A stretch of 44,603 nt of DNA from Eubacteriales bacterium (GTDB lineage Bacteria > Bacillota > Clostridia > Oscillospirales > Oscillospiraceae), in contig JAUMWJ010000006.1 of assembly GCA_030529655.1 (NCBI GenBank), positions 1-44,603 on the forward strand. The letters run 5' to 3'. Positions 1-44,603 of this stretch are shown piece after piece. The first letter of the stretch is position 1. Each line of letters opens with the position of its first letter. Under the pieces are notes generated by a model, which was not told the origin of the DNA, did not search any database, and saw nothing but the letters and a program-made list of their open reading frames with translations. Made by a program: the position numbers and the translations under genes.

Positions 1-35
1 TCAGGATGCTGACACTACATAAGGAGGTACTCAAA

Positions 36-1571
36 ATGAAGAGTACAAAAAAGTCGCTCTTACTGAGCGTGCTGAGTCTGGTGCTCTGCTTCGTGATGCT
101 GATCGGCACCACATTCGCTTGGTTCACCGACTCCGTCACCTCCGGCGTGAACAAGATCGTCGCCGGTAACCTGGACATTGAGTTGGAGTACACAACCAAC
201 GGCACTAACTGGACTCCTGTCACCAGCACCACCAAGTTGTTTGATGATGCCGCTCTGTGGGAGCCGGGTCACACCGAAGTTGCCTATCTCAGACTCAGCA
301 ACAAGGGCACTCTGGCACTCAAGTACAACCTCGCCATCAAAGTTGCCAACGAAGTTTCCGGCACGAATGTGGCAGGTGAAACCTTCAAGCTGTCCGACTA
401 CATCAACATGGGCGTAGTTGAAGATTGGAATGGCACCGTTTATGCTGACCGTGCTGCTGCTCGTACAGCTGTTACCGGCGCAGGTGTGATCGCCAACTAT
501 TCCAAGACCGGCAACATGGCAGCAGACGCTGCTGCAGAAACTCTTGCAGTTGTAGTTTATATGCCCGAAGAAGTTGGCAACGTTGCCAACTACAAGACCG
601 GCACAACTGCTCCCTCCATCGAGCTGGGTGTATCTTTGGTCGCTACTCAGGATACTGTTGAGTCCGATAGCTTTGATAATCAGTACGATAAGAATGCGTT
701 GATACCGACAACGGTAAATGATTATACCTCTATCAGTACTTTGCTCGGTAGTGTTACTGCAAGCGAACCGGTAGCTATTAAACTGTCTGATGATATTTCT
801 GTACCGAACGATGCAGCTAAGAGCGCAATTAAAATTCCCGCAAATGCAGATGTAACCTTGGATTTGAACGGCCACACCATTTCCGGTGGCAGAAGCGATA
901 AAACGCCTAACTATGGCATGATAGATGTTGGCATGGGTGCTACACTTACCGTTATGAACGGTACTGTAACATACGGTGACGACGGTGATAGTGGTTTTAG
1001 TGCATATAGAGATACCATTACCGTACAGCGTGGTACATTGATCGTTAAGAACGCAACAATTATAAACACATGCAGCGCTGGTATTTCAAGTGCAATTGAC
1101 ATTATGTCCAACACCGGTTCTGAAGATGCTAAATTGATTATTGAAAACTCAACAATCGAGTCTTCCAGATACGGTATTAGATTGTTCGGCAACAGCGAAA
1201 CCGGTTCGGCAATTCTGGATATGAAAAACACTACGATAACTGCCACCTCGTCTGCATTGTTCCTGCATCAGCCTTCCGCAACAAAGAAGGGATTGATCGA
1301 TGCTACGGTAACCGATTCTATTATTAAAGGTGTATCGGGCGTTTATCTCTGGGACTGCGGAAATACCGCCGGTAATGGCGATAACATCAAGTTGACATTA
1401 AACGGAACCACCGCGTTTACCTCAACCGGCACCTATCTTGATAGAGATAGTGCAATTTCCCAAAATAAGGACGGTTATTTCCCCGGATTCAACAATCAGA
1501 TTATTGTTGATTATTCTACAGCAGCCGGTGATAATTATTTCAAAGTTTTTGACAACCGAACCCATAATTAA
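36..1571 (+). CDS. SipW-dependent/TasA-like surface protein with beta-helix C-terminal domain
   Basis: 511 residues from the ATG at 36, chosen because AAGGAGGT lies at 21-28; an in-frame ATG at 6 has no comparable site. Residues 1-30 form a hydrophobic signal ending in TTFAWFTDS, the hallmark of TasA/camelysin-type proteins cut by a SipW-type signal peptidase. Residues to about 218 read as the TasA-like beta-sandwich, with NKIVAGNLDIELEY near the start and LVATQDTVESDSFDNQYD at the end. Residues about 240-505 are repetitive, rich in Thr, Asn and Gly, with LDLNGHTISGG followed by beta-helix-like rungs, as in adhesins and pectate-lyase folds. Probably secreted or part of an extracellular fibre; the ligand is unknown. 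The second half looks more AT-rich than the first, which suggests the domain was acquired separately. Confidence 0.8.
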   Translation: MKSTKKSLLLSVLSLVLCFVMLIGTTFAWFTDSVTSGVNKIVAGNLDIELEYTTNGTNWTPVTSTTKLFDDAALWEPGHTEVAYLRLSNKGTLALKYNLAIKVANEVSGTNVAGETFKLSDYINMGVVEDWNGTVYADRAAARTAVTGAGVIANYSKTGNMAADAAAETLAVVVYMPEEVGNVANYKTGTTAPSIELGVSLVATQDTVESDSFDNQYDKNALIPTTVNDYTSISTLLGSVTASEPVAIKLSDDISVPNDAAKSAIKIPANADVTLDLNGHTISGGRSDKTPNYGMIDVGMGATLTVMNGTVTYGDDGDSGFSAYRDTITVQRGTLIVKNATIINTCSAGISSAIDIMSNTGSEDAKLIIENSTIESSRYGIRLFGNSETGSAILDMKNTTITATSSALFLHQPSATKKGLIDATVTDSIIKGVSGVYLWDCGNTAGNGDNIKLTLNGTTAFTSTGTYLDRDSAISQNKDGYFPGFNNQIIVDYSTAAGDNYFKVFDNRTHN

Positions 1572-1577
1572 AACGAT

Positions 1578-1616
1578 GATTACCCCCCAACCTCCTCGTG
1601 AGGTTGGGCGGTAATC
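1578..1616 (+). other. Inverted repeat just after the TasA-like gene
   Basis: Arms 1578-1593 and 1601-1616 pair over 16 positions with one mismatch and a 7-nt loop, starting 6 nt after the stop codon. No T-tract follows, so it may protect the mRNA 3' end or act with the next hairpin in termination. Confidence 0.55.
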
Positions 1617-1639
1617 AAATCCCCGCACAATAACAACAG

Positions 1640-1676
1640 GCACGCCTCCGAGCAATCGGAGGCGTGCTTTTATTTT
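1640..1676 (+). terminator. Rho-independent terminator after the TasA-like gene
   Basis: GCACGCCTCCG at 1640-1650 pairs perfectly with CGGAGGCGTGC at 1657-1667 across a 6-nt loop and is followed by a T-rich tract. Confidence 0.85.
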
Positions 1677-1983
1677 GCCGCCGTCAAACCTGCGGCAGTT
1701 TTTTTATATTCGTCAACTGTATCGGCGACTTCACCAAGCGCCATCTTAAAAAGGCCACTTGGCGTGTGTCGCTTTTTCGGTAAACCTTGCAGCTTATAAC
1801 CGTTTTTCCGCTTTTTACAGCTTTTTATGCCGATATGCGGGGAAGAAAAAAATAAAGTGCTGAAAATTTTACAAGTTCATAAACTCGCAACAAATTATTC
1901 ACAAAATGTTCACAATTTTATTGCAATCTGTAAGGGAAATCATGAAGCAGCATGTTGCTTTGTTGATGGGAGGGTAAGGAAAA
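1677..1983. other. AT-rich intergenic spacer
   Basis: About 300 bases without a credible gene. A short forward ORF starting at 1827 has no ribosome binding site and runs into the next gene in another frame. The last 130 bases are very AT-rich and should carry the promoter of the esterase gene, but no clean -35/-10 pair stands out. GGGAGGG lies just before the GTG at 1984. Confidence 0.5.
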
Positions 1984-4900
1984 GTGAAAAGAGTAAGACA
2001 AGCATTAGCGATGGTGATGACGGTCCTTTTGGTTGCGGGCTTGCTGCCTTGGCAGACGGCGATAGCGGCTGAAAAGCAGGATGGCACATTCCACTATGTT
2101 TCTATTGGCGATTCTACGACCAACGGATACGGATTTGATGGCTATTACGCAGAGGACGGCACGGATGTGCGCGGATTTTTGCGTGTGGAAGAACAAGCAT
2201 ATCCGGCACTGATCACAAAAATGCTGGAACAACAGTACGGTGAGGGGAAAGTGGTGCTGCACCAGTTGGCCGGCAGTGCCATGCGTCCGGATGATCTGGA
2301 TGCGATTTTGGACCCGAACCATGTCAATGATGATTATACCGACCGTGTGTTTAACGGCTACAACGAGGGACATGGCTCAGAGGGAGAGGAGTGGTTCCTG
2401 ACATGGGCCAATCAGATTCCCGGCGTTTCGATTCCCGTGCCTGAGCGGGGCAATTATGCTTCACAGGCGGAGTATCTTGCTGCGACAAAGGCGGCTGCGG
2501 AACAGGCAAAGCTGGCGCTGCGTCAGGAGTTTTACAGCGATATTGCGCAGGCAGACCTGATCACCTATTATCTGGGCAGCAATAACTTCGGCACTTTCCT
2601 CACCGGTGCCATCACAAGTGACCGATACGGTGACAGAGATAACCTGCAGGATCAGTTGGGTTATCTGGGCATCACCAAGGAGCAGATAGATGTCAGCGTC
2701 GTGCGTCAGCAGATGATGGATATGCTGAAAGAAAATCTGGATGGCACGGTGAATGTTGCCGAGCTGGATGCCCAGTTCGGACAGTATGTGGATTTGCTGG
2801 TGCAGGGCTTTGTGTCCTTTGTGGTCTATTTCACCAAAAACATGGCAGCAATCCGCATGATCAATCCGGATTGCGATGTGATCGTGATGGGTCTGCACAG
2901 CTATGTAGATTTTTTGCAGGCCGATTACAACGGCATGACACTGGATCTGGGTACATATTACGGTGATATTCTGGAGCTGGCCAACACCTATATGGGTGCG
3001 CTGTGCAGCAGCTCCGACAGCTATTACTATGCAGATCTGTATGAGGCGGATATTCCCATTTTCTTTGATGAGCTGGTTGACGGCGAGCCCAGCGATGTGA
3101 TCCAGAAGGATCTGGATGAGATGATCGGCGGCATTGCCAAGGGGACAGTACCCGGCTTGAGCGGCATGCCTGAAGTACAGATCGGCGCCATGCTGCGTGG
3201 TTGGTACGAGAACGGCTATACCGACAGCGATTGGGCGCTGCTGGCACAGCTTGCCACGGCTATGGGCCAGGTGAATGACGAGGCGCAGGCCCAGCTGCAG
3301 GCGTATGACATTACCCTTGCCGATGCGCTGAAAAATTCATGGCTGTACTACACGGAGAACGATGCATTTGTGCCGCTGTTTGCTGCCATGCTGAATGAAA
3401 AGCTGCCTGATGATCCTTTGACAAGAGGTTTTTTACCGCTGCTAGCTCCCAATCTTAATTCGATGCTGACTAACCCCGGCAATGTGACCTTTGCGTTTAT
3501 GAAGGAGAAGGTGCTGCCGGAGCTGAGACTACTGGCTCCCATGGCCGGCGTGGATATTGACAGTCTGCTGACATTGCTCCATGACATTGGCGAAAAGGTA
3601 GACGGCTTCCGCACCTATGGCAGCATCTCTGAAATGCTGGTGGGCTGCGCCAATACGAAGCCGCTGGATGCCCAGCAGGTGTTTGGTATCATGAGCGGCG
3701 GCATTGATATGAACGCTATCGGCGCGGAGATTGCGGCGGCTGTCACCAACGGTACAGAGCTGAGCGAGACCACCAAAATCATGATCAACCTGTATTTCAT
3801 GTTTATGTTCCCCAACGGCGAGGGCGTCAGCGCTCATCCCAATGCCGCAGGACATCAGATCATGGCACAGGTAATTTGGGATGCCTATCAGAGTAAGCTG
3901 CCGGCTAAGAGCTACATGGTCAATAAGAAGCTGGCGGAAGCGGCTGACATGATTGATATGCTGGTGGAGTATGCCCAATCTAAGGGTTTCTGCAAGGTGG
4001 ATTCCTACTGTGCATGGGATCCCTCTGAACTGGAAATCGAAAGCTATACTTCCCTGGGTGACTCTACCGTGTTCGGTTACGGTTTTCATGACCTGAGCTT
4101 TGACGATGAACGGTTCCTCAACAGCTACGGTTACGAGGTGTGCAGTCCCGGAGCATATCCGGCTTTGCTGAAAGACTATTTGAAGATCAGTGACGATCAG
4201 TTTGCCCAGTTGGCGATGGGCTGCCTGCGTGTGGAGGACATCCGCTACATTTTGGACAAGAACTATGTCGGCGATGGCTATACCGTGGAATCCATCGTTC
4301 CGATGCTCCAGCATTACGGCGGCAGTGTGGATCAGGTGCGCGCCAATTATGAGAAGAATATCAAAAAGGCAGATCTGATTACCGTTTGTATGGGCGGCAA
4401 TAATTTCTCCACCTTCCTCGGCAGACAGATGAACCGCGTGCAGGAGGGCGAAGCACCGTTGGCAATGGATTGGAGCCGTTATCAGGATTCCACGATGGCG
4501 CAGATAAAGGGCGCTGTGCAGGAACTAAGCGCGGTTTTGCAGCAGTATGCGCCCGATTTGGATACATCCCTTGCCCGGGTCGTGGCAGAAAGTGTGCTCT
4601 ATGCCTATGTGGGCGTTACCGAGAACTTTGCACCGGTGATGGATATGATCCACAGTATGAATCAGGACGCCAAATTGGTGCTGGTCGGCCTTTATAATCC
4701 GGTGGATGATGTATACTATCAGATGGAAGGCACGGAGAAGGCGCTGCACCTGGGTGAACTGTTGGATGTGGCACTGGCCTATGTGAATGCACAGTTCCGG
4801 GGTTATGCCGAGGCGCACAGCGACTATTGTGCGTATGCGGACATTACCGATGTGGAGATCTTTGCCGATGTGGACGAAAACCGTGCAAGTATCAATCTGG

Positions 4901-5211
4901 CAGACGGCGAATATCTTGATTACACCACTGCCAACAACGGTGTTGCCGGCCATCCCGATGAGAGCGGTCACGCCTACATTTTCCGGCAGCTCAAGAGCAT
5001 GATTCCTGCTCCCTATATGACAGGCGATTTCGACGGTGATGAAACTGTGACCAGTGACGATGCGGTGTATCTGCTGTATCACACGCTGTTGCCGGATACC
5101 CACCCCATCAACCAGCCTGCGGACTTCAACGGCGACGAAACCGTGACCAGCGATGATGCGGTGTATCTGCTGTACTATACGCTGCTGCCGGACACGCATC
5201 CGCTGCACTAA
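1984..5211 (+). CDS. Secreted double SGNH/GDSL-hydrolase with C-terminal dockerin
   Basis: 1075 residues, GTG start at 1984 with GGGAGGG upstream. Signal peptide at residues 1-29 (ending TAIAA). Two tandem SGNH hydrolase domains follow. The first has block I SIGDSTTNGYGF (Ser44), an LGSNNFGTF block and SAHPNAAGH. The second has SLGDSTVFGYGF (Ser694), MGGNNFSTF and AGHPDESGH. SGNH enzymes are esterases or lipases, often acting on acetylated polysaccharides; the substrate cannot be read here. Residues about 1014-1072 form a type I-like dockerin: two Ca-binding repeats, DFDGDETVTSDD and DFNGDETVTSDD, each followed by AVYLLY. Eighteen bases separate it from the cohesin-bearing gene, so the two are probably co-transcribed and the proteins probably bind. 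Confidence 0.88.
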   Translation: MKRVRQALAMVMTVLLVAGLLPWQTAIAAEKQDGTFHYVSIGDSTTNGYGFDGYYAEDGTDVRGFLRVEEQAYPALITKMLEQQYGEGKVVLHQLAGSAMRPDDLDAILDPNHVNDDYTDRVFNGYNEGHGSEGEEWFLTWANQIPGVSIPVPERGNYASQAEYLAATKAAAEQAKLALRQEFYSDIAQADLITYYLGSNNFGTFLTGAITSDRYGDRDNLQDQLGYLGITKEQIDVSVVRQQMMDMLKENLDGTVNVAELDAQFGQYVDLLVQGFVSFVVYFTKNMAAIRMINPDCDVIVMGLHSYVDFLQADYNGMTLDLGTYYGDILELANTYMGALCSSSDSYYYADLYEADIPIFFDELVDGEPSDVIQKDLDEMIGGIAKGTVPGLSGMPEVQIGAMLRGWYENGYTDSDWALLAQLATAMGQVNDEAQAQLQAYDITLADALKNSWLYYTENDAFVPLFAAMLNEKLPDDPLTRGFLPLLAPNLNSMLTNPGNVTFAFMKEKVLPELRLLAPMAGVDIDSLLTLLHDIGEKVDGFRTYGSISEMLVGCANTKPLDAQQVFGIMSGGIDMNAIGAEIAAAVTNGTELSETTKIMINLYFMFMFPNGEGVSAHPNAAGHQIMAQVIWDAYQSKLPAKSYMVNKKLAEAADMIDMLVEYAQSKGFCKVDSYCAWDPSELEIESYTSLGDSTVFGYGFHDLSFDDERFLNSYGYEVCSPGAYPALLKDYLKISDDQFAQLAMGCLRVEDIRYILDKNYVGDGYTVESIVPMLQHYGGSVDQVRANYEKNIKKADLITVCMGGNNFSTFLGRQMNRVQEGEAPLAMDWSRYQDSTMAQIKGAVQELSAVLQQYAPDLDTSLARVVAESVLYAYVGVTENFAPVMDMIHSMNQDAKLVLVGLYNPVDDVYYQMEGTEKALHLGELLDVALAYVNAQFRGYAEAHSDYCAYADITDVEIFADVDENRASINLADGEYLDYTTANNGVAGHPDESGHAYIFRQLKSMIPAPYMTGDFDGDETVTSDDAVYLLYHTLLPDTHPINQPADFNGDETVTSDDAVYLLYYTLLPDTHPLH

Positions 5212-5229
5212 CATAACGGGAGGCTTACC

Positions 5230-6849
5230 ATGAAAAAAATCACATCCATTTTACTCAGTCTGGTTTTGATGTACTCTCTGTGCGTCACTGCTTTTGCATC
5301 CGGCGCGGCATTGAGCGTCAGTGCATCTGCGTCACAGGTCAAGCAGGGAGAGAGCGTCACCGTTACGGTGGCTCTGTCCGGCGCGGATAACGCCAAATCC
5401 ATGGCATTGACCTTTTCCTATGATAAAGACCGATTCACCATGACCTCCGGCCAATGGCTGCTCAGCGGTGCTGTGCTCAGCGATGTGAACACCTCTGACG
5501 GTGAGGCGGCCATTGCCTACAGCAATGAAACAAATATGAACGGAAATGTGCTTTCGTTTACGCTGCAGGCCAAAACGGATGCCTCCGTTGGCAGCACCGG
5601 TGTTTCTGTATCGCCGGTCATGAAAAACGGTACGGTGACGATTTCTGTATCCGGTGACAGCACCGAAGTGTCTGTTGTTTGCAAGACGCATCATTACGGT
5701 GAGTGGAGCAAGATCAGCGACAGCCAGCATCAGCACACCTGCTCTGCCTGTGGGGCGGTGGAAAAAGCCAATCATACATGGAACAGCGGCAGCGTCACAA
5801 AGGCGGCCTCCTGCAAGGAAACCGGCGTGAAAACGTATACCTGTTCTGCCTGCGGCGCGACCAAAACCGAGACGATGTCCAAAACCGCAGCACACCAATT
5901 TGGTGACTGGAAGGTGACCAAGGAAGCGACCTGCACCGCAGCCGGTACCCAGAGCCGCACCTGCGCTGTCTGCGGCAAAACGGAAACAAAGACGATCTCC
6001 GCACTGGGCCATAGCTTCAGCAAGGCCACGGTGACGAAGGAGCCCACCTGCACAGAAACCGGTGTGGAAAGCGGCAAGTGCAAGCGCTGCGGTGAAACCA
6101 CATCCCAGACCATTCCGGCTGCCGGTCATGATTACGGAGAATGGAAAGAACTTGCAGCGGCTACCTGTACGGAAGAAGGAAAGGAAAGCCATGTCTGCTC
6201 TGTTTGCGGACATGAGGAAACCCGTGCTATTGAGGCGCTGGGCCATGATTTTGCCGAGCCGACTGTTGTGAGAGAGGCGACCCTTTACTGCGGCGGTTTG
6301 ATCGAGGGTGTATGCTCCCGTTGTAAGCAGGGAACCCAGCAGATAATCCCCTGCACGGCTGTCGATGAAGCGACCGGCCTGGTTGTTACCACAGAGGAAG
6401 GCGTTTTTCCGGAGGGCAGTGAGCTGCGCGTAACAGCCATTGGTGCCGATCATGAGAAATATGAAGCGATCAAGACGGCGCTTGGCGGCGCGTCCGAAAA
6501 CTTCACCGCCTATGATATAGCCGCATATGTGGGTGATAAAGCAGTAGAGCCGGACGGTGCGGTTACCGTAACATTTGCGATGCCGGAGGGCTACGGACAG
6601 GATACGGTTTTGTACTATGTGGCGCCTGACGGCACCGTAGAGGAGATGGTTGGCTACGCGGTAGATAGCGGCTTTGCGGCCATACTGCCTCATTTAGGCA
6701 CATATGTTTTGTCCGCGTCCCAATCTGATGATATCAGCGGCAGTCCTGCTCCTTCGTCCAATAGCAATGTTATCGTCTGGATCATCATTGCTGTGGCAGC
6801 AGCGGCCCTGATCTCTGTGGCGGTTATCCTGATAAAGCGTAAGAAATAA
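5230..6849 (+). CDS. Membrane-anchored protein with cohesin-like domain and CxxC repeats
   Basis: 539 residues with GGGAGG ahead of the ATG. Signal peptide at 1-24. Residues about 26-145 resemble a cohesin: SVSASASQVKQGESVTVTVA, an FSYD strand, then a GNVLSFTLQAK strand, as in scaffoldins. Residues about 155-380 hold at least five units of about 40 residues with the pattern CxxCG...ET...I.A.GH, as in surface proteins of gut Clostridia; whether they bind metal is unknown. Residues about 513-535 form a transmembrane helix followed by KRKK, so the protein is held in the membrane facing outwards. There is no LPxTG motif. Together with the adjacent dockerin esterase this suggests a one-cohesin anchoring scaffoldin. 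The cohesin call rests on pattern, not on a profile search. Confidence 0.75.
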   Translation: MKKITSILLSLVLMYSLCVTAFASGAALSVSASASQVKQGESVTVTVALSGADNAKSMALTFSYDKDRFTMTSGQWLLSGAVLSDVNTSDGEAAIAYSNETNMNGNVLSFTLQAKTDASVGSTGVSVSPVMKNGTVTISVSGDSTEVSVVCKTHHYGEWSKISDSQHQHTCSACGAVEKANHTWNSGSVTKAASCKETGVKTYTCSACGATKTETMSKTAAHQFGDWKVTKEATCTAAGTQSRTCAVCGKTETKTISALGHSFSKATVTKEPTCTETGVESGKCKRCGETTSQTIPAAGHDYGEWKELAAATCTEEGKESHVCSVCGHEETRAIEALGHDFAEPTVVREATLYCGGLIEGVCSRCKQGTQQIIPCTAVDEATGLVVTTEEGVFPEGSELRVTAIGADHEKYEAIKTALGGASENFTAYDIAAYVGDKAVEPDGAVTVTFAMPEGYGQDTVLYYVAPDGTVEEMVGYAVDSGFAAILPHLGTYVLSASQSDDISGSPAPSSNSNVIVWIIIAVAAAALISVAVILIKRKK

Positions 6850-6865
6850 GTCATATCATATGAAC

Positions 6866-6900
6866 AAGAAGCGGTATGGATTCCATACCGCTTCTTCTTG
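6866..6900 (+). terminator. Terminator-like hairpin after the cohesin gene
   Basis: AAGAAGCGGTATGGA pairs with TCCATACCGCTTCTT around a single central base, so in RNA the loop would open by a few pairs. The stem is followed by only a weak pyrimidine tract. Confidence 0.6.
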
Positions 6901-6931
6901 CGTGATGCGCCAATATGACACCGCTTTTGCG

Positions 6932-6961
6932 TTGACAAGCCGGTTCCTTTTGCAGTATAAT
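6932..6961 (+). promoter_or_regulatory. Sigma-A-type promoter of the crp/ABC operon
   Basis: TTGACA at 6932-6937 and TATAAT at 6956-6961, 18 nt apart: both hexamers match consensus. Transcription should begin near 6968. Confidence 0.85.
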
Positions 6962-6971
6962 CGTAGAAAAC

Positions 6972-6987
6972 TGTTCCAAATGGAACA
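6972..6987 (+). promoter_or_regulatory. Palindromic operator, probable Crp/Fnr site
   Basis: TGTTCCA-AA-TGGAACA is a perfect two-fold palindrome just downstream of the predicted transcription start and before the ribosome binding site of the Crp/Fnr gene. Its position fits a repressor or autoregulatory site. Binding by the adjacent regulator is inferred. Confidence 0.65.
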
Positions 6988-7002
6988 AAAAGAGGTGCGG
7001 TT

Positions 7003-7620
7003 ATGACAGATAACCAAATCATGAAGGGGTTGTTCCTCTTTCAAAATGTACCGTCGCTGCCGGATCTGACGGCGCTGCCGCCGCCGACTGTGTTTGTCAA
7101 GGGCGAGAGCATCTATGCGCCCGGCGATCACCCCAAGGCGTTGGGCGTGGTACTGGAGGGCAAAGCGGAAGCGGTATCGGCGCAGCGAGATCAGGCGGTG
7201 CTGTCCGTTTTTGAAGCAGGCGGGGTGTTTGGGGCGGCATCGCTGTTTGGGGATGGGGCGTATGTGTCCTGTGTGCGTGCTGTCAGCAACTGTCGGGTGC
7301 AGTTTTTGCCGGAAGCGTTGTTGCAGGAGTGGTTTTTGTCCATCCCCCAGATCGCGCTGAACTATATTGCCTTTCTCACCGACCGAGTGCGGTTTTTGAA
7401 CGGCAAAATCGCCGTGTATACCTGCCGGGGCGTAACGGGTAAGCTGTATAGCTGGCTGAACAGTCACAGCGATGAGAGCGGCGCGGTATCCAAGCTGTCT
7501 GTGACAAAGCTGGCAGCCACGCTGAATATGGGCCGTACCAGTCTGTACCGGGGACTGGAGGAACTTACCGAGAAGCATTTGATTGTCCGAGAGGGCGGAA
7601 AGGTGCGTGTGATACGATGA
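7003..7620 (+). CDS. Crp/Fnr-family transcriptional regulator
   Basis: 205 residues, ATG preceded by AGAGGTG. Residues about 20-120 form the cyclic-nucleotide-binding-like beta barrel, with GVVLEGKAEAVS and FEAGGVFGAASLFGDG. Residues about 150-203 form a winged helix: LSVTKLAATLNMGRTSLYRG is the recognition region. No N-terminal cysteine cluster of the Fnr type is visible, so sensing by an Fe-S cluster is not supported and the ligand is unknown. It heads the ABC importer operon (its stop overlaps the next start) and probably controls that operon through the palindrome at 6972-6987. Confidence 0.88.
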   Translation: MTDNQIMKGLFLFQNVPSLPDLTALPPPTVFVKGESIYAPGDHPKALGVVLEGKAEAVSAQRDQAVLSVFEAGGVFGAASLFGDGAYVSCVRAVSNCRVQFLPEALLQEWFLSIPQIALNYIAFLTDRVRFLNGKIAVYTCRGVTGKLYSWLNSHSDESGAVSKLSVTKLAATLNMGRTSLYRGLEELTEKHLIVREGGKVRVIR

Positions 7621-8591
7621 AAAGGATTTTGAGTTTGCTGTTGGCGCTGGCGCTGGTCTTAACAATGGCTGCCTGCGGCACAAAGAAGGCAGAAACGGCG
7701 GAGATAAATGTATATGTGCTCGCCGGTCCTACCGGTGTGGGAGCCATGAACCTGTGGGCAAAGAGCGATGCCGGCAAGACCGCCAATACCTATCACTTCA
7801 CCATGCCTGCTGCCAACGATGAGGTGGTGGCGGCCATTGCCAAGGGTGAGGCGGATATTGCCGCCGTTGCCACCAACATGGCGGCGACGCTTTATCAAAA
7901 AACCGGAGGCGGTGTAACGGTGCTGGCTGTCAATACCTTGGGCGTCTTGAGCTTGCTGAGTAACGGCGAGGAGATCGCCTCGGTTGCCGACTTAAGGGGC
8001 AAGACCATTTACACACCCGGTCAGGGTGCCAATCCCGAATATATCCTGCGCTATGTGTTGACCGAAAACGGCTTACGACCCGACAGCGATGTGACCATCC
8101 GCTTTGTGGGCGATGGCAGTGAACTGGTAAGCGTGTGGCAGAGTGAACCCACAGCCGTTATCATGGCGCCTCAACCGATGGCGACCACCATTTTAATGAA
8201 GTATGCGGGCAGCCGTCAGGTGATGGACATGACCGAGGAATGGAATAAGGTATCCGGCGGTGAAAGTGCCTTGATGATGGGCTGTGTCATTGTGCGCAAT
8301 GCCTTTTTAGCCGAGCATAAGGGTGCGGTAGACACTTTCCTGCGTGAGTATGCCGGCTCCATCGAGGCGGCGCAGAACGATGTGACCGGCACGGCGGCCT
8401 TGTGCGAGCAGTACGGCCTGATCCCCAAGGCGGCGCTGGCGGAGAAAGCGATTCCCCGGTGTGGTCTTACCTATGTAAGCGGCAGCGAAATGAAAGCGCA
8501 GCTTAGCGGCTATCTGCAGGTGATGTATAACGCCAACCCCAAGAGTGTGGGTGGTAAGCTGCCTGATGAGGACTTCTACTATGGGGCATAA
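7617..8591 (+). CDS. ABC importer substrate-binding lipoprotein (NitT/TauT/SsuA-like)
   Basis: 324 residues; ATG overlaps the regulator stop (ATGA). The N-terminus has a lipoprotein signal with lipobox MAAC (Cys20), so the mature protein should be anchored outside the membrane. DEVVAAIAKGEADIAAVATN and LRGKTIYTPGQGANPEYILR are typical of the NMT1/SsuA-like family of periplasmic-type binding proteins, which serve sulfonates, nitrate or thiamine precursors. The substrate cannot be told from the sequence. Permease and ATPase genes follow directly, with overlaps. Confidence 0.85.
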   Translation: MKRILSLLLALALVLTMAACGTKKAETAEINVYVLAGPTGVGAMNLWAKSDAGKTANTYHFTMPAANDEVVAAIAKGEADIAAVATNMAATLYQKTGGGVTVLAVNTLGVLSLLSNGEEIASVADLRGKTIYTPGQGANPEYILRYVLTENGLRPDSDVTIRFVGDGSELVSVWQSEPTAVIMAPQPMATTILMKYAGSRQVMDMTEEWNKVSGGESALMMGCVIVRNAFLAEHKGAVDTFLREYAGSIEAAQNDVTGTAALCEQYGLIPKAALAEKAIPRCGLTYVSGSEMKAQLSGYLQVMYNANPKSVGGKLPDEDFYYGA

Positions 8592-9333
8592 GGGCATCAA
8601 AAACGCACTGGCGGTGCTTTTCTGGCTGATGGTGTGGCAGGCAGGCGCCATGTTGGCCAACCACTCGCTGCTCTTGCCGATCCCCACACCGATTACCACG
8701 CTGCAGGCGCTTGGCAGATTGCTTGCTCAGGGCAGTTTTTACTTTGCCGTGGGCACATCGCTTCTGCGAATCGCCATCGGTTTTGTGTTGGCTCTGGCAG
8801 CAGGTACGGTCAGTGCCCTGCTCAGTACCCGTTTTCGCCTGTTTGCTGCCTTGACAGCACCGCTTTTGCAGCTCATCCGTGCCATCCCCGTGGCCAGCTT
8901 TACCATTCTGCTGTTCCTATGGGTCAGGCGCGGCGCACTGCCAAGCTGTGTGGTATTTTTGACGGTGTACCCCTTAGTTTGGGCGAATGTGGAAAGCGGT
9001 ATCCGTCAAATGGACAGGTCGCTTGTTGAAATGGCAAAGGTATTCGGCATGAAAGCCAGTCAGATTTTCCGTCAAATCACGCTGCCGAGCTTGCGTCCCT
9101 ATTTCGGCGCGGCTTCGGCTTCCGGTCTGGGCTTTGCATGGAAATCCGGCGTGGCGGCGGAGGTCATCTGCCGCAGCGAACAGTCCATCGGCAACTTGCT
9201 GTGGGTGGGAAAGAACGGGGTGGATTATGATGAGGTCTTTGCGCTGACGCTGGTGATCGTGCTGTGCAGTGTGGCATTGCAGGTGCTTGCCGGACGCTTG
9301 ATGAAGGGAGGATGGCAGCATGATTCGGTTTGA
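8581..9333 (+). CDS. ABC importer permease (SsuC/TauC-like)
   Basis: 250 residues from the ATG at 8581, which has GAGG about 10 nt upstream and overlaps the end of the binding-protein gene; an in-frame ATG at 8545 lies deep inside that gene and is less likely. It has about six membrane helices of the BPD_transp_1 fold. The cytoplasmic EAA loop reads EMAKVFGMKASQIFRQITLP, the contact with the ATPase. Together with its neighbours it makes a complete one-permease importer of the NitT/TauT class. Confidence 0.87.
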   Translation: MGHKGIKNALAVLFWLMVWQAGAMLANHSLLLPIPTPITTLQALGRLLAQGSFYFAVGTSLLRIAIGFVLALAAGTVSALLSTRFRLFAALTAPLLQLIRAIPVASFTILLFLWVRRGALPSCVVFLTVYPLVWANVESGIRQMDRSLVEMAKVFGMKASQIFRQITLPSLRPYFGAASASGLGFAWKSGVAAEVICRSEQSIGNLLWVGKNGVDYDEVFALTLVIVLCSVALQVLAGRLMKGGWQHDSV

Positions 9334-9916
9334 CGGTGTTACTTTCGGCTACGGCTTAGGTAAAAATGTGCTGCAGGATTTCAATCTGACCGTACCTGAC
9401 GGTGCGCGTATCTGGCTATGTTCGCCTTCCGGCGGCGGTAAGACCACCGTGCTGCGTCTGTTGATGGGCTTGGAGAAGCCCCAAAAGGGCGGCGTAACCG
9501 GCTGTGAGAAGCTGCGTTTTTCCGCCGTGTTTCAGGAGGATCGCCTGCTGCCGTGGAAAACGGCGGCGGAAAATGCGGCGATGTTTTCCGATGAAACGGC
9601 GGCACGCGCCATGCTCAGTCGATTAGGACTAAGGGAAGAGGCGGATATGCGGCCTGCACAGCTCTCCGGTGGCATGAAGCGTCGCGTGGCGCTGGCAAGA
9701 GCGTTGTGCCATGACTGCGATGCGCTGGTGCTGGACGAGCCGCTGACGGGACTGGATGCGGAGATGAAAAAGATCTGCCTGCAAGCCATTGAGGAAACGG
9801 TGCAGAATAAAACGCTGGTCCTGACCGGCCACGATGCGTCCGACGCTGAGTTTTTACGCGCCGAAACAGTCACATGGCAGACAAATATTCCTGACACGAA
9901 ACACAATTTCCTATAG
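9320..9916 (+). CDS. ABC importer ATPase (SsuB/TauB-like)
   Basis: 198 residues, overlapping the permease by 14 nt. Walker A is SPSGGGKTT (residues 35-43), where Ser35 stands in place of the usual first Gly; the essential GK-T-T remains. Then come a Q-loop (FQED), the signature LSGGMKRR, Walker B LVLDEP and the H-loop (TGHD). It is shorter than typical SsuB proteins (about 240-260 residues) through compact loops and a short C-terminus, but all catalytic motifs are present. It should power the importer encoded just upstream. Confidence 0.9.
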   Translation: MIRFDGVTFGYGLGKNVLQDFNLTVPDGARIWLCSPSGGGKTTVLRLLMGLEKPQKGGVTGCEKLRFSAVFQEDRLLPWKTAAENAAMFSDETAARAMLSRLGLREEADMRPAQLSGGMKRRVALARALCHDCDALVLDEPLTGLDAEMKKICLQAIEETVQNKTLVLTGHDASDAEFLRAETVTWQTNIPDTKHNFL

Positions 9917-9919
9917 CGT

Positions 9920-9963
9920 AACGAATCAATCGGTGAGAAAAAATTCTCACCGATTGATTCGTT
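9920..9963. other. Perfect 20-bp inverted repeat with AAAA loop
   Basis: Arms 9920-9939 and 9944-9963 are exact reverse complements around a 4-nt A loop, starting 4 nt after the ATPase stop. It may end the ABC operon, but neither strand carries a T-tract after it, so a protein-binding palindrome or an mRNA-end stabiliser is also possible. Confidence 0.7.
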
Positions 9964-10179
9964 AAAACGAAAAAGTATCGGAATGTCCATATATGGGGGA
10001 CTATGCACAAAAATATAAGAATTTTTCGTCAAGATGTAGAAAAGTGTAAGAGAACGATAAATATTTTGAGTTCGAGGTTGCAAGCAAAAGCCATCTGTGA
10101 TAAAGTGATAACGGATGTTGTTATGGATTTAACAAAGTACGGATTGATTATTTATTTCACAAGGAACTGAGGCAGAAAG
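9964..10179 (+). promoter_or_regulatory. AT-rich leader and promoter region of the hydrogenase operon
   Basis: 216 bases without a gene upstream of a 13-kb operon, so the operon promoter should be here. TTGCAA at 10078-10083 and TAAAGT at 10101-10106 are 17 nt apart but only loosely match consensus. A CCATATATGG palindrome lies at 9987-9996. No copy of the TGTTCCA palindrome is visible. Confidence 0.4.
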
Positions 10180-12423
10180 ATGGGTGCGGTACGCGGAAAA
10201 ATTGAGGTACGCGGCATTGTGCAGGGTGTGGGATACCGTCCCTTCATTCATCGGCAGGTGCGCCGTGCCGGATTGCGGGGTTGGGTGAAAAACACCAGTC
10301 ACGGCGTGGAGATCACGCTGGAGGGCGAACGGGACGCGCTGGAAGCATTTGCCGAAATGCTCCGCACAAATTATCCGCCTCTGGCCATGGTAGAATCGGT
10401 GACGATCACCGCATGGAACAAAGCGGAGGGAGTGGACGGCTTTCGCATTACCGAAAGTACGAAACTGCCCCTGCGCCGCACACTGATTTCGCCGGATATA
10501 GCTACCTGTGACGACTGCCTGGGTGAGTTGGAGGATAAAAATGATCGGCGTTTCGGCTATCCGTTCTTAAACTGTACCAACTGCGGCCCTCGTTTCACCA
10601 TTATTCGAGATGTACCCTATGATCGCCCCAACACCACCATGGGCGGATTTCCCATGTGTCCGGTGTGCGGCAGGGAGTACCACGATATTGAAAACCGCCG
10701 TTATCACGCCCAGCCCACCTGCTGCCCCGATTGCGGTCCGCAGCTGGGCTACTGCGATGCTGACGGCACAAGGGTAGAGGGCGATGCGCTTTCTCTGGCG
10801 GTGGAAACGCTGCAAAAGGGCGGTATCGTGGCGGTGAAGGGCTTGGGTGGCTTCCACCTGAGCTGTCGCTGTGACGATGCGGGGGCGGTGCTGCGGCTGA
10901 GAAACCGCAAGCATCGTGAGGAAAAACCACTGGCAATTATGTGCCGCAGCATTGACGCAGCGAAAAAATTTTGCGCCTTTGGCGATGAGGAGGCCGCTGT
11001 GCTGACCTCGCCCCAGCGGCCCATTACGCTTTTGAAGAAGCGCAGCGATATGGCGCATCTGACCAACAATCAATACCTTGGTGTGATGCTGCCCTATACG
11101 CCGCTGCACCATCTCTTATTGCGATCCTTTGACGCATTGGTGATGACCAGCGCCAATCTGTCGGATCTGCCTATTATAAAGGATAATGAGGAGGCCATCA
11201 CTGCCTTGCAGGGCGTGGCGGACGGCTTTTTGCTCCATGATCGCCCCATTGAGAGTCGCTGTGACGATTCGCTGTTATGGGTGCATGAGGGTATGCCTTA
11301 CTTCGCCCGTCGCAGTCGGGGTTATGTACCCTATCCCGTAGCGGTGGATATAGACGGCGAAACCGTGTTGGCCTGCGGTGGGGAGCAGAAGGCGTCTTTC
11401 TGCCTGAGCCGTGAGAGCGATGTGTTCCCCAGCGCCCATATCGGCGATCTGAAGAACGCCGAAACCTTAACCCATTACGAGCAGCAGATCACCCATTTTG
11501 AAAAGCTGTTCGATGTCAAACCGGAGCTGCTGGTCTGCGATCAGCACCCTGACTATTTATCTGCTCGCTATGCCTATGACCGCTGTAAGCATGAGGGTTT
11601 GCCCTTGATCGCCGTGCAGCATCATCACGCCCATATGGTGTCCTGCATGGCGGATAACCGCTTGACGGGGAAGTGCCTTGGCATCATCTGGGACGGCACC
11701 GGCCTCGGCGATGACGGCACTATCTGGGGCGGTGAATTTCTGGTAGGCGATGAGCAAAGCTATGAGCGTGTGGGGTCGATTCGCCCCATACCTCTCATCG
11801 GCGGTGAACGCGCTATTTGGGAAATCGAGCGCATCGGCTATGCGCTGCTGCATGAAGCGGACGGTATTTCCGAGGAAAATCCTGTATGGGAACGGATGCT
11901 TCTGCGTGGCATGAATTGTCCGGCTTCCACCGGTATGGGACGGCTGTTTGACGGTGTTTGCGCTTTGTTGGGTCTGCGAAGTTCGGTGTCCTATGAGGGA
12001 CAGGGCGCGGTGCTTTTAGAGGCAGCCGCCACCGAAGACGAGGGGCGTTATCCCGTGGTTATCGAGGGGGATACCTTCGACTGGCGCGAGATGGTCAAGG
12101 CCATCGTTCATGAGAAAGTGCAAGGTGTGGAAACAGGCGTGATAGCCGCGCGATTTATGAATACACTGGTGGAGATGGCGGTGGAGATGAGCCGCCGTAT
12201 CTGCGGAGACAAAGGGCTACAACACGTCGTTTTATCCGGCGGTGTGTTTCAAAACCAATATCTGCTGACCCGGCTGCCCCGGCGGCTGCGTGAGGTAGGG
12301 CTAACGCCTTATATTCACCGCCGTGTGTCCTGCAACGACGAGGGCTTGAGTCTGGGACAGCTTGTGATCGCAAAGAAGGGAGGCGGCGTATATGTGCTTG
12401 GCAGTACCGCTGAAGATCGTTGA
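10180..12423 (+). CDS. hypF: [NiFe]-hydrogenase maturation carbamoyltransferase HypF
   Basis: 747 residues, the usual HypF length. HypF makes the cyanide ligands of the active-site iron from carbamoyl phosphate and passes them to HypE. Domains in order: acylphosphatase (residues about 1-90, GIVQGVGYRPF), two zinc fingers (CDDC, CTNCGPRF, then CPVCG and CCPDCG, about 108-185), a YrdC-like domain (about 200-370, GGIVAVKGLGGFHLSCR), and a Kae1-like domain (about 390-747, HHHAHMVSCMAD and IIWDGTGLGDDG). First gene of the hydrogenase operon; it overlaps hypC by 32 nt. Confidence 0.96.
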   Translation: MGAVRGKIEVRGIVQGVGYRPFIHRQVRRAGLRGWVKNTSHGVEITLEGERDALEAFAEMLRTNYPPLAMVESVTITAWNKAEGVDGFRITESTKLPLRRTLISPDIATCDDCLGELEDKNDRRFGYPFLNCTNCGPRFTIIRDVPYDRPNTTMGGFPMCPVCGREYHDIENRRYHAQPTCCPDCGPQLGYCDADGTRVEGDALSLAVETLQKGGIVAVKGLGGFHLSCRCDDAGAVLRLRNRKHREEKPLAIMCRSIDAAKKFCAFGDEEAAVLTSPQRPITLLKKRSDMAHLTNNQYLGVMLPYTPLHHLLLRSFDALVMTSANLSDLPIIKDNEEAITALQGVADGFLLHDRPIESRCDDSLLWVHEGMPYFARRSRGYVPYPVAVDIDGETVLACGGEQKASFCLSRESDVFPSAHIGDLKNAETLTHYEQQITHFEKLFDVKPELLVCDQHPDYLSARYAYDRCKHEGLPLIAVQHHHAHMVSCMADNRLTGKCLGIIWDGTGLGDDGTIWGGEFLVGDEQSYERVGSIRPIPLIGGERAIWEIERIGYALLHEADGISEENPVWERMLLRGMNCPASTGMGRLFDGVCALLGLRSSVSYEGQGAVLLEAAATEDEGRYPVVIEGDTFDWREMVKAIVHEKVQGVETGVIAARFMNTLVEMAVEMSRRICGDKGLQHVVLSGGVFQNQYLLTRLPRRLREVGLTPYIHRRVSCNDEGLSLGQLVIAKKGGGVYVLGSTAEDR

Positions 12424-12613
12424 ACTCCACGGCGCTGACGCCGTCGCAGAATGGGAGGGCGTCCGCCGCAAGATTCGTGTGGACTTTATCCCCGACCCCC
12501 AAGTGGGGCAATATGTGATCGTCCATGCCGGCTTCGCCATCGAGCGACTGGATGAAAAGCAGGCATTGGCGGATCAACAGGCGTTTTCGGAGGTGGAAAA
12601 TGCCCTGCTTTGA
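12392..12613 (+). CDS. hypC: Hydrogenase maturation chaperone HypC
   Basis: 73 residues starting MCLAVPLKIVE, the invariant HypC/HupF N-terminus whose Cys2 binds the iron intermediate. GGGAGG lies upstream inside hypF. HypC works with HypD to carry Fe(CN)2CO to the large subunit. It overlaps both neighbours, which suggests translational coupling. Confidence 0.95.
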   Translation: MCLAVPLKIVELHGADAVAEWEGVRRKIRVDFIPDPQVGQYVIVHAGFAIERLDEKQALADQQAFSEVENALL

Positions 12614-13682
12614 GCGTGACTGGACGGCAGAGCAGGTGCTTGACGCTATCCGCGCATTGCCGATCGAAAAGGCGAACTTGATGGAGGTATGCGGCACGCA
12701 TACCGTTTCCATCGCACGCAGCGGCATCAAACGGATGCTGCCTAAAAATGTGCAGTTACTGTCCGGCCCGGGCTGTCCTGTCTGCGTGACGCCTACCTCG
12801 GACATTGATACTATATTAGACCTTGCCCTGGAAAAGGATGTCATTATCGCCACCTACGGCGATGTGCTCCGTGTACCCGGCAGCCGTCACGGCGACAGCT
12901 TACGCCGCCGCGGCAGCGAGGGAGCAAGGGTAAAAATGGTCTATTCACCGCTGGATGCGGTGTCGCTGGCGGAAAAATTTCCCGATAAGCAGGTGGTATT
13001 TTTAGGCGTCGGCTTTGAAACCACCGCACCGGGTACAGCCATTGCGGTAAAGCAGGCGCAGGCGAAGGGCTTAAAAAACTTTACCGTCCTATCCCTTCTC
13101 AAAACCGTGAAGCCGGCATTGGAAACCTTGATGGCGCAGCCGGATTTCGCCGTGGACGGTTTTTTATGCCCCGGCCATGTGGCGGTGATTACCGGCGCGG
13201 AGCATTTCCGCTTTTTGCCGGAGAAATACCACCGTGGAGCGGTGGTGGCAGGGTTTGAGCCCATGGATATTCTCTTGTCGGTTTATCATCTGCTGCGCCA
13301 GCTCGCTGAGGGAAAACCGACCTTGGGAAATGAGTATACAAGAGCCGTTGCACCAAAGGGCAACCCCTTAGCACAGCAGACGGTGGAGAGATATTTCACT
13401 CCCTGCGATGCGGTGTGGCGCGGCATGGGGGAGATTCCCCAAAGCGGCCTCCAACTGCGTGAGGCATACCGACAGTTTGACGCGGTGGCACGGTTTGGTT
13501 TGGAATTGGGCAAGCCGGAGAAACCCTCCGCCTGTCAGTGCGGTCAGGTCATTACCGGCAAATGTCCGCCCCAGGAATGCCCCTTGTTTGGCAAGGTCTG
13601 TGTGCCGGAGAATCCGGTGGGTCCGTGCATGGTGTCCGGCGAAGGTGCCTGTGCGGCGGCCTATCAGTATCAGGAGGTGTAG
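12600..13682 (+). CDS. hypD: Hydrogenase maturation protein HypD
   Basis: 360 residues from the ATG at 12600, chosen for GGAGGTGG at 12589-12596; an earlier in-frame start at 12525 is too long for the family. Conserved blocks: CGTHTVSIARSG, LLSGPGCPVCVTP, GVGFETTAPGTA, GFLCPGHVAVITG and GFEPMDIL, then a C-terminal [4Fe-4S]-type cysteine region with CQCG and CPPQECPLFG. HypD is the scaffold on which cyanide and CO are added to iron. It overlaps hypC by 14 nt; hypE follows after 2 nt. Confidence 0.95.
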   Translation: MPCFERDWTAEQVLDAIRALPIEKANLMEVCGTHTVSIARSGIKRMLPKNVQLLSGPGCPVCVTPTSDIDTILDLALEKDVIIATYGDVLRVPGSRHGDSLRRRGSEGARVKMVYSPLDAVSLAEKFPDKQVVFLGVGFETTAPGTAIAVKQAQAKGLKNFTVLSLLKTVKPALETLMAQPDFAVDGFLCPGHVAVITGAEHFRFLPEKYHRGAVVAGFEPMDILLSVYHLLRQLAEGKPTLGNEYTRAVAPKGNPLAQQTVERYFTPCDAVWRGMGEIPQSGLQLREAYRQFDAVARFGLELGKPEKPSACQCGQVITGKCPPQECPLFGKVCVPENPVGPCMVSGEGACAAAYQYQEV

Positions 13683-13684
13683 GC

Positions 13685-14686
13685 ATGGAGCAAGTAATCA
13701 CCTTGGATTACGGCAGCGGCGGCAGAAAAACTTCCCAGCTCATAGATGAACTGATCGTGCCTGCCCTCGGTAACAAGGCACTGAGCCAGTTAAATGACGG
13801 CGCGGTGCTGTCAGGCCGCGAAAAACTGGTGTTTTCCACCGACAGCTTTGTGGTGTCGCCCCGTTTTTTCCCCGGCGGCAATATCGGCAAGCTCTCGGTG
13901 TGCGGCACGGTGAACGATGTGGCCATGTGCGGCGGCGAGCCGAAGTATTTAAGCTTAGCGTTTATTATTGAAGAAGGACTTCCCGTATCGGAGCTGCGTG
14001 AGATCATCGCCTCCATCGCCAAAGCGGCACAGGATGCCGGCGTGCAGATCGTCACCGGTGATACCAAGGTGGTGGAAAAAGGGAAGTGCGACGGCATCTA
14101 TATCAACACCGCCGGCATCGGCTTCCTGCGGAAAGACAATCTGTCACCCGACAATATCGAGGTAGGGGACAAGGTGATCGTGTCCGGCTTTATCGGCGAT
14201 CACGGCACGGCGGTGATGCTTGCCCGTGAGCCGGAGCTTTTAGAAAGCGACATCGCCTCCGATTGTGCGCCCTTACACCGAGCCGCGCAAAAGCTGTGGC
14301 AACTGGGCGACGATCTGCGCGTGCTGCGCGATCCTACGAGAGGCGGCGTGGCCACCACGCTCAATGAATTTACCGAAAACCGTTTTTTCTCCATTGAACT
14401 TCAGGAGAAGGGCTTACCTGTTCGTCCGGCGGTACACGCCGCCTGCGAGATTTTGGGCTTAGATCCGCTGTACTGCGCCAACGAAGGAAAACTGCTGGCC
14501 ATCGTGAAGGCGGATCGTGCTGACGAGGCGTTAACGCTTCTGCGTGAGTGCTCCGAAGGTAAAGACGCCGCCGTGATCGGTACGGTAACGGCGACATATC
14601 CCGGCAAGGTGGTTTTGAAAACCGCCTTCGGCGGCACCCGAGTGCTCAGCAAGCTCAGCGGCGCACAGCTGCCTCGCATTTGTTGA
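13685..14686 (+). CDS. hypE: Hydrogenase maturation protein HypE (carbamoyl dehydratase)
   Basis: 333 residues from the ATG at 13685 with GGAGG about 12 nt upstream; the earlier in-frame ATG at 13538 lies inside hypD. A PurM/AIR-synthase-like fold is indicated by LDYGSGGRKTSQLI, VSGFIGDHGTAVM and LRDPTRGGVATTLNE. The protein ends in PRIC, the conserved C-terminal tail whose last Cys is carbamoylated by HypF and dehydrated to thiocyanate. The tail is intact, so the enzyme should be functional. Confidence 0.96.
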   Translation: MEQVITLDYGSGGRKTSQLIDELIVPALGNKALSQLNDGAVLSGREKLVFSTDSFVVSPRFFPGGNIGKLSVCGTVNDVAMCGGEPKYLSLAFIIEEGLPVSELREIIASIAKAAQDAGVQIVTGDTKVVEKGKCDGIYINTAGIGFLRKDNLSPDNIEVGDKVIVSGFIGDHGTAVMLAREPELLESDIASDCAPLHRAAQKLWQLGDDLRVLRDPTRGGVATTLNEFTENRFFSIELQEKGLPVRPAVHAACEILGLDPLYCANEGKLLAIVKADRADEALTLLRECSEGKDAAVIGTVTATYPGKVVLKTAFGGTRVLSKLSGAQLPRIC

Positions 14687-14716
14687 TATATTATGAATAT
14701 AAAAGGAGAAAAGAGT

Positions 14717-15106
14717 ATGCAGGGTTACGAGAAAATCATCATCACCAAAGATGAGATCGTTCCCACGGCTCAAAGGATGCGCGCGGAAGACCGTGCGCTG
14801 GTGATGATCCACGGATTCCTCACCGACAACGGCTTCAACGTGTCCTATGAGTATGAAGTGGGCGACAATGTGGAGTCCTACACCGTGGAAACGGCGGAGA
14901 GTCTGCCAAGCATCGCCGACATCTACGACAAGGCCGCCGAATGGCCGGAGCGTGAGCTGGGCGAGCTCATGGGCATCACCTTTGAGGGACTGGACACCTC
15001 CAAACGCTTGTTCCTGCCGGACAATATGCTGGAGGGTCAGGGTCAGATTCTGGTGACCCCCATGAAGGAACTGATCGATAAGGCACAGGGAGGTAAGCAA
15101 GCATGA
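14717..15106 (+). CDS. mbhK: NuoC/MbhK-like hydrogenase subunit (complex I 30-kDa-like)
   Basis: 129 residues from the ATG at 14717 with AAAAGGAGAA just upstream; an earlier ATG at 14693 has none. The core PSIADIYDKAAEWPERELGE and LMGITFEGL is the complex I 30-kDa (NuoC) signature. The subunit packs against the large subunit on the cytoplasmic side in group 4 hydrogenases. Its stop overlaps the start of the large-subunit gene (ATGA), which keeps the usual K-L pairing. Confidence 0.85.
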   Translation: MQGYEKIIITKDEIVPTAQRMRAEDRALVMIHGFLTDNGFNVSYEYEVGDNVESYTVETAESLPSIADIYDKAAEWPERELGELMGITFEGLDTSKRLFLPDNMLEGQGQILVTPMKELIDKAQGGKQA

Positions 15107-16185
15107 GTTATATCATTCCCATCGGCCCGTACCATCCTGCATTGGAAGAGCCGGTCCACGCAAAACTGATCACGGACGGTGAAATGATCACCGATGCCGA
15201 GATTTCCATCGGCTATAACCACCGCGGCATTGAAAAGCTGGCCACCGAACGCAACTTCATCCAGACCATCGTCCTGGTGGAGCGTGTGTGCGGTATCTGC
15301 TCCCACTCCCATGCGTTCAACTATGCGCAGGCGGTGGAAGCCATTGCCGGCATGAATGTGCCTAAGCGCGGCCAGTATATCCGTGTCATCATGGCGGAAC
15401 TGGAGCGTCTGCACTCCCACTATCTGTGGCTGGGTATCGCCTGCCACATCATCGGCCATGACAGTCTGTTCATGCACATCTGGAACGACCGTGAGATCGT
15501 GATGGATATTCTGGAGGAGATCTCCGGCAACCGCGTGAACTACGGTATGGTCACCATCGGCGGCTCTCGCCGCGACATCGACGCGGAGAAGGCCGACCAC
15601 ATCCTCAAGATGCTGGAGAAGCTGGAGAGCAGTCTGCTGCGAATCCGTGATATTCTGCTGGCCGACAAGACTGTGGCCATGCGTACCAAGGGTGTGGGCG
15701 TGCTGACCACCGAGGATGCCTTGCGGATCGGCGCCATCGGCCCCCACGCAAGAGCTTCCAACGTACCGGTGGATGTGCGTATCGATGCGCCCTACTCCTG
15801 CTACGATGAATTTGAGTTCAAGAAATGCACCTGGGATAGCTGCGATGTCTTCGCCCGTGTGGTGGTGCGTGTACTGGAGAGCGTGGAGTCTATCTCCATC
15901 ATCCGTCAGGCACTGGCCAATTTGCCCAAAGGTCCTATCAATCTGGGCGTAAAGATCCCTAAGGTGCCTGCCGGTGAGTATATGACACGCCACGAGGCTC
16001 CCCGCGGTCAGCTGGTGACCAAGGTCGTCACCAACGGCACCGAGTACAACGAGCGCGTGTCCATCCATGTGCCTACCTTTAAGAATGCGCCTACGCTGTC
16101 TACCATGCTCAAGGGCAACACCGTGGCCGATGCCGGTTTGATCGTGGCATCCATCGACCCGTGCTTCAGCTGCATGGACCGCTGA
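15103..16185 (+). CDS. mbhL: [NiFe] hydrogenase large (catalytic) subunit, group 4 Mbh type
   Basis: 360 residues. Both nickel-binding motifs are complete: L1 RVCGICSHSH at 61-70 (Cys63, Cys66) and L2 DPCFSCMDR at 352-360 (Cys354, Cys357), so this is a hydrogenase and not a complex I or Mbs relative that lost the cysteines. IGYNHRGIEKL and ELERLHSHYLWLG are typical of NuoD/EchE-like subunits. The protein ends exactly at the Arg where other [NiFe] large subunits are cleaved, so no C-terminal peptide exists. Predicted role: H2 evolution from ferredoxin electrons. Confidence 0.96.
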   Translation: MSYIIPIGPYHPALEEPVHAKLITDGEMITDAEISIGYNHRGIEKLATERNFIQTIVLVERVCGICSHSHAFNYAQAVEAIAGMNVPKRGQYIRVIMAELERLHSHYLWLGIACHIIGHDSLFMHIWNDREIVMDILEEISGNRVNYGMVTIGGSRRDIDAEKADHILKMLEKLESSLLRIRDILLADKTVAMRTKGVGVLTTEDALRIGAIGPHARASNVPVDVRIDAPYSCYDEFEFKKCTWDSCDVFARVVVRVLESVESISIIRQALANLPKGPINLGVKIPKVPAGEYMTRHEAPRGQLVTKVVTNGTEYNERVSIHVPTFKNAPTLSTMLKGNTVADAGLIVASIDPCFSCMDR

Positions 16186-16186
16186 T

Positions 16187-16528
16187 ATGCACGAGTTATC
16201 TTTGGCACAAGGTATCCTCCAGGTGGCGCTGAAAGCCGCCCGGCAGGGCGGTGCAGAGCGCATCATGACGGTGTATGTGAAAACCGGCGCTTTTTCCGGC
16301 GTGGTGCCGTCCTATTTGGACGAGTGCTTCACGCTGATGAGCAAGGGTACACCCGCCGAGGGTGCGACACTTGAAGTGGAGGAGGTTCCCGTTGTGGTGC
16401 GGTGTTTAGACTGCGAGCAGGAAAGTCAGATCGACCGGGCGGATGCGTGCTGTCCCAACTGCGGCAGCAGCCAGATCCGTATGGTTCACGGACGGGAGTG
16501 CTTCGTAGACCGCATCGAGGCGGAATAA
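16187..16528 (+). CDS. hypA: Nickel metallochaperone HypA
   Basis: 113 residues beginning MHELSLAQGIL; the N-terminal Met-His-Glu forms the nickel site. The zinc site is made by CLDC and CPNC around residues 74-95. HypA delivers nickel to the large subunit, normally with the GTPase HypB, which is absent from this window. It sits between the large subunit and the antiporter genes rather than with hypFCDE. Confidence 0.95.
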   Translation: MHELSLAQGILQVALKAARQGGAERIMTVYVKTGAFSGVVPSYLDECFTLMSKGTPAEGATLEVEEVPVVVRCLDCEQESQIDRADACCPNCGSSQIRMVHGRECFVDRIEAE

Positions 16529-16570
16529 ATGATAAAACAAAAAATGAAGATAGATAAGGAGAGAATCAAA

Positions 16571-17113
16571 TTGAAAAAGGCAAGATTTCCGGCAGTGATC
16601 GCCACTGCCATCGTCTGCTTTCTCTTCTGGCTGCTGATCACCGGACAACTGGTGATGCTGCTGGAGGGTGAACCCAGCTGGCAAGTGCTGGTGGCAGGCG
16701 TCCTGGTCAGCGTCGGTGTTTCGCTTTTCAGTGCGAAGTTCTTTATCCACAGCAATCCCTTCTATATCTGGCATCCCAAGCGTTTGGGCGCAGCGCTGCT
16801 GTACTGCGTCATTATCTTCCCTTGGGAGCTTATCAAGGCCAACTGGGATATGGCCAAGCGTGCTTTCAGCCCTAAGCTGAACATTAACCCCGGCATCGTA
16901 AAGATCCCCGTGGAGATGGAAAGCGATTACGGTCTGATGGCGCTGGCCAACTCCATTACCCTGACTCCCGGAACCATCACCATGGAAGTGACGGAGGAGG
17001 ACGGTCAGAACTACTTCTATGTCCACTGGATCGATGCCACTGCGGACGGGGAAGAAGGTACCCAAGCCATCTGCGGTACCATGCAAAAATGGCTGAGGAG
17101 GATCTGGAAATGA
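16571..17113 (+). CDS. mnhE: Mrp-type antiporter subunit E-like (MbhA)
   Basis: 180 residues from the TTG at 16571, chosen because AAGGAGAG lies 7 nt upstream and the first membrane helix then starts at once (KKARFPAVIATAIVCFLFWL). The in-frame ATG at 16529 abuts the hypA stop and would add 14 Lys-rich residues; it remains possible. Two or three membrane helices, then PWELIKANWDMAKRAFSP and NSITLTPGTITMEV, the MnhE signature. It belongs to the ion-translocating membrane arm. Confidence 0.9.
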   Translation: MKKARFPAVIATAIVCFLFWLLITGQLVMLLEGEPSWQVLVAGVLVSVGVSLFSAKFFIHSNPFYIWHPKRLGAALLYCVIIFPWELIKANWDMAKRAFSPKLNINPGIVKIPVEMESDYGLMALANSITLTPGTITMEVTEEDGQNYFYVHWIDATADGEEGTQAICGTMQKWLRRIWK

Positions 17114-17364
17114 GTGAATTGCTGTTTTTTGCCATCTGTTTTCTGGCATTGGCTCTGATGCTGATTTTCCGTATTGCAAAGGGCCCCAGTGTGGCTGACC
17201 GCGCTATTGCGGCCGACTGTGTGGATATGCTGACGGATATGGCGCTGATCCTGTTCGCGCTGTATTCCCACCGCGGTATCTTTTTGGACATCGCTTTGGT
17301 GACGGCGGTGCTGGGCTTTATCGGTACTACCTTCATTGCCAAGTATCTGGAGGGCAAGCTATGA
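17110..17364 (+). CDS. mnhF: Mrp-type antiporter subunit F-like (MbhB)
   Basis: 84 residues from the ATG at 17110 (ATGA overlap with mnhE). Three membrane helices; FRIAKGPSVADRAIAADC and LDIALVTAVLGFIGT are the MnhF/MrpF motifs. Small structural subunit of the antiporter-like module. Confidence 0.93.
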   Translation: MSELLFFAICFLALALMLIFRIAKGPSVADRAIAADCVDMLTDMALILFALYSHRGIFLDIALVTAVLGFIGTTFIAKYLEGKL

Positions 17365-17699
17365 GAATTGCGATTGATATTTTGATTGGCATCAGCCTGT
17401 TCTTCGCGCTGGCCGGTGTGGTGGGTATGCTCCGTATGCCCGACACCTTCAGCCGTATGCAGTCCGCCACCAACATCACCACGCTGGGTGTGCTGGGCGT
17501 CATTATCGGCGCGATCCTCTACACCGCGTTTGTGCTGCATAACTATGAGATGACCGTCAAACTGGCCATCATCGGTGTGTTCTACATCATCACCAACCCC
17601 ATCTCCGGCCATGCACTGGCCAAGGGCGCCTACAAGCACGGCGTGCGTCCCGACAAGGAGATGGAAGTAAATCGCTATGAGGAGGATCTGGGAGAATGA
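17361..17699 (+). CDS. mnhG: Mrp-type antiporter subunit G-like (MbhC)
   Basis: 112 residues, ATGA overlap on both sides. Three membrane helices; GMLRMPDTFSRMQSATNITT is the MnhG/MrpG signature (usually RLPDxxxRxHAAT). Its order after E and F matches both Mrp and Mbh operons. Confidence 0.93.
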   Translation: MRIAIDILIGISLFFALAGVVGMLRMPDTFSRMQSATNITTLGVLGVIIGAILYTAFVLHNYEMTVKLAIIGVFYIITNPISGHALAKGAYKHGVRPDKEMEVNRYEEDLGE

Positions 17700-17956
17700 C
17701 GACTTTATATACCATCCTCAATAGTATGTGCCTTCTGGGCATCGTCGTGTGCGCCATTCTGGCGGTGACACTGGAAAAACCCTTGTCTTCCAGCATTGCA
17801 TTGGGCACCACCGGTGCATTCGTGTCGCTGGAGTTTTTGCTGCTGCAGGCACCCGATGTGGCCATTGCTGAGGCCGCTGTGGGTGCGGTACTGTCCACGG
17901 TGCTGTTCGTGGTTGCCGTACGCAAGACCACCAAGAAGGAGGATGAGGAGAAATGA
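17696..17956 (+). CDS. mbhD: MbhD-like membrane subunit (DUF4040 type)
   Basis: 86 residues with two or three helices. LLLQAPDVAIAEAAVGA is the DUF4040/MbhD hallmark, corresponding to a segment of the large MrpA protein that is split off in membrane-bound hydrogenases. It overlaps neighbours by ATGA. It should help form the ion path at the junction of the antiporter and hydrogenase modules. Confidence 0.9.
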   Translation: MTTLYTILNSMCLLGIVVCAILAVTLEKPLSSSIALGTTGAFVSLEFLLLQAPDVAIAEAAVGAVLSTVLFVVAVRKTTKKEDEEK

Positions 17957-18315
17957 AAGGGAAAAAATGGGTGGGCCTGATTTCCCTGGCCATCATCTTC
18001 CTGGCAGGCATCTATGCCGTGCTGTATATGTACACCGATTTAGGTGTGACCTATGACGGCAAGAATACCGACGTGACCGAGCTGTATGCCAATCCCGAGG
18101 ACTATGATCTGGGGGACGAGGACGGCGTGGCATCGGCCATTGTGGAACTGGGTCTGGATAAGACCAAGGCTGTCAATAATGTGGCGGCGGTGGTGTTCGA
18201 CTTCCGTGGTTTCGATACCATCGGCGAGTCCTTCATCCTGCTGGCTGCCATCTCCGGCTCTTTCATCATCCTGCGCACCAATAAAGAGAAGAAGGAGGAA
18301 GATGAACTTGTCTAA
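17953..18315 (+). CDS. mbhE: MbhE-like membrane subunit (MrpA C-terminal-like)
   Basis: 120 residues: an N-terminal helix, an acidic hydrophilic stretch (residues about 30-65), then NNVAAVVFDFRGFDTIGESF and a second helix, the MbhE/MrpA C-terminal signature. It overlaps mnhB by 14 nt. Confidence 0.9.
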   Translation: MKGKKWVGLISLAIIFLAGIYAVLYMYTDLGVTYDGKNTDVTELYANPEDYDLGDEDGVASAIVELGLDKTKAVNNVAAVVFDFRGFDTIGESFILLAAISGSFIILRTNKEKKEEDELV

Positions 18316-18787
18316 GAATATCAAAGTCAAAGAGGTCATCGTCAGCTCCGGCGCAGACCGTTTTCTGCCCTTTTCGCTGACACTGGGCCTGTTCGTCATC
18401 CTGTTCGGAACCTCCTCCTCCGGCGGTGGTTTTCAGGGCGGCGTCATCGTGGCCTCCGGCTGCCTGCTGGTCTATCTGGGCCACGGCTACAAGGCGGCTG
18501 TCAGTTCCATCAATATGGAGTTTATCCGAATCAACGAGGCCATCGGCGCCACGCTGTACATCCTGCTGGGCGTGTGCGGTCTGGTATTCGGCGCACGCTT
18601 CTGCCAGAATGTGTTTTACAAGATCGGCGATGTGGGTGACCTTATTTCCGGCGGTACCATCACCTTCATGAGCTATGCCGTCGGCTACAAGGTGCTGACC
18701 GGCGTGGGCTTCCTGCTGCTTCTGCTGCTGGGCATGCTGGCTCCTGAGAATGATGAAAATGAGAAGAAGGAGGACGAGGCACAATGA
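18302..18787 (+). CDS. mnhB: Mrp-type antiporter subunit B-like (MbhF)
   Basis: 161 residues from the ATG at 18302, with GGAGGAAG just upstream; a longer in-frame ORF from 18086 only reads through mbhE. Four helices; LFGTSSSGGGFQGGVIVASG is the MnhB signature (usually GHxxPGGGFxGG). It ends in an acidic, Lys-rich tail. Confidence 0.92.
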   Translation: MNLSKNIKVKEVIVSSGADRFLPFSLTLGLFVILFGTSSSGGGFQGGVIVASGCLLVYLGHGYKAAVSSINMEFIRINEAIGATLYILLGVCGLVFGARFCQNVFYKIGDVGDLISGGTITFMSYAVGYKVLTGVGFLLLLLLGMLAPENDENEKKEDEAQ

Positions 18788-19134
18788 TTATCGGCAACTA
18801 TATCGTGTCCATCTTCCTGATCGTGCTGGGCCTCTACGCAGTGGCTAACAAGCACAATATGATCAAGATCGTGCTGGGCATGGGCATCGTGGACTACGGC
18901 GTGAATCTGTTGATCGTGTCCATCGGCTACCGTCCCGGCGGTACGGCACCTCTGTTCGTGGCAAACGAGCTGCTGCAGGGCAACTTCTTCGTTGACCCTG
19001 TGCCCCAGGCACTGACATTGACCAGCATCGTCATCGGCGCCTGCGTGGACGCCATGGCGCTGTCCCTTGTCATCAAGATCTATCGTAAGTATCATACGAT
19101 CGATTCTACCGAAGTCAGGAGGCTGCACGGATGA
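18784..19134 (+). CDS. mnhC: Mrp-type antiporter subunit C-like (MbhG; NuoK-like)
   Basis: 116 residues, three helices, ATGA overlaps. GLYAVANKHNMIKIVLGMGI and VDPVPQALTLTSIVIGACVD are MnhC/NuoK motifs. NuoK-family proteins carry membrane-buried acidic residues for ion transfer; here an Asp (GIVDYGVNLL) sits in helix 2 where Glu is common. Confidence 0.93.
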   Translation: MIIGNYIVSIFLIVLGLYAVANKHNMIKIVLGMGIVDYGVNLLIVSIGYRPGGTAPLFVANELLQGNFFVDPVPQALTLTSIVIGACVDAMALSLVIKIYRKYHTIDSTEVRRLHG

Positions 19135-21050
19135 GCTACATACATTTTCCTGTGATCGCGGTCATGATCCTGTTTTTGGCAGCTTTTCTGGTTGTCATCT
19201 TCGGTACGCACCGCAAGAATCTGCGCCGTATCATTGCCATGACCGCGGCCATCATCTCCTTCGGTCTGATTTTCTATCTCATTAAGCCCGTTATGCTTGA
19301 GGGCGAGGTGATCTCCTACTGGATGGGCAACTGGAGCCCTGTAGAGGGCTACGCCATCGGTATCGGCTACGAGATCGACGGCTTGAATCTGTTCTTCGCC
19401 CTGCTGGTGTCCTTCACCACGCTGTTCTCCGGCTGGTACTCCCTGCGCTACATGGAGCGGGACGACTATCTGGACCGTTACTACACCCTGTATCTGATGC
19501 TCTCCGGCGCTGTACTGGGCCTGGTGCTCACCGGCGACCTCTTCAATATGTTCGTCATGATTGAGATCATGACCTTCGCCGCTGTGGCGTTGACCGCCTT
19601 CCGTAACTGGACGGCCGGTGCTTTGGAGGCCTCCTTCAAGTACCTGGTAGTCGGCTCTGCCGGTTCTTCCTTCGTGCTGACCGGCGTGATTCTGATCTAT
19701 GCCCAGTGCCACACGCTGAATATGGCGCAGATCTCCTCTTACCTGGCCGGTAACGAGGGGCTGACCCCCACCACCGTGCTGGCATTCGGTCTGCTCTTTG
19801 CCGGCTTCGGCGTCAAGAGTTACATCGTACCTTTCCATCCCACTGCGGCCGATGCTTATACGGCGGCTCCGTCCTCCGTGTCCATGCTGTTCTCCGGTAT
19901 GGTCAACAAGGCCGGCGTTTACGCCATGATCCGTATGGCATACGTGATCTTCCAGGCCATGGGTATCTCCGCTGTTCAGTGCCTGCTGGTGCTGGTGGGC
20001 TGCGTGACCATGTTCGTGGGCGTGACCATGGCCTTGGCACAGCATGACTTCAAGCGTCTGCTGGCATTCCACTCTATCTCTCAGATCGGCTATGTCATCA
20101 CCGCTATCGGTCTTGGCACCGCCATGGGTCTGAGCGGCGGTCTGTTCCACGCCATGAACCATACCCTCTTTAAGGGATTGCTGTTCCTGTGCGCAGGTAG
20201 CGTGTCCTATGCCGCCGGCACCACCAGTCTTGACAAGCTGGGCGGCCTGAGTAAGAAGATGCCCAAGACCACTATCATTTTCCTGGTCGGTGCGTTCTCT
20301 ATCTCCGGCTTGCCTCCCTTTAACGGCTTTGCCTCCAAGTGGATGATCTATCAGGCCACCTACGAAAAGGCCGTTGCCGCCAACAATATCGGCTACGCCT
20401 TCGTCACCGTGGTGGCGCTGATCGTATCCGTGATGACGCTGGCCTCCTTTATCAAGGTCACCCAGTCCGTGTTCTTCGGTCAGCTCAAGGCCGACTGCGC
20501 AGAGGTCAAGGAAGTACCGCTGGGTATGCGTATCCCCATGTGGATCATGGCGGCCATCTGCCTGCTCTCCGGCGTGTTCTACAACAAGGTGATCGAGTGG
20601 CTGCTCAATCCCGCTACCGCCGCCGCCATCAATGTGACCAACTATATCGACAAGATGATGGGCGATGGCTATGCGGCACAGGCCGGTATCCAGAACCTGC
20701 CCGTGCAGGGTGCTGCTTTGAGTTTCTGGAATCCCCTGATGTGGCTGGTACTGTTCGTGATCGTGTTCTTCGCTGTGGGTATCGTGGTCGTGACCGGCAA
20801 GCGCAGCCGCGGTCAGGTGCTCTCCGAGGGTGACGAGCCGGAGGCCAAGTACGATTCCTTCTTCGGCGGCGAAAAGGCACTGCCCAGCCATGTGGCAGGC
20901 GGCGACCTGTTCTGGGGCTTCAAGCATAATTGGAAGGGTTACTTCCACTTTATGGAGCGCGCCCATTCCGGTATCGTCAACGACTACGCTCTGTGGGCCG
21001 TTGTGGCGACTGCCGTATTCATCGTGTATCTGTTCATTTTTGTGCATTGA
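19131..21050 (+). CDS. mnhD: Mrp-type antiporter subunit D-like (MbhH) with MbhI-like C-terminal extension
   Basis: 639 residues with many membrane helices, against about 490-510 for usual MnhD/MbhH. The conserved ion-path residues are present: the helix with FNMFVMIEIMTFAAVAL (Glu near 144) and GFGVKSYIVPFHPTAADAY (Lys near 230). LLAFHSISQIGYVITAIGLG follows. After residue about 500 there is extra sequence: an amphipathic region, a helix (LVLFVIVFFAVGIVVV), a soluble loop and a last helix beginning HSGIVNDYALWAVVATA, which resembles MbhI or the NuoL C-terminus. No separate mbhI gene exists in the operon, so a fusion is likely. Confidence 0.92.
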   Translation: MSYIHFPVIAVMILFLAAFLVVIFGTHRKNLRRIIAMTAAIISFGLIFYLIKPVMLEGEVISYWMGNWSPVEGYAIGIGYEIDGLNLFFALLVSFTTLFSGWYSLRYMERDDYLDRYYTLYLMLSGAVLGLVLTGDLFNMFVMIEIMTFAAVALTAFRNWTAGALEASFKYLVVGSAGSSFVLTGVILIYAQCHTLNMAQISSYLAGNEGLTPTTVLAFGLLFAGFGVKSYIVPFHPTAADAYTAAPSSVSMLFSGMVNKAGVYAMIRMAYVIFQAMGISAVQCLLVLVGCVTMFVGVTMALAQHDFKRLLAFHSISQIGYVITAIGLGTAMGLSGGLFHAMNHTLFKGLLFLCAGSVSYAAGTTSLDKLGGLSKKMPKTTIIFLVGAFSISGLPPFNGFASKWMIYQATYEKAVAANNIGYAFVTVVALIVSVMTLASFIKVTQSVFFGQLKADCAEVKEVPLGMRIPMWIMAAICLLSGVFYNKVIEWLLNPATAAAINVTNYIDKMMGDGYAAQAGIQNLPVQGAALSFWNPLMWLVLFVIVFFAVGIVVVTGKRSRGQVLSEGDEPEAKYDSFFGGEKALPSHVAGGDLFWGFKHNWKGYFHFMERAHSGIVNDYALWAVVATAVFIVYLFIFVH

Positions 21051-21064
21051 GGAGGTGAGGGACT

Positions 21065-22003
21065 ATGGAAATTCTGTTCGCCGTTTTGCGTATCTTGTTC
21101 TTCCCCGGTCTGCTGTTTGTGGCCGTGGGCGGTCTGCTGCTCAGCGGTATCGACCGTAAGGTGTTGGCTCGTATGCAGCGCCGTGTAGGCCCTCCCATCG
21201 TGCAGCCTTTCTATGATTTCTTCAAACTGATGGGTAAGGAAACCATCATTCCTCACCACGCCAATCGCACCGTGTATATGTGGGCACCCATCGTGGGTAT
21301 GGTGAGCTTGGCGGTGACCATGCTCTTTATCCCCATCTGCGGTTTCTCCGCCTTTTCCGGTACGGCGGATCTGCTGGTGGTGCTGTACCTGCTGACCATC
21401 CCCGCCGTGTGCCTGATCGTGGGCGGCTCCGCTTCCGGCTCTCCCTTTGCAGGGGTCGGTATCTCCCGTGAGATGGTGGCCATGATGAGTTATGAGCTGC
21501 CTCTGGTGCTGGTGCTTTTGAGCGTTGCCAAGCAGGTGGGCTCTTTGAGCCTGCAGGACATTGCCGCCTATCAGGCTGCCAACGGCTGCATTCTGTTCCA
21601 TTGGAGCATGATTCCTGCTGCCATTGCCATGCTGTTGGTGATTCCTGCTGAGGCCGGCTGCCACCCCTTCGATGTGGCCGAGGCCGAGACCGAGATCTGC
21701 GAAGGCCCGCTGGTGGAGTACAGCGGCGCACCTCTGGGTGTGTTCAAGCTGAACCACGCCATGAAGCTGTTCGTGCTGACCGCTCTGTTCTGCGCTCTGT
21801 TTTTGGGCGGCATTACCAGCGGTATCGCACCGGTAGATGTGCTGATCATTTTCGCTCTGTGCGCCGTGGTGATGATCGTCTGTGTTACCCTGCTGCACGG
21901 TATCTGCGCCCGTCTTCGCGTGGAGCAGGTATTCAAGTTCTATTGGACCGTGGTGACGGGTCTGGCGCTTGTCAGCCTGATCCTCGTCTGGTTCGGTCTG
22001 TAA
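21065..22003 (+). CDS. mbhM: NuoH/MbhM-like membrane subunit
   Basis: 312 residues, about eight helices, with GGAGGTGAGG upstream. RRVGPPIVQPFYDFFKLMGK and the cytoplasmic loop FDVAEAETEICEGPLVEYSG are the signatures of complex I subunit 1 (NuoH, EchB, MbhM). It anchors the catalytic subunits to the membrane and links electron transfer to ion pumping; the acidic loop is intact. Confidence 0.95.
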   Translation: MEILFAVLRILFFPGLLFVAVGGLLLSGIDRKVLARMQRRVGPPIVQPFYDFFKLMGKETIIPHHANRTVYMWAPIVGMVSLAVTMLFIPICGFSAFSGTADLLVVLYLLTIPAVCLIVGGSASGSPFAGVGISREMVAMMSYELPLVLVLLSVAKQVGSLSLQDIAAYQAANGCILFHWSMIPAAIAMLLVIPAEAGCHPFDVAEAETEICEGPLVEYSGAPLGVFKLNHAMKLFVLTALFCALFLGGITSGIAPVDVLIIFALCAVVMIVCVTLLHGICARLRVEQVFKFYWTVVTGLALVSLILVWFGL

Positions 22004-22015
22004 GGAGGTTGCGGT

Positions 22016-22462
22016 ATGTTTAAGAATTTAATCGCTGACAGCGCCGCCAAATCCCCTTGGGTCTATCATATCAACACCGGCTCCTGCAACGGCTGCGACA
22101 TCGAACTGGTTGCCGCCATTACGCCTCGTTTTGACGCTGAGCGTTTCGGCGTCAAGCTGGCGGGTACTCCCCGTCACGCTGACATTGTGGTGGTCACCGG
22201 CCCCGTTACCGCACAGTCCAAGGAGCGTCTGATCCGTACCCTGGAGCAGGTGCCCGAACCCCGCGTCATCGTAGCCATGGGCACTTGCCCCAATAGTTGC
22301 AACGTGTTCAAAAACAGCTATTCCGTGTGCGGCCCGCTGGAGAACTTCTGCCATGTGGATGTGTCCATCGCCGGCTGCTCGCCCAAGCCGGAGGCCGTGC
22401 TGGCCGGTATCGTGCAGGCCACCGAGATTCTCAAGCAGAAGAGGAAGGAGATGGCAAAATGA
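22016..22462 (+). CDS. mbhJ: [NiFe] hydrogenase small subunit (MbhJ/NuoB-like)
   Basis: 148 residues with AAGGAGGT upstream. Cluster ligands: Cys24 and Cys27 (TGSCNGCDIEL), Cys91 (AMGTCPNS) and Cys121 (IAGCSPKPEA), which bind the single proximal [4Fe-4S] cluster next to the [NiFe] site. There is no Tat signal, as expected for a cytoplasmic group 4 enzyme. It overlaps the polyferredoxin gene (ATGA), which should feed it electrons. Confidence 0.95.
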   Translation: MFKNLIADSAAKSPWVYHINTGSCNGCDIELVAAITPRFDAERFGVKLAGTPRHADIVVVTGPVTAQSKERLIRTLEQVPEPRVIVAMGTCPNSCNVFKNSYSVCGPLENFCHVDVSIAGCSPKPEAVLAGIVQATEILKQKRKEMAK

Positions 22463-23361
22463 GTTTTTCTTTCCCTTATCTGAAGTATGCTGTGGGTAAT
22501 CTGTTCAAGAAGTCCTCTTGTGATATGTACCCCTTCGTGGAGAGTACCGCCGCCGACAAGTATCGCGGTCGTATCGCTTATGATCCCACTAAGTGTATAA
22601 ACTGCGGCCTTTGCATGAAGGTCTGCTCTCCCAGCGCCATCACCCGCACCGAAAAGGAAGTGGAGGGCGGCAAGGAGATCACCTTCCATTTCGATCTGAC
22701 AAGCTGTACCTTCTGCGGTATGTGCCAGGACTTCTGCCCCCAGAAGGCCATCGAGCTGACCGCTGACTACGGCATGGTGGGTAAGCGCGAGGAGCTGTTC
22801 ACCGAGGGCAGCTACGTCAAGGAAGCACCTGCCGGCAAGCTGGGTATCGGCGATGACTGCGTGTTCTGCGGTCTGTGCGCCAAGATGTGCCCCCAGGGTG
22901 CTATCACCGTGGACCGTGCCAACAAGTCCTGGACGGTGGACGAGGACAAGTGCGTCAAGTGCGGCGTGTGCGTGGGCAAGTGCCCCAAGAAGACGCTGGA
23001 CTTCCAGAAGCCGCAGGTGCAGTGCGGCGAGGACTGCGTGTATTGCGGTCTGTGCGCCAAGATGTGCCCGCAAGGCGCCATTACCGTTGACCGCCCCAAC
23101 AAGAGTTGGACGGTGGACGAGGACAAGTGCGTCAAGTGCGGCGTGTGCGTGGGCAAGTGCCCCAAGAAGACGCTGGACTTCCAGAAGCCGCAGGTGCAGT
23201 GCGGCGAGGACTGCGTGTATTGCGGTCTGTGCGCCAAGATGTGCCCGCAAGGCGCCATTACCGTTGACCGCCCCAACAAGAGTTGGACGGTGGACAAGGA
23301 AAAGTGCGTGCTGTGCGGCATGTGCGTGAGCAAGTGCCCCAAGAAAGCACTGAAAATCTGA
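22459..23361 (+). CDS. mbhN: Polyferredoxin electron-input subunit with eight [4Fe-4S] motifs (MbhN-like)
   Basis: 300 residues from the ATG at 22459, overlapping the small-subunit stop; a longer in-frame ORF from 22297 reads through that gene. Residues 1-105 match the ordinary two-cluster MbhN/EchF/NuoI subunit (CINCGLCMKVC at 46 and CTFCGMCQDFC at 83). Six further CxxCxxCxxxC motifs follow as three 59-residue units starting at residues 136, 195 and 254 (the last truncated), joined by a linker with QVQCGEDC. Each unit holds two motifs, so eight [4Fe-4S] clusters are predicted in all. Units one and two are nearly identical in DNA. The tail may act as a wire or docking arm for external ferredoxin. 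Last gene of the operon. Confidence 0.93.
   Translation: MSFSFPYLKYAVGNLFKKSSCDMYPFVESTAADKYRGRIAYDPTKCINCGLCMKVCSPSAITRTEKEVEGGKEITFHFDLTSCTFCGMCQDFCPQKAIELTADYGMVGKREELFTEGSYVKEAPAGKLGIGDDCVFCGLCAKMCPQGAITVDRANKSWTVDEDKCVKCGVCVGKCPKKTLDFQKPQVQCGEDCVYCGLCAKMCPQGAITVDRPNKSWTVDEDKCVKCGVCVGKCPKKTLDFQKPQVQCGEDCVYCGLCAKMCPQGAITVDRPNKSWTVDKEKCVLCGMCVSKCPKKALKI
22930..23295 (+). repeat. Exact tandem duplication, 177-nt period, inside the polyferredoxin gene
   Basis: Positions 22930-23118 and 23107-23295 are identical over 189 nt, overlapping by 12 nt, which is a tandem repeat of period 177 nt (59 codons). The flanking unit boundaries (22864-22929 and after 23295) are diverged. Synonymous positions have not drifted, so the last duplication is very recent. 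Confidence 0.93.
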
Positions 23362-23368
23362 TTGAGAA

Positions 23369-23402
23369 AAAATCCTCCGACAAAATGTCGGGGGATTTTT
23401 GA
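23369..23402 (+). terminator. Terminator of the hydrogenase operon
   Basis: AAATCCTCCGACA pairs with TGTCGGGGGATTT around a short A-rich loop and is followed by T residues, 8 nt after the polyferredoxin stop. Confidence 0.88.
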
Positions 23403-23406
23403 CCAT

Positions 23407-23435
23407 TTGACAAGCGGCACCAACTCTGCTATCAT
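23407..23435 (+). promoter_or_regulatory. Promoter of the Cys-rich small protein gene
   Basis: TTGACA at 23407-23412 and TATCAT at 23430-23435 with a 17-nt spacer, just after the hydrogenase terminator, so this gene is transcribed on its own. Confidence 0.8.
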
Positions 23436-23467
23436 TTTTGATAGAAACCACATCGGAGGTATGTATC

Positions 23468-23764
23468 ATGGCAGAGAAAAGCTTATTTGAAAAGAAACCG
23501 GAGGAGTGCCGCTACTCCTTTACCCAGCACACCGCGTGTGAGTTTTTCCCTTGCCATAAGACGGAGAAACCCGAGGATTTCAACTGCCTGTTTTGCTATT
23601 GCCCGCTTTATGCGCTGGGCAGCAAGTGCGGCGGAAACTTCAAATATCTCGAAAACGGCGTCAAGGATTGCAGCGGCTGCCTGCGTCCCCACAACCGCGA
23701 GAGTTATTCCTACATCATGAGCCGGTATCCGGAGCTGATGGAACTGGCGAAGAAGAACAGATAA
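23468..23764 (+). CDS. Cysteine-rich small-domain protein
   Basis: 98 residues from the ATG at 23468, chosen for GGAGG at 23455-23459. Eight cysteines: CEFFPCHK, CLFCYCPLYALGSKCGG and the DCSGCLRPH end, as in the Cys-rich small domain family known from anaerobes and methanogens and sometimes found with cobamide genes. It probably binds zinc or an Fe-S cluster; no reaction is known to me. It follows the hydrogenase operon but has its own promoter and terminator, so a shared role is not shown. Confidence 0.75.
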   Translation: MAEKSLFEKKPEECRYSFTQHTACEFFPCHKTEKPEDFNCLFCYCPLYALGSKCGGNFKYLENGVKDCSGCLRPHNRESYSYIMSRYPELMELAKKNR

Positions 23765-23776
23765 GAGATGAGCAAA

Positions 23777-23818
23777 ACCCGCTGAAAAGGATTTTTCCTC
23801 TTCGGCGGGTATTTTTTG
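23777..23818 (+). terminator. Terminator after the Cys-rich small protein gene
   Basis: ACCCGCTGAA pairs with TTCGGCGGGT (one G-T pair), with an inner AAGG/CCTC-side extension, then a run of T. Confidence 0.82.
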
Positions 23819-23821
23819 GCT

Positions 23822-23846
23822 CGACAAATCCAAATTTGTCTACGTC
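23822..23846. repeat. Possible end remnant of the dispersed inverted-repeat element
   Basis: GACAAATCCAAATTTGTC is a near-perfect palindrome; with the following TACGTC it resembles the right end of the element at 36991-37012 (ACAAATCCCAATTTG then CATACGT). Confidence 0.4.
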
Positions 23847-23936
23847 CTGAAAAACTTATGGGGCGGTGTTGTTCGCTTTCTTTTTTTGCATGATTGCGCT
23901 CGTTCTGCACACCCTAACGAAAAAGGGAGGGTAAAT

Positions 23937-24650
23937 ATGAGCGAACAGACAAAAGCAACCAACACCGAAGACAAGCAGGAGACGACCTGCGATACACCCC
24001 AGCAACAGATCGTAGACATGGGCTCGTCCGTGGTGACCAATCAGCACGGCACCGTTCACTGTCTGACCATCATCGGGCAGATCGAGGGACACATGGTGCT
24101 GCCACCCAACACAAAAAGCACCAAGTATGAGCACGTGATGCCGCTTTTGGCGTCCATCGAGGAGTCGGATGACATTGACGGTTTACTGCTGCTGCTCAAC
24201 ACCGTGGGCGGTGATATTGAAGCAGGTCTTGGCATTGCCGAGATGATCGCCGGCATGAAAACACCCACCGTGACCCTTGTATTGGGCGGAGGACACTCCA
24301 TCGGCGTGCCGCTGGCGGTGTCGGGGCAGGTGACCATGATCGTGCCGTCGGCGTCTATGACGGTCCACCCGGTGCGTATGTCGGGTACGGTGATCGCCGC
24401 GCCACAGACCTACCACTATTTTGACCGATTGCAGGAGCGCATCGTCAAGTTCGTATCGGGCAACAGCCGTATCAGCGAGGAAAAGTTCCGCGAGCTGATG
24501 CTCTCCACCGGCGACATGGCCAACGATGTGGGCAGTGTGGTCTACGGTGAGCAGGCGGTGGAGCTGGGCATTATTGACCGCATCGGCACGCTGCACGAAG
24601 CACTTTCCTGCCTGTACGACATGATCGAGCATCGAAAGAGACAGGAATGA
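23937..24650 (+). CDS. ClpP-like serine peptidase of the TepA type
   Basis: 237 residues from the ATG at 23937, chosen for AAAGGGAGGG just upstream; the longer in-frame ORF from 23886 has no such site. After a polar N-terminus (about 25 residues) comes a ClpP/crotonase fold: LLLLLNTVGGDIEAGLGIAE, then VLGGGHSIGVPLAVSG, where the Ser of HSIG is the candidate nucleophile, and SMTVHPVRMSG with the candidate His. This matches TepA (YmfB), a cytoplasmic ClpP relative in Firmicutes. In Bacillus tepA lies next to spoIIIE; here it is next to smc. No Clp ATPase-binding partner is encoded nearby. Confidence 0.82.
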   Translation: MSEQTKATNTEDKQETTCDTPQQQIVDMGSSVVTNQHGTVHCLTIIGQIEGHMVLPPNTKSTKYEHVMPLLASIEESDDIDGLLLLLNTVGGDIEAGLGIAEMIAGMKTPTVTLVLGGGHSIGVPLAVSGQVTMIVPSASMTVHPVRMSGTVIAAPQTYHYFDRLQERIVKFVSGNSRISEEKFRELMLSTGDMANDVGSVVYGEQAVELGIIDRIGTLHEALSCLYDMIEHRKRQE

Positions 24651-24655
24651 AATGA

Positions 24656-24693
24656 CAAAACGGCGGTTTTTGCGAGAAAACTGCCGTTTTTTC
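24656..24693 (+). terminator. Terminator after the TepA-like gene
   Basis: AAAACGGCGGTTTT and AAAACTGCCGTTTT pair over 14 positions with one G-T pair, and a T run follows. Confidence 0.85.
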
Positions 24694-24694
24694 C

Positions 24695-24723
24695 TTGAAA
24701 AATACACACTTCCTTGCTATACT
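24695..24723 (+). promoter_or_regulatory. Promoter of the smc operon
   Basis: TTGAAA at 24695-24700 and TATACT at 24718-24723 with a 17-nt spacer, 40 nt upstream of the smc start and directly after the previous terminator. Confidence 0.8.
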
Positions 24724-24763
24724 AAATTAGTTATAGTATGTCATGTAAAATGAGGTGAATTGT

Positions 24764-27700
24764 GTGTACCTGAAAGCGTTGGAAATTCAAGGATTTAAGT
24801 CTTTTCCCGATAAAACGGTATTGAACTTCGGCGAGGATATTACCGCCATTGTGGGGCCCAACGGCAGCGGCAAGTCCAATATCTCCGATGCCATTCGCTG
24901 GGTCATGGGCGAGCAGAACAGTCGCCAGCTCCGCGGTGCCAAGATGGAGGATGTGATCTTCGGCGGTACGGAAAAGCGCAACCAGATGGGCTTTGCCCAG
25001 GTAACGCTGGTCATTGACAATACCGAGCATATTTTTGACCGAGACGAGGCGGAGGTGGCGGTGACACGCCGTTATTACCGCAGCGGTGAGTCGGAATATT
25101 ATATCAACAAGCAGTCCGTGCGATTGAAGGATGTCAATGAACTGTTCATGGACACCGGTATGGGCCGTGAGGGTTACTCTATCATCGGTCAGGGCAAGAT
25201 CGACGAGATTCTGTCTGTCAAGAGCGGGGAACGCCGCGAGATCTTCGAGGAGGCGGCAGGTATCTCCAAGTACCGTCATCGCAAGGAGGATTCCGAGCGC
25301 AAGCTGCAGCGTACTGAGGAAAACTTGGTGCGTATCAACGACAAAATTGCGGAATTGGAGCTGCAGGTGGAGCCGCTGCGTCAGCAGGCGGAAACGGCGA
25401 AGAAGTATCTGGTGCTGCGTGATGAACTGCGCGTACTGGAGATTTCCGTGTGGCTGGAAAATCTGCAGAATCTGAAAACCGCCGCTCTCAAACTGGAGAG
25501 CGATTATACCGCCGCCGTGGAGGATAAGGACCGTGCGCAGGCCGCTTTGGACGCAGTATATGCCGAAAGTGAACGCTGTGCCGAGGCAGTGCGTGAAAAC
25601 GATGTGGAGGCAGAGCGTCTGCGCGGAGAGATGTCCGTGCTGGACAGCGCCGTGGCAGAGCAGGAATCCGCTATCGCCGTGCTGCAAAGTGATGTGAGCC
25701 ATCATGAGGACTCCATTCGCCGCTTGGAGGGTGATATGGTGCAGAGCACCAACCGGGCGGAAAATCTGCAAAGTCAGATGGATGCTTTGCAAGTTCGTGT
25801 GGGTGAAATCGACGCACAAACCGCCCAACTGGACGAGGAGCTGTCTGCGCTGCTGGAGGAGATGCAGACCATTGCCGAAAGCGCCGATACCGCCGCCGAA
25901 GCATCCCAGGCACTGCGTGCCAAAGAAACGCTGGCCATAGCTGCCGCAGCCGACCACCGTGCAGAACTGTCCGCTTTGCAGGCATCGGGCCATGAGGTGA
26001 CGGAACGCCGCACCGCGCTGGAACGGGATCTGGAGCAGGCACAGCAGAAGCTGGACGAGGCCACGAAGGAATCCCGTGCCAATCGCCGTGCGCTCAATGA
26101 GGCAAAGGACGAAGCACAGGCAGTGGGCAATATCATTGAGGGTCACTGCCTGAAGATGGATGGACGCAGAAAGCGTGCCGAAGAAGCACAAAGCGAGAAA
26201 ATGCGTCTTATGATGGATGTGGGTGCTATGGAAAACCGCATCCATATGCTCAGCGACATGGAAAAAGAATACGAGGGCTTTACCAAATCGGTGAAAACCG
26301 TTATGCAGGCGGCCCATCAGACTCTGCGTGGCATCCGCGGCCCTGTGGCAAGTCTGATGACTACGCAGGAGAAGTACACCGTGGCATTGGAAATCGCCTT
26401 GGGCGGTGCGCTGCAGAACATTGTGGTGGAGCGTGAGGAGGATGCCAAAAGCGCTATCGGCTTCTTGAAAAAGCGTGATGGCGGCCGCGCCACCTTCCTG
26501 CCTATGAGCGCCATCCGCGGCGACGAACTGACCGAAAAGAGCGTGGAGAATGAGTACGGCTTCGTGGGTATCGCCAGCCGACTGGTGACATATGATAAGC
26601 AGTACGATGCCATTTTCAAGAATCTGCTGGGCCGCACGGTGGTGGTGGAGGATCTGGACTGCGGTATCGCCATATCCCGTAAGTATCAAAACCGCTTCCG
26701 CATCGTCACTTTGGACGGGCAGGTCATCAATCGCGGCGGCTCTATGACCGGCGGCAGCGTCAACCGCAGCGTCGGCGTCCTGAGCCGAGCCAACGAACTG
26801 AAAACCCTGCGTGAAAAGCTGAGCGGTATGCAGGAGAAGCTCCGTCAGGCCACTGAGCGTGCCGAAGAAGTGACACGGGAGCTGCAGAAGGCGGAGTATG
26901 AGCTGAGCGTGGCGAAGGAGCAGCAGCGCAAGGCGGAGGATGATGTGCTGACGCTGGAGGGCAAGCAGAATCATTACGATATTTTGACGGAGAATCTCCA
27001 CTTGAGCTGTGAGAGCATGACGGACGAGCTGGAGGCGCTGGATCGCCGCACACAGAGCGATCAAAAGCGTATGGCCGAGGTGGAGAAAGCCATCGACGAG
27101 CAGGAAAGAATAGCGGCAGACTTCCGCGCCCAGAGCGAGAAAAATCAGGCAGGTCAGAGTGGTCTGGCCGCCAAGACCGATGAAATCGGCGAGCAGATCA
27201 GCGAGAAGAAAGCGGCGCGTTCGGCTCTGATCGCCGAGCGCGAGAGCAGTCTGCGCAGTCATGGCGACCTGCAGCGGCTGCAGGAAGATATGCAGGCCGG
27301 TCGGAACGAGCAGGAAAAATTAGCAGCGCAAATGCACGCCGCTATCGAACAGGCAAAGTCCGAAATGGCCGCTCATCAGGCACAGACTGCCGAATTGCAG
27401 CAGCAGGGAACTGCCCTGCGTGAGGTGCTGACCGCACTTTCCCGGCAGAAGATGGAGCTGGAGCAAAAGCGCAGCGCCGTTGACCGAGAGAGCCGCGAGT
27501 GCAACGATACCCTCCTCAACTGTGAGCGCGAGGTGTCCCGACTGGAGCAGAAGCGCAGCCACAGTGCCATGGAAGAAAAGCAGATCCTTGACCGCTTGTG
27601 GGAGCACTACGAGCTGAGCCACAGCGAGGCCTTACAGCAGCGTATCGAGCTGGAGAGTGTGCCGAAGGCCACTCGCCGCATTGCCGAGCTCAGCCGCGAG

Positions 27701-28330
27701 ATCAAGTCTTTGGGCACACCCAATATCGGCGCCATTGAGGAGTTTGAGCGTGTGAACACCCGCTATACATATCTCTCCGAGCAGCGCACGGATGTGGAAA
27801 AGGCCAAGGGGGAGCTGAGCGGTATTATTGAGGAGATCACCCGACAGATGACCGTGATCTTTGCCGAGCAGTTCAAGCTGCTCAATGAGAGCTTCCAGCA
27901 GACATTCCTGGAACTCTTCGGCGGCGGCAAGGCCTGCCTGGAGTTGGAAGACGAGAATGATATTTTGAACTGCGGCATTGAGATCAAGGTGCAGCCCCCC
28001 GGCAAGCAGCTCAAGACCATCACGCTGCTATCGGGCGGTGAGAAGGCCTTTGTGGCCATCGCGCTGTACTTTGCCATTTTGAAGGTACATCCCACGCCGT
28101 TCTGCGTCATGGACGAGATCGAGGCGGCTCTGGACGAGGCCAACGTGGTGCGCTATGCCCGCTATATGCGCCGTATTGCCGGTAAGACCCAGTTTATCGT
28201 CATTACCCACCGCCGCGGCACCATGGAGGAGGCGGATGTGCTGTATGGCGTCACCATGCAGGAGCGTGGTGTCAGCCGGATCCTGACCATCAACCTTAAC
28301 GATATGGCAAAGGAACTGAAGATCAAATAA
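24764..28330 (+). CDS. smc: Chromosome segregation ATPase SMC
   Basis: 1188 residues. The GTG at 24764 is chosen over the in-frame GTG at 24755 because it gives the typical MYLKALEIQGFKSF start and GAGGTG lies 6 nt upstream. Walker A GPNGSGKSN is at 31-39. Long coiled coils (about 165-500 and 670-1020) flank a hinge (about 520-665, with VALEIALGGALQNIVVE and GGSMTGGSVNRS). The C-terminal head carries the signature LLSGGEKAFVAIAL near 1088 and Walker B CVMDEIEAALDEAN near 1113. It compacts and segregates the nucleoid with ScpA and ScpB, which are not here. The usual upstream rnc gene is missing from this position. Confidence 0.97.
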   Translation: MYLKALEIQGFKSFPDKTVLNFGEDITAIVGPNGSGKSNISDAIRWVMGEQNSRQLRGAKMEDVIFGGTEKRNQMGFAQVTLVIDNTEHIFDRDEAEVAVTRRYYRSGESEYYINKQSVRLKDVNELFMDTGMGREGYSIIGQGKIDEILSVKSGERREIFEEAAGISKYRHRKEDSERKLQRTEENLVRINDKIAELELQVEPLRQQAETAKKYLVLRDELRVLEISVWLENLQNLKTAALKLESDYTAAVEDKDRAQAALDAVYAESERCAEAVRENDVEAERLRGEMSVLDSAVAEQESAIAVLQSDVSHHEDSIRRLEGDMVQSTNRAENLQSQMDALQVRVGEIDAQTAQLDEELSALLEEMQTIAESADTAAEASQALRAKETLAIAAAADHRAELSALQASGHEVTERRTALERDLEQAQQKLDEATKESRANRRALNEAKDEAQAVGNIIEGHCLKMDGRRKRAEEAQSEKMRLMMDVGAMENRIHMLSDMEKEYEGFTKSVKTVMQAAHQTLRGIRGPVASLMTTQEKYTVALEIALGGALQNIVVEREEDAKSAIGFLKKRDGGRATFLPMSAIRGDELTEKSVENEYGFVGIASRLVTYDKQYDAIFKNLLGRTVVVEDLDCGIAISRKYQNRFRIVTLDGQVINRGGSMTGGSVNRSVGVLSRANELKTLREKLSGMQEKLRQATERAEEVTRELQKAEYELSVAKEQQRKAEDDVLTLEGKQNHYDILTENLHLSCESMTDELEALDRRTQSDQKRMAEVEKAIDEQERIAADFRAQSEKNQAGQSGLAAKTDEIGEQISEKKAARSALIAERESSLRSHGDLQRLQEDMQAGRNEQEKLAAQMHAAIEQAKSEMAAHQAQTAELQQQGTALREVLTALSRQKMELEQKRSAVDRESRECNDTLLNCEREVSRLEQKRSHSAMEEKQILDRLWEHYELSHSEALQQRIELESVPKATRRIAELSREIKSLGTPNIGAIEEFERVNTRYTYLSEQRTDVEKAKGELSGIIEEITRQMTVIFAEQFKLLNESFQQTFLELFGGGKACLELEDENDILNCGIEIKVQPPGKQLKTITLLSGGEKAFVAIALYFAILKVHPTPFCVMDEIEAALDEANVVRYARYMRRIAGKTQFIVITHRRGTMEEADVLYGVTMQERGVSRILTINLNDMAKELKIK

Positions 28331-28342
28331 TAGGAGGGTACT

Positions 28343-29212
28343 ATGGGCCTATTTGATAAAATCAAAAAAGCGTGGCACGATACCATGGTCTGGGAGATGA
28401 TGGACGATGCCTTCTTCGACGAGCTGGAGGAATCTCTCATCTTGGCAGATGTGGGCATGGAGGTGGCCATGTCGACAGTAAAAGAACTGCGCAACACCGT
28501 GTATAACGAGCGTTTGGAGGGCGAGGAACAGGGCAAGGCGGCTCTGCGAAAAATCCTTGCCAAGAAGCTGGAAATGGAAAATATGGCGCTGGATCTGAGC
28601 GCTCAGCCCTCTGTGGTGCTGTTCATCGGTGTTAACGGCGTGGGCAAGACCACCTCCATTGGCAAGATGGCCAATCAGCTCCGTAAAGAGGGCAAAAAGG
28701 TGCTGCTGTGCGCCGCCGATACCTTCCGTGCTGCCGCTGCCGATCAGTTGGAGATCTGGGCCAACCGTGCCGGCGTGGACATTGTGCGCCAGCATGAGGG
28801 CGCCGATCCCGGTGCGGTGCTGTTTGACGCATTGCAGGCCGCCAAGGCACGAAAAGCCGATGTGGTGCTGGTGGATACCGCCGGACGACTGCACAACAAG
28901 CAGAACTTGATGAACGAGCTGGGCAAGCTGCGTAAGATCGTCGACCGTGAGTGCCCAGATGCCGCCAAGGAGACCCTGCTGGTGCTGGACGCCACCACCG
29001 GACAGAACGGCCTCATTCAGGCCAAGCAGTTCAAGGAAACGGCGGGGCTGACCGGTATCGTGCTGACCAAACTGGACGGCACCGCCAAGGGCGGTATTGT
29101 TATCGCTATTGCCCGGGAATTGCAGGTGCCTGTGAAGTATGTGGGTCTCGGCGAGGGGATTGACGATCTGCAGCCCTTTGACGCCGACGCCTTTGTGGAC
29201 GCCTTGATTTGA
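28343..29212 (+). CDS. ftsY: Signal recognition particle receptor FtsY
   Basis: 289 residues, starting 12 nt after smc with AGGAGGG. It is mostly the NG domain: G1 GVNGVGKTT at 96-104, DTFRAAA near 126, DTAGR at 178-182 and TKLDG at 242-246. The acidic A domain of enterobacterial FtsY is absent, as in many Firmicutes. The GTPase docks ribosome-SRP complexes at the membrane. The smc-ftsY order is conserved in Firmicutes. Confidence 0.96.
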   Translation: MGLFDKIKKAWHDTMVWEMMDDAFFDELEESLILADVGMEVAMSTVKELRNTVYNERLEGEEQGKAALRKILAKKLEMENMALDLSAQPSVVLFIGVNGVGKTTSIGKMANQLRKEGKKVLLCAADTFRAAAADQLEIWANRAGVDIVRQHEGADPGAVLFDALQAAKARKADVVLVDTAGRLHNKQNLMNELGKLRKIVDRECPDAAKETLLVLDATTGQNGLIQAKQFKETAGLTGIVLTKLDGTAKGGIVIAIARELQVPVKYVGLGEGIDDLQPFDADAFVDALI

Positions 29213-29225
29213 GAGGATGAAAGAT

Positions 29226-29948
29226 ATGACAAGAGCAGACGGAAGAAAGTTCAATGAGCTGCGGCCCATTGAGATGACAACGGATTTTGTAAAATTCGCC
29301 GAGGGCAGCGTTCTCATTCGCTGCGGCGACACGGTGGTACTGTGCAACGCCTCTGTGGAGGAGCGCACACCGCCCCACGTGAAGCCCGGCCACGGCTGGG
29401 TCACGGCGGAGTACTCCATGCTGCCTCGCGCCAATCGGGAGCGCAGCCGCCGCGATGTGGATAAGCTGAAGGTATCCGGCCGCAGCGCCGAGATCCAGCG
29501 CTTGGTGGGACGCAGTCTGCGTGCCGCCGTGGATATGGAACTGCTGGGCGAGCGCACCATCACCATCGACTGCGATGTGATTCAGGGCGACGGCGGCACC
29601 CGTACCGCCTCCGTTACCGGTGGTTTTGTGGCCATGGCTCTGGCCTGCCAGCGACTGGTGGAGGAGGGCTACATCGGCCGCAATCCTATTAAGCATTATG
29701 TTTCCGGCATCAGCGCCGGTATTGTGGACGATACGCCCATGCTGGACTTGCAGTACAGCGAGGACAGCCGGGCGCAGGTGGACTTAAACTGCATTATGAA
29801 CGAGCTGGGCGAGATCATCGAGATTCAAGGTACCGGCGAGGGACGCAGTTTCACCATGCGTGAGCAGCAGGAGCTTTTGGAGCTGTGCACCAAGGGTAAC
29901 CGTGAACTGATCGCCAAGCAGAAAGAAATTCTGGGTACTATTAAGTAA
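29226..29948 (+). CDS. rph: Ribonuclease PH
   Basis: 240 residues from the ATG at 29226 with GAGAGGA upstream; an in-frame ATG at 29217 lies inside that site. Family marks: RADGRKFNELRPIEM, YSMLPRANRERSRRD, IQRLVGRSLRA, DCDVIQGDGGTRTASVTGGF and EIQGTGEGRSFT. A phosphorolytic 3'-to-5' exonuclease that trims tRNA ends. Confidence 0.96.
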   Translation: MTRADGRKFNELRPIEMTTDFVKFAEGSVLIRCGDTVVLCNASVEERTPPHVKPGHGWVTAEYSMLPRANRERSRRDVDKLKVSGRSAEIQRLVGRSLRAAVDMELLGERTITIDCDVIQGDGGTRTASVTGGFVAMALACQRLVEEGYIGRNPIKHYVSGISAGIVDDTPMLDLQYSEDSRAQVDLNCIMNELGEIIEIQGTGEGRSFTMREQQELLELCTKGNRELIAKQKEILGTIK

Positions 29949-29960
29949 GAGGCATCGAAT

Positions 29961-30239
29961 ATGGTACAGGTTTTTGAAATGATCATGCTGGTGTGTTTCG
30001 GCCTTTCGTGGCCCTTTAACATCACCAAATCCATTCGTTCCCGCACCGCCAAGGGCAAAAGCGTTCTCTTTGAGATCATGATCATCATCGGCTATCTGTG
30101 TGGTGTGGCCGGCAAACTGATCGGCAATAATATCACCTATGTGCTGGCGTTTTATGCGCTGGATATCCTGCTGGTCAGTACCGATCTGATCCTGACATTC
30201 CGTAACCGAAAGCTGGATAGAGAAAGGGAGAGCGTATGA
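29961..30239 (+). CDS. Small three-helix membrane protein, PQ-loop/SemiSWEET-like
   Basis: 92 residues with about three membrane helices. FGLSWPFNITKSIRSRTAKG followed by a GYLCGV helix resembles a single PQ-loop repeat, with WP in place of PQ. SemiSWEET proteins of this size dimerise to move sugars, but that role is only a guess here. ATGA overlap with the next gene. Confidence 0.6.
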   Translation: MVQVFEMIMLVCFGLSWPFNITKSIRSRTAKGKSVLFEIMIIIGYLCGVAGKLIGNNITYVLAFYALDILLVSTDLILTFRNRKLDRERESV

Positions 30240-30592
30240 ACTGCCCGTACTGTGGGAAAGAATTGCATAAGGGAATCATCTATTCGGCAAATCCACTTGA
30301 ATGGCGCCGTGAAAATGATGAGATGAATTGTGCCGGGCAGGAGACGGTACGATTAACCGGCTTTAGCTTTTTCGGCAAGAATATTGAGAGCTTCTACTGT
30401 CCCGATTGCCGCATCATTTTGATGCCGGCGCCGGAGAAGACGGAGGGAGCGGTGGATAAAATGAAAGGTGCATGGAATCGCATACAGGAAAACCTGAAAG
30501 AAAAGACCGTTGCGGCGGAGAAGCAGCGGGAAGAAGAGCGAGAACAGAAACGGAAGGCGGAACAGCGGAAGAAAGACCCATGGGAGGTATGA
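30236..30592 (+). CDS. Small zinc-ribbon protein with charged tail (DUF6487-like)
   Basis: 118 residues. CPYCGKEL at residues 3-10 and CPDC near residue 60 form a split zinc ribbon around LEWRRENDE and GFSFFGKNIESFYCPDC. Residues about 75-113 are Lys/Glu-rich and probably helical. Translationally coupled to the upstream membrane protein. Function unknown. Confidence 0.65.
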   Translation: MNCPYCGKELHKGIIYSANPLEWRRENDEMNCAGQETVRLTGFSFFGKNIESFYCPDCRIILMPAPEKTEGAVDKMKGAWNRIQENLKEKTVAAEKQREEEREQKRKAEQRKKDPWEV

Positions 30593-30594
30593 AA

Positions 30595-31185
30595 ATGAAA
30601 TTTGTATTGGCATCCCATAACCGTGGCAAACTGGTGGAAATGCAGAAAATTTTAGGGGAACTGGGTGTAGAAGTGGTGTTGCAGTCCGATTTGGGACTGG
30701 ATCTGGAGCCGGAAGAAACCGGCACCACCTTTGCTGAGAACTCCCTCATCAAAGCCAAGGCGGTCATGGAGGCAAGTGGCCTCCCTGCCATCGCAGACGA
30801 CAGCGGTCTGTGCGTGGACTGGCTGAACGGTGCGCCCGGTATCTATTCTGCCCGTTACGGCGGTTTGGATGACGACAAGGAGCGGTATGCGCTGCTTCTC
30901 CAGAATCTGCGTGGCGCGACCAACCGCGGGGCACATTTCCACACCGCTATCGTCTGCTGCTTCCCCAATGGGGACGTTTTGCAGGCAGACGGCGACTGCT
31001 ACGGCACCATTGCCTTTGCGCCGCGCGGTGAGGGCGGTTTTGGCTACGACCCAATTTTTAATGTGCCGAGTCTGCGTAAGACCTTTGCTGAGCTGACAGC
31101 GGAGGAAAAGAACGCCATTTCTCATCGCGGCAACGCCCTGCGTGATTTCGCGGTGAAACTGAAAGACTATATGGAGAAAAACTGA
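30595..31185 (+). CDS. rdgB: XTP/dITP diphosphatase (RdgB/HAM1 family)
   Basis: 196 residues from the ATG at 30595, 7 nt after GGGAGG; the ATG at 30589 is too close and a longer ORF from 30472 overlaps the previous gene. SHNRGKLVEM at the start, ADDSGLCVDWLNGAPGIYSA, then GEGGFGYDPIF and a Ser-His-Arg (ISHRGNAL) end are the HAM1 motifs. It removes deaminated purine nucleotides such as ITP and XTP. Confidence 0.95.
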   Translation: MKFVLASHNRGKLVEMQKILGELGVEVVLQSDLGLDLEPEETGTTFAENSLIKAKAVMEASGLPAIADDSGLCVDWLNGAPGIYSARYGGLDDDKERYALLLQNLRGATNRGAHFHTAIVCCFPNGDVLQADGDCYGTIAFAPRGEGGFGYDPIFNVPSLRKTFAELTAEEKNAISHRGNALRDFAVKLKDYMEKN

Positions 31186-31186
31186 T

Positions 31187-31507
31187 ATGGAACTGACAAG
31201 CAAACAAAGAGCACAACTGCGTGGCCTTGCCTCCACGCTGGACACCATTGTGCATGTAGGCAAGGACGGCATCGGCGACAACCTTATCAAGCAGGTGGAT
31301 GATGCCCTGGAAGCCCGTGAACTGATCAAGGGGCGGGTACTGGAAAACAGTATGTATACCGCCCGCGAGGCCGCCGAGGAGCTGGCGGTGGCGGCACGGT
31401 GCGAGGTGGTGCAGGTGATCGGCAGCAAGTTCGTGCTCTATCGCCAGCAGCACAATAAGGACAAGCGCAAAATCGAACTGGTGCGCGATCGGAAGAAGAG
31501 TGTATAA
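31187..31507 (+). CDS. yhbY: CRM-domain RNA-binding protein YhbY
   Basis: 106 residues, one nucleotide after rdgB. LTSKQRAQLRGLASTLDTIV, VGKDGIGDNLIKQVDDALEA, an ELIKGRVL strand and GSKFVLYR are the CRS1-YhbY (CRM) motifs. It binds pre-50S ribosomes. It sits with nadD, yqeK and rsfS as in other Firmicutes. Confidence 0.92.
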   Translation: MELTSKQRAQLRGLASTLDTIVHVGKDGIGDNLIKQVDDALEARELIKGRVLENSMYTAREAAEELAVAARCEVVQVIGSKFVLYRQQHNKDKRKIELVRDRKKSV

Positions 31508-31510
31508 GCA

Positions 31511-32704
31511 ATGAAAATCGGAATTTACGGCGGCACCTTCAACCCCATCCACCGCGGTCATCTGACAGCGGCGCAGGCGGTGAAAGACGCGCTGGGACTG
31601 GATAAGCTTCTCTTGATGGTGGACGGTATCCCGCCCCACAAGCAGATGCCAGAGGGCAGCACCGATAATGAGGACCGCCTTGCCATGGCAGAACTCGCCA
31701 CGGCGGAGCTGGGCAAATGGGCGGAGGCCTCGGACATAGAATTGCGCCGTCAGGGGAAAAGCTATACCAGCGACACCCTGCGGGAACTTGCAAAGCAATA
31801 CCCTGAGGACGAGCTGTGGCTCATTATGGGTTCAGATATGTTCTTGTCCCTCCATACATGGCATGAGCCGGAGGTCATCATGTCCTTGGCGGGTATTGCC
31901 GCCTCCAGCCGTTTGGAGGTAAGCGAGGACGAGACCTTTGCCGCACAGAAGAAGCTACTGGAGGAGGTTTACGGTGCCAACATCGTTACATTCCGAAATC
32001 CCGATGTGATCGAGATTTCCTCCACCGAGGTGCGTGAGGCACTTTCGCGCGGTGAGGGACGGCAGTATCTGAGTGATGCGGTATACGGCTACATTGCCCG
32101 TCAGCATCTGTACGGCACGGATGTAGACTTGAAAAACCTGACCGTTGACGAGCTGCGACCCATCGCCATGAGCTTTTTGAAGCCCAAGCGTATGCCTCAT
32201 GTGTTGGGCACAGAGCAAGAGGCCATCCGTCTGGCGAAGCAGTACGGTGCGGATGTCCGTAAGGCGCAGGTCGCGGCGCTTTTGCACGACTGCACCAAAA
32301 AACTGAACATGGACGAGCAGTTAGCGCTGTGTGCACACTACGGTATCGAACTGGACGAGCTGGAGCAAAAGGCACTGAAGCTCTTGCACGCCAAGACCGG
32401 CGCCGCCGTGGCGCGGGATTTGTTCGGCGTGGACGATGAGATATACAACGCGATCTACTGGCATACCACCGGCAAAGCGGATATGACGGTGCTGGAGAAG
32501 GTCATCTATATGGCCGACTACATTGAGCCCAGCCGTATGTTTGACGGCGTAGAGGATCTGCGTGACGCGGTGCATACAGACCTTGATATGGGTTTGCTGA
32601 TGGGTTTGGAGGACTGCATCGCCGAAATGGTGGAACGGGGCAGCCCCGTACACCACCACACGGTGGAGGCGAAAGAATATTTGGAAAACAGGGAGGAACT
32701 GTGA
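31511..32704 (+). CDS. nadD: Fusion of nicotinate-nucleotide adenylyltransferase NadD and HD-domain hydrolase YqeK
   Basis: 397 residues. Residues 1-200 are NadD: GGTFNPIHRGHL at 7-18, DGIPPHKQ, then IMGSDMF and EISSTEVREALSRG near 165-180. It makes the NAD precursor NaAD. Residues about 220-397 are YqeK: HVLGTEQEAIRLA, LLHDCTKK (HD), and HTTGKADMTVLEKVIYMADY followed by IEPSR. YqeK-type enzymes hydrolyse Ap4A symmetrically. In Bacillus these are adjacent separate genes; here the reading frame is continuous with no internal stop. Confidence 0.93.
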   Translation: MKIGIYGGTFNPIHRGHLTAAQAVKDALGLDKLLLMVDGIPPHKQMPEGSTDNEDRLAMAELATAELGKWAEASDIELRRQGKSYTSDTLRELAKQYPEDELWLIMGSDMFLSLHTWHEPEVIMSLAGIAASSRLEVSEDETFAAQKKLLEEVYGANIVTFRNPDVIEISSTEVREALSRGEGRQYLSDAVYGYIARQHLYGTDVDLKNLTVDELRPIAMSFLKPKRMPHVLGTEQEAIRLAKQYGADVRKAQVAALLHDCTKKLNMDEQLALCAHYGIELDELEQKALKLLHAKTGAAVARDLFGVDDEIYNAIYWHTTGKADMTVLEKVIYMADYIEPSRMFDGVEDLRDAVHTDLDMGLLMGLEDCIAEMVERGSPVHHHTVEAKEYLENREEL

Positions 32705-33072
32705 TGAAAACACCCAAGGAACTGGCTTTGATGGCAGCCCGTGCGCTGTCCGATAAAAAGGGTAAGGAAATTCAGGTGCTGGAGATCAGCGATCTGACCA
32801 CACTGGCAGATTATTTCGTTCTGGCTACCGGCTCCAGCAATACGCAGATCAATGCGCTGGTGGATAATGTGGAAAAGGTGCTGACCGAGGAAGCCGGTGA
32901 GGAGCCGCTGCACCGCGAGGGCTATCGGGGCGGTACATGGGTGCTGTTGGACTACGGCTGCATCGCCATCCATGTCTTTAACGCCGAGGCCCGTGAGTTC
33001 TACGGTCTGGAGCGTCTGTGGCGCGACGGCAAGCAGGTAGATCTGACCGGAATTGTGGACGAGAGAGAATAA
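32704..33072 (+). CDS. rsfS: Ribosomal silencing factor RsfS
   Basis: 122 residues. The ATG at 32704 is 8 nt after GGAGG and is preferred over the GTG at 32701; it shares one base with the preceding stop. VLEISDLTTLADYFVLATGS and LLDYGCIAIHVFNAEAREFY are the RsfS/Iojap motifs. It binds L14 (uL14) and blocks subunit joining when nutrients are low. Confidence 0.95.
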   Translation: MKTPKELALMAARALSDKKGKEIQVLEISDLTTLADYFVLATGSSNTQINALVDNVEKVLTEEAGEEPLHREGYRGGTWVLLDYGCIAIHVFNAEAREFYGLERLWRDGKQVDLTGIVDERE

Positions 33073-33075
33073 AAA

Positions 33076-33104
33076 CCTTGACAAACGCATGAGAAGAATT
33101 TACA
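33076..33104 (+). promoter_or_regulatory. Promoter of the T-box/leuS unit
   Basis: TTGACA at 33076-33081 and TACAAT at 33099-33104 with a 17-nt spacer, directly upstream of the T-box leader. Confidence 0.85.
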
Positions 33105-33111
33105 ATGAATC

Positions 33112-33371
33112 CAATGTTGTAAAAGACTGTGAAGGGAAAAAGGAAGAGCGGGGCCTGCCCTAAGAGAGTCGGCGGTTGGTGTGAGCCGATGGAGGTGCTT
33201 TTCTGTACTGGCCCCGGAGTTGCCTATCTGAACAGGGTGGGACGGTTGCCCTCCGTTATGTGTGGCACCTCTTATAGATGAGAGGAACTGAGATGGACAT
33301 GGATATGTCCGAATCAGGGTGGTACCGCGTTTATTTACGCCCCTGACCTTTATGAGGTCAGGGGCTTTTTA
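33112..33371 (+). promoter_or_regulatory. T-box leader controlling leuS
   Basis: A 260-nt leader with the invariant T-box AGGGTGGTACCGCG at 33316-33329 and the Stem I-type sequence GGTGTGAGCCGATGGAGG at about 33178-33195. It senses uncharged tRNA(Leu): binding stabilises an antiterminator. The specifier codon was not resolved with confidence. The regulated terminator is annotated separately. Confidence 0.93.
33339..33371 (+). terminator. T-box regulated terminator
   Basis: GCCCCTGACC at 33339-33348 pairs with GGTCAGGGGC at 33356-33365, followed by five T. Its 5' arm starts right after the T-box sequence, as expected for mutually exclusive folding. Confidence 0.92.
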
Positions 33372-33415
33372 ATTTTGTATTCAATTTAAAATTTTACGAT
33401 AAAAGGAGAAAGAGC

Positions 33416-35842
33416 ATGAATTACGATTTTGCGGCCATTGAAAAGAAATGGCAAAAAAACTGGGAAGAAACGAAGCCCTACGCCGCCGTCACCGGCAGCG
33501 ATAAGCCGAAGTTTTACGGCTTGATCGAGTTCCCTTATCCCTCCGGTCAGGGTCTGCACGTGGGTCATCCCCGTCCCTTTACCGCCATGGACATCATCAC
33601 CCGTAAAAAGCGTATGGACGGCTACAATGTGCTGTTCCCCATCGGTTTTGATGCCTTCGGTCTGCCTACCGAGAACTATGCCATCAAAAACCACATTCAT
33701 CCGGCTATCGTGACCAAGAAGAATGTGGAGAATTTTACCAGTCAGCTGAAGATGCTGGGCTACGGCTTCGACTGGGATCGCTGCGTGGATACCACCGATC
33801 CTCACTACTACAAGTGGACGCAGTGGATCTTCCTGCAGCTGTTCAAGAAGGGTCTGGCCTATAAGTCCACCATGCCCGTGAACTGGTGCACCAGCTGCAA
33901 GTGCGTGCTGGCCAACGAAGAAGTGGTCAACGGCGTATGTGAGCGCTGCGGCAGCGAAGTGGTGCGTAAGGAAAAGAGCCAGTGGATGCTGAAGATCACC
34001 GAGTACGCCGACCGTCTGATCGACGATCTGGACGATCTGAACTATATCGAGCGTGTGAAGATCCAGCAGAAGAACTGGATCGGCCGCTCTACCGGTACGG
34101 AGATTACCTTCAAGACCAACACCGAGGACGACATCACCGTATATACCACCCGTGCCGACACCCTGTTTGGTACCAGCTATGTGGTCATCTCTCCGGAGCA
34201 TCCCCTGCTGAAGAAATGGCAGAGCATCATCGGCAACTGGGACGAAGTGGCCGCCTATCAGGATGCTGCCGCCCACAAGTCTGACTTTGAGCGCGGTGAG
34301 CTGAACAAGGATAAGACCGGTGTGCGTCTGCAGGGCATTGAGATCATCAATCCCGTCACCAAGGCGGTGCTGCCTATGTTCGTTTCCGACTACGTCCTCA
34401 TGGGCTACGGTACCGGTATCGTCATGGGCGTTCCCGGCCACGATCAGCGCGACTGGGACTTCGCTACCAAGTTTGGCCTGCCCATCATTGAGGTGGTTTC
34501 CGGTGGCGATGTGACCAAGGAGGCATTTGTTGCCAAGAGCGATAAGGCCATCATGGTCAACTCCGGTTTCCTCAACGGCATGACCGTCAAGGAAGCCATC
34601 CCTGCCATGAAGAAGTACGCTGTGGAGCAGGGCTTCGGTAAGGAGCAGGTCAACTTTAAGCTGCGTGACTGGGTGTTCTCCCGTCAGCGCTACTGGGGCG
34701 AGCCCATTCCTCTGGTCAACTGCCCCAAGTGCGGCTGGGTGGCCATTCCCGAGTCTGAACTGCCTCTGGAGCTTCCCAACGTGGAGAGCTATGAGCCCAC
34801 CGACGACGGCGAAAGCCCCCTGAGCAAGATGACCGATTGGGTCAATACCACCTGCCCCTGCTGCGGCGGCCCTGCTAAGCGTGAAACCGATACCATGCCC
34901 CAGTGGGCCGGCTCCAGCTGGTACTTCCTGCGCTATATGGATCCCCACAATGACAACGAGCTGGTGTCCAAGGAAGCCGAGGAATACTGGGGCCCCGTGG
35001 ACTGGTACAACGGCGGTATGGAGCATACCACACTGCACCTGCTCTACAGCCGTTTCTGGCATAAGTTCCTCTATGACATCGGCGTGGTCCACACCCGTGA
35101 GCCGTATGCCAAGCGCACCAGCCACGGCATGATCCTGGGCGAGGGCGGCGAGAAGATGTCCAAGTCCCGGGGCAATGTGGTCAATCCCAATGACATCGTG
35201 GATCAGTACGGCGCTGATACCATGCGTCTGCACATCATGTTCATCGGCGACTTTGAAAAGGCCGTTTCCTGGTCCAACGAAGCCGTCAAGGGCTCCAAGC
35301 GTTTCCTGGATCGCTGCTGGAATCTGATGGAGCTGGCCAGCGATGAGGAGGAAATCTCCGCGAAGAACGAAACCATCGTCCACAAGACCATCAAGAAGGT
35401 CACCATGGACATCGATGATCTGAAGATGAACACCGCTATTGCGGCGCTCATGGCCATGGTCAACGAGTTCTACGCCAACGGTTTGAGCAAGGGCGATCTG
35501 AAGATGCTGATGCTGATGCTGTCCCCCTTTGCTCCGCATATGGTGGAGGAGATGTGGGAGCTGACCGGCTATGCTGCCAAGGAGGGCAAGATGGCCATGC
35601 AGATGTCCTGGCCTGAATACGACGAGGCCAAGACTGTGGACGCTTCCGTGGAGATGGCCGTGCAGGTCAACGGCAAGCTCAAGGGTACTGTGAAGATGCC
35701 TACCGACAGCGAGCAGGATGCCGTTGTTGCCGCCGCTATGGAAGTGGAGAAGGTCAAGAAGGCCACCGAGGGTATGCAGATCGTCAAGACGATCCTCGTC
35801 AAGAACAAGCTGGTCAACCTGATCGTCAAGCCTGCCAAGTAA
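33416..35842 (+). CDS. leuS: Leucyl-tRNA synthetase
   Basis: 808 residues with AAAAGGAGAA upstream, normal bacterial length. Class I motifs: PYPSGQGLHVGHPRP (HIGH) near residue 45 and EKMSKSRGN (KMSKS) near 580. The CP1 editing domain has YTTRADTLFGTSYVV and GTGIVMGVPGHDQRD, so mischarged tRNA editing should work. CxxC zinc motifs (CTSCKC, CPKCGW and CPCCGG) are present. Expression is controlled by the T-box. Confidence 0.98.
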   Translation: MNYDFAAIEKKWQKNWEETKPYAAVTGSDKPKFYGLIEFPYPSGQGLHVGHPRPFTAMDIITRKKRMDGYNVLFPIGFDAFGLPTENYAIKNHIHPAIVTKKNVENFTSQLKMLGYGFDWDRCVDTTDPHYYKWTQWIFLQLFKKGLAYKSTMPVNWCTSCKCVLANEEVVNGVCERCGSEVVRKEKSQWMLKITEYADRLIDDLDDLNYIERVKIQQKNWIGRSTGTEITFKTNTEDDITVYTTRADTLFGTSYVVISPEHPLLKKWQSIIGNWDEVAAYQDAAAHKSDFERGELNKDKTGVRLQGIEIINPVTKAVLPMFVSDYVLMGYGTGIVMGVPGHDQRDWDFATKFGLPIIEVVSGGDVTKEAFVAKSDKAIMVNSGFLNGMTVKEAIPAMKKYAVEQGFGKEQVNFKLRDWVFSRQRYWGEPIPLVNCPKCGWVAIPESELPLELPNVESYEPTDDGESPLSKMTDWVNTTCPCCGGPAKRETDTMPQWAGSSWYFLRYMDPHNDNELVSKEAEEYWGPVDWYNGGMEHTTLHLLYSRFWHKFLYDIGVVHTREPYAKRTSHGMILGEGGEKMSKSRGNVVNPNDIVDQYGADTMRLHIMFIGDFEKAVSWSNEAVKGSKRFLDRCWNLMELASDEEEISAKNETIVHKTIKKVTMDIDDLKMNTAIAALMAMVNEFYANGLSKGDLKMLMLMLSPFAPHMVEEMWELTGYAAKEGKMAMQMSWPEYDEAKTVDASVEMAVQVNGKLKGTVKMPTDSEQDAVVAAAMEVEKVKKATEGMQIVKTILVKNKLVNLIVKPAK

Positions 35843-35855
35843 TAAAAATCACATG

Positions 35856-35890
35856 AAAAAGGGGAGATCCGCAAGAATCTCCCTTTTTTG
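35856..35890 (+). terminator. Terminator of leuS
   Basis: AAAAAGGGGAGAT pairs with ATCTCCCTTTTTT across a 7-nt loop; the T run is part of the stem and tail. Confidence 0.88.
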
Positions 35891-35912
35891 TGAGAAAATT
35901 ATGCAAAACTGC

Positions 35913-35941
35913 TTGACAAGGACAAGCATTGTTTGTATAAT
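35913..35941 (+). promoter_or_regulatory. Consensus promoter of rpsU
   Basis: TTGACA at 35913-35918, 17-nt spacer, TATAAT at 35936-35941: a full consensus match, fitting a highly expressed ribosomal protein gene. A hairpin (TACCC/GGGTA) lies at 35980-36001 in the 5' leader and could be a control element. Confidence 0.9.
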
Positions 35942-36021
35942 GCTATCTGTTAAAGTCATGTCTAATGACTCTTAAAGAGTACCCTGGATTGAGCCGGGTA
36001 TATCGGAGGGAGGGAAAATAA

Positions 36022-36207
36022 ATGTCCGAAGTACATGTCAAGGAAGGCGAGTCCTTGGATAGCGCTCTGAAGCGTTTCAAGAGAAGCTGCGCAAAGGCCG
36101 GCGTCCTGGCTGAGGTGCGTAAGAGAGAGTGCTATGAGAGCCCCAGTGTCAAGCGCCGCAAGAAGTCCGAGGCCGCTCGCAAGAACCGCAATAAGAGATA
36201 TTATTAA
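36022..36207 (+). CDS. rpsU: 30S ribosomal protein S21
   Basis: 61 residues, strongly basic. [20 protein letters not shown] and a Lys/Arg-rich tail ([16 protein letters not shown]) are typical of bS21. GGAGGGAGGG precedes the ATG. It helps mRNA start-site recognition on the 30S subunit. Here it is monocistronic. Confidence 0.97.
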
Positions 36208-36216
36208 TCTGTCTCA

Positions 36217-36256
36217 AAAGAGCTGAACCAGTTTTGGTTCGGCTCTTCTTTTTTTG
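36217..36256 (+). terminator. Terminator of rpsU
   Basis: AAGAGCTGAACCA pairs with TGGTTCGGCTCTT (one G-T pair), then a run of T. Confidence 0.9.
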
Positions 36257-36301
36257 CGTGGCGAAAAGAAAGAATTTTCTCAGGCAGGTTGATGTTCGAT
36301 A

Positions 36302-37006
36302 GATTGGGATTTGTTGAAGTGTAGATAAGGGGATTGTTTCGCGGTTTCGACCGCGAGGTACTTTTGTCACTGGAAGTTTTTCTTTGGATTGCCTCCGGCG
36401 GGCAACTTTTTGCCATCAGCGGCAAAAAGTTACCAAAAAACGCCGCTTAGAACCTGCGGTTCTAAGGACTCCCTCGCACGTATCGGTGCAAAAATAGGCG
36501 AAAGTTTTTACCTCGCGTTGCGATAGAAAAGATAAAACTTCGTCTAAATCAGGAATTGCCTCTGCTACTAACCCGCTTAGCCGCTCACACGTTCAAAATG
36601 TAGGAGTACAAAATCCTACCGTTCCACCATCTGCGGCAGCAATAAGTCGCAAACGGGGTCATATTTGCAACAACGAAAAACTCAGTATTTGTTCGCGTGG
36701 CGAAATTTAATTCATTTCCTCCGCAGTATAGCCGCGAAAAGGAAATTCAAAAACCATTGGTTTTTGACGGGGAACGAACCGAGCGCCGCCGGTGGCGGAA
36801 TAAGCGAGGTGAGTGAGTGGCAGCGGTCAAATTTACAAGCGTAAAGCGTAAGCTCGCGCAGGAAATTTGGGTACCGCAACAGGAGTTTTTGCCTACTTTT
36901 TCCGCTGATGGAAAAAGTAGGCCCCCGGAGGGAACCTAAATCGAAATTCCGCTGATGGCAAAAAGTTACCCGTCGGAGACAAAATGCCGCCACAAATCCC
37001 AATTTG
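36302..37006. repeat. Non-coding palindrome-rich repeat element, copy 1 (about 705 bp)
   Basis: This stretch holds no credible gene. It shares several blocks with 42782-43310 in the same order: a cctccggcgg/actttttt end, an AGAACC-GGTTCT hairpin, a cgtatcggtgcaaaa block, a 37-nt identical block (36616-36652) and a 50-nt identical block (36885-36934). Its left (36391-36446) and right (36885-36934) segments are inverted copies of each other. Each holds a hairpin with loop ATCAGC or GCTGAT. The outer edges carry GATTGGGATTTGT and ACAAATCCCAATTT. It has about 115 bp (36770-36884) that copy 2 lacks. No transposase is visible, so it resembles a MITE or a mosaic intergenic repeat. Confidence 0.75.
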
Positions 37007-37028
37007 CATACGTGCTCAGAGGCAGCGC

Positions 37029-37778
37029 TCATTTTTTATAGAGGCAATCCAATATATCCGCTACCTCCGGATACATCAGACATCCCTCGCCGATGCCCAG
37101 ATTTTCGCCTAACTGCATCTTGCGCCGCAGTGTATCGGCATCGTCGAACAGCACGAACCGGGTTGCATTGCCCCGGCGATAGGTGAAGTATCGGGCGCAC
37201 AGCTCCTCGGAGAAATAAACCGCCCGTCCCTGCTGCAAATCCCGGAGTGAATCGAGGGACAGCACAGCCCCCTCGCCCTGAGGACAGGGCAGGGGAAAGT
37301 CCATCAAAAGCCGCTGCAAATCCAGTACCAGACGCGATGCACCAAACTGCGATACCGCCTGTGTGAGCCGCTCTGAAAGGCTGCCGCCGGAGAGCGCTGT
37401 GTTAATGAGGATCAATGCGTAGGTAGTATGGGCGGCGTATGATTCCGGCACGAAAAGCCGCCTGTGATAGCGGTGCAGTGCGTTGTCCAATGACCCCACG
37501 AAACCGGAGGCAGTCGTCTCCTCAAAATCCAGTATGACGCCGGCATAGTTGCGCTGCAGGCACTCCTGCGTCAGCTCTTGCACCAAGCCCTCACCCCACG
37601 GAGAAGCCGGTGCGTCACGGTCGGACAGCACCGCCATGCCGCCACGCAGTTGAGAAGGCAATGTGGCGCGCAGTAAATGGCCGTCACTGCCCGCGCGATA
37701 CGCCACATGGGCCAGATACGGTGTGTACGACTTGGCATGGGTTAAATCATCGGGCGTGACGGCGAGCGTTAGCTGCAT
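37029..37778 (-). CDS. Uncharacterised protein, possibly glycoside-hydrolase-18-like fold
   Basis: 249 residues on the reverse strand; the complement upstream of the ATG reads AAGGGGG. No signal peptide or membrane helix is seen, so it should be cytoplasmic. GVILDFEETTAS near residue 80 recalls the DxxDxDxE strand of GH18 enzymes, reduced to one Asp and the Glu pair. The rest (SRLVLDLQRLLMDFPLPCP, SLDSLRDLQQ) is compatible with a TIM-barrel but not diagnostic. It is divergent from yqeG, and its own upstream overlaps the yqeG promoter region. I do not recognise it with certainty. Confidence 0.55.
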   Translation of the reverse strand: MQLTLAVTPDDLTHAKSYTPYLAHVAYRAGSDGHLLRATLPSQLRGGMAVLSDRDAPASPWGEGLVQELTQECLQRNYAGVILDFEETTASGFVGSLDNALHRYHRRLFVPESYAAHTTYALILINTALSGGSLSERLTQAVSQFGASRLVLDLQRLLMDFPLPCPQGEGAVLSLDSLRDLQQGRAVYFSEELCARYFTYRRGNATRFVLFDDADTLRRKMQLGENLGIGEGCLMYPEVADILDCLYKK

Positions 37779-37791
37779 GGGATAAACCCCC

Positions 37792-37820
37792 TTGTCATTT
37801 TACGGGAAGGATGATAAAAT
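37792..37820 (+). promoter_or_regulatory. Promoter of yqeG
   Basis: TTGTCA at 37792-37797 and TAAAAT at 37815-37820, 17-nt spacer, in the gap between the two divergent genes. Confidence 0.7.
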
Positions 37821-37845
37821 ACCCTATGTGAAAGGAGGGCTTGCT

Positions 37846-38364
37846 ATGCGATTTTTGATGGTACCGGATCGTCTTTTTCAGTGTTATGACCAAGTGACGC
37901 CCTCTTTTTTGCGTGAACAGGGGATTTGTCTGCTTTTGACGGATCTGGACTTCACTTTGGCACCGAAGTCCGTCCCCGAGCCGGACGAGGCCATCTTTGC
38001 GTGGATCGAGAGTATGAAGACGGCGGGCATTGAGGTGATGATCCTCAGCAATAACCGCCGCAGCGCAAGAGTGGAGCAGTTTTGCGGCAAACTGGGCATT
38101 CGCTATGTCGGTCACGCAGGAAAACCGTCAAGGCGTGGCTTTACCGAGGCGATGCAAAAGACCGGCGTGAGCAAAAGTGAAACTGCCATGCTGGGTGACA
38201 AGCTGCTGACCGATGTACTGGGCGCACGGGGAAGCGGTGTGATGGCTCTGATGGTGGAGCCGTTGGGCGGCGCTGTGACACCGTGGCAAAAGGTGCTTCA
38301 TGCCCTGCAAGCACCCTTTAAGGCGATATGTCGACGCCGTATGGCACATTTTTCTGCCATTTGA
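37846..38364 (+). CDS. yqeG: YqeG-family HAD phosphatase
   Basis: 172 residues from the ATG at 37846, chosen for AAAGGAGGG upstream. HAD motif I is DLDFTLAP (Asp33, Asp35), motif II ILSNNRR, the motif III Lys lies in HAGKPSRRGF, and motif IV is GDKLLTDVLGA. YqeG/Gep4-type enzymes dephosphorylate phosphatidylglycerophosphate; that substrate is by family only. In Bacillus it sits with yqeH and yhbY; here it is alone. Confidence 0.88.
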   Translation: MRFLMVPDRLFQCYDQVTPSFLREQGICLLLTDLDFTLAPKSVPEPDEAIFAWIESMKTAGIEVMILSNNRRSARVEQFCGKLGIRYVGHAGKPSRRGFTEAMQKTGVSKSETAMLGDKLLTDVLGARGSGVMALMVEPLGGAVTPWQKVLHALQAPFKAICRRRMAHFSAI

Positions 38365-38386
38365 CGGAAATTTTGCGGCAAAACAC

Positions 38387-38415
38387 TTGCCAAACGGCGC
38401 TACATCATGTAGAAT
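38387..38415 (+). promoter_or_regulatory. Promoter of efp
   Basis: TTGCCA at 38387-38392 and TAGAAT at 38410-38415 with a 17-nt spacer, about 80 nt before the efp start. Confidence 0.72.
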
Positions 38416-38493
38416 ATATAAGGCCCTTTAGGCACAATATATAAATTCGAGGGAATACCCCGTATTTCCTCACAGATACAGGAGGAAAATACT

Positions 38494-39060
38494 ATGGCAA
38501 CTATTACTGCCGGCGATTTCAGAAACGGTAAGACTTTTGAGTATGAAGGCAAGATCATGCAGGTCGTGGAATTCCAGCATGTTAAGCCCGGTAAGGGCGC
38601 CGCTTTCGTGCGTACCAAGATGAAGAACGTCGTCACCGGTGCTGTGACCGAAACTTCTTTCAACCCCACCGCAAAGTTCGAGGAAGCTTTCATCGAGCGC
38701 AAGGATATGGCTTACAGCTATAACGATGGCGATCTGTATTATTTCATGGATCAGGAGACCTTTGATATGGTGCCTCTGGGTCAGGATCTGCTGGGCGATG
38801 CCTTCAAGTTCATGACCGAAAACACTGTGTGCAAGGTGCTGAGCTATAAGGGTAACGTGTTCGGCCTGGAGTGCCCCAACTTCATGGATCTGGAAGTCAC
38901 CGAGACGGAGCCGGGTCTGGCCGGCAACACCGCTACCAACACCCTCAAGCCCGCTACCGTTGAGACCGGCGCTGAGGTGAAGGTGCCTCTGTTCATCAAC
39001 ATCGGCGACAAGATCACCATCGATACCCGTACCGGTGAATATCTCAGCCGCGCCAAGTAA
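38494..39060 (+). CDS. efp: Translation elongation factor P
   Basis: 188 residues with AGGAGGAAA upstream. [16 protein letters not shown], then [14 protein letters not shown] with Lys34 at the tip that enters the ribosome. The C-terminal OB domains end in [20 protein letters not shown]. It relieves stalling at proline stretches. No lysine-modification gene is nearby. Confidence 0.97.
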
Positions 39061-39133
39061 TTTTACTGCGTTATATTCCGCCCTGCGGCGGTAGAAGCAA
39101 CAAGCATTTTTACGATCAGAAAGGAGCATGTAT

Positions 39134-39547
39134 ATGGAAATTTCTGAGAAAGTCGCTTATCTGAAGGGTCTGGCCGAGGGTCTGGCTCTGGACACCGAGA
39201 GCAAGGAAGGCAAGCTGATCGCTGCGATCATTGATGTGCTGGATGATATGTCCGAAGCACTGCTTGATCTGGAGGACGAGCTGTGCGATGTGGAAGAAGG
39301 TCTGGACGCTGTCAGCGACGATCTGAACGATGTGGAAGAGTGCCTGTTTGACGACGAGGACGACTTTGACGAGGACGAGGATGATGACGAAGAGTACTTC
39401 GAAACCACCTGCCCCGTGTGCGAGGAAGAGATCGTATTCGACGAGGATACGCTGGAAGCCGGTGAGGTGGTGTGCCCCAACTGCGGCGAGCGTCTGGAGT
39501 TCGATCTGAGCGATCTGTCTGAGGCCCTTGAGGACGACGAGGACTGA
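39134..39547 (+). CDS. Acidic zinc-ribbon protein (CD1247-type)
   Basis: 137 residues from the ATG at 39134, 7 nt after AAGGAG; the ATG at 39128 is too close. The N-terminus EKVAYLKGLAEGLALD is the CD1247 N-terminal domain of Clostridia. The middle is almost all Asp/Glu (about residues 50-90). The C-terminus has two CxxC pairs (CPVCEEE and CPNCGERL), a zinc ribbon. Function unknown; probably a cytoplasmic binding protein. Confidence 0.82.
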   Translation: MEISEKVAYLKGLAEGLALDTESKEGKLIAAIIDVLDDMSEALLDLEDELCDVEEGLDAVSDDLNDVEECLFDDEDDFDEDEDDDEEYFETTCPVCEEEIVFDEDTLEAGEVVCPNCGERLEFDLSDLSEALEDDED

Positions 39548-39568
39548 TTGCCATTATGCGTCATGGAA

Positions 39569-39598
39569 AAGGACGACCGTAAGGTCGTCCTTTTTTTG
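39569..39598 (+). terminator. Terminator after the CD1247-like gene
   Basis: GGACGACC pairs with GGTCGTCC around GTAA, followed by seven T. Confidence 0.92.
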
Positions 39599-39625
39599 CA
39601 AAATGGGCAGATTCCGCAAAAGGGA

Positions 39626-39654
39626 TTGCTTTACGCGGCCAAAAGGCATATAAT
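39626..39654 (+). promoter_or_regulatory. Promoter of pncB
   Basis: TTGCTT at 39626-39631 and TATAAT at 39649-39654 with a 17-nt spacer, about 40 nt before the start codon. Confidence 0.75.
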
Positions 39655-39694
39655 AACAGTAACGCACCCAAATATGGATTTTGAGGTATTGAGG

Positions 39695-41140
39695 ATGAAA
39701 ACAGAAGAAAAGCTGAACATGACCATGCTCTGCGACTTTTATGAGCTGACCATGGGCAACGGTTATTTCGAAAACGGCTACAAAGATCGCATCACTTATT
39801 TCGATGTGTTTTTCCGCAAGGTGCCTGATGGCGGCGGATTTGCCATTGCCGCAGGTCTGGAGCAGTTGATCGATTACATCGAAAATCTGCACTTTACCGA
39901 GGAGGACATTGCTTATCTGCGTGGACGCAAGCTGTTCAGCGAGGCATTTTTGGCCTATTTGAAGGACTTTCGCTTTACCGGTGATATTTACGCCATTCCC
40001 GAGGGCACACCCGTCTTTCCCCGTGAGCCGTTGGTGGTAGTACGCGCACCGGCGATCGAAGCGCAGCTTATCGAAACCTTCACGCTTTTGACCATCAACC
40101 ACCAGAGCCTGATCGCTACCAAGGCCAACCGCATTGTCCGCGCCGCCCGAGGCCGCACGGTGCTGGAGTTCGGTTCTCGCCGGGCTCAGGGCGCAGACGC
40201 TGCCATTATCGGTGCCCGCGCAGCTTACATAGGCGGCTGCAACGGTACGGCCTGCACCATCTCCGATGAGCTGTACGGCGTACCTGCCGGCGGTACCATG
40301 GCCCACGCCTGGGTGCAGATGTTTGACACCGAGTATGAGGCCTTCAAGACCTATTGCGAGATCTATCCCACCAATGCTACGCTGCTGGTGGATACTTATA
40401 ACACGCTGGAGTCCGGCGTGCCCAATGCCATCCGCGCCTTTAACGAGGTACTTAAGCCCATGGGCATTACCAAGTGCGGTATTCGACTTGATTCGGGCGA
40501 CATTGCTTATTTGAGCCAAAAAGCACGCAAGATGCTGGACGATGCCGGCTGGGAAACCTGTCAGATCTCCGCTTCCAACTCGCTGGATGAGCATTTGATT
40601 CAGGATCTGCTGCTGCAAGGTGCCAAGATCGATATGTTCGGTGTGGGCGAGCGTATGATCACCGCAAAAAGCGAGCCGGTGTTCGGCAGCGTGTATAAGC
40701 TGGTGGCGGTGGAGAAGGACGGCGAGGTCGTTCCCAAGATCAAGGTCAGCGAAAACGTGGAGAAGATCACCGTGCCCCACTTCAAAAAAATTTATCGTCT
40801 GTACGGCAACGATACCGGCAAGGCCATTGCCGACTATATGACCGTGTACGATGAAACGGTGGACGATAGCCATGATATGGAAATTTTTGATCCCACCGCT
40901 ACATGGAAAAAGAAAACGGTGTACGATTTTACCGCTCGTGAGCTGTTGGTGCCTGTTTTCATTGGCGGAAAGCGTGTGTATGATTGTCCCACGCTGGAGC
41001 AGGTGCGTGATTATTGCAAGGCACAAGTGGATACACTTTGGGATGAGGTCAAGCGTTTTGACAATCCCCATACCTATTATGTGGACCTGTCCGAGAAGCT
41101 CTGGACGATCCAGCAGGATCTGCTGCATAAGCAACATTGA
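39695..41140 (+). CDS. pncB: Nicotinate phosphoribosyltransferase
   Basis: 481 residues from the ATG at 39695 (TGAGGT 8 nt upstream); the longer ORF starting at 39548 includes the promoter and the preceding terminator, so it is rejected. NMTMLCDFYELTMGNGYFE, then LLTINHQSLIATKANRI, LEFGSRRAQGADAAI with the phosphoribosyl-site residues, and IRLDSGDIAYLS are family motifs. It salvages nicotinate to NaMN, which the NadD half of the fusion protein at 31511 would convert to NaAD. Confidence 0.95.
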   Translation: MKTEEKLNMTMLCDFYELTMGNGYFENGYKDRITYFDVFFRKVPDGGGFAIAAGLEQLIDYIENLHFTEEDIAYLRGRKLFSEAFLAYLKDFRFTGDIYAIPEGTPVFPREPLVVVRAPAIEAQLIETFTLLTINHQSLIATKANRIVRAARGRTVLEFGSRRAQGADAAIIGARAAYIGGCNGTACTISDELYGVPAGGTMAHAWVQMFDTEYEAFKTYCEIYPTNATLLVDTYNTLESGVPNAIRAFNEVLKPMGITKCGIRLDSGDIAYLSQKARKMLDDAGWETCQISASNSLDEHLIQDLLLQGAKIDMFGVGERMITAKSEPVFGSVYKLVAVEKDGEVVPKIKVSENVEKITVPHFKKIYRLYGNDTGKAIADYMTVYDETVDDSHDMEIFDPTATWKKKTVYDFTARELLVPVFIGGKRVYDCPTLEQVRDYCKAQVDTLWDEVKRFDNPHTYYVDLSEKLWTIQQDLLHKQH

Positions 41141-41199
41141 ATCACAGGGCTGTTCTCACAAGGACAGTCCTGCGTTTTTGTAAGAGGAGGAACTGCTGC

Positions 41200-42753
41200 G
41201 TGAATAACCGCAATATACCGCAAAAGACAGAACGGCGCATTTCCGTGGCGTTGCGCCTGACACTGGCGGTGGTACTGCTGGTGGCACAGGTCGCATTGGT
41301 ATTTCTTTTGAGCCGTGTGCTGAAACAGCACATTGCCATTGCCTACACGGCGCTGGAGCTGCTGGCCATTGTGTATGCCATCCGCGTGTACAATCGACCC
41401 GGCTGCTCCACCTATAAGCCCGGCTGGATCGTGCTTATCCTGGCGCTGCCGGTGGTGGGGCTGATCCTCTACTGGCTGTGGAGCGGCGATCATCAGAGTA
41501 AGCATCTGACTCTGAAAAAAATCGCGCCGCCCAAACAGACTCCCACACAGCAGGAAATCAGCAAAAACAACATTGAGAAATTGCGCTGCGAAAGACCTCA
41601 GTGGGCGCGTTTGGCTACCTATCTTGATAGTCACGATTTCCCTTTATATGGGCATACCCGAACGAAATACTTTGCCGGTGGTGAGGCGTATCTGGACGAT
41701 ATGCTCATTGAGATGACGAAGGCAGAGCGGTTCATCTTCATGGAATACTTCATCATGGCCGAGGGCGAGATCTGGCATCGCCTGAGTAAGATCCTTGCAG
41801 CGAAAGCGGCGCAGGGAGTGGAGGTCAAGCTGATTTTTGACGATTTCGGCAGTATGCTGCGGCTGCACCGTGAATCTATCGAGGAGCTGCGGCAGGCCGG
41901 TGTGGAGACCCAGGTGTTCAATCCTGTGCATCACTATGTCAATCGGCTTTATTTCAACTATCGTGATCATCGCAAGATCGCCTGTATTGACGGCAAAGTG
42001 ACCTATACAGGCGGCGTCAATATTGCCGATGAATACGCCAATATCATTGAGCGGTTCGGCCACTGGAAAGACAGCGGCGTGCGTTTGGAGGGTGAGGGCG
42101 CATGGGGCTTGTGCCGTGAGTTTATCCATATGTGGCAGCGCATGGGCGGCATGCTGGAGCACGAACATGACTTCTATCGTCCCATTGGCCATTGGGAGGC
42201 ACAGGGCTATTGCCAATCGATCTCTGACGGGCCGGACAACAATCCTTTGGCAGTGGCGGAGGATACTTATCTGCAGCTCATAGCCGGTGCAAGGAACATG
42301 GTGTATATCACGACACCGTATCTGGCCATCAGCGATGCCATGATGAATACTTTGTGCATGACAGCCGAAAGCGGTGTGGATGTGCGCCTAATGGTGCCGG
42401 GGATTCCCGATCACAAGTTTGCCTATCTGGCAGCAGAGTGCTATTTTGGTGAGCTGCTGCGTCACGGCGTGAAGATCTATATTTACGAGCCGGGTTTGCT
42501 GCACGGTAAAAGTGTGCTGGTGGATCGGGAAGTGGCCTTTATCGGCTCGGTGAACATGGACTATCGCAGCTTCCAACTGCATTTCGAGTGCGGTGCGGTG
42601 CTTTATGGAGCGCCCTGTTTGGAGGATTTGCTGGAGGACATGGACAGCATGATGGAAAAGAGCCATACGCTCAGCTATGAGGAGTGGCTGCGCCGTCCGT
42701 GGATACGGCGGATTTTAGGGCCGATCCTCAGACTGTTTGCCATGTGGATGTAA
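41200..42753 (+). CDS. cls: Cardiolipin synthase (phospholipase D family)
   Basis: 517 residues from the GTG at 41200, with GGAGG 8 nt upstream; the longer ORF from 41137 begins inside the end of pncB. Two N-terminal membrane helices (about residues 14-75), then two PLD catalytic motifs: HRKIACID (HxKxxxxD) near 256 with TGGVNIAD, and HGKSVLVD near 434 with GSVNMDYRS. It joins phosphatidylglycerol units to make cardiolipin. YqeG in this window may supply phosphatidylglycerol. Confidence 0.95.
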   Translation: MNNRNIPQKTERRISVALRLTLAVVLLVAQVALVFLLSRVLKQHIAIAYTALELLAIVYAIRVYNRPGCSTYKPGWIVLILALPVVGLILYWLWSGDHQSKHLTLKKIAPPKQTPTQQEISKNNIEKLRCERPQWARLATYLDSHDFPLYGHTRTKYFAGGEAYLDDMLIEMTKAERFIFMEYFIMAEGEIWHRLSKILAAKAAQGVEVKLIFDDFGSMLRLHRESIEELRQAGVETQVFNPVHHYVNRLYFNYRDHRKIACIDGKVTYTGGVNIADEYANIIERFGHWKDSGVRLEGEGAWGLCREFIHMWQRMGGMLEHEHDFYRPIGHWEAQGYCQSISDGPDNNPLAVAEDTYLQLIAGARNMVYITTPYLAISDAMMNTLCMTAESGVDVRLMVPGIPDHKFAYLAAECYFGELLRHGVKIYIYEPGLLHGKSVLVDREVAFIGSVNMDYRSFQLHFECGAVLYGAPCLEDLLEDMDSMMEKSHTLSYEEWLRRPWIRRILGPILRLFAMWM

Positions 42754-42781
42754 CGCGCTGCTGCTCGTTATAGATGTGGAT

Positions 42782-43310
42782 AAATTGGGATTTGTGGGGT
42801 GTGTTTGTTTTCTTTTTAAATGCCTCCGGCGGCATACTTTTTTCAGTAGCAAAAAAAGTATACAAAAATGCCATTCAGAACCTACGGTTCTGAAAACTCC
42901 CTTGCGCGTATCGGTGCAAAAGAAAACAAAAGCATATACCTCGCGTTGTGATAGTACGGATAAAACCTAATCTAAATCATGAATTGCTTCTGCGTTTAAC
43001 CCGCTTGGCCGCTCACATTACCTAAATGCAGACGCACATTTTTCTACCGTTCCACCATCTGCGGCAGCAATAAGTCGCAATAGCGGTCATATTTACCACA
43101 GCGATGAATACCGTATTCGTTCGCGAAGTAGATGCTTGGAAATCTCCTCTATGCTATAGTCGCGAAAAGGATTTCCAAAAACCATGGGTTTTTGGCGGCG
43201 TTTTTGCCTACTTTTTCCGCTGATGGAAAAAGTAGGCCCCCGGAGGGAAATAAGAAAAAGTACCTCGCGGTCGAAACCGCGAAATAATCTTCGCTACAAA
43301 TTCCAATTTG
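42782..43310. repeat. Non-coding palindrome-rich repeat element, copy 2 (about 529 bp)
   Basis: Same architecture as 36302-37006. Outer end AAATTGGGATTTGT, left inverted segment from 42821, hairpin AGAACC-TAC-GGTTCT near 42878, 37-nt block 43044-43080 (identical to 36616-36652), palindrome CAAAAACC-GGTTTTTG near 43176-43194, 50-nt block 43200-43249 (identical to 36885-36934), and outer end ACAAATTCCAATTTG at 43296-43310. Inside the right edge, 43254-43283 is the reverse complement of 36336-36365 on the left side of copy 1. No ORF inside has a ribosome binding site. Confidence 0.75.
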
Positions 43311-43413
43311 CCAAATAAAGAATCGACTCGCCGGAGAAGGGAAATACCGCTTCGACGAGCTTTCTTGTTAAAAAAATTATAGAGTTGTAATATTTGAGAC
43401 AGAGCTTTTTTCG
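43311..43413. other. Short AT-rich spacer before the thiT leader
   Basis: About 100 bases between the repeat element and the thiT promoter. Nothing recognisable apart from AT-rich sequence. Confidence 0.4.
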
Positions 43414-43442
43414 TTGACAAGAGAGCAGATGCATGATATGAT
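43414..43442 (+). promoter_or_regulatory. Promoter of thiT
   Basis: TTGACA at 43414-43419 and TATGAT at 43437-43442 with a 17-nt spacer; the riboswitch starts about 12 nt downstream. Confidence 0.85.
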
Positions 43443-43453
43443 GCTGATAATCC

Positions 43454-43558
43454 AAGGGGTGCTGGCGCAAGCCGGCTGAGATGTGGCGTATCGCCGCCAC
43501 GATCCCTCGAACCTGATCCGGGTAATGCCGGCGTAGGAATGCGATGATACAGCCCCTT
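43454..43558 (+). promoter_or_regulatory. TPP riboswitch (THI-box)
   Basis: P1 arms AAGGGG (43454-43459) and CCCCTT (43553-43558) enclose the conserved GGGTGCT, GGCTGAGAT (from 43474) and GAACCTGATCCGGGTAATGC (from 43508), then CGTAGGAA. It binds thiamine pyrophosphate and should switch off the thiamine transporter gene when TPP is plentiful. Confidence 0.96.
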
Positions 43559-43563
43559 TGAAG

Positions 43564-43608
43564 TACCGCATTGCGACGCCGCATGGCTCGCCATGTGGTA
43601 TTTTTTTA
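43564..43608 (+). terminator. Riboswitch expression-platform terminator
   Basis: TACCGCAT at 43564-43571 pairs with ATGTGGTA at 43593-43600 around an inner GCC/GGC hairpin, followed by seven T. It lies between the riboswitch and the thiT start, which fits transcription attenuation. Confidence 0.78.
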
Positions 43609-43626
43609 TGAAAAGGAGCAATAACT

Positions 43627-44181
43627 ATGAAACACATGAAACTGCGTGCACTGTGTGAAGGCGCAATCATGGTGGCTTTGGCTACCGCGTTGAGCTATCT
43701 GAAACTGTTTGAACTGCCTCAGGGCGGCAGCGTTTGCATCGGTATGCTGCCCATTCTGTTCTACTGCACCCGCTGGGGCCTGAAGGACGGTCTGATCGCC
43801 TCCTTTGCCTACGGCCTTTTGCAGCTGATCTTTGACGGCGCTTATGCATGGGGCTGGGCCAGCATGATTCTGGACTACCTGCTGGCATTTGCCGTGCTGG
43901 GCTTTGCAGGCCTGTTCGCCCGCAAGAACGGCGGCGTGTTTATTGGCACCGTGGTGGGCTGCGTGCTGCGCTTTATCGTCCACTTTATCAGCGGCGTGAC
44001 GATCTACCGCATCTATGAGCCGGTGGAACTGTTCAACACCACTTTTGCCAATCCTTATCTGTACTCCGCCGCCTATAACGGCAGTTATGTGGCCATCGAT
44101 ATGGTGCTGTGCCTGGTGATCTTTGCCATCATCTATAAGCCGCTGCACAAGTATTTCCTGGCTTACGATCTGAAAATGTAA
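43627..44181 (+). CDS. thiT: Energy-coupled thiamine transporter S component ThiT
   Basis: 184 residues, about six membrane helices, AAAAGGAG upstream. LPQGGSVCIGMLPILFYCTR, FDGAYAWGWASMILDYLLAF and VLRFIVHFISGVTIY are the YuaJ/ThiT marks; the aromatic residues near the second motif line the thiamine site. It needs the shared ECF module (EcfA, EcfA', EcfT), which is not in this window. The TPP riboswitch upstream supports the substrate. Confidence 0.95.
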   Translation: MKHMKLRALCEGAIMVALATALSYLKLFELPQGGSVCIGMLPILFYCTRWGLKDGLIASFAYGLLQLIFDGAYAWGWASMILDYLLAFAVLGFAGLFARKNGGVFIGTVVGCVLRFIVHFISGVTIYRIYEPVELFNTTFANPYLYSAAYNGSYVAIDMVLCLVIFAIIYKPLHKYFLAYDLKM

Positions 44182-44189
44182 TACATCCG

Positions 44190-44228
44190 GACCGGCTTCG
44201 TGAAGGGGACGAAGCCGGTCTAAAAATT
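44190..44228 (+). terminator. Terminator of thiT
   Basis: GACCGGCTTCGT at 44190-44201 pairs with ACGAAGCCGGTC at 44209-44220, followed by a short A/T stretch ending in T. Confidence 0.85.
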
Positions 44229-44253
44229 TTTGGAAGAAAATGAAAATTTAGTG

Positions 44254-44281
44254 TTGACATTTTCACTAAAGTGAGTATAAT
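44254..44281 (+). promoter_or_regulatory. Promoter of tRNA-Gln
   Basis: TTGACA at 44254-44259 and TATAAT at 44276-44281 with a 16-nt spacer that contains the palindrome TCACTAAAGTGA. Confidence 0.85.
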
Positions 44282-44303
44282 AATATTTGTTCGTCAGGAA
44301 CAC

Positions 44304-44377
44304 AGCGGGATTGTGTAATGGTAGCACAGCGGACTCTGACTCCGTATGTGAGGGTTCGAATCCTTCTCCCGCTGCCA
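44304..44377 (+). tRNA. tRNA-Gln, anticodon CTG
   Basis: 74 nt including encoded CCA. Acceptor AGCGGGA/TCCCGCT with discriminator G; D arm GTGT/GCAC; anticodon arm GCGGA-CTCTGAC-TCCGT, giving anticodon CTG for CAG codons; T arm GAGGG-TTCGAAT-CCTTC. Confidence 0.95.
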
Positions 44378-44382
44378 CAAAA

Positions 44383-44417
44383 GCTCTCAGCAAAAGCTGG
44401 GAGTTTTTCTTTTTGCT
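44383..44417 (+). terminator. Terminator of tRNA-Gln
   Basis: GCTCTCAGC-AAAA-GCTGGGAGT hairpin (two G-T pairs) followed by T-rich sequence. Confidence 0.85.
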
Positions 44418-44429
44418 TAGACCGAAAAA

Positions 44430-44450
44430 GAGAGGATTCGACCCTCACAT
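44430..44450 (-). other. Antisense copy of the tRNA-Gln T arm downstream of the terminator
   Basis: This 21-nt stretch (GAGAGGATTCGACCCTCACA and one more base) is the reverse complement, with two missing bases, of 44345-44367 in the tRNA (variable loop and T arm). A second copy lies at 44574-44594. Confidence 0.7.
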
Positions 44451-44459
44451 AATTCAAAT

Positions 44460-44521
44460 AAACGCGCAGCTAATCGACGCGCTGCGGCGTGTCGAGGGTT
44501 CGAATCCTTCTCCTGCTGCCA
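44460..44521 (+). pseudogene. tRNA-like remnant: foreign 34-nt stub joined to the copied tRNA-Gln 3' half
   Basis: The second T arm and CCA end (44494-44521) are preceded by unrelated sequence with a 7-bp hairpin (GACGCGC-TGCG-GCGTGTC, 44476-44493). The needed 5' acceptor AGCAGGA is absent, so no cloverleaf can form. It is probably a recombination product. Confidence 0.6.
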
Positions 44522-44526
44522 CAAAA

Positions 44527-44561
44527 GCTCTTAGCAAAAGCTGGGAGCTTTTCTTTTTGCT
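44527..44561 (+). terminator. Second copy of the tRNA-Gln terminator
   Basis: GCTCTTAGC-AAAA-GCTGGGAGC plus T-rich tail, displaced 144 nt from the first. Two of the three mismatches between the repeat units lie in this stem and both keep it paired. Confidence 0.8.
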
Positions 44562-44603
44562 TAGACCGAAAAAGAGAGGATTCGACCCTCACATAATTCA
44601 AAT

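Follow-up and report, generated by a model that had tools for sequence, protein, structure and literature searches.

A Mrp/Mbh-type [NiFe] hydrogenase operon in the window, by which we mean the whole analysed stretch of 44,603 nucleotides, ends with the gene for an MbhN/NuoI-like subunit with a tail of three tandem ferredoxin-like units, the middle one of which looks like a fresh hybrid of the other two. The recent addition of a tail unit, together with tails of other lengths in relatives, suggests a built-in electron-collecting arm of easily evolving length. The gene, its parts and the exact repeat within it are located as follows.

22459..23361, plus strand: polyferredoxin-tailed MbhN/NuoI-like subunit (300 aa plus stop)
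22459..22851, plus strand: canonical two-motif core (motifs at aa 46 and 83) with TIGR01971 and 6cfw_N matches
22852..23028, plus strand: tail unit 1 (motifs at aa 134 and 165)
23029..23205, plus strand: tail unit 2, a hybrid with its first part as in unit 3 and its second part as in unit 1
23206..23358, plus strand: tail unit 3, terminal (motifs at aa 252 and 283)
22930..23118, plus strand: exact repeat, copy 1
23107..23295, plus strand: exact repeat, copy 2
23364..23402, plus strand: terminator-like inverted repeat and T run after the stop (by eye)

The original prediction had described eight [4Fe-4S]-type motifs, in a core and three 59-residue units, and this anatomy was recovered: CxxCxxCxxxC starts at residues 46, 83, 134, 165, 193, 224, 252 and 283 of the 300-aa product, with two motifs in the core and two in each of the 59-aa units, and Pfam Fer4 matches eight stretches (15 Pfam matches overall), where motif counts are not to be equated with cluster counts. 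TIGR01971 (NuoI) scored 150.3 bits against a cut-off of 113.05, a whole-protein score raised by the repeat tail, and its best stretch at aa 12-115 shows that a two-motif NuoI-type core is present. An MbhN/NuoI-like subunit should have two [4Fe-4S] motifs only, and the six extra motifs make the product a variant of this subunit. The gene is present as a single copy in the draft genome, where the runner-up among 11 matches spans only 70 residues at 50% identity.

That the product is an MbhN-like subunit of a Mrp-linked hydrogenase, as had also been proposed, is borne out by Pfam matches across the operon, listed here from the tailed gene backwards.

22016..22462, plus strand: NuoB/MbhJ-like hydrogenase small subunit (PF01058, E 1.6e-26)
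21065..22003, plus strand: NuoH/MbhM-like membrane subunit (PF00146, E 2.1e-75)
19131..21050, plus strand: MnhD/MbhH-like antiporter subunit (PF00361, E 1.9e-58)
18784..19134, plus strand: MnhC-like subunit (PF00420, E 1e-23)
18341..18787, plus strand: MnhB-like subunit, start uncertain (PF04039, E 3e-19, above cut-off)
17953..18315, plus strand: MbhE-like subunit (PF20501, E 4.3e-5, 23.9 bits, below the curated cut-off of 27)
17696..17956, plus strand: MbhD-like subunit (PF13244, E 2.8e-20, above cut-off)
17361..17699, plus strand: MnhG-like subunit (PF03334, E 2.8e-22, above cut-off)
17089..17364, plus strand: MnhF-like subunit (PF04066, E 2.6e-13, above cut-off)
16529..17113, plus strand: MnhE-like subunit (PF01899, E 2e-40)
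16187..16528, plus strand: HypA nickel chaperone (PF01155, E 1.4e-33)
15103..16185, plus strand: NuoD/MbhL-like hydrogenase large subunit (PF00346, E 2.8e-67; PF00374, E 2.9e-13)
14693..15106, plus strand: NuoC/MbhK-like subunit (PF00329, E 3e-12)
10180..14686, plus strand: maturation genes, which we take to be hypF-C-D-E-like (named by eye from ORFs)

The translation of the large subunit contains the cysteine pairs CGIC and CFSC, and such paired cysteines are the metal-binding motifs of the [NiFe] hydrogenase large subunit. With a large subunit, NuoB-, NuoC- and NuoH-like subunits, Mrp-type antiporter subunits and MbhD/MbhE, the operon belongs to a Mrp/Mbh-type group 4 [NiFe] hydrogenase, predicted to be an energy-converting enzyme that couples ferredoxin-driven H2 evolution to ion transport. 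Hydrogenases that oxidise ferredoxin are a source of the H2 released in gut and rumen fermentations. In the draft genome, which is 97.39% complete with 1.6 Mb in 48 contigs, POR_N is matched four times, [FeFe]-hydrogenase twice and the RnfB-type FeS domain PF04060 once (contig C23); with a small free ferredoxin also present, a ferredoxin-based metabolism is likely. Just upstream of the maturation genes, at 7003-9916, lie a Crp-type regulator and an ABC-transporter set whose binding protein is SsuA/NMT1-like. At 1984-6849 a cohesin-match gene adjoins that of a GDSL-lipase-like protein whose C-terminus matches dockerin weakly, below cut-off, the two being a small cellulosome-like pair.

The predicted identity of 22930-23118 and 23107-23295 is exact over its 189 nt and not extendable by one base at either end, and Tandem Repeats Finder gives a 177-nt period with 2.8 copies and 93% matches; an exact identity of this length at a single period is far beyond what chance gives. 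Unit 2 is identical to unit 3 in its first 82 nt (68/82 vs unit 1) and over its compared second part to unit 1 (53/53 vs 44/53 for unit 3), and the switch point consists of 12 nt, TGGACGGTGGAC, common to all three window units. Judged from these identities, unequal crossing-over between two older units, or slippage between them, would yield just such a hybrid, while gene conversion within an array already three units long is a possible alternative. The congeneric homologue G031 (locus L009) has two tail units with the signatures RANK...VKCG and RPNK...VLCG, and the hybrid unit of the window joins both of them. At the DNA level the halves of the window units agree with the G031 units in 65-69/82 nt and 43-46/53 nt over all pairings and the matching unit is not clearly closer, so that the two-unit ancestor rests on the diagnostic residues. 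In blastn, the longest pieces aligned between the two operons have 77-81% identity; between the two repeat copies of the window there is no difference, and the duplication is therefore recent, as the original prediction had it. The window thereby appears to capture the growth of a redox protein by one recombination step, visible at nucleotide resolution.

To see how widespread such tails are we compared one genome per species. Within the genus a full-length match was found in 2 of 32 genomes, the own genome included (best E elsewhere 2e-17), and the sole other homologue, that of G031, has 6 motifs. In the family 20 of 300 genomes, again with the own one, matched at E <=1e-30, and the 19 others have 2 motifs (n=9), 4 motifs (n=8, one of them truncated at a contig end) or 8 motifs (n=2, one Ech-type). 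In the order 6 of 394 genomes including the own one matched at E <=1e-38, the five others all coming from one genus and having 8, 8, 8, 6 and at least 7 motifs (the last at a contig end), and in the class it was 5 of 391, own included, the other four with 2 motifs. The ferredoxin tail is a restricted feature. Two loci of the genus deserve separate mention. G021 contains a fragment only, namely a 176-aa frame on the minus strand near a contig end (L011), which links part of a NuoH-like subunit in frame to part of MbhN plus a single tail unit and is either a deletion remnant or an assembly join. In G010 a molybdenum-hydroxylase-large-subunit-like frame (L010, minus strand, by eye) carries a C-terminal two-motif unit of the hydrogenase-tail kind (n=1).

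A contig scan took the best 80 of 327 relatives and favours tailed forms because both of its patterns lie in the tail. It yielded 106 proteins and, after identical or contained ones were dropped and near-identical ones retained, 98 distinct homologues, which after one reassignment comprise 79 Mbh-type and 19 Ech-type proteins. The type was set by the core motif and is borne out by the large-subunit identity to the window, 66-87% for Mbh-type vs 38-44% for Ech-type where the gene is in the locus. In this tail-favouring sample the Mbh-type proteins have 2-10 motifs and the Ech-type proteins 6-16. The 74 of 79 Mbh-type genes uncut at the 3' end show 2 motifs in 9 cases, 4 in 26, 5 in 2, 6 in 20, 8 in 15 and 10 in 2, counts that include the 5'-cut L099 (6 motifs) and L102 (5 motifs), and all 19 Ech-type genes could be counted, with 6 motifs in 1, 8 in 11, 10 in 6 and 16 in 1. 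Among genes without a cut end L123 alone has an odd count, and about nine residues are missing inside its last unit (by eye). With 6 motifs in the congener and 2 to 16 across relatives, the motif count varies among related species, and it may also do so between strains, as the original prediction had suggested; the possibility that all homologues have eight is ruled out. Tails thus recur beyond the window, in further gut/rumen genomes and in Ech-type enzymes, and among the best 80 of 327 relatives the tailed forms are by label mostly from gut/rumen Oscillospiraceae and Lachnospiraceae genomes. The longest, at 5342-8209 of the Dialister-labelled locus L126, belongs to an Ech-type subunit that has 16 motifs in about 950 aa, with seven tail units on long linkers, and that adjoins Ech-like large and small subunits. 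As to labels, the congener's record JAGHUH010000037.1 (L062) bears the name Candidatus Cacconaster stercorequi, whose genus is assigned to Bacteroidales in NCBI taxonomy; this conflicts with the labels Ruminococcaceae/Oscillospiraceae of window-family genomes (L042, the same as L078, and L054, the same as L113). Behind the operons no downstream partner gene is widespread, as the largest cluster among 149 downstream ORFs has 11 members from 8 loci, and a dedicated partner gene at this place was rejected for want of a wide cluster; the cysteine-rich gene behind the operon of the window has no match in the other 78 Mbh-type loci, several of which have little downstream sequence.

On a quick NuoH+NuoB tree (73 loci, 29 of 70 inner branches starred) at least 18 changes of motif number are needed over the 67 tips with usable counts, compared to 36.6 on average and no fewer than 30 in 200 label shuffles, indicating that the tail is inherited with a length that often shifts; tail presence or absence takes 3 changes. 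Tail length is a labile trait, whole two-cluster units being gained and lost. The old unit 2 of L107 has been replaced, since its present units 1 and 2 do not differ over the unit and each is nearer to unit 1 of the relatives L042 and L079 (0.91-0.94) than to their unit 2 (0.84). For 163 units of multi-unit genes the nearest unit is found at the same position in another gene 122 times, in the own gene 23 times and at another position elsewhere 18 times. Most units are therefore not recent copies, and wholesale homogenisation as a rule was rejected on the same count. The dN/dS ratio is below 1 in all 72 scorable of 93 adjacent unit pairs (pS between 0 and 0.7; pairs from related genes and species and hence not independent), with a median of 0.305 and some values near 1, among them window units 2-3 (0.85), and by this measure the tail units look constrained.

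The linkers between Mbh-type units (n=62) have 5-9 residues in 22 cases and 29-94 residues in 40, and 19 of these 40 consist of Ala/Pro by at least half. Ech-type linkers (n=47) have 15 residues in 6 cases and are longer in 41, with at least half Ala/Pro in 8 of the longer ones. The linker of the window, KPQVQ, has about 5 residues by the unit definition used and is of the tightest kind. The ten-motif Mbh-type tails of L069 and L072 combine tight and long linkers within one protein, and their last unit has a motif spacing of 28-29, vs 31. Compared with possible sources, Mbh-type tail units reach a median best score of 210 against Ech tails, 172 against Ech cores, 109 against free ferredoxin and 101 against Mbh cores, with reference sets of unequal size and a single free ferredoxin. 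An origin from the Mbh core or from free ferredoxin is disfavoured by these scores, the latter on that single reference, and the module likely came from an Ech-like source, the direction not being proven.

We consider it rather probable that the window encodes an MbhN-type ferredoxin-docking subunit with a covalently tethered ferredoxin relay of labile length, whose middle unit arose by recent recombination. The subunit would dock ferredoxin in the Mrp-linked energy-converting [NiFe] hydrogenase, and its three C-terminal units are each predicted to bind two [4Fe-4S] clusters. A very recent recombination of two older units within the 12-nt identity would have added 177 bp in frame. The tail would be located on the electron-entry side, where its outer units might accept electrons from reduced soluble ferredoxin or from reductases like pyruvate:ferredoxin oxidoreductase, and these electrons would then pass via the two core clusters and the small subunit to the [NiFe] site. 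The tightly packed units of the window may form a cluster chain, and in many relatives the units would be strung like beads on long linkers, often rich in Ala/Pro. Long linkers and changing unit counts together point to tethered mobile ferredoxins in many members.

The tail may act as a wire or docking arm, as the original prediction proposed. A fixed molecular wire would be a rigid cluster chain to one particular partner enzyme, as for polyferredoxins within methanogen complexes. The close spacing of the window units fits such a wire, as do the best PDB matches of the tail, the polyferredoxins FwdF (5t5i_F, E 2e-28) and MvhB (9sw6_G, E 1.8e-26). However, linkers exceed 15 residues in 40/62 Mbh-type and 41/47 Ech-type gaps, which in the Mbh-type fits tethered mobile ferredoxins better even if the window itself is tight, a labile unit number is at odds with one fixed partner, and no downstream gene common to the loci was found, so that we regard a fixed wire as unlikely.

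Frequent change in unit number without any partner or dedicated context found would also agree with a neutral ratchet, in which tandem units come and go with no effect on function because an extra C-terminal ferredoxin fold is harmless. Against it stand the constraint on the units, to which their motifs and the uniformly low dN/dS point, the even motif counts in genes uncut at their ends, L123 excepted, and the presumable cost of an Fe-S-rich tail, and we think it still less likely than the wire. Least of all do we believe in an assembly artefact, with the exact 177-bp copy created or miscounted in the draft and a true number of two or more than three units: a draft of 48 contigs, the exact identity and the two-unit congener could be taken as signs of one, but short-read assemblers tend to collapse tandem repeats rather than create them, and three diverged tail units in other assemblies (L042, L057, L058, L060) make three units nothing odd. 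The tethered relay accounts best for the whole set, and the homologues offer a natural enzyme series with zero to seven appended two-motif units, in which tethered carriers, cluster number and linker length can be tested against electron delivery.

The tailed subunit is a variant of known hydrogenases. MbhN of the Pyrococcus furiosus Mbh (6cfw_N) resembles aa 5-105 of the window product (E 8.1e-11) and comes with the same Mrp/Mbh-type operon parts, but with 139 aa it is too short for a tail, whereas three two-motif units follow the core in the window; in the Pyrococcus enzyme soluble ferredoxin is described to dock on MbhN (PMC11228991). Methanogen polyferredoxins also have many ferredoxin-like modules per chain, and those with 6 to 14 clusters (MvhB 12, EhaP 6, EhaQ 10, EhbK 14, FwdF 8) are reported to accompany Eha, Ehb, Mvh and Fwd as separate proteins (PMC3087415). 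In contrast to these separate polypeptides without a NuoI-type core, the units of the window are fused behind a NuoI/MbhN core and are near-identical tandem copies. RnfB likewise combines ferredoxin entry to an ion pump with several ferredoxin domains, one of which is described as highly mobile, the Thermotoga maritima form having FdI only (PMC9588780), and it offers a precedent in both respects, the mobile ferredoxin domain and the differing domain numbers of one subunit. It differs by a transmembrane helix and the FeS domain PF04060, which is absent among the 15 Pfam matches of the window product. Among the titles and abstract openings listed in a literature search that covered few subscription journals, none was about tandem ferredoxin tails on bacterial MbhN/EchF.

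Only tentatively, and with less confidence than for the window itself, do we extend the proposal to a class of hydrogenases in gut and rumen Clostridia and the 16-motif Dialister, with a tethered ferredoxin antenna on the electron-entry subunit, tuned in length by unequal crossing-over of whole two-cluster units, and a unit kind common to Mbh and Ech. Such an antenna would be the redox counterpart of pyruvate dehydrogenase with its tandem lipoyl domains on linkers of Ala/Pro. EchF of Ech hydrogenases is tailed as well in the 19 Ech-type loci of the homologue set, but the window enzyme is Mbh-type and most Clostridia EchF are untailed: 31 of 391 genomes of the class sample match, own included, and the 29 Ech loci read from it have 2 motifs in 26 cases and 6 in one (the query's own protein), two being unresolved. 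A passage in PMC4478896 reports EchF as missing in some genomes of rumen butyrivibrio with other Ech genes. Annotation might miss a tailed EchF, and tails are a possible reason for that report.
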